Virus record (IMG/VR): IMGVR_UViG_3300005513_000321 | Location: 1-24,727 of that record | Origin: a virus | Length of the DNA stretch: 24,727 nucleotides | Strand: one strand, 5' to 3' | Part shown: positions 1 through 24,727 of the stretch, in pieces | Layout of the letters: the number at the start of each line of letters is the position of its first letter | How positions within the stretch are numbered: position 1 is the first letter of the stretch | Made by a program: the position numbers and the translations under genes | Notes under the pieces: generated by a model | Seen by the model: the letters and a program-made list of their open reading frames with translations, nothing else | Database searches by the model: none | What the model was told of the DNA's origin: nothing

Positions 1-201
1 TTACTCTGCCTGTTGCCGCCGCGCCCGATAGCGGCCAACCATAGTAATCAGCGCCTGATAGATTAAACCAGCATAAAGACTTGTCAGAATCGCCAGGCCT
101 GGCTCTTTACCCTGCTGATGCCATGACATAAACCACATGAATACGCCCCACAGTACAGAGAACACCAGCCATCCGCGGACGAACTTCATAATGCCATTCA
201 T
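1..201 (-). CDS. small two-helix inner-membrane protein, host side
   Basis: Encodes 66 residues beginning MNGIMKFVRG. I do not recognise the family. Two hydrophobic stretches (about residues 7-24 and 34-53) are separated by a short polar loop, and the tail is basic (RYRARRQQ), which suggests a two-pass inner-membrane protein with a cytoplasmic C-terminus. The ATG at 201 was chosen because AGAGGAGT lies four bases upstream; the reading frame stays open to 255 but that start has no ribosome binding site. The stop codon is the first three bases of the window, so the gene is complete. It lies on the chromosomal side of the attachment site and has no visible link to the phage. Confidence 0.7.
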   Translation of the reverse strand: MNGIMKFVRGWLVFSVLWGVFMWFMSWHQQGKEPGLAILTSLYAGLIYQALITMVGRYRARRQQAE

Positions 202-394
202 AACGACTCCTCTTAAATAATGAACCACCTTAACCTGCTCCGGCCCAAAAAGCATCGCCCGTTTATTCGGGTTGAGAGACGTCTCATATAATCGTCACGA
301 ACTCTCTCTCTGGCTCGGACATGTTACCTCGTCCAGGTAATTTTACGGCGATTCTCTATACTCAACGTTCCGCTTACCTGATCAGGGAATTACG

Positions 395-589
395 ATGAAA
401 CGTATTGCTTACCTGTTATCGATGCTGGCTATACTTGCGACACTCACTGCCTGTGCACCACCACCGCCGGGCAGAGATGCACCACCGCCACCACCGCCAG
501 GCAAAGAGGCCCCACCACCCCCTCCGGGCGGGCAGCAGCCGGTTGGCGCACCAGGCGGTGTTGGCCCGGCAGGACAACCGCAGGGATAG
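395..589 (+). CDS. small proline-rich lipoprotein
   Basis: Encodes 64 residues. It has a short basic N-terminus (MKR), a hydrophobic core and the lipobox L-T-A-C with Cys20, so it should be processed by signal peptidase II and anchored in an outer or inner membrane. The mature part is almost entirely low-complexity proline, with three runs of four to six prolines separated by charged GRDA/GKEA spacers, ending in a Gly/Pro/Gln tail. No enzyme fold is possible; a periplasmic or cell-wall spacer role is an inference. AGGGA lies upstream of the ATG. TATACT at 357-362 could be its -10 box but has no good -35. It is one of only two genes in the window on the + strand. Confidence 0.75.
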   Translation: MKRIAYLLSMLAILATLTACAPPPPGRDAPPPPPPGKEAPPPPPGGQQPVGAPGGVGPAGQPQG

Positions 590-597
590 TCTGTTTC

Positions 598-622
598 AGC
601 CAGTCTGCGTTGCAGGCTGGCT
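598..622. terminator. hairpin between convergent genes (weak terminator candidate)
   Basis: AGCCAG at 598-603 pairs with CTGGCT at 617-622, with a 13-base loop, exactly where the + strand lipoprotein and the minus-strand regulator converge. There is no T-run on either side, so an intrinsic terminator is only a possibility. It overlaps the last bases of the regulator gene. Confidence 0.3.
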
Positions 623-1466
623 AATGCCGAAAGGCGCAGCCGCAGGCTGACATTTCTCCTGGCGCAATTTTGCCAAAATGGGAGTGGCGCCGCGCTAATT
701 GCCCCTGCACTTGACTGCTGACTGCGTGTTGCCCCAACCAGCGATCTAACGCGTTGCCCATAATTTGCCTGATATCAGGTGACCAGCTGGTAAGATGCCA
801 GGTAGAGCTTCGGGCTTCCTCACTGTCTCCAAATCCCGCCACCGCAATGTGGGCACCCTGACCAAAATCGCGGATTGCCTGTATGGCACCAAAGGCCATC
901 AGATCGCTTTCACAGAAGAGTGCCTGAATACGATCGGCGGCACGGGTCTTTTTCAAATAATCCATCATCGCCTGATACGCGCCGCCACGGTCATCTGCCT
1001 CTGAAGTCAGCACAGCATTCAGCACCCTGCCCGCCGCCTGTAGTGCCGTGCTATAGCCCTGCTTTTGCGCACTTTCAACAGGCTGGCTTTGCATAAAGCC
1101 AAACCGCTGATGCCCTTCCGCGAGCAGTAATTCCGATGTTACTTCCCCTGCCCGCCGCGCATCCGCTTGCAGTTCAGGCTCCGCGTCAATCTCAAGCACC
1201 GGCAAATTGCAGGTATCTGTAATGCGGTTGCCGGGTAGCAGTATCAACCCCCGCGTCGCAAGCGGTTTCGCCTGCCGGATGAGTGCTGTCAGAGCTTCTT
1301 CGCTATCGGCACTCAACAGCACGGTGATAGCACCGCGAACATTAAGTTGCCGCGTTACCTCGTCCAGCATTTTCTGTTGATACGGATTGAGCAACTGGCT
1401 GGCGACAATACCAATAACCGGCGGTAAAGCCGAAAGGGCTGAGTCATGTTTGAAAGGTCTGGTCAT
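621..1466 (-). CDS. LacI-family-type sugar-binding domain protein without HTH
   Basis: Encodes 281 residues. From about residue 14 (PPVIGIVASQLLNPYQQKM) to residue 265 it follows the periplasmic-binding-protein fold of LacI/GalR regulators: the VIGIVAS first strand, the LLAEGHQRFGFM strand-turn, the QALFCESDLMAFGAIQAI effector-pocket region and the VAGFGDSEEARSS hinge segment. LacI repressors normally carry a 50-60 residue helix-turn-helix and hinge ahead of this; here only about 13 residues precede it, and the open frame upstream encodes nothing HTH-like. It may be a ligand-binding protein that lost its DNA-binding domain, or a pseudogene of a regulator. The C-terminus has CGC but no other notable motif. 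It is chromosomal, about 300 bp from the attachment site. Confidence 0.75.
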   Translation of the reverse strand: MTRPFKHDSALSALPPVIGIVASQLLNPYQQKMLDEVTRQLNVRGAITVLLSADSEEALTALIRQAKPLATRGLILLPGNRITDTCNLPVLEIDAEPELQADARRAGEVTSELLLAEGHQRFGFMQSQPVESAQKQGYSTALQAAGRVLNAVLTSEADDRGGAYQAMMDYLKKTRAADRIQALFCESDLMAFGAIQAIRDFGQGAHIAVAGFGDSEEARSSTWHLTSWSPDIRQIMGNALDRWLGQHAVSSQVQGQLARRHSHFGKIAPGEMSACGCAFRH

Positions 1467-1467
1467 T

Positions 1468-1479
1468 GACGTTAACGTC
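1468..1479. promoter_or_regulatory. perfect 12-bp palindrome upstream of the regulator-like gene
   Basis: GACGTTAACGTC is a perfect 12-bp palindrome ending two bases before the ATG of the LacI-type gene. Its place over the presumed ribosome binding site suggests an operator or a remnant of one. LacI-family operators are palindromes of similar length, usually with a central CG rather than TA, so ownership is uncertain. Confidence 0.35.
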
Positions 1480-1700
1480 TCTGCAACGGCAAATAATACC
1501 CACCACTTTACGATAAACCAACCTGTTTCAACAGGTTATGAAATTCGACTCAGGCCGCAAAAATGAATGAAATCAGATGTAATCAGGTTTGAATTGGCAA
1601 AGCAGTGACACGGATAATGAACGGTTATTCAGCACTGAGACGTGATGCCAGTTGAAAAGCCTAAGGATGTGAGGTGCCAGCCATGCCAGATTCCGGGCAC
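1480..1700. other. gene-free chromosomal spacer
   Basis: About 220 bases between the regulator-like gene and the tRNA terminator. I see no convincing reading frame, no strong hairpin and no clear promoter. CCTGTTTCAACAGG near 1531 is a short imperfect inverted repeat. The base composition is like that of the host genes to the left. Confidence 0.4.
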
Positions 1701-1726
1701 AAAAAAACCGCCTCTAAGGGGCGGCT
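1701..1726 (-). terminator. intrinsic terminator of the tRNA-Leu transcript
   Basis: On the minus strand a GCCGCC...GGCGG-type stem (1708-1726) is followed by seven T residues (A-run at 1701-1707 on the + strand). It lies about 40 bases downstream of the CCA end of the tRNA-Leu fragment. That is the expected place for the original tRNA terminator, left on the chromosomal side when the prophage inserted. Confidence 0.8.
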
Positions 1727-1767
1727 TGACGACACTGCTTATCATTAATTTTATTGGTAAAGCGATA

Positions 1768-1824
1768 TGGTGCCCGGGGCGGGACTTGAACCCGCACAGC
1801 CTTACAGCCGAGGGATTTTAAATC
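1768..1824 (-). tRNA. 3' fragment of tRNA-Leu(UAA): prophage attachment site (attR/attL copy)
   Basis: Read on the minus strand, this segment begins GATTTAAAATCCCTCGG, the anticodon loop and 3' anticodon stem of tRNA-Leu with a UAA anticodon. It continues through the variable arm and the T-arm (GCGGGTTCAAGTCCCGC) to the acceptor strand and an encoded CCA. The 5' half is absent: the bases upstream (1825 onward) give no D-arm and no pairing 5' anticodon strand. Phages that integrate into tRNA genes leave such a displaced 3' end at the junction away from the integrase. The crossover core therefore starts at or inside the anticodon loop, the prophage occupies 1825 onward, and the functional tRNA and integrase should be at the right-hand end outside this window. 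Confidence 0.85.
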
Positions 1825-1946
1825 AGGCGCTTTTAGATATTAAATCAATACAATACCCTATCTTTTCATAATATAGCATCAAAATCAGCCCTAACTCATT
1901 CAATGACTTAGATGCAAACTTGAGGCCATATTATGAAGTTTTTTAC

Positions 1947-2270
1947 TTAAATTATTGGCCTGCAAGGCTCATAAACTGACACTATCTCAGCCGTCACCTT
2001 CCCCAGCACGATAATCCCATCCATGCCCTTTCCGTCGATTGTCTCGCCGTCCGAAGTGACAATCCCTGTACTGAATAATTTTCCTACCTGCGGGTAGTCG
2101 CCGAGTTGAAAAGCGACTGCTTCGCCATTTTTGGCGGTGAGAGTGCAGTCTACCAGCACAAATCCTTCCTGTGTTTCTAACAGTATCATATTGGCTGGGT
2201 GAGGCATCAGCATGCCGTTCAGGGTGAGTCTGGGCTCGATGTAGTCAATCGCCGGTGAAGGAAATCCCAT
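1947..2270 (-). CDS. UmuD'-like S24-family protein lacking the cleavage site and catalytic serine
   Basis: Encodes 107 residues beginning MGFPSPAIDYIEPRLTLNGM. E. coli UmuD cleaves itself between Cys24 and Gly25, and the resulting UmuD' starts GFPSPAADYVEQRI, so this protein starts exactly at the mature UmuD' N-terminus. The region that holds the nucleophile (GDSM, Ser60 in UmuD) and the following loop is missing: the chain passes from HPANMILLETQ directly to EGFVLVDCTLTAKNGEAV. A lysine in VGKLF may match the UmuD general-base lysine. It therefore looks like a permanently mature, non-proteolytic UmuD' relative, possibly able to dimerise with UmuD' or bind polymerase V or RecA. It starts one base after the TGA of the 79-aa gene upstream and shares its LexA-controlled promoter. 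A longer frame to 2339 overlaps that gene and is unlikely. Confidence 0.75.
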   Translation of the reverse strand: MGFPSPAIDYIEPRLTLNGMLMPHPANMILLETQEGFVLVDCTLTAKNGEAVAFQLGDYPQVGKLFSTGIVTSDGETIDGKGMDGIIVLGKVTAEIVSVYEPCRPII

Positions 2271-2271
2271 G

Positions 2272-2511
2272 TCAGATACCCCCGTTTGGATTGAACTGCT
2301 GGTAGGTCTTCGCTTCACCCTCATGCGTGGAAACGTCACGAAACGTGGTTGTATTCGTTTTTATCCACTGATTTGCCTCGCGCAGGCTGAAGTGCCAGTT
2401 AAGCCGTTCCAGTTCTTTGACGAATTCCTCGGTCGTGACAATTCGCCCGGCACCCGCCTTGGTCCTGATGGCACTTACAAACGCGTCTTTGATCTCGTAG
2501 TCTCTCGGCAT
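2272..2511 (-). CDS. 79-aa SOS-operon protein of unknown function
   Basis: Encodes 79 residues beginning MPRDYEIKDAFVSAIRTKAG. The ATG at 2511 is chosen for its strong AGAGGAGGA ribosome binding site; the frame stays open upstream to 2670, but that would run through the LexA box. The sequence is soluble, mixed charge, mostly helical in look, with a centre (NWHFSLREANQWIKTN) resembling a small winged-helix or DNA-binding unit; this is impression only. I recall similar short proteins next to UmuD-like genes at prophage ends but cannot name the family. It is the first gene of a two-gene operon; the next start lies one base after its stop. Expression should follow DNA damage. Confidence 0.7.
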   Translation of the reverse strand: MPRDYEIKDAFVSAIRTKAGAGRIVTTEEFVKELERLNWHFSLREANQWIKTNTTTFRDVSTHEGEAKTYQQFNPNGGI

Positions 2512-2532
2512 GATAAATCCTCCTCTGATTAG

Positions 2533-2552
2533 TACTGTATGGATAAACAGTA
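2533..2552 (-). promoter_or_regulatory. LexA (SOS) box
   Basis: TACTGTATGGATAAACAGTA fits the E. coli LexA consensus: CTGT, eight bases and ACAG, in a near-perfect palindrome with the flanking TA on both sides. It ends about 20 bases upstream of the ATG of the 79-aa gene on the minus strand. TTGATC at about 2570 (minus strand) may be the -35, placing LexA over the -10 region. The operon should be off until RecA activates LexA cleavage. Confidence 0.9.
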
Positions 2553-2705
2553 ATATCGTTCGGTATGATTGATCAAGCCGGACCAGTTCACATATTTGTA
2601 AAGGGTTTGAGAGGTAAGGATTTTTAATCGTGCGGGAGTGGCGGAGAGTAACTAATCTTAAATGACCCACCCCGTAGCCTGCTCAGAGAGGCACGGTCTA
2701 TATCT

Positions 2706-2726
2706 GCCCCGTCGCCGGGGCTTTTT
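2706..2726 (+). terminator. + strand intrinsic terminator
   Basis: GCCCCG-TCGC-CGGGGC followed by five T residues on the + strand. It touches the stop codon of the minus-strand tail fibre gene. Its T-run serves only + strand transcription, so it either blocks + strand RNA from entering the tail fibre as antisense or ends a small RNA starting near the LexA box. On the minus strand the same stem has no T-run. Confidence 0.65.
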
Positions 2727-4017
2727 AAGCTTCTAAGCCGTCTATTGCTTTTAATCTTTCCTGAAGCTCGCCGATAGCGGTATCTCTCATATTTACTGCC
2801 GCCTCAAGTGATTCTATTTTTTCCATTAGAGCAAGGATTGCTTCATGATGGAGACCTGCTGCTACACCTGTCGTGTCAGGAGCCAACGTATCTTCGACTA
2901 CTGTGCCATCTTTTAAGGTAGTGTCTCCAAGGTTCATGACACTTTCAGGGAAAACCTGTTGAACCTGTTGAGCCAGAAAACCAATGCCGCTGGCCTTAAT
3001 GTCCTTTCTGATCCACGTATAACCACGGATTAGTTTCATTTTGTCCAGTGGATTCTGGATAATCTCTTTTTTGTCCTTAATCCTCTCATCAGATGCCGTT
3101 GTCCATCCCGATGGGGCGATACCGTACCCGGCGTTGTTCAGCCTGAAGTTAGTCGCAGTACCACCTATAAGAAGCGTAAAAAGGATATTCTCATCTACAC
3201 CACTGTTCAGGTAATACTGCATTGTTGCCGACCGGGCATTACCTGTTCCTATTTGAAGTGCAGAGCGGACAGCGCCGCCGTATATAAGACCGCCAGTAGC
3301 GCCAGCCACCCATGCATTAGCCATAACAGACCCAGCATATAGTGAAACCCATCCAGGATTATTGCTGGTTGATACAGCAGCGTCGGTCGAGCGAAAATCG
3401 ACGCGAGAATAAGCTTTTACCTTAAACTCACTAAACGTGTTACCTATGTTAAGAACACCATTGGTGTAGTCATAGCTAAGGAAACCTAATTGCTGAGAGG
3501 AGTTAGCAGGGTTTTCATAGCTAACAGAGCCGCCTTTCTTCAGCGCGATAGTACCTGAAATACCACTCAACGATGTTATGTCTGAGTTTTCTCCGCTCCC
3601 TGCTTTTTTGTTTAATGAGTTACTCAGCGTGCTCCATGCGGGGCCGGTGTACTGACTTCCATCAGGCAGGGTAACGGTTATATTGCCGCTCCCATAATAA
3701 ACCTGTTGCCAGTTAGCCTTGTCCAGATTAAGCCCGCGAATAGCTTTCGCAACATCGGCGGCCACCTGTGCAGTAATCCCGACAAGTGCCGCATTTGGGA
3801 CTACAGTCCATGCCACAATAGATGCGTTAGGTCCGTTGTACGCAGTAATGAGAGTAACGCCTGTTGCTGAGTTGACCGACTGCATGCCGAGCGTATAAGT
3901 AATGCCGCCAACAACCGCAACGATAAAATCGTTCGCTTTAAGCTCAGTTGTGAAGCTGGTCCCAGAGCCTGTCACAGCTGTTGAGTTATTGGTTAGTGCA
4001 ATAGTGCCTGCTGGCAT
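2725..4017 (-). CDS. tail fibre with S74 intramolecular chaperone domain
   Basis: Encodes 430 residues. The N-terminus (MPAGTIALTNNSTAVTGSGT) is of the kind found in enterobacterial phage side fibres. The middle is Gly/Ser/Asn-rich and beta-structured, typical of trimeric fibres. The last 122 residues are a peptidase S74 intramolecular chaperone: the SDERIK motif starts at Ser309, the conserved self-cleavage serine, followed by IRGYTWIRKD and a C-terminal helix (MEKIESLEAAVNMRDT) that forms the trimer coiled coil. The chaperone assists trimer folding and is then cut off. The fibre binds the host surface (polysaccharide or lipopolysaccharide), as seen for this class. GGAGAA lies upstream of the ATG. 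The gene is intact although the head genes are gone. Confidence 0.9.
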   Translation of the reverse strand: MPAGTIALTNNSTAVTGSGTSFTTELKANDFIVAVVGGITYTLGMQSVNSATGVTLITAYNGPNASIVAWTVVPNAALVGITAQVAADVAKAIRGLNLDKANWQQVYYGSGNITVTLPDGSQYTGPAWSTLSNSLNKKAGSGENSDITSLSGISGTIALKKGGSVSYENPANSSQQLGFLSYDYTNGVLNIGNTFSEFKVKAYSRVDFRSTDAAVSTSNNPGWVSLYAGSVMANAWVAGATGGLIYGGAVRSALQIGTGNARSATMQYYLNSGVDENILFTLLIGGTATNFRLNNAGYGIAPSGWTTASDERIKDKKEIIQNPLDKMKLIRGYTWIRKDIKASGIGFLAQQVQQVFPESVMNLGDTTLKDGTVVEDTLAPDTTGVAAGLHHEAILALMEKIESLEAAVNMRDTAIGELQERLKAIDGLEA

Positions 4018-4033
4018 GGCTTTCTCCGGGCAA

Positions 4034-4066
4034 TAAAAAACCCGGCGCGGTGGCCGGGTTTTTATT
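4034..4066. terminator. bidirectional intrinsic terminator
   Basis: A-run, then CCCGGC-GCGGTG-GCCGGG and a T-run on the + strand, symmetric enough to work on both strands. It lies between the first small lipoprotein gene and the tail fibre gene, so minus-strand transcription of the lipoprotein should end here unless antiterminated. Confidence 0.85.
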
Positions 4067-4072
4067 TTGAAT

Positions 4073-4417
4073 TTACAAGCAGCGCTTTATGGCTGCTGTT
4101 CTCTTTTTTATTCCCCGCCATGGGTCAAGTGATCCTCGTAGCGAGTAATAGTTAACTACAGTTTTACCATTTTCCTCAAAGGAGTCTGCGTTGTCTGCCA
4201 CACTCAATACGCTGAAATATTTACCTGTTTTTTGCTGATTTACAGGATACCCTAGTGGGTGTTGTTGCCACTCAGCGAGGATGCACTCCTGAACATTCTG
4301 GGCTGGCTTAGGGGTATAGAAAGTTTCAAGCGGCTTATAATCATTCCTATAAGTGTATGAGTTCACACACCCGGTTAGCATAATCGCAGCCAACGCCCCT
4401 AAAATTATGTTCCTCAT
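4073..4417 (-). CDS. small phage-encoded lipoprotein (114 aa)
   Basis: Encodes 114 residues. Signal peptide MRNIILGALAAIMLTGC ends in the lipobox L-T-G-C (Cys17). The residue after the cysteine is V, not D, so export to the outer membrane is expected. The mature part is polar, has further cysteines near the end (ECILAEW, KRCL) that could form a disulfide, and contains GKTVVNYYSLRGS. I do not recognise the family. Lipoproteins inside phage late regions are often lysogenic conversion factors that alter the surface or block superinfection; this is inference. GGGGATAAGGATATAAGAG lies just upstream, giving a usable ribosome binding site, and a TAGGAT box stands 39 bases above the start. A terminator follows. 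Confidence 0.75.
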   Translation of the reverse strand: MRNIILGALAAIMLTGCVNSYTYRNDYKPLETFYTPKPAQNVQECILAEWQQHPLGYPVNQQKTGKYFSVLSVADNADSFEENGKTVVNYYSLRGSLDPWRGIKKRTAAIKRCL

Positions 4418-4550
4418 CTCTTATATCCTTATCCCCAAAGTAAAAGATGGGATAAATCCTAGCCAAGATGTGTTGCAATAGGAAGCAAGAGCCTGCCGGA
4501 TTGCGCGAAACTCCGGCACGTTGGTTGAGTTCAATGATTTAAGTTATTTA

Positions 4551-4775
4551 CTATTTGTCGCAGGTGCTTTCGGTGAAGTTCGATTTCGATACCCACCGCC
4601 AACCGAATGGATTTCCAGCATAATACTTAGTCTGATTTGCCACTTTCTTGACGCCGTAAATTGGCACTGTCATGTCCTGGCCACCTATCCGCGCCGTTGC
4701 TGAACACTGTTGTGGTGGCAATGACTGGCATCCCGCAAGTGCGGAAAAAACTAAGCATAAGAGAATACTTTTCAT
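4551..4775 (-). CDS. small phage-encoded lipoprotein (74 aa)
   Basis: Encodes 74 residues from MKSILLCLVFSALAGC; Cys16 is the lipobox cysteine and Q follows it, so outer-membrane sorting is expected. The mature part has two more cysteines (QQC and the C-terminal TCDK) that could pair, and a GNPFGWRW aromatic patch. The start at 4775 is chosen over the open ATG at 4799 because AAGGAT precedes it, and because the upstream ATG would fall only a few bases from the -10 box of the gene's own promoter. Family unknown. It forms an AT-rich two-lipoprotein cargo unit with its downstream neighbour. Confidence 0.7.
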   Translation of the reverse strand: MKSILLCLVFSALAGCQSLPPQQCSATARIGGQDMTVPIYGVKKVANQTKYYAGNPFGWRWVSKSNFTESTCDK

Positions 4776-4801
4776 TTCATCATCCTTGTAAAATTTCATC
4801 T

Positions 4802-4830
4802 CTTATACCTACAACGCAAATATTCATCAA
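4802..4830 (-). promoter_or_regulatory. sigma-70 promoter of the lipoprotein gene
   Basis: On the minus strand TTGATG (4825-4830), a 17-base spacer and TATAAG (4802-4807), about 27 bases before the ATG at 4775. The match to consensus and the spacing are good, so the lipoprotein is likely expressed from the prophage independently of the late operon. Confidence 0.65.
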
Positions 4831-4861
4831 CATTATTTATCAATCATAATGATCGAATATT

Positions 4862-5542
4862 TCAATATCTCTGAACATTGACTGCTACAAGCCGGTTTCG
4901 GTAGTTGGTCAGAGTGCCTGTGCCCCCGCCTCCACTATTAAGGTTGCCTATATAGCCGCTGGTGATTTGAGTTGTGCTGCCGTTAAACCTTGCACTGCTT
5001 GCATACTGAGCCACTACTGGATAAACCTGCCCGCCTTGGCTTACTGTGCCTACATAGCTTCCAGTATAAGCTGGAGCAACTGCCCACTCGCCAGCCAATG
5101 TGAAGTTAGCGTTAAAGCCTGATCCCGAGTCAGATCCTTCATCCCCGAGTTTCTGCACATCTCGCAGTACCTTTGTCTCATTAGTTAAAATGCACCGGCC
5201 CTGAGAGTCATTAATTTGAATCCCCCATGCAGGAACTGGCTGAAATTGGTAACCAAAGATATAAACGTTGACCGTTCTTACCCCTCCAGCACAGCGTAAA
5301 CTCCAGATTCCTCCAGATAACTCCATCACTTCACAAGTGTTTTGGCGGTTGCCTTGGGTGCCATTGCTGTTAACAAAAACAAACCTGATGACTCCATCAT
5401 TGTTAAATAAATTTATAACGGCGCCACTCCCTGAAACTCCAGGCACACTAAGCACGCGCTTTTCAAGAAGTGTTAATGGCATTGTGTCGCCAATATAGAA
5501 TGGCACGTCTGCTGAGTCTGTCAGCATTGATCCATAGGACAT
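4862..5542 (-). CDS. J-linked virion protein of unknown function (226 aa)
   Basis: Encodes 226 residues beginning MSYGSMLTDSADVPFYIGDT. It has no signal peptide and no transmembrane helix. It is rich in V, G, N and aromatic residues in a pattern typical of beta-sandwich virion proteins, with a Gly/Ser hinge (GSDSGSGFNANF, near residue 140) separating two parts. GAGGTGAT precedes the ATG, which begins one base after the stop of the 100-aa gene, so the three genes J, 100-aa and 226-aa are translated as a block. In related phages the genes directly after J encode small tail-tip or fibre-associated proteins. That role is likely here, but no catalytic motif is visible. Confidence 0.7.
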   Translation of the reverse strand: MSYGSMLTDSADVPFYIGDTMPLTLLEKRVLSVPGVSGSGAVINLFNNDGVIRFVFVNSNGTQGNRQNTCEVMELSGGIWSLRCAGGVRTVNVYIFGYQFQPVPAWGIQINDSQGRCILTNETKVLRDVQKLGDEGSDSGSGFNANFTLAGEWAVAPAYTGSYVGTVSQGGQVYPVVAQYASSARFNGSTTQITSGYIGNLNSGGGGTGTLTNYRNRLVAVNVQRY

Positions 5543-5543
5543 A

Positions 5544-5846
5544 TCACCTCACGAACACCAATATATTCCCCGGAACATTGGGAAAGGTTCCAGCCGAATA
5601 ATCAGAGCTTGATACCTGGCCTACAATAATGTTTGAGCCGCTTACATATATCTTCTTTCTGCCATTACCATTCCTGTCACCACTCGCCTGAAAAAGATAA
5701 TCCAGTGAATAACCGGCAGGTAAAGAAAATGTCTGATTGTAATTACTAGTGGCGTCAATAGGCATAACGGCGAGCGCGTTTATCTTGACGAGCCCAGTAT
5801 TATTATCGACGCCGCTGGCATCCCACGTCCCAAAGCCAAACGCCAT
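5544..5846 (-). CDS. J-linked small tail protein (100 aa)
   Basis: Encodes 100 residues beginning MAFGFGTWDASGVDNNTGLV. Its start codon overlaps the stop of J by one base (TAATG), so it is translationally coupled to the tail-tip protein. The sequence is neutral, Gly/Asn/Ser-rich and apparently all-beta, without signal peptide, membrane helix or cysteine. A tail-tip accessory or fibre-attachment role follows from position only. The pairing with the 226-aa gene downstream suggests that the two act together. Confidence 0.7.
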   Translation of the reverse strand: MAFGFGTWDASGVDNNTGLVKINALAVMPIDATSNYNQTFSLPAGYSLDYLFQASGDRNGNGRKKIYVSGSNIIVGQVSSSDYSAGTFPNVPGNILVFVR

Positions 5847-8800
5847 TAGGTAAGTTTCCCGATTCTGACGCGTAATACACCATTTCCGTCGTAAACGCTT
5901 ATCTGGTTATTCGTTTGCACCATCCGACCATTGCCGGGCTCATAACCATTATTTTCAAAGGTACCGTCTTTGCTGAGCCTCCACCCCGTAGCTCCTGCAA
6001 CATAATTCGTAGACTCAATATATGCCGCGATCATTGCGCTTGTGATCGTCGCATCACCTATGAATGCCTGATTAATGATGGTCTGCCCATTCTGAATGGC
6101 AAAGAAGGTTTTCGGCGTAGCGCCAACCTGAGACATCACTGCGAAGCGGTCAGCCAGGAACAGCACTTGTGTCTGCATGCCTGAAGGACTGTTCTCGGTG
6201 CCAATCCCCATGCCTGCCACGTACTGTCTACCATTGCTGTCTACCGCTACTTTTACTGAGTACTGTGCTGATAGCTTGCCGTTGGTGTCAGCCAGCGCCG
6301 TAGAGGTCTGCTGTATTGCTGCCACGTTGTCACCGACTGCCGCCTGCACCTGCTCAAACCTTTGTGCATAAGCCTGGTCGTTCGTTGCGATGGTCTGTTT
6401 AACTGTAAGGATGTCGGCGCGGTTCTGGTTAGCTGCGCCCGCGATTGCCATCTGGTGATCAACCGTTGCATCAAGGTTGAGAGCGTTCTGCAGCATTGCA
6501 TCAATGTTGGTATCAACTTTTGCGATGAGCTGCTTACCGACATCCGTTTTCAGGACCTGCTCAGTGATATCGCCCAGCAACGCAGTCGCATCAACATTAC
6601 TGGCCCCGCCAACAAAATTTGTCCAGTCGCCAGTGTTACCGATGCGATCCACCAGCCGGGCGCGATACCAGCGGCGAACACCAGCGGGCATAGGGCCGTG
6701 TTGATAGCTGACTCCGGGGTAAGGAACATAAGCCAGAAACTGCGGGTTCTGCCCGTCTGCCGTAGTAGCCACCTGAATCTCTGTGTACGAGGTATCACCG
6801 GAACCATCAGGAAACGCCCACGTTACATCGATTGCCCAAACCACATTGTCAGTGGCACGGAGGTTAACCGGCGTGCCTGGCTTACCTGCTTTGCCAATGA
6901 GTGACGTCGAGTCAGCGTAGCCCCACGGGGAAGATACCTCTGCTGCATTGACAGCACGCATACGGACATCATAGACGCCGGTGTAAATTCCCTGAATGCT
7001 GAACCCCTGAGCGCTGGTGACTGCGACGTTGATCCAGTCGCCTTTATCCTTGCGCCACTGAGCCATATAGCTGATTGCACCCTCAACACGGTCCCACGTT
7101 ACCTGCATTGATGAGACTGAAAGCCCCTGCTCAACGAAACTGACCTCGCTGATTTTGATGTTGGCCGGTGCCTTAAGCACGCTGATGGGCGTGACCGTGA
7201 TTGGTGCTGGCTCAATACGCACACCGTCATCAATGTAGCGGTACTTGTTCGGATCGTGCTGCACGCCGGTAATGGTAAATGTGCCGTCATCATTACCGGC
7301 TACTGATGTAACGCGAAAATACTGAATAGCCAGATTATTACTGTCGATAGCCCAGACCGCGCCAGCCATCGGCGCAATGCGGAAAGCAGTATTCACACTG
7401 ACCGTTTTCTTATCGGCGCTGATGCTGCCGATTGTGCGGGTCTGCGCGGTGCCGTCCGGCAGGTTTACAACCAGCCGATCACCTGCAGCGTAATCAACAG
7501 CACGGTCGAGCGTGATGCGCAGGCCATTTACCGCGCTGATGCGGCCACCGTTCTGCTTGCCGCTGCGGAACGGGTCCGCCACACCGATAATTTCAGCGGG
7601 GATCGGAATGTAGCCGTCCAGGCCGACACCGAATGAAACCGTACCGTCTTTGGCGTTAGAAAGGATGGCCCAGCGACCGCGTCGGTGAGCCTCGCTCTGA
7701 GAGGTACAGCCAATGGCGGTGAGACTCATCTCGCGCACATCGTATCGCTGTACCAGGTCTGAGTCGTAGACTCCCTCAACAGTGTCGGAATAGTGGTTAA
7801 TCGGATCGGACCAGCTCACCTGACAGGACGAATAGCGGTTTTTGTAACTACCACCAGCATAAGTGAACAGGCCGTCAATGACATTAGCGGCGTGATAAAC
7901 GAAATCAACGTCAACATTTCCATCTGAATCGACCTGCGGCACGTCTGCATTAACGAAAATCTGGCTGTTACCCCAGAAAGTTATGCCACGGAATATCGCC
8001 GCAATGTCCTTCAGTACTGTGTAAGCGTCCTGCTGGTTCTGAATGAAAACGTTACAGGTAAAGCGCGGCTCCGTGCCGCCCGAACCGTCTGACACCATCT
8101 GGTCGCAGTACTGCGAAATGCTGTACAGCTCCCACTTGTCGATCATGGTGGCATCCACACGCGTCCCCATGCCAAAAATTTTATCCAGTACAAGGTCATA
8201 GAAAATCCATGCCGGGTTATTGGTATAGGCATATTTGAAATCACCCTGCCATGTTCCAGCATAGGTGCGCGTGACAGGATCATAAGTTGTTGGGACGCGA
8301 ACCAGACGCCCTTTTGGCTTACAGGTTACCTTAGGAGCCTGTCCGCTGAACTGGCTCGCATCGACCTCAATATAAAGCAGTGCGGTGTTGGGATAGCGAA
8401 GTTTGCTGTCGATGACCTCCGCAAAAGAAAACACCTTGAAGCCGTTAACCAGCTTTGAGGATGTCGAGTCTGTGGTGATGCGGCGCACCCGGATAGACCA
8501 GCCGGATGTTGCTTTAGGTAAATCAATGCGGTGATCGCGCTGATATTCAGAGGTGGTTTTACCATTGAAGCTGCCATTAACAACGGTGCCCCATGAACTG
8601 CCGTCTGTTGAAAGGTCAATAGCGTACTGCGTCACGGTACCTACCATGTCGCCATTGTCTTTATACTGATACTGCACCGGCAAGCTCAGCTTGATACGAA
8701 TGGCATCGAGCGTCAGGTTTGAAAACTGGCGGGTCCATGCGACAGCCTGCGTCACTGCAACGCCTACTGAAAGTTCATTATCTACTTCAGGCATGCCCTG

Positions 8801-9064
8801 AATATAGGTCTGGTCCTGTGTTCCCCTGCGCCAGTCCCACACGACACCGGTAAAGTTATAGGTGCCGTCTTCGTTCGCCAGTTGAGTATCGTTCAGGTAA
8901 ATCTGCTGCGCGGTTAAATCACCCTGAATCTCACCTTCAGAGATAGCCAGCAGCATTTTTAATTTGGCGATAGACAGCAGGTCGTCTGGCTGCTCTACCG
9001 GCGTATGGGCGCTGCCGCCACCGCCTTTACTGCCCTGAATTACGGCACCTTCGAGAAGTCGCAT
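5846..9064 (-). CDS. J: tail tip / host specificity protein J
   Basis: Encodes 1072 residues (lambda J has 1132) and follows the lambda J plan throughout. The N-terminus LLSIAKLKMLLAISEGEI matches the J start region. YPNTALLYIEVDASQFSG (near 220-240), AYTNNPAWIFYDLVLD (near 280) and SQYCDQMVSDGSGGTEPR (near 320) match conserved tail-hub segments. A fibronectin type III-like part spans about 635-800. The C-terminal part (from about 925) includes the NGRQYVAGMGIG segment matching lambda NGKHYVAGIGLS. J forms the central tip of the tail and its C-terminus contacts the receptor; the C-terminal end differs from lambda, so a different receptor is expected. The gene is intact. A terminator stands just upstream at 9076-9100, so expression depends on read-through of that site. 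Confidence 0.95.
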   Translation of the reverse strand: MRLLEGAVIQGSKGGGGSAHTPVEQPDDLLSIAKLKMLLAISEGEIQGDLTAQQIYLNDTQLANEDGTYNFTGVVWDWRRGTQDQTYIQGMPEVDNELSVGVAVTQAVAWTRQFSNLTLDAIRIKLSLPVQYQYKDNGDMVGTVTQYAIDLSTDGSSWGTVVNGSFNGKTTSEYQRDHRIDLPKATSGWSIRVRRITTDSTSSKLVNGFKVFSFAEVIDSKLRYPNTALLYIEVDASQFSGQAPKVTCKPKGRLVRVPTTYDPVTRTYAGTWQGDFKYAYTNNPAWIFYDLVLDKIFGMGTRVDATMIDKWELYSISQYCDQMVSDGSGGTEPRFTCNVFIQNQQDAYTVLKDIAAIFRGITFWGNSQIFVNADVPQVDSDGNVDVDFVYHAANVIDGLFTYAGGSYKNRYSSCQVSWSDPINHYSDTVEGVYDSDLVQRYDVREMSLTAIGCTSQSEAHRRGRWAILSNAKDGTVSFGVGLDGYIPIPAEIIGVADPFRSGKQNGGRISAVNGLRITLDRAVDYAAGDRLVVNLPDGTAQTRTIGSISADKKTVSVNTAFRIAPMAGAVWAIDSNNLAIQYFRVTSVAGNDDGTFTITGVQHDPNKYRYIDDGVRIEPAPITVTPISVLKAPANIKISEVSFVEQGLSVSSMQVTWDRVEGAISYMAQWRKDKGDWINVAVTSAQGFSIQGIYTGVYDVRMRAVNAAEVSSPWGYADSTSLIGKAGKPGTPVNLRATDNVVWAIDVTWAFPDGSGDTSYTEIQVATTADGQNPQFLAYVPYPGVSYQHGPMPAGVRRWYRARLVDRIGNTGDWTNFVGGASNVDATALLGDITEQVLKTDVGKQLIAKVDTNIDAMLQNALNLDATVDHQMAIAGAANQNRADILTVKQTIATNDQAYAQRFEQVQAAVGDNVAAIQQTSTALADTNGKLSAQYSVKVAVDSNGRQYVAGMGIGTENSPSGMQTQVLFLADRFAVMSQVGATPKTFFAIQNGQTIINQAFIGDATITSAMIAAYIESTNYVAGATGWRLSKDGTFENNGYEPGNGRMVQTNNQISVYDGNGVLRVRIGKLT

Positions 9065-9075
9065 ATTTCACCCAT

Positions 9076-9100
9076 AAAAAAAGCCACCCGAAGGTGGCTT
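9076..9100 (-). terminator. intrinsic terminator just upstream of J
   Basis: On the minus strand GCCACC-TTCG-GGTGGC followed by seven T residues, about 12 bases before the J start codon. It closes the three-gene cargo cassette. Late transcription must pass it by antitermination. Confidence 0.85.
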
Positions 9101-9128
9101 GCAAATTTTATTATCCGAAAATTTCGAT

Positions 9129-9150
9129 AAAAACCGCCAAACGGCGGCTT
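9129..9150 (-). terminator. intrinsic terminator after the cargo cassette
   Basis: On the minus strand GCCGCC-GTTT-GGCGG with a TTTTT run, starting directly after the stop codon of the 145-aa gene. Together with 9076-9100 it makes a tandem pair of terminators between the cassette and J. Confidence 0.8.
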
Positions 9151-9588
9151 TTATGTAAAGAATGGATTTAGAGGATCGTCAGAACGCATGAAAGGTATGT
9201 GAAGCCTTGAGTATCCCACGATTACTATCTTTCCCTTTTCTTCTGGGACCGGATAGTAATGGATGCATTCATCTGAGGCTTTACCACTGGGATTGAAATG
9301 CAGACATCTTGTCATGCTCCGGAAAGTATGATGATACCACCGCGGGCCACAGTGATAGTGCCAGTAATTTTCATCCTTGTAACCTTCAGCTCCAGTAATC
9401 TCATCACCATCATCATTAACCCAAGACTCTTTATTTTTACCTATAACATGCGTCTCTACGTCTATGTCTATGATAAATTTTAATATTTTTTCTTTTTCAT
9501 CTTGGGTTAGATAGGGCCAGTCTGTACAGAAAGGTGTATTATTTTTCCCGTCCAAAAAATAACCTGATAAAGTTCCTTTGAGCCCCAT
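9151..9588 (-). CDS. cargo cassette protein, 145 aa, His/aromatic-rich, unknown
   Basis: Encodes 145 residues beginning MGLKGTLSGYFLDGKNNTPF. It is soluble and acidic in the first half, then has a dense His/Tyr/Trp/Cys stretch: ENYWHYHCGPRWYHHTFRSM (about residues 73-92), LHFNPSG, DECIHYYPVPEE and a final YSRLHIPF. The cluster of His and Cys could bind metal, or the block could be a small nuclease or toxin-like core; neither is established and I know no family that fits. AGAGG lies upstream of the ATG. It is the last gene of the three-gene I-J cassette and is followed by two terminators. The low GC content compared with I and J points to recent acquisition. Confidence 0.7.
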   Translation of the reverse strand: MGLKGTLSGYFLDGKNNTPFCTDWPYLTQDEKEKILKFIIDIDVETHVIGKNKESWVNDDGDEITGAEGYKDENYWHYHCGPRWYHHTFRSMTRCLHFNPSGKASDECIHYYPVPEEKGKIVIVGYSRLHIPFMRSDDPLNPFFT

Positions 9589-9604
9589 CCCTGACCTCTA
9601 TTAA

Positions 9605-9898
9605 CTATCTTTGCTCAAGCATTCGTAAAAGTTGCTCAACACTAAGAGCACTATCAACAGCAAAATCGCCTGCATGCGCTTTGCTTCTGCCTTTTAAACC
9701 CTGATACACAGTCTGCCAGAATAATAGTGCTAACTCATTGGTTTGCATCGAAACCACACTACCTAAATGCAATTGCGTACGAGAAGTTACAGGTTTAGAT
9801 TTTTTCTCGTAGGCAACAGTTTTAGAGCCAAATGGGGATGACTCCCATGCAAATGGATGCGCTAGAGAAGATGTTTCATAAAGATTAAGAGATGACAT
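9605..9898 (-). CDS. cargo cassette protein, 97 aa, unknown
   Basis: Encodes 97 residues from the ATG at 9898, which overlaps the stop of the preceding gene by one base (TGATG) and has GAGGGG upstream; a GTG at 9904 is the alternative start. The N-terminal half (MSSLNLYETSSLAHPFAWES) looks extended and Ser-rich. The C-terminal half (NELALLFWQTVYQGLKGRSK and VDSALSVEQLLRMLEQR) looks like two or three helices. No signal peptide or known motif is visible. The tight coupling to the 94-aa gene suggests that the two proteins are made in fixed ratio and interact, as antitoxin/toxin or effector/immunity pairs do. That is only a hypothesis. Confidence 0.65.
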   Translation of the reverse strand: MSSLNLYETSSLAHPFAWESSPFGSKTVAYEKKSKPVTSRTQLHLGSVVSMQTNELALLFWQTVYQGLKGRSKAHAGDFAVDSALSVEQLLRMLEQR

Positions 9899-10182
9899 CA
9901 CCACCCCTCTTTTTCAATTAATGTGTCTATAGTTTTTTTCAAATCCATGAATGCCGATTTTGGCAAAGTTACAGATTTTACTTTGAAAAGCTTAACTGAA
10001 GCATCAGCAACAGCACCATTTTCATTGAGAATATGTTCTACTCTAGGACAGAAAAAGGAAACGTTAACATATGCACCACCAGCTGAAGTTTCATAGGGAA
10101 CCAACGACACGACCTCAGCATAGGCGCCGTCGCGGTCTTCGCTTGGAGCTAAGTTAAAATTTTCAGATGATTTTTGCGACAT
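9898..10182 (-). CDS. cargo cassette protein, 94 aa, unknown
   Basis: Encodes 94 residues beginning MSQKSSENFNLAPSEDRDGA. The middle (AYVNVSFFCPRVEHIL and SVKLFKVKSVTLPKS) looks like beta strands, and the end (SAFMDLKKTIDTLIEKEG) like one helix. No signal peptide, no membrane helix, no family recognised. It is the first gene of the I-J cassette and is preceded by a roughly 250-base AT-rich leader holding a candidate sigma-70 promoter. The ribosome binding site is weak (GAGA). It overlaps the next gene by one base. Confidence 0.65.
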   Translation of the reverse strand: MSQKSSENFNLAPSEDRDGAYAEVVSLVPYETSAGGAYVNVSFFCPRVEHILNENGAVADASVKLFKVKSVTLPKSAFMDLKKTIDTLIEKEGW

Positions 10183-10287
10183 TCTTGTCTCGTTAAATGG
10201 ATTCAGTTTTAGTATCGACTGTGCTGAAAGAAACTTTAAGATAATCTCTGTGTTCAGTAGTTGAAGTGATGCATCAATTGATACTTT

Positions 10288-10317
10288 ATCATACTACCGT
10301 TTTGGCACTACGAACAA
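10288..10317 (-). promoter_or_regulatory. candidate promoter of the I-J cargo cassette
   Basis: On the minus strand TTGTTC (10312-10317), an 18-base spacer and TATGAT (10288-10293), about 105 bases before the first gene. The -10 is one base from consensus. The rest of 10183-10429 is AT-rich with no reading frame; it is leader or insertion flank. Confidence 0.45.
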
Positions 10318-10429
10318 ATTTTGTGAAAAGCTATGACACAAAAAGCTTGCTTCTACTTTCTCATTCTTCACGCACTCAGTAATCACGCGTGCACGCCATC
10401 GAAAAAATAGGATTCTCCTCAATCTCATT

Positions 10430-11053
10430 TCATTGCTGATCGCTGGTAAAACTGCCTGCACTGATGACCGCGCCGCCGATTTCCCGCGTCCCGTAAAGCA
10501 CCGGCACCGGATAACCCATCGCGACTGTATTGACCGGTGCGCCAAACGCGTAGTTCGGCTTGTTATCCGTACTGGATGAGGCACCCACGTTGAGCTTGGG
10601 CTGAGGCGTCAGCATCTGAACGACACCACCCAGCAGCATACTGATACCAATACTTGTCAGTGCCGTTGCTGCCAGGCCAACTGCAGTTGTGGTCCCGATA
10701 GCCGCGCCATATGCAGCCAGTGACGCGCCCGCTGTGAAGAACGCCGCAACAATTGCGACCGCACCGATGATGATCTGCAGTGTGCCGCCACGCTTTGAAC
10801 CTTCCAGTACCGGCTCCATCTGAAACTCAGTAGCAGATGAGGACATGTCGAACTCCAGCAGGCCGATATTATCTTTGCCGCTGAAGAAGGCGAACCGAAT
10901 GCCGTTGAGGTGAGCGTTTGATACGAATTTTTTGAAGCCTGGCACCTGTGAGCACATTGCACGCAGCAGCTCCCGTAAATCAGCAACGTGGAACTGGTGA
11001 AGCGGCCCAAACATTTTTGCCATCCGGCCTTTGAGTCGCATGGTTTTAAGCAT
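10430..11053 (-). CDS. I: tail assembly protein I
   Basis: Encodes 207 residues. It matches the lambda gpI plan: an N-terminal ubiquitin-like part (FGPLHQFHVADLRELLRAM) and a long hydrophobic Gly/Ala segment (about residues 90-150, GAVAIVAAFFTAGASLAAYG, nearly the same as lambda GAAAIAGSFFTAGATLAAWG). The end NTVAMGYPVPVLYGTREIGG matches lambda VAQGNVLPVLYGEMRVG. gpI is needed for tail tip assembly and is not found in mature tails. The start at 11053 overlaps the K stop by 8 bases and has AAGGAG seven bases upstream; ATG at 11041 is the alternative. In lambda J follows I directly; here about 1.3 kb of cargo separates them. Confidence 0.92.
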   Translation of the reverse strand: MLKTMRLKGRMAKMFGPLHQFHVADLRELLRAMCSQVPGFKKFVSNAHLNGIRFAFFSGKDNIGLLEFDMSSSATEFQMEPVLEGSKRGGTLQIIIGAVAIVAAFFTAGASLAAYGAAIGTTTAVGLAATALTSIGISMLLGGVVQMLTPQPKLNVGASSSTDNKPNYAFGAPVNTVAMGYPVPVLYGTREIGGAVISAGSFTSDQQ

Positions 11054-11765
11054 CCATCAGCTCCTTTCTGCGCACGATACGCACGGTACGGTTACGCCAG
11101 TATTCGCCATAGGGCACCCGAGTAGACAGGCTCCCGGTGTTATGATGAAGAATGATGTTGTTGCCCAGATAGATTGCGGCGTGGTTAGTTACCGGGGCGC
11201 TGATTCGCATCATGATCATGTCGCCCGCTCGCATTTCCGCTGGCTCAACCTCCACAAACCCTTCTGACTTCCAGTTATCGTCATAAAGGTTTTCTTTGCC
11301 ATTCACCCACCACTCATAGTCAACAGACCAGTTTTTCAGGGTGATGCCGTGCTCACGCTGGTACCAGTCCATGATGAGTGTCCAGCAGTCATTGCTACCA
11401 ATCAGCCAGGGGCGACCGGTGTAGTCGCGGTCAGTGCGCGGGCTGATAGTGCAGAAGTCGCCATCCGGCCACGACATGATGCCCCACTCCACGCCGGAGA
11501 AATCGCACTGAACCCTGTCATGCTCTGACGGAATGAGCTGCGGCACGTCCGGGTGTGAATGGATAACCATCAGGATTTCGCCCTGCGCTTCCGCTGCCCG
11601 CTTATCCTCCGGCGACAGCGTGAAATGCTCTGTCGGCGCGTCAGCGATATTCCGGCAAGGGATGTAATTCTGGGTCCGGCCTGACTGGATGACCAGCCCG
11701 CATGCCTCTTTCGGGTATTCAGCGGCCACATGCTCGCGTATCGCCTCAAGAATCTTTTTGCGCAT
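11046..11765 (-). CDS. K: tail tip assembly protease K (JAMM + NlpC/P60)
   Basis: Encodes 239 residues in two domains. Residues 1-100 are a JAB1/MPN metalloprotease: Glu in YPKEACGLV (about 20) and HSHPDVPQLIPSEHD (about 69-83), which is the HxH-x7-SxxD zinc site. Residues 115-239 are an NlpC/P60 papain-like domain with catalytic Cys in SNDCWTLIMDWY (about 126) and His in NHAAIYLG (about 195). In lambda gpK acts with L and I in forming the tail tip, and the NlpC/P60 part may cut peptidoglycan during infection. All catalytic residues I can place are present. The gene lies two bases downstream of L and overlaps I. Confidence 0.93.
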   Translation of the reverse strand: MRKKILEAIREHVAAEYPKEACGLVIQSGRTQNYIPCRNIADAPTEHFTLSPEDKRAAEAQGEILMVIHSHPDVPQLIPSEHDRVQCDFSGVEWGIMSWPDGDFCTISPRTDRDYTGRPWLIGSNDCWTLIMDWYQREHGITLKNWSVDYEWWVNGKENLYDDNWKSEGFVEVEPAEMRAGDMIMMRISAPVTNHAAIYLGNNIILHHNTGSLSTRVPYGEYWRNRTVRIVRRKELMDA

Positions 11766-11767
11766 CG

Positions 11768-12505
11768 TTATTTACCCTGAAGGTTTGCAGCCGGGAACCC
11801 GCCGAACGGCAGTGGCTGATCGTCACCAAAGCGTGCTTTGCAGTCAGCCATACGTCCGCCGCAGACATCTTTTGACGGGTCATTAGTAGCCGTGCCGTCT
11901 TTGGTGAAATACCTGTTGCCTGCGTAATCGCAGCCGGTACCGGTGCGGTACCAGCCACGCATGCACCAGGTGCAGACAGGAGTGATCTGGCGCGATGGAA
12001 GCTGCAGGCTCTGAATGTCGAAAGGAGAGCAAAGCTCAAAATCCACCTGGGCACGCGTCTCGGATGTTTTCGCATTCACGTAAAACAGCTGAACTCGCTC
12101 TTCCTGCGGGTTGGCGCTAGGATTGCCTGCGGTCCAGTTTGCCGCATCAAGATATTTTGCCAGGGTGGTGTGGATGCGCACCTTCGCCTTCACCATGTCG
12201 TCAAACTGCAGACATAGTGCGGTGACATAGTTGCCGACGTTGCCAACAGAAAGCTTTGGCGTCGGCTGTGAACCGGTGCTGCTCATCTCCATGCCGGTCA
12301 GCTCATAGGGATGCGGATCGTACTCATTGCCCTGCCAGATGATGGACGGCAGGTTTTCTGCTGCATATGACTGCCAGCCTTCGGTCGGCAGGTTGTACGC
12401 ATGAAAGCGCAGCACGGTATCAAGCCCAAAAGCCGTGCCGTCAATTTCAATCAGCTGGACCAGACTCCCCGGCTCCAGCGCCTGAACGTCCTGGTTAAAA
12501 CTCAT
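11768..12505 (-). CDS. L: tail tip protein L (Fe-S type)
   Basis: Encodes 245 residues beginning MSFNQDVQALEPGSLVQLIE. It follows the lambda gpL plan: an N-terminal hub domain (TPKLSVGNVGNYVTALC) and a C-terminal region with conserved cysteines (VCTWCMRG, TGCDYAG, CGGRMADCKARFG). In lambda gpL four of these cysteines bind a [4Fe-4S] cluster in the tail tip. It ends LPFGGFPAANL, typical of the family. It is preceded by an internal terminator at 12517-12540 and lies directly upstream of K. Confidence 0.92.
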   Translation of the reverse strand: MSFNQDVQALEPGSLVQLIEIDGTAFGLDTVLRFHAYNLPTEGWQSYAAENLPSIIWQGNEYDPHPYELTGMEMSSTGSQPTPKLSVGNVGNYVTALCLQFDDMVKAKVRIHTTLAKYLDAANWTAGNPSANPQEERVQLFYVNAKTSETRAQVDFELCSPFDIQSLQLPSRQITPVCTWCMRGWYRTGTGCDYAGNRYFTKDGTATNDPSKDVCGGRMADCKARFGDDQPLPFGGFPAANLQGK

Positions 12506-12516
12506 TTTTCACCCAA

Positions 12517-12540
12517 TAAAAAAGGGCGCTGATGCGCCCT
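12517..12540 (-). terminator. internal late-operon terminator between M and L
   Basis: On the minus strand GGGCGC-ATCA-GCGCCC followed by TTTTTT. It ends about 11 bases before the ATG of L, so L, K, I and J depend on antiterminated transcription. Confidence 0.85.
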
Positions 12541-12557
12541 GTTGTTATCGTGACCTG

Positions 12558-12899
12558 TCACGGTGCGAAAGCCTGCTCGAAGGTAAAACTGATTTCCACG
12601 AAATTTCCGATGATGAAGGCGGGCCGGATTGAATCAGACTTTACGCGGTAGAGCTTTTTCTCTCCCCACGGATTGACCCACCAGCAGGAGGTGGTGACGT
12701 GTGCTTTGAGAAAAGCCCTTATGATCGCCATTTCAGCTTTGCTGCCGCTGCAGGTTACCGGCCAGGACTCGCGCTGATCGTTAATCCCGACACCTGCCAC
12801 CTGCTTGTAGCCGTCACCGAATTGGGCCTGAAGGGTGGCAACGTTAACCTCCTCCGTCGCCCCCGTTCTGACGCACCATCCAAAAGTATCAATAGCCAT
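12558..12899 (-). CDS. M: tail tip protein M
   Basis: Encodes 113 residues beginning MAIDTFGWCVRTGATEEVNV. It matches the lambda gpM / minor tail protein M family: QFGDGYKQVAGVGINDQRESW in the first half, WWVNPWGEKKLYRV in the middle and FVEISFTFEQAFAP at the end, with normal length (lambda M 109 aa). It joins the end of the tape measure to the tip hub. It begins 15 bases downstream of H and has no odd features. Confidence 0.92.
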   Translation of the reverse strand: MAIDTFGWCVRTGATEEVNVATLQAQFGDGYKQVAGVGINDQRESWPVTCSGSKAEMAIIRAFLKAHVTTSCWWVNPWGEKKLYRVKSDSIRPAFIIGNFVEISFTFEQAFAP

Positions 12900-12914
12900 T
12901 TTTCACCATCAGTT

Positions 12915-15389
12915 TTACCCGCCCCGGTAAAGTATGCCGCCTGGAAGTATCTCTTTCTTAAGGCGGTCAGAAAGTACAGTCTGGATCATGCTCTGCAACT
13001 GTCGGGCAGTATTGGCAGTGTTGGCGCTGCTTGTTTCACCGGCCCCGCCACCCTCAACCGTGACAGGCGCGCTGACAGAAATAGATGTACCGCCGCTGCC
13101 ACCACCATTACCTATCGCACGAACACCCAGTGAGCCATCAGCCGCACGCGTCAACGGCATAATCGCTTCAGGACCCGCCTCGCCCATCAGACCAGCACCT
13201 TTAGCGAAGGCAAACAGTGTCGGAGAACTGACGACCGATCCGCTATACTGGCTCAGGTCATGGGACTCGTACACGCCCCCTTTGGCGTTGAGCGTCAGGT
13301 TGTTGTAGGAACCGCTGCTGAATGAATTATTCGCTGTGCCACCGCCAGCCGATGCCGCGCCAACAGCAGCGCCACCCACAGAACTGACAATGCCACTCAC
13401 CAGATTAACTGCGGCCATTTGCAGGGCCACTTTAGCGATCATACTGAGTACCGATGAGGCCCAGTCTTTCCAGCTGGCTTTATTACCCATGAGCATGGAT
13501 GAAACATTATCCAGTGCGCTGTCCATTGAGCTGCTGACGACGCTTGCCGCTGAGGCTGAATAGTTTGATGAAGTGTCCAGCCAGTTCGCCAGACCATCAC
13601 TCACCCCACCCATCCAGTCGGACTGCATGGCATCCATGCTTTTGTAGTAGTCCTCCTGAATTTTCAGGCGGTCGCTCATGGCGCTGCCGATTGCGCTGTT
13701 TTCACGCTCATAAAGCGATTTGGTGATATCGCCAGACTGATACTGTGTCTGAAGCTCGCGCTGCTGATCGAGGTATTCGCGCTCGATGCTCAGGCGCTCC
13801 TTCATGCGCTGACGCTCTTTGTCGCCCTGCCCGGCCCCCTGAACATCGATATTCAGCGATGATTTTGCATTGCCGTTCTGCGCCTGCAGGTTTGCAACAA
13901 AAGCCGCTATCTTGGCATTCTCTTCATTCGCTTTTTTGACTGCATTAAGCCGATCAACTTCCTGCGCTAGCAACTCCAGGCGTTTCTGCTGCGTGCCGTT
14001 CAGCCCCTGCAGCTTGCCGTCTGCTATGTCGAACTGAAGCTTCTGCTGCTCGGTCACCACTGCAGTCTTTTTACCGGTTGTGTCAATCAGCTCAATCTGG
14101 CGCATGTAACTGCGCTCTGCCGCTTTGAATGCTGACTCCAGTTTTGCACCGGCTGTATACTTCGGTGGCTTCCCGTTCGTCTGGCCCGGTGCCAGTCCGA
14201 AGTCCAGCAGCGATGAAGCACTGGATGGCGTAACATCGGGGGATATCCTGATATCTTTCGGCTGCTTATTCTGCACTGACAGGCGTCCGGTCAGCGTGGC
14301 AATTTCGTCTGATACCGCCTTGACGCTGTCGTCTTTACCCATGATCCAGCCGAGGAAGGTCTGACTGCCGTCATACATTCCGTTGCCGCGATCCTTTGCA
14401 TTGCTGTTTAGGTAATCAATACGTGCCTGAATCTGATCCGGGTTATTCATATCAACCCGGTTACCCAGCGCCGCCATACGGTTGGATGATGATGTGGCAA
14501 GTTTTCCTGCACCAGCTGCTGCTTTAATCAGCCATCCGGCAAGCTGCGCTACCTGACTGACAAGGTCGGCAATGCCCTGCAGTACTTTCGGATCAGTCAA
14601 TACATCGTGAATCTCTGAGAGGGAGTTATTCAGCGGACTCAGGTCAACGTGCGCCAGTCCGGCTGCGATCTCCATCTTCAGCCCCTTCACCTGAGCTTCC
14701 ATATTCTGAAACAGGGTGTTGACCTTAATCAGGTCATCAATAGATTGCGGGTCAGGTGCTACGCCATAATCTTTCGCCAGCTGAATGAACTGATTCAGCT
14801 TTGCATTGTTGTTGTCGAATAGTGGAAGAAGCTTTGAAAGGTCATTACCCAGGCTTTCAAGGATGGTGACCTTTCCTGCGTTGGTGCTGATTTTGCCCAG
14901 CGCCTCACCAATCGCCAGCAGCTGTTTGTCCGGTGAGACCTTCGACAGCTTATCGGCAGACAGGCCAAGAGAGTTCAGTGCATCTACTGCTTCGCCTGAC
15001 TTGTTCAGGACCGCATCACCGATTTTATCGCTGAGGTCTTTGAAGATGTCGGCCATGTTGTCACCAGCAACACCGGCTTTCTCTGCCGCGAACTGCCACG
15101 CAAGCAGCTCCTGCGTGGACATCTTCAGCGACTTCGCCCACTGGTCTGTGGCATTAACCTGTTCGGACGTTGATTTAAGTAAAGCGAAACCGGCTGTGCC
15201 TGCCGCGAGCGCTGCTGCCTGAACCGCGCCGCCTACTGAGAGCAGTGCGGCTGAACTGGCAGCGGCGTCCTTCTGGACCTGCTTAGCCCACTTTTCAGTG
15301 GCACGCTCGGCCTTGTCCATGCCTGAAAGGAAGCCGCCCACTTTTGCGATCAGGTCAATCGTCAGGGTACCGAGTGACTTACTGGCCAT
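12915..15389 (-). CDS. H: tail tape measure protein H
   Basis: Encodes 824 residues (lambda H 853). The N-terminus holds a tape-measure start (KSLGTLTIDLIAKVGGFLSG) and a hydrophobic stretch (about 45-72). Long charged helices run from about 410 to 600 (AEERSYMRQIEL-type regions, LSIEREYLDQQRELQTQY), and a second hydrophobic segment lies at about 655-690. The C-terminal signature FAKGAGLMGEAGPEAIMPLTRA is shared with lambda gpH. The protein sets tail length and is ejected into the cell envelope during infection. GGAGATTTT precedes the ATG. It is intact, although the major tail protein that would polymerise around it is missing from this prophage. Confidence 0.94.
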   Translation of the reverse strand: MASKSLGTLTIDLIAKVGGFLSGMDKAERATEKWAKQVQKDAAASSAALLSVGGAVQAAALAAGTAGFALLKSTSEQVNATDQWAKSLKMSTQELLAWQFAAEKAGVAGDNMADIFKDLSDKIGDAVLNKSGEAVDALNSLGLSADKLSKVSPDKQLLAIGEALGKISTNAGKVTILESLGNDLSKLLPLFDNNNAKLNQFIQLAKDYGVAPDPQSIDDLIKVNTLFQNMEAQVKGLKMEIAAGLAHVDLSPLNNSLSEIHDVLTDPKVLQGIADLVSQVAQLAGWLIKAAAGAGKLATSSSNRMAALGNRVDMNNPDQIQARIDYLNSNAKDRGNGMYDGSQTFLGWIMGKDDSVKAVSDEIATLTGRLSVQNKQPKDIRISPDVTPSSASSLLDFGLAPGQTNGKPPKYTAGAKLESAFKAAERSYMRQIELIDTTGKKTAVVTEQQKLQFDIADGKLQGLNGTQQKRLELLAQEVDRLNAVKKANEENAKIAAFVANLQAQNGNAKSSLNIDVQGAGQGDKERQRMKERLSIEREYLDQQRELQTQYQSGDITKSLYERENSAIGSAMSDRLKIQEDYYKSMDAMQSDWMGGVSDGLANWLDTSSNYSASAASVVSSSMDSALDNVSSMLMGNKASWKDWASSVLSMIAKVALQMAAVNLVSGIVSSVGGAAVGAASAGGGTANNSFSSGSYNNLTLNAKGGVYESHDLSQYSGSVVSSPTLFAFAKGAGLMGEAGPEAIMPLTRAADGSLGVRAIGNGGGSGGTSISVSAPVTVEGGGAGETSSANTANTARQLQSMIQTVLSDRLKKEILPGGILYRGG

Positions 15390-15398
15390 AAAATCTCC

Positions 15399-15426
15399 AA
15401 AAAAAACCCGCCGAAGCGGGTTTTAC
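15399..15426. terminator. terminator upstream of H
   Basis: A-run, CCCGC-CGAA-GCGGG and TTTT on the + strand, so it works in both directions. It ends the membrane/secreted cargo pair on the minus strand, ten bases before the H start codon. Confidence 0.8.
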
Positions 15427-15440
15427 TAAACATCAATCAG

Positions 15441-15968
15441 TTATTTATTTTTGGGACTCGCGTAACCTTCTAAGTCAAACTTAAACTGTTTAGCGCCTGC
15501 CTGATAAAACTCAGCTTCAATAATGACTTTTTTGTGAGAGCTAAGATTTTTTATAAATGACGAGGACTGATCGAAAAAAATCACGTCCGAATTACCATTA
15601 CCAGACTCTGACATTGAGAATTTTTGAATTTTCTCACCATCAAATTTAACCGATACATGACAATCGTTAAATGAATTGCATGAAAACTGCCCTTTACTAA
15701 CTACCAGCAATGCTTCACTTGGTTGGAGATCTTCTGGTTTTTGGCCTTCTTTCAGCTCCGTTTTTTTCGAACGTAGGACAATAGCCATTTTCGAGCCGCC
15801 GTTGTATGGAAACTCAAACTCTACGGAATTGTCAGATTCGGTTTGAATGAATTTTTGCGCGGTTCCACGCATTTCGTCGTTATTGTAACTAGTGATCCAA
15901 TCAGCAGCAGACGCTGAAAACGAACACATTATCATCGAGGAAAAAATTGCTAATCTAATAGTTTTCAT
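15441..15968 (-). CDS. secreted protein of unknown function (175 aa)
   Basis: Encodes 175 residues. The first 21 (MKTIRLAIFSSMIMCSFSASA) form a signal peptide with an A-S-A cleavage site before ADWITSYNND. The mature part is soluble with a likely beta-sheet core (SVEFEFPYNGGSKMAIVLRS and KKVIIEAEFYQAGAKQFKFD) and one close cysteine pair (FSCNSFNDCHV, about residues 97-103) suitable for a periplasmic disulfide. Family not recognised. The start overlaps the stop of the membrane protein by four bases (ATGA), so the two are coupled. It sits between the T and H tail genes, where phages often carry lysogenic conversion genes. A periplasmic or surface role in the lysogen is inferred. Confidence 0.75.
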   Translation of the reverse strand: MKTIRLAIFSSMIMCSFSASAADWITSYNNDEMRGTAQKFIQTESDNSVEFEFPYNGGSKMAIVLRSKKTELKEGQKPEDLQPSEALLVVSKGQFSCNSFNDCHVSVKFDGEKIQKFSMSESGNGNSDVIFFDQSSSFIKNLSSHKKVIIEAEFYQAGAKQFKFDLEGYASPKNK

Positions 15969-16165
15969 TTAGCAGCCTCTTGTTTAATTACCACTTCCTG
16001 AGGCTTTAATTGCTGAATAGCACGGCAAATGCAATACGGGATCACAGCCCATGCCATTCCCATTGCGGCTCCTGCTGCTTGCTGAGGTGCACTATCAGCC
16101 AGAAAAACCATAACGACGCCTTGAATAAAACCAATCACTGAACAAACTATCGATGCCTTCCACAT
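15965..16165 (-). CDS. small two-helix membrane protein (66 aa)
   Basis: Encodes 66 residues from MWKASIVCSVIGFIQGVVMV. Two hydrophobic helices (about 4-21 and 30-50, AAGAAMGMAWAVIPYCICRA) flank a short loop, with a charged C-terminus (QQLKPQEVVIKQEAAK). The ATG at 16165 has AAGGA at proper spacing; the frame stays open to 16237 but includes the promoter. Family not recognised. It is coupled to the secreted protein by an ATGA overlap and both have their own promoter. Small phage membrane proteins of this size can block superinfecting DNA entry, which is a hypothesis here. Confidence 0.7.
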   Translation of the reverse strand: MWKASIVCSVIGFIQGVVMVFLADSAPQQAAGAAMGMAWAVIPYCICRAIQQLKPQEVVIKQEAAK

Positions 16166-16197
16166 ACTAATGTCCTTATCCCCAAGAGTTAGGAATA

Positions 16198-16226
16198 ATC
16201 CTAAAGAAAATTTTGACATATGTGAA
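16198..16226 (-). promoter_or_regulatory. promoter of the membrane/secreted cargo pair
   Basis: On the minus strand TTCACA (16221-16226), a 17-base spacer and TAGGAT (16198-16203), about 33 bases before the ATG at 16165. The downstream leader holds TTGGGGATAAGGA, shared with the lipoprotein gene at 4417. Confidence 0.5.
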
Positions 16227-16258
16227 GCATTTATCATTCAGCATTTGCTGCTTATTCG

Positions 16259-16731
16259 TTATCCCCAGCTGGTCATGGCTTCATTAAGTGAAATCGGCTC
16301 ATCAGCAGCAGTGACTTTAGTGAAGTGCAGCGTGAAGTCAGTCGGGCTGAACGGCGGCGTTTTCGCATCCCTGTTGACGTTAGCGATGATGCTTGCCACC
16401 ATCCCTGCGCCCCACTCGGTACGCATCATGGGGTTCAGGCTTCCGTAGCGTTCCCGGTATTTTGCCCAGAGTTGCGACTCTTTGAAGGTGATCTTCTCAC
16501 GCGCTTCGGCGATGGTGCGGCCACCGATGCCGTTGAGGACGAGCTCGCACCAGAATTCGTCTTCGGCGCTGAGCTCGAAGTCTTTCCCAGGTCGTTAACT
16601 TCCTGAATGGCAACCAGCAGTGCAATGGTGAGCGCACCATCAAGAGAGCCACGATCCGGGTCAGCCTCGCCGGTAATGTCCGCCGGGGTAAAAACCGGCT
16701 TGCCAGTGATGATGCAGAACGGACTTCCCGC
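16259..16731 (-). pseudogene. 5'-truncated tail assembly chaperone G and G-T frameshift remnant
   Basis: From about 16715 the minus strand reads ITGKPVFTPADITGEADPDR and on to LLVAIQEVNDLGK. The heptamer GGGAAAG (16582-16588) follows, in the G-GGA-AAG phase used by lambda-type G/T genes for -1 slippage. Without slippage the frame ends at 16435 after a Ser-rich tail. With -1 slippage it continues DFELSAEDEFWCELVLNGIG to a stop at 16259, giving a T-type extension of about 110 residues. The 5' end is missing: the frame is closed by TGA at 16732-16734 and has no start codon before it. Upstream sequence belongs to the terminase gene in another frame. G and G-T are chaperones for the tape measure during tail assembly. 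Without a start the gene should be silent. Confidence 0.75.
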
Positions 16732-17033
16732 TCACGCATGGTGAGCAGTTTGTCATAGCGCTTCAGCCCGTCCTCGCGCGACAGCCAGCTCAGCTCAAAT
16801 TCTTCAATCTGCATCGTCAGCAATCGCGACTGAACAACATGACGGCAATACATTTCCATCATGTCGCGGTGAGTTTCTGTAAATGAATTTGCTGGATTGT
16901 CATTCACCAGCCGGACCCACACGCTAATCTCGGGATCGCTGAGATGAATGGACGGCTGCAGCCTGCTTTCAGCCAGAGCTGGCAGCGAGACAGCAGACGT
17001 CGCAGCCAGAGACTTTCTGCCTCGCTGTGCCAT
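16497..17033 (-). pseudogene. terminase small subunit, truncated and fused out of frame to tail gene G
   Basis: The reading frame encodes 178 residues. Residues 1 to about 112 match the P27/Terminase_4-type small terminase of HNH-associated enterobacterial phages: MAQRGRKSLAATSA at the start, MMEMYCRHVVQSRL (about 59-72) and YDKLLTMREREVRSASSLA (93-111). From residue 113 the chain becomes low-complexity Arg-rich (RTLPARLTRIV, RAQRRRRILVRARPQRHRW), which is gene G read in the wrong frame. The normal end of the family (an RxTQQ-type tail) is absent. AAGGAAAA precedes the ATG. The large terminase, which should follow, is missing. The product could not package DNA; whether the chimaera is made is unknown. 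Confidence 0.8.
16582..16588 (-). promoter_or_regulatory. -1 frameshift slippery heptamer GGGAAAG (G to T)
   Basis: Minus strand GGGAAAG in the phase G-GGA-AAG, the same heptamer as lambda G/T. The zero frame leads to a Ser-rich tail ending at 16435, and the -1 frame to the T extension ending at 16259. The site survives although the 5' part of G is deleted. Confidence 0.8.
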
Positions 17034-17134
17034 TACTTTTTCCTTTTTTTCTGGACGTTTTTAAAAAAGAAACTGAGGGCGCGGTCTTTAAGGTTTTGCT
17101 GCCAGAGCTTTGTCCCTCCCCCCGTGCCTGCCAT
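17033..17134 (-). CDS. possible 33-aa basic peptide upstream of terminase
   Basis: A short frame on the minus strand beginning MAGTGGGTKLWQQNLKDRAL and ending NVQKKRKK, whose TAA overlaps the terminase ATG (TAATG). The overlap and the strongly basic tail suggest coupling, but there is no good ribosome binding site and the length is small. The Fur-like site lies four bases before its ATG. It could equally be leader sequence. Confidence 0.3.
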   Translation of the reverse strand: MAGTGGGTKLWQQNLKDRALSFFFKNVQKKRKK

Positions 17135-17137
17135 AAG

Positions 17138-17156
17138 GATAATGATAATAGTTATC
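17138..17156. promoter_or_regulatory. Fur box
   Basis: GATAATGATAATAGTTATC matches the 19-bp Fur consensus GATAATGATAATCATTATC at 17 positions. It contains the 7-1-7 core TGATAAT-A-GTTATCA (17143-17157). A half-site, ATTATCA, lies about 55 bases to the right. No recognised iron-related gene is next to it; the nearest downstream genes are the 33-aa frame and the truncated terminase on the minus strand. Confidence 0.55.
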
Positions 17157-17214
17157 AAATGGGCATCGGAGCGCCGATTTGGTGTCATCGGCTGGCTTCA
17201 AATGCTAATGATTA

Positions 17215-17424
17215 TCACTTCTCAATGATTTGCAGGTTCTCGCGTGACAGGCTGGCAGGCACTAGGCTCTTGCCGATACCAATCGGAATTGACATGCTGA
17301 CCGATGGCATAGTCTCGCCCACTTCATGACTGAACCCGATGGCCGTAACCGAATTGAACTGAATGCCGTCGATACTGAACTCAATCAGCTTGCCATCTCT
17401 ATATTCAATCTTGAGGTCTTTCAT
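17215..17424 (-). CDS. 69-aa phage protein of unknown function
   Basis: Encodes 69 residues beginning MKDLKIEYRDGKLIEFSIDG and ending SLSRENLQIIEK. It is soluble and looks like a small beta-rich protein (alternating hydrophobic residues, TMPSVSMSIPIGIG). It lies between the HNH endonuclease (12 bases upstream) and the terminase region, so it was probably co-transcribed with the packaging genes. The start has GGGAGAA upstream. I do not recognise the family and see no catalytic motif. Confidence 0.65.
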   Translation of the reverse strand: MKDLKIEYRDGKLIEFSIDGIQFNSVTAIGFSHEVGETMPSVSMSIPIGIGKSLVPASLSRENLQIIEK

Positions 17425-17436
17425 TCATTTCTCCCG

Positions 17437-17727
17437 TTACCAGATAACGCGGCCATCATCGTCGAACTCAGTCACTGTTCCGCCATTCTCCAGACGCTGC
17501 TTCACTGAGTCATGGCAACGTTTGCAAAGTGACTGGAGATTGTCGGGATCATGGAATAGCGCAACATCGCCTTTATGTGGCGTGATGTGGTCAACTATGG
17601 ATGCTGAGATAACCTGATTGCGCTTGAGGTGAAACTCACACAACGGTTGCTTCTGGAGCTGGTGATAGCGAAGGCGATACCAGCGCTTAGAGTTGTATAA
17701 GTTGTGCCATGGTGAAGTGCTGGCCAT
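17437..17727 (-). CDS. phage HNH endonuclease
   Basis: Encodes 96 residues. It has the H-N-H fold with a CxxH / CxxC-type metal site: CEFHLKRNQV (Cys30), ASIVDHITPHKGD (catalytic His in VDHI, about 47), DNLQSLCKRCHDSVK (Asn about 63, CxxC 68-71 and His72). Length is normal for the small HNH proteins found just upstream of terminase in HK97-like phages, where such proteins work with terminase in cutting and packaging DNA. AGGAAA precedes the ATG. The gene looks intact, but its terminase partner is truncated. Confidence 0.92.
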   Translation of the reverse strand: MASTSPWHNLYNSKRWYRLRYHQLQKQPLCEFHLKRNQVISASIVDHITPHKGDVALFHDPDNLQSLCKRCHDSVKQRLENGGTVTEFDDDGRVIW

Positions 17728-17851
17728 TCAGCGTTTCCTGCTGGCTAAATGTGGATGTGTTTAACCCTCGGCAATGGTGAGCCAACCAGCCGATGATTCA
17801 TCGTTTATATGCTGAAAAGTTAACTCGATAAATGCACTTTTAAGCACAATA

Positions 17852-17874
17852 TAAAAAGCCGCCCTTGAGCGGCA
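17852..17874 (-). terminator. intrinsic terminator after the 71-aa gene
   Basis: On the minus strand GCCGCTCAAGGGCGGC followed by TTTTT, directly downstream of the 71-aa gene. The gap 17728-17880 holds no gene that I can support. Confidence 0.75.
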
Positions 17875-17880
17875 GTGTAA

Positions 17881-18096
17881 TTACTTGACCTTCGCTGCTT
17901 CCTGTATAGCATCAGCTAAAGCTTCAATGTTATTTGCAACACCATTCAAAGAATCAGCAACACGTGTTGAGTTGGTATTTGCGGAAGAAGCTCCTAATGC
18001 TGCTTTAGCCAACTCTAATGCAGCATCTAAAGCAATTATTCTCTTCTTCTCTGCCGATGTAGCTCCGCCAGCCGACCTTAAGTAATTATCAAGCAT
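17881..18096 (-). CDS. small helical protein (71 aa), unknown
   Basis: Encodes 71 residues beginning MLDNYLRSAGGATSAEKKRI. After the N-terminal part it is almost wholly Ala/Leu/Asn-rich helix (LDAALELAKAALGASSANTN and LNGVANNIEALADAIQEAAK), which suggests a helical hairpin or a small coiled-coil oligomer. No signal peptide, no membrane span. GGAGG precedes the ATG, but a CCTCC eight bases further up could pair with it. It lies downstream of the 222-aa membrane protein and has its own terminator. Function unknown. Confidence 0.65.
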   Translation of the reverse strand: MLDNYLRSAGGATSAEKKRIIALDAALELAKAALGASSANTNSTRVADSLNGVANNIEALADAIQEAAKVK

Positions 18097-18100
18097 AAAC

Positions 18101-18118
18101 CCTCCTTATCAATGGAGG
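18101..18118 (-). promoter_or_regulatory. hairpin covering the ribosome binding site of the 71-aa gene
   Basis: On the minus strand CCTCC-ATTGATAA-GGAGG: the five bases of the Shine-Dalgarno sequence can pair with CCTCC upstream in an eight-base loop. The stem is short, so it may act as a weak translational control or be fortuitous. Confidence 0.35.
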
Positions 18119-18273
18119 TCATAAACTAACCGCAACCTTAATACTATGAAAGAGAATTTTTCTAATTTCGTCGGACACCTAACAGTTTGGCTTACCAAGC
18201 CTGTAAATCTAATTCTGCGAAGATGCCAGTATAAAAATTAATTTCTCACTATTTTTCTAAGTTTTATAAATAA

Positions 18274-18942
18274 TTAATTCTCTTTTACTCTATGCTTTGC
18301 CATTATTCTTTCGGCTTTTCTTTCCATACTCCTCAAAGTCTGATTGGCTCTAGACCTCCACATGGATTTAAGGCTTTTCTCTATTGTAACCCTTGGGTCC
18401 CAGTCATCGCGCTTTGGTATTTTAAATATCTTTCTTAATTCATCAGATATCTCAATTGAGTAAAGCCCAACTTTTGCATAAGACCTACGTCGCTCAGCAT
18501 AGTAATGATGAACATCATCGTAATCATATGCAGGACTATTTGTGATCTCTCGCAATTTTTCTTTTGCTTTGTAGAGTTCAACACTAATGTTTTGAAGCTT
18601 ATAAAGCATCAATGGATCAAGGTACTTATGCTCACCTTTAACTTCGGATAGATTAAACGTCGGAATGTCCACTTGAGGCTCGTATTCGTGTTCATTAGGT
18701 TCTGGATAGAATGGATCAAATCCCTGATCCCAAGAAACTTCACCGCATTTAGCGGTAAACTCATCTAACAGAAATATGAGCTGTACAATGATGTAGTTCC
18801 TTTCTGTCTTACGCTTCCTTATATCAAAGTAAATATCCTTACCTGTATTAACAATAAGAGGCACTGATAGGGCAGCAACTGCACCCAAAAAGGGGTAGAG
18901 TTTTGCGGGATCATTAACTAATTCTTCAAAAAAAGACATCAT
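18274..18942 (-). CDS. membrane-anchored protein of unknown function (222 aa), moron
   Basis: Encodes 222 residues beginning MMSFFEELVNDPAKLYPFLG. One hydrophobic segment (about residues 15-33, LYPFLGAVAALSVPLIV) is followed by a basic stretch (DIRKRKTERN) and a second moderately hydrophobic segment (YIIVQLIFLLDEF, 50-62). The rest is a cytoplasmic-looking charged helical domain with acidic patches (FDPFYPEPNEHEYEPQ) and a very basic C-terminus (MERKAERIMAKHRVKEN). It could be a membrane-tethered, nucleic-acid- or membrane-binding effector, but I know no family. The gene is AT-rich compared with the lysis genes, has its own promoter and lies between the lysis cassette and HNH, a position used by phages for exclusion and defence cargo. 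Confidence 0.7.
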   Translation of the reverse strand: MMSFFEELVNDPAKLYPFLGAVAALSVPLIVNTGKDIYFDIRKRKTERNYIIVQLIFLLDEFTAKCGEVSWDQGFDPFYPEPNEHEYEPQVDIPTFNLSEVKGEHKYLDPLMLYKLQNISVELYKAKEKLREITNSPAYDYDDVHHYYAERRRSYAKVGLYSIEISDELRKIFKIPKRDDWDPRVTIEKSLKSMWRSRANQTLRSMERKAERIMAKHRVKEN

Positions 18943-18970
18943 CTGTTCTCAAGGCGGCGGGGTGCTATGG

Positions 18971-18999
18971 AGAATAATGCTAACTTTTTATGAACTCAA
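18971..18999 (-). promoter_or_regulatory. promoter of the 222-aa moron
   Basis: On the minus strand TTGAGT (18994-18999), a 17-base spacer and TATTCT (18971-18976), about 29 bases before the ATG at 18942. It gives the gene expression independent of the late promoter. Confidence 0.6.
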
Positions 19000-19055
19000 G
19001 CAAATGAAAGGTTAGTGATCTGCACATTGCTCTCTTATGAATTGCTGCACTCCGC

Positions 19056-19340
19056 CTATTTTCTTTCCAGTTTTAGGATGGCAGCCCTGTCAATGTTGCA
19101 CTGCCCCAGAGCACCATATAACTCTGCGTTGAGGCTTACGCTGTCACCGAACGTCATATCCTGTGATGGCGCTGGAACGTCAATCTGGCTGGTCAGTTCA
19201 GCCGGAAGGCTTAGCCGATGCTGTTGCACTGCCCGGTACTCCACCAGCGGCTTTTGCTGCGTCCCGCAGCCGGTCAGCAGCATCAGGGGGAATAGGAGCA
19301 ACAGCACACTTGTCCGCCGCAAGGTAACGCTTAATTTCAT
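19056..19340 (-). CDS. Rz1: o-spanin Rz1 (outer-membrane lipoprotein)
   Basis: Encodes 94 residues. The signal peptide MKLSVTLRRTSVLLLLFPLM ends in the lipobox L-T-G-C (Cys25). The mature part starts GTQQKPLVEYRAVQQHRLSLP, with prolines in the middle and a C-terminal part ending KLERK. It begins inside the Rz gene in another frame and extends beyond it, the arrangement of P2 LysB/LysC-type and other overlapping spanins. Together with Rz it should span the periplasm and fuse the two membranes in the last step of lysis. Confidence 0.87.
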   Translation of the reverse strand: MKLSVTLRRTSVLLLLFPLMLLTGCGTQQKPLVEYRAVQQHRLSLPAELTSQIDVPAPSQDMTFGDSVSLNAELYGALGQCNIDRAAILKLERK

Positions 19341-19635
19341 TCTGTAGTTTCCGGTTCTGCTGGGCTGTTACGGCGCGCTGCTCTGTGACCTGACTCATCA
19401 CTTCGTTTTGCTGTTTAACGGCTGTCACCAGCTCAGTGACACTTGATGCCAGACCATCGTTCTTAGAGCGCAGGTCGTTAATCTGCTCGTCTTTGCTGTT
19501 TGCCAGCTTCTCAAGCCTGTCGTTTGTCGCTTTCAGCTGTGAGTTACTGGCGTTAAGCCCCCACAGCGCCACGCAGATAAGACCGATGATGACCAGACCT
19601 GAATTGTTTCGGATAAAGCCGATTACGTTGAACAT
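19198..19635 (-). CDS. Rz: i-spanin Rz
   Basis: Encodes 145 residues. An N-terminal membrane anchor (about residues 12-28, SGLVIIGLICVALWGLNA) is followed by a long coiled coil (about 30-108: SQLKATNDRLEKLANSKDEQ and NRKLQNEIKRYL). After this comes a Cys/Pro segment (ADKCAVAPIPPDAADRL) and an Ala/Gly tail. This is the inner-membrane spanin that pairs with the Rz1 lipoprotein encoded in the overlapping frame. The first codons overlap the last 13 bases of the endolysin gene, so the lysis genes are translated as a chain. Confidence 0.9.
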   Translation of the reverse strand: MFNVIGFIRNNSGLVIIGLICVALWGLNASNSQLKATNDRLEKLANSKDEQINDLRSKNDGLASSVTELVTAVKQQNEVMSQVTEQRAVTAQQNRKLQNEIKRYLAADKCAVAPIPPDAADRLRDAAKAAGGVPGSATASAKPSG

Positions 19636-20255
19636 AGAATCCCCTTAGATTTTGATAAGCGGGATTTCCGGTCGTCCAGACCATTGGTGCCACCGTTAAT
19701 GATTCTGGTGATGCGGATAACATCATCAGAGTCAGCCAGCTCGTTTAAGCCGTTATTCTTCCACCATGCCGCAGCAGACATCGCAGCAAAGCGATAGCCC
19801 AGCAATAAATCTGGATTCGCCACCACGTCAGCGCCAAGTTGTTTCACCAGTGCTGCATAGTTCGCCTTGCCGGTGACCTGAATCAGGCCCCGACCGCGAT
19901 AGCGGTAACCATCACCTGAAGCAACATCACCATTCCCGTTACGGTTTGCGTAAATGATGCTGGCAATCATCTTCTGGTTAGCCACATGCATCGCATTACG
20001 ACCATAGGCGCGGGCCTGCTCAGCGGTGATGCGCTTACCAAACATTGCGGTAAGCGCGTTCTCGCTGTAGTTCAGCCCCTCTTCCACCTTCAGGAACCCG
20101 GCTGACTCGTGCCCCGTCTGCGCCAGAAAGTGAGCCTGACGCAATGGCGTACTTATCTGGAAAGCAGAGAGGCTTGCCGCTATATGAGGAAACCATGCAT
20201 CACGCAGCGCATTACTCACGCCGGTCGCAAGCTGAAAACTACTGGCTGTCAGCAT
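19623..20255 (-). CDS. endolysin, GH19 chitinase-like lysozyme
   Basis: Encodes 210 residues, all one glycoside hydrolase family 19 domain. FLAQTGHESAGFLKVEEGLN contains the catalytic Glu50 (GHESAGF) and the second acid at 58 or 59 (VEEGLNYS). GDGYRYRGRGLIQVTGKANY (about 113-132) is the conserved substrate-cleft segment, and IINGGTNGLDDR is the family's C-terminal signature. It cleaves the glycan strands of peptidoglycan. No signal-arrest peptide is visible, so release depends on the holin encoded just upstream, whose gene overlaps this one by 17 bases. Confidence 0.93.
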   Translation of the reverse strand: MLTASSFQLATGVSNALRDAWFPHIAASLSAFQISTPLRQAHFLAQTGHESAGFLKVEEGLNYSENALTAMFGKRITAEQARAYGRNAMHVANQKMIASIIYANRNGNGDVASGDGYRYRGRGLIQVTGKANYAALVKQLGADVVANPDLLLGYRFAAMSAAAWWKNNGLNELADSDDVIRITRIINGGTNGLDDRKSRLSKSKGILCST

Positions 20256-20601
20256 TACTGTCTCCCAATCGCTTATCTATCTGGCGGCGTATCCTTGTTG
20301 ATATGTAATCCACACCGAGGAAGCCAAGGAACACCGCAGCAACCCTCGTTATGTCCTCACTAAAGTGCCAGTTGAACGCCGAACCAATCACCTGCAGGCT
20401 TGGTTGCAGGAAGAAGGCGAAGACGCTGCACATCGCAGCATCAAGCAGGCGGCGTGACCATGCGTCTTTACCAACGTAAGTGGCTCTTAGAATCGCCATG
20501 ACTCCGGCAAGACCCGCATAGCCGGTTTCGTTTTTGTGGGCATAAAGCCAGGCGATCAGGCTTGCCCAGAACCCAACGTCTTTATCCGGCATGCGTTTCA
20601 T
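20239..20601 (-). CDS. lambda-family class I holin
   Basis: Encodes 120 residues from MKRMPDKDVGFWASLIAWLY. Three hydrophobic segments (about 29-40 YAGLAGVMAILRA, 55-75 AAMCSVFAFFLQPSLQVIG, 85-100 TRVAAVFLGFLGVDYIS) and a basic C-terminus match lambda S107, as do ATYVGKDAWSRRLLDAAMCS and DYISTRIRR. The first residues MKRM resemble the lambda dual start (MKM), where the longer form is an antiholin and the shorter the holin. Here ATGs at 20601 and 20592 may play the same part. GGAGGTGAGG precedes them. The frame stays open to 20718, but that region has no ribosome binding site. It makes the membrane lesions that free the endolysin. Confidence 0.87.
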   Translation of the reverse strand: MKRMPDKDVGFWASLIAWLYAHKNETGYAGLAGVMAILRATYVGKDAWSRRLLDAAMCSVFAFFLQPSLQVIGSAFNWHFSEDITRVAAVFLGFLGVDYISTRIRRQIDKRLGDSNADSQ

Positions 20602-20706
20602 CCTCACCTCCGTTAATTGGCAGGTGCTGTCAGTAGTCATAAGAAAGATGCGCAACACCACGGTGTCAAAAGTGTGTGTGGAGACTGATTGGTGTGCGCA
20701 AAAACG

Positions 20707-20732
20707 AAAAAGGCCCACCGAAGTGAGCCTTT
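20707..20732 (-). terminator. terminator after hicB
   Basis: On the minus strand AGGCTCAC-TTCG-GTGGGCCT followed by TTTT, about 20 bases after the hicB stop. It isolates hicAB from the lysis genes unless transcription is antiterminated. Confidence 0.75.
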
Positions 20733-20753
20733 GAATTTATTATTTGATGCCTG

Positions 20754-21161
20754 TCAGGCAGCGACTAATTCAAGCCGCTTGCCCAGCGCTGAGAGCGCCT
20801 TCTGAACAGTATCTATTTTGGTCGAGTGGTGCAGATCGAAGATGCGCGTTACCTCCTGCTTTTTAACTCCCATGCGTGAAGCCAGCTCAACCTGAGTTAA
20901 GCCGGAAGCAAGGAAAGCATTAAGCAGTAGCACCTTCGCCGACACACTCGCCGGAACCTCTACGAAATCACCGGTTACCGGCCCAGGTGCCGGGACAGGC
21001 TGGTTATCTTCAAAGTAGAAATCAAATGAAGTAACCAGCGCATCCAGCCCCATCGCCAGCGCTTCCTCACGCGTATCGCCCTGAGTCAGCGCCTCCGGTA
21101 TATCCGGGAACGAAACCACATATCCGCCGTCGCACGGCTCAAGATTAATCGGGTATCGCAT
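20754..21161 (-). CDS. hicB: HicB antitoxin
   Basis: Encodes 135 residues. The first 45 (MRYPINLEPCDGGYVVSFPD, IPEALTQGDTREEALAMGLD) are the HicB RNase H-like fold that binds and blocks HicA. The C-terminal 60 (FLASGLTQVELASRMGVKKQ, EVTRIFDLHHSTKIDTVQKA) are an HTH (XRE-like) domain that binds DNA and represses the operon, as in the E. coli HicB. Length fits. It follows hicA by 48 bases that contain a perfect hairpin. The ribosome binding site is weak. Confidence 0.95.
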   Translation of the reverse strand: MRYPINLEPCDGGYVVSFPDIPEALTQGDTREEALAMGLDALVTSFDFYFEDNQPVPAPGPVTGDFVEVPASVSAKVLLLNAFLASGLTQVELASRMGVKKQEVTRIFDLHHSTKIDTVQKALSALGKRLELVAA

Positions 21162-21185
21162 ATCGTCTTAGTGAAACTTCGCGAG

Positions 21186-21207
21186 AACCAGCCCCGGAGG
21201 GCTGGTT
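21186..21207 (-). promoter_or_regulatory. perfect 9-bp hairpin between hicA and hicB
   Basis: AACCAGCCC-CGGA-GGGCTGGTT, 9 bp with a tetraloop, beginning three bases after the hicA stop. It has no T-run, so it is not a plain terminator. It may stabilise the hicA mRNA end, partly attenuate transcription into hicB or guide RNA processing. Confidence 0.55.
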
Positions 21208-21209
21208 AG

Positions 21210-21386
21210 TTATTTCAGGCCTAACTGCTTCATTATCGCCTTTCGCAGTGGTTCTTTTAACTCAGCGCCGGGATGCCTCGGCATTACACTTCGCTTCCCG
21301 TTGTATCTCAGCTTCAGATGGTTAGTACCGTTTGAAACTTCGACTCCCTGAGATTCAAGCCACCGCCTGAACTCGCTCTGCTTCAC
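21210..21386 (-). CDS. hicA: HicA toxin (mRNA interferase)
   Basis: Encodes 58 residues from a GTG: MKQSEFRRWLESQGVEVSNG, then THNHLKL-type core (catalytic His in NHLKLRY, residue 24), KRSVMPRHPGAELKEPL and a KQLGLK end. It is close to the E. coli HicA along its whole length and folds as a double-stranded-RNA-binding-like domain that cuts mRNA and tmRNA. AGGAGGAG lies two bases before the GTG; there is no in-frame ATG nearby. All expected residues are present, so the toxin is probably active. It is the first gene of the pair, as usual for hic. Confidence 0.95.
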   Translation of the reverse strand: MKQSEFRRWLESQGVEVSNGTNHLKLRYNGKRSVMPRHPGAELKEPLRKAIMKQLGLK

Positions 21387-21412
21387 TACTCCTCCTGTCT
21401 GTTGAACATGGG

Positions 21413-21444
21413 ATTATAGTAAGCATTTATGCTTACCATGTCAA
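21413..21444 (-). promoter_or_regulatory. hicAB promoter with HicB operator in the spacer
   Basis: On the minus strand TTGACA (21439-21444), a 17-base spacer and TACTAT (21416-21421), partly overlapping a TATAAT one register off. The spacer and part of the -10 are filled by a perfect inverted repeat GTAAGCAT-TT-ATGCTTAC (21419-21436). HicB bound here would block polymerase, so the operon should be autoregulated. Confidence 0.8.
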
Positions 21445-21482
21445 CATTATTGTTTACTCAGGAGTGAGATAAATGCTCTTTT

Positions 21483-21551
21483 GATAAAAGGACCCTGACG
21501 CGAAAGCGGTAACTGCCTTGCCCGTCGGCAACAGGGTTAATTCTTTTTATC
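21483..21551. ncRNA. folded element in the late leader (candidate structured RNA)
   Basis: Two nested arms close the element: GATAAAA with TTTTATC (21483-21489 / 21545-21551) and ACCCTG with CAGGGT (21492-21497 / 21532-21537). Inside are two small hairpins, TTGCC/GGCAA and CGC/GCG around TTTC, as in a three-way junction. T-rich sequence flanks it on both strands. It lies between the Q gene and hicA, in a region with no reading frame. It could be part of the late leader, a terminator or a separate small RNA; I do not recognise it from memory with enough certainty to name it. Confidence 0.4.
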
Positions 21552-21565
21552 TTTCAGGATATTTA

Positions 21566-21602
21566 AAATAAAAACGCCTCAAGGCTGGTGAGGCCCGAGG
21601 CG
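21566..21602 (-). terminator. late leader terminator (tR'-like)
   Basis: On the minus strand CGCCTC (21597-21602) pairs with GAGGCG (21575-21580), followed by TTTTTATTTT. It lies about 65 bases after the Q gene, where lambdoid phages terminate the late-promoter transcript until Q modifies polymerase. The late promoter should lie in 21605-21670, but I see no strong match there; the IR GATAAG/CTTATC (21631-21662) is the only other structure. Confidence 0.7.
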
Positions 21603-21666
21603 CTTTGACATCCACATTTGGAACTGACTTTTAGCAGATAAGCTGCACTGCTTGTAATCGACCTTA

Positions 21667-22095
21667 TCAGATTACTAAGGAAAATGCGGACCGCGTGAGA
21701 GGTTTTTTCAATATTTTTTTCGGTGTCAGTTCGGCATCCATGTCCAGCCGAACATCAAGCATCGCCAGACAGCCCTCAATAAAGCCTTCAGCCATCTGTA
21801 TTTCAATTCTCACTATCTTCTCATCCCGCCTGGCCTGCTTTGCCAGGGTGCGTTTTGAGATATTGAAAAAGTAATGCAACACAATGATTGCGTGCTCATC
21901 CGGGCGCTTTTCTTTAAGTCGAGCCAGACAGCCCTCAATGATTAATCCGTCATTATCGCTGCAGGTGAGCGTTAATTTCGAATCCTGCGACAGCAGACCT
22001 TTAAAGCCTGCCGCAATTGATGAGTAATCCACGCCGCTGCTGTCCGATTTTGCCCAGCCAGCCCAGCGCTCCAATACCTGTGACATGTCACGCAT
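21667..22095 (-). CDS. Q: late antiterminator Q (phage 82 type)
   Basis: Encodes 142 residues from MRDMSQVLERWAGWAKSDSS. It matches the Phage_antitermQ (Q82) family across its length: the SGVDYSSIAAGFKGLL segment (about 20-35), the CSDNDGLIIEGCLARLK segment, and an HTH-like part (HYFFNISKRTLAKQARRDEK) with EGFIEGCLAML near the end. Q loads on RNA polymerase at the late promoter and lets it pass terminators, here at 21566, 20707, 15399, 12517 and 9076. The ATG at 22095 is chosen for its AGAGGA site; a GTG at 22113 is possible. The preceding DUF968 gene ends 21 bases upstream. Confidence 0.92.
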   Translation of the reverse strand: MRDMSQVLERWAGWAKSDSSGVDYSSIAAGFKGLLSQDSKLTLTCSDNDGLIIEGCLARLKEKRPDEHAIIVLHYFFNISKRTLAKQARRDEKIVRIEIQMAEGFIEGCLAMLDVRLDMDAELTPKKILKKPLTRSAFSLVI

Positions 22096-22116
22096 ATTTA
22101 ATCCTCTCCACACACT

Positions 22117-23133
22117 TTATTTTTTATCTGTCCCGATAACGCCGACTGCAATCGCGAAATCCAGGAACCTGAATAGCAGTTCAACCTGACTGCCGTAATT
22201 CGACTCAAAAAGTTTTGGGTCGCGGTGTAACTCGTCGTGATGCGCCCTGCAAAGCGGTATCACGAATAAATCATGGGCCTTTGTTCCCATTCCTCCCTGT
22301 CCATGTCCGATGATGTGATGAGGATCGTCCGCCTGACTGCCGCAACATGCGCAGCTTTGCGACTTAACCCACCGTGTGTATTTCTCACTCTCCCAGCGCT
22401 TACGCTTGGGCCGCTTCATGAATGATTCTGGTGATTCCGGGTCAGTACGTAAGCTAATTATCTTTTTGACGACCTGAGCAGCATCCTGAATAACTTCGCG
22501 TGCCGGACGCATCGGAACAATCCGCGACTCTTTGAGTTCGCCAGCCTGTATGGCTTCCTTTGGCATGCGCAGTACGCGCCGCGCTGGTGCCTCCGGTATC
22601 AAATCAATCAGGTCATTCAGTGAGGCCCACCAGCATAATTCAGGTAGTGTCATCTGGTGATCGCCGCTTAGCGCCATCTGGCTGCATGCAGCTTTGATTA
22701 TCCAGAGTGCGGTATTGCCTTTGGCGATATTCTCCAGGCTACCAGGTACGCCATTTTCCCTGAACTCATTATCGTGGCTGTAGCAAAGAGACACCAGGCC
22801 GTTTTCGATTTCTGACACTGTGAATTCATGGTGATGCCATGTTTCGGGCTTTTCCCACTGACAGCAGCCAAATGACTGGACGAAGGATGCCAGCGCATTA
22901 GAACCACCAGCAGCCGCTATCACACGTTCGTGACTGAAGAATGGAATCAGTGAGGGTTCATCAAGTAGTGGCTGGGTGCCGTCATTCAGCCGCCCTGACG
23001 GCAGGTCTGCCATATCCATTGTCGGTGTGCTGACCACAACGCGAGATTTGAAGAGCTTCAGCAGCTCCGGCCCCGGCCTGAAAAGTACAATCCCTGTGCG
23101 TGGCGCTATTTCTGGTGTAAGCAATGCTCTCAC
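22117..23133 (-). CDS. DUF968 HNH-type phage protein
   Basis: Encodes 338 residues from a GTG start (MRALLTPEIAPRTG). The C-terminal third is an HNH/DUF968 domain with CACCGSQADDPHHIIGHGQG (about residues 258-277, CxxC and DPHH), and LCRAHHDELHRD (about 291-302), so the metal and catalytic positions are present. The N-terminal two-thirds (PGPELLKLFKSRVVVSTP and WHHHEFTVSEIENGLVSLCY) lacks a motif I can name. DUF968 proteins are common between antirepressor or nin genes and Q in lambdoid phages, with probable nuclease roles in recombination or replication. The GTG overlaps the TGA of the antirepressor gene by four bases (GTGA). Confidence 0.88.
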   Translation of the reverse strand: MRALLTPEIAPRTGIVLFRPGPELLKLFKSRVVVSTPTMDMADLPSGRLNDGTQPLLDEPSLIPFFSHERVIAAAGGSNALASFVQSFGCCQWEKPETWHHHEFTVSEIENGLVSLCYSHDNEFRENGVPGSLENIAKGNTALWIIKAACSQMALSGDHQMTLPELCWWASLNDLIDLIPEAPARRVLRMPKEAIQAGELKESRIVPMRPAREVIQDAAQVVKKIISLRTDPESPESFMKRPKRKRWESEKYTRWVKSQSCACCGSQADDPHHIIGHGQGGMGTKAHDLFVIPLCRAHHDELHRDPKLFESNYGSQVELLFRFLDFAIAVGVIGTDKK

Positions 23134-23846
23134 TCAGCACCGCCTGCAGCTTTATGCGCTGTCCATAGCCCGCCAATCCACTGGACGCCCTTCGCGGTAA
23201 AGCGGGACTGACTGAACGCATAGTTAGAGTCGGTAGTGGTGCCGGTTCTCACTTCAAATCGACCAGCCTCAATATGTTGGCTGTAGGGTGTCAGGACGCC
23301 ATTGAGGCGGTACATAACCCGGCTTTCAATCAGGAACAAGCGTAATTCCGGCTCTTTGGCCTCAAGAAGTTTTGCCACCTGGCGGAATGTCATTGAGCCG
23401 GTGGCCGTGACGTAACGATCCATGAAGGCAACCTTTGGTGCAGCAATGGCAAGCTGATTGGTAAGCTGAAGCTTTTCCTCAGCAAGGTCAGCGGCCAGGC
23501 GCAAAGCTTCTGGCAGAGTTTGAGGCAAGCGAGGAGACAGGCTTTCCTCTAACTCATGCAATCGCTTAATTACTTTCATGCGGAGGATGGCACTGTAACC
23601 GGTGATGAGGCATTCGGTGTGCTCACGGTCGAGATGATACTCACTCTGCTGGCGGTTCATGCTGTCAAAATAGATGTGAGCAAATTTGCTCGCATCTTCC
23701 TGAAGCTGAAGCAGCATGACTTCAATGTCCCGCTTAACATCTGGATGACGCTTCGCTGTGAGATCAGCAATTTCACGGCTGGTCATGATTGGGGCATGAA
23801 TGGCACTGCCGGCAGACGTAACGACGCCCGCTGATTGATTTAGCAT
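23130..23846 (-). CDS. phage antirepressor, Rha + KilAC domains
   Basis: Encodes 238 residues from MLNQSAGVVTSAGSAIHAPI. Residues about 20-105 are a pRha regulatory domain (MTSREIADLTAKRHPDVKRD, EHTECLITGYSAILRMKVIK). Residues about 120-238 are the KilAC/ANT domain (KVAFMDRYVTATGSMTFRQV, AKLLEAKEPELRLFLIESRV, FSQSRFTAKGVQWIGGLW). Such antirepressors bind the repressor or operators and help induction. The ATG at 23846 has GGAGAA upstream; a longer frame to 23948 would start nearly at the -10 box and is rejected. It is the first gene of an operon continuing into DUF968 and Q. Confidence 0.9.
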   Translation of the reverse strand: MLNQSAGVVTSAGSAIHAPIMTSREIADLTAKRHPDVKRDIEVMLLQLQEDASKFAHIYFDSMNRQQSEYHLDREHTECLITGYSAILRMKVIKRLHELEESLSPRLPQTLPEALRLAADLAEEKLQLTNQLAIAAPKVAFMDRYVTATGSMTFRQVAKLLEAKEPELRLFLIESRVMYRLNGVLTPYSQHIEAGRFEVRTGTTTDSNYAFSQSRFTAKGVQWIGGLWTAHKAAGGAE

Positions 23847-23950
23847 TCTGTCTTCTCCACACACTGTTTTTAACCGGCCCCGCCCCATCATCTGCAAATG
23901 AACGGGACCAACCTTTGTACCAACGACTGCAATTCGCGAGTACATCACAT

Positions 23951-23978
23951 ACTATAACCAAATTAACTGTTCATGTAA
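23951..23978 (-). promoter_or_regulatory. promoter of the antirepressor-DUF968-Q operon
   Basis: On the minus strand TTACAT (23973-23978), a 16-base spacer and TATAGT (23951-23956). It leaves a leader of about 100 bases before the ATG at 23846. The whole operon down to Q could be read from it. Confidence 0.6.
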
Positions 23979-24028
23979 CCAGTGCTTTTTATCACAAAAA
24001 CGATTCTTTTTTTAATCCATTGACGTTA

Positions 24029-24069
24029 CTTAGTAAGATCGCATCTTTTCTTGCTAAGACTATTCTTAG
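24029..24069. promoter_or_regulatory. overlapping inverted repeats, operator or hairpin candidate
   Basis: CTTAGTAAGA (24029-24038) and TCTTGCTAAG (24049-24058) form a 10-bp inverted repeat with one mismatch. CTAAG-ACTATT-CTTAG (24054-24069) forms a second. The cluster lies between the antirepressor promoter and the divergent + strand gene, a natural place for a regulator to control both. Confidence 0.4.
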
Positions 24070-24115
24070 GATTTTTTTTTGGTTATTATCAAGAAAATTT
24101 ACTGGAGAAAAATTA

Positions 24116-24727
24116 ATGGCCGATTCTAAACTCACAGAAAAAGCTAATGAAATTGCTGGAAAAGTTTTCGATGAAGCCGCAAAAAATGGCAAACCTCTGA
24201 GCACAGCCTTGGCGAGTAGATTTGGCAGTCCATTTTTCTATAGCTTTCTAATTTCATGGGGGATAATGAATTGGGAACGAGTGATTATTCTTGGATTTGG
24301 AAGAGGTGATATAGATGATAGAATACAAAAAATTAAAAATCTATCTTCATCATTTCTTGGCGTTGATCATGCTTTGACATACTACCTGCCATTTTTAACA
24401 ACTATTTTGGTTGTTTTTCTAAATCCTTACCTAAGTAATTTAATTGATAAATCCCATAAAAAAGCGCACCGCACAAAATATGTACACTCTGCTGAGCTTG
24501 AGGCTGACAAGTATCAAGCCCAAGTAAAGGCAATTAATGCTAAACTTGTCTATGAAACAGCCGAAACAACGATGAAGCTCGAAATAGAGGCCAACCAAGC
24601 AAAGTTTATTAGTGAAACAGAAATAGCTAATCTTAACTTAGAACAGGCACAAAAAAATCTCATTGATTTAAATGCAAAAATAGAATTCGAAGGTGACTCA
24701 CTTGATAAATTAAATAAAAAATATCAG
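24116..24727 (+). CDS. membrane and coiled-coil protein of unknown function, cut by window end
   Basis: At least 204 residues, open to the last base of the window. It begins MADSKLTEKANEIAGKVFDE, with GGAGAA eight bases before the ATG. Two hydrophobic segments follow (about 40-60 FYSFLISWGIMNWERVIILG; about 88-105 YYLPFLTTILVVFL). Then comes a long charged coiled coil from about residue 115 (KSHKKAHRTKYVHSAELEAD, KLEIEANQAKFISETEIANL) to the window edge. The plan is a membrane anchor with a cytoplasmic coiled-coil arm. It is AT-rich, divergent from the minus-strand early operon and has no link to known lytic genes, so it looks like cargo: exclusion or defence is a guess. I do not recognise the family. 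Confidence 0.7.
   Translation, partial: MADSKLTEKANEIAGKVFDEAAKNGKPLSTALASRFGSPFFYSFLISWGIMNWERVIILGFGRGDIDDRIQKIKNLSSSFLGVDHALTYYLPFLTTILVVFLNPYLSNLIDKSHKKAHRTKYVHSAELEADKYQAQVKAINAKLVYETAETTMKLEIEANQAKFISETEIANLNLEQAQKNLIDLNAKIEFEGDSLDKLNKKYQ

Follow-up and report, generated by a model that had tools for sequence, protein, structure and literature searches.

Prophages can be inactivated by deletion, and deletions in such grounded (cryptic) prophages have been reviewed; DLP12, Rac and Qin of E. coli are integrated prophages that have lost functions in this way (PMC6379469). In HK97, the binding site of the small terminase lies 15-29 bp downstream of the cos cut, and cos cleavage is stimulated by an HNH protein (PMC11331095). 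HK022 (NC_002166) and HK97-like phages have a complete head module, lambda-type tail genes and the G/GT frameshift organisation, and the downstream part of G/GT is annotated in HK022 as a frameshift product. We analysed a stretch of viral DNA of 24,727 nt (IMGVR_UViG_3300005513_000321, positions 1 to 24,727), referred to here as the window. It shares late gene order, lambda-type tail genes and frameshift organisation with these phages and has the features of an HK97/HK022-like siphovirus late region, namely HNH, TerS, a G/GT frameshift and the lambda-type H-M-L-K-I-J order. Unlike them, however, it does not have a complete head module, and the TerS of HK022 has no match to the window. We consider it about 80% probable that the window is an arm of an integrated HK97/HK022-like prophage made defective by one illegitimate deletion of 7.6 kb between terS and G. 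Comparison established which block is missing, where the breakpoints lie, that the tail, lysis and Q genes still present are intact, and where the element is inserted.

A 178-aa fusion ORF (16497-17033, minus strand) consists of the N-terminus of TerS and 66 out-of-frame residues of G. The first-pass annotation had placed a fusion of terS to G near 16696-16735, with TerS reading normally to about residue 112. Both statements were borne out: a match to the phrog_12559 profile and the alignments of relatives put the switch to wrong-frame G after residue ~110-112, and the limits of homology on both sides narrow the junction to 16700-16706. The truncated small terminase gene (16700-17033, minus strand) keeps ~110 of 144 codons, and positions 1-110 of 140 in the phrog_12559 profile match from 17033 down to 16700 (E 1.8e-58). 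Over the 110 residues queried, its product shares 100% amino acid identity with the TerS of L209 (IMGVR_UViG_3300048920_000628), a relative that retains the head genes. The truncated tail chaperone gene G/GT (16258-16705, minus strand) has lost its first ~72 codons and is 96.7% identical to its counterpart in L209. Homology to G/GT spans 16258 to 16704-16706, the point up to which the G of relatives could be matched, and homology to terS DNA starts at 16700, with the window following L209 terS base for base from there to 16745. Relative to L209, 7,610 bp are missing at the junction.

It had also been stated that G is out of frame. This applies to the fusion ORF; the frames of the G/GT remnant itself are normal. 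A GGGAAAG slippery heptamer lies at 16582-16588 (minus strand), and both the heptamer and the frame downstream of it are the same in L209. A -1 slip at G GGA AAG leads into DFELSAEDEF..., after which the GT frame is open to its own stop; no internal stop was found in the GT remnant when read in its correct frame. Judged from its sequence, the frame change inside G is the normal lambda-type programmed G-to-GT frameshift site. Damage as the cause of this frame change was rejected, since the GGGAAAG site is also present in L209 and the frameshift is annotated in HK022.

Alignment with related prophages, which the first-pass annotation had proposed, found both segments present in them and separated. 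In ten related prophages and phages, terS and G lie 7.52-7.64 kb apart in the same order as in the window, and the spacing is 7.5-7.7 kb in further sampled genomes. An IMG/VR search with TerS identified the nearest head-bearing relatives (L209, L212, L213, L214, L215 and L218), in which the spacing is 7,610-7,614 bp; their G is 93-97% and their TerS-side DNA 89-91% identical to the window. Natural adjacency of terS and G in an intact relative would speak against a deletion. However, no match spanning the junction was obtained among 392 family and 61 genus genomes, and in intact relatives the two segments were never adjoining and always 7.5-7.7 kb apart.

The block in L209 encodes TerL, portal, protease, major head protein, head-tail adaptor, head closure and Neck1, and continues with the tail terminator, the major tail protein and the start of G. 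L209 resembles the window in gene order, tape measure (98%) and lysis genes (94.5%), but it retains this 7.6-kb head and major tail block and is without two accessory ORFs that the window carries at 15441-16237. When head-module ORFs of at least 90 aa from L091, L165, L006 and HK022 were used in tblastn, the only matches in the window were to TerS, to G/GT and to ORFs antisense to them. The gene list of L209 and these searches agree with the earlier claim that large terminase, portal, protease, capsid, connectors, major tail protein and the 5' part of G are absent. TerL, portal, capsid and major tail protein are absent from the record, and genes needed for virion formation have been lost. Head genes may be present elsewhere in the host genome, outside the 24,727-nt record.

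The junction had been named as a place to look for direct repeats or microhomology, and 5-7 bp were found: the breakpoints share TTGCC (5 bp) in L209 and most relatives and up to TTGCCAG (7 bp) in L215. An overlap of at least 6 bp is expected at ~0.2% (about 0.002) of random breakpoint pairs in terS and G. If more distant relatives take the place of the parent, just 1-5 bp are shared, since these depart from the true parent in sequence. The exact parent phage was not found, so the microhomology is read from relatives and is possibly only 5 bp. The loss was probably caused by illegitimate recombination at this microhomology. We propose a single event in which replication slippage or end joining fused the 5-7-bp direct repeats of terS and G; it would have removed 7.6 kb with TerL, portal, protease, major capsid, connectors, tail terminator and major tail protein, as well as those ends of terS and G that face each other. 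The prophage would then be defective, and induction would lyse the cell without producing particles. The comparison with relatives and the profile matches agree with the earlier view that a single recombination event took the head module and left the lysis genes, the remaining tail genes, Q and the cargo genes.

On the tail side, the tail tip gene J (5846-9064; PF09327, PF24801, phrog_31) is open and full-length for its domains. Genes I, K, L and M (10430-12899; phrog_32, phrog_30, PF05939) are intact, with no stops relative to L006 and L165, and so is the 824-aa tape measure protein H (12915-15389; PF09718, phrog_2854). All six genes are on the minus strand, and all six reading frames are open. 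With L165 as outgroup, non-synonymous/synonymous changes in the kept tail genes were 70/305 on the window branch vs 55/284 on the L006 branch (p = 0.43); the GT remnant, which contributes 4/3 and 4/0 to these counts, was read in a frame shifted by one base, with hardly any effect on the totals. For J alone, non-synonymous changes were somewhat more frequent on the window branch (34/142 vs 13/121). General relaxed selection on the kept tail genes is absent by these counts, and the deletion is therefore probably recent. A window branch whose ratio is like that of an intact relative fits recent inheritance and not a maintained new use. Three small ORFs of 145 aa (phrog_5954), 99 aa and 94 aa lie between I and J at 9108-10433; I adjoins J directly in L165, L010 and L015.

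The two accessory ORFs (175 aa and 90 aa; 15441-16237, minus strand) lie between GT and H and are co-linear in L006, L213 and L218 at ~89-92%, which indicates that they were acquired before the deletion. The 175-aa ORF has a signal-like N-terminus and the 90-aa ORF belongs to phrog_12304; no DNA match to the pair was found in phage records.

Upstream of terS, the late region is also kept. A GACCGCGCCCTC block at 17073-17089 and a G-run at 17114-17124 form a putative cos region (17073-17124, minus strand); the AAAGACCGCGCCCTCAG block and the G-run are conserved across 13 aligned sequences, which is consistent with a role as cos. The window keeps the HNH endonuclease gene (17437-17727; PF01844), intact lysis genes for holin, endolysin and Rz (19056-20718; phrog_126, 181 and 214), with an Rz1-like ORF assigned by position (19056-19340), and an intact late antiterminator gene Q (21667-22113; phrog_79), all on the minus strand. 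Other ORFs lie among them. A 222-aa ORF between HNH and lysis genes (18274-18942) matches the PADLOC candidate defence family PDC-S67 (E 2e-31), and a HicA/HicB-like toxin-antitoxin pair is located between holin and Q (20754-21386). A 416-aa ORF (23915-24727; L289:5066-6316) is on the strand opposite to the late genes and had no Pfam or PADLOC match.

The left end of the window is bacterial. Positions 1-1767 encode a DUF6404 protein and a LacI-type periplasmic-binding-domain protein, and are recognised as host flank by identity to a Pantoea/Erwinia-group genome, G410 (99% over 1-661 and 98.5% over 477-1824). Genomes placed in one genus with G410 include Mixta and Erwinia records, and one of the closest relatives of the window's tail is a prophage on a P. 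agglomerans plasmid. The identity ends at 1824, inside the intact tRNA-Leu(taa)-Cys-Gly cluster of G410, and 1768-1824 (minus strand) corresponds to the 3' end of tRNA-Leu(UAA), the att core and left prophage border. There is no complete tRNA in the window and an Rfam search gave no RNA gene at the att site, which is identified as the tRNA-Leu 3' end by comparison. On the strength of the 99% G410 flank and the tRNA-Leu border, the element is integrated in a Pantoea/Erwinia-group chromosome, within a tRNA-Leu gene, as a defective prophage would be. The record covers a prophage arm and stops short of the integrase. In G410 (L202:898-8047), the tRNA-Leu 3' end occurs a second time ~5 kb away, together with a duplicate of part of window 477-661, which suggests another element or a rearrangement at the same tRNA-Leu site.

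Other origins of the junction must be weighed. The first-pass annotation had asked how many strains share it; in IMG/VR and the GTDB species genomes no second copy was found, and it is known from one record. A contig from another IMG/VR record (L289) is 100.000% identical to window 17742-24727 (6,986 bp) and carries a further 5.5 kb of early region, including an S24-type repressor (L289:1-12489). It ends exactly at 17742, 1 kb from the junction, which it does not cover, and no self-repeat near 17742 that might explain this end was found. The single record, the stop of this identical contig and a breakpoint overlap of just 5-7 bp could point to an assembly or library artefact, in which two phage fragments were joined at a short shared word. 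However, k-mer assemblers require overlaps far longer than this, chimeric reads would need to dominate, and both sides match one family of intact phages in correct order and orientation, so that an artefact is quite improbable. An illegitimate exchange that joined the terS of one phage to the G of another, instead of an internal deletion, would account for a G/tail side that is nearer to relatives (97-98%) than is the TerS side (89%); L006 and L165, moreover, have the tail of the window together with other head modules. Yet L209-like phages hold both modules at the expected spacing, one event in one genome is enough, and the mosaic divergence can be older than the deletion; we regard such an exchange as unlikely.

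The products of the deletion could also have been put to new use. With J, I, K, L, M, H, lysis genes and Q intact, the window had been described as a step toward a tail-only particle, similar to an F-type tailocin. Lambda-type assembly requires tube, terminator and chaperone for a tail, and TerL, portal and capsid for a head. It had been conceded that no tail tube can form without the major tail protein, and the comparison with L209 does place that gene in the deleted block. G/GT has also lost its first ~72 codons, and tail terminator and connectors are gone too; thus no tail should assemble unless the missing proteins were supplied in trans. The complete tail module of F-type tailocins is not present, no second strain was found and selection is unchanged, with no mark of a long-lived lineage. 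The proposed step is therefore unsupported and a tail-only particle in the making is extremely improbable. Since the putative cos, HNH, Q and lysis genes are kept while TerL and head genes are missing, a related helper phage such as L209 could conceivably package and spread the deleted prophage as a young phage-derived satellite, although we think this very unlikely. A PICI-type satellite, with a compact genome free of phage lysis and tail operons, was rejected as the window retains lysis, Q and tail genes.

In conclusion, internal deletion within one prophage is our preferred explanation, and the window is best read as an ordinary, well-documented kind of prophage inactivation, freshly grounded. 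Like DLP12, Rac and Qin it is an integrated prophage that has lost functions through deletion, but its deletion appears to be recent, and erosion has yet to reach the late genes that remain. The prophage can probably no longer make virus particles, and if still inducible it would lyse its host without them. Existing knowledge of prophage decay is unchanged by this deletion. What the window offers is a clean snapshot of prophage inactivation, with a single event, exact breakpoints, named lost genes, a known insertion site and close intact relatives at hand for comparison.
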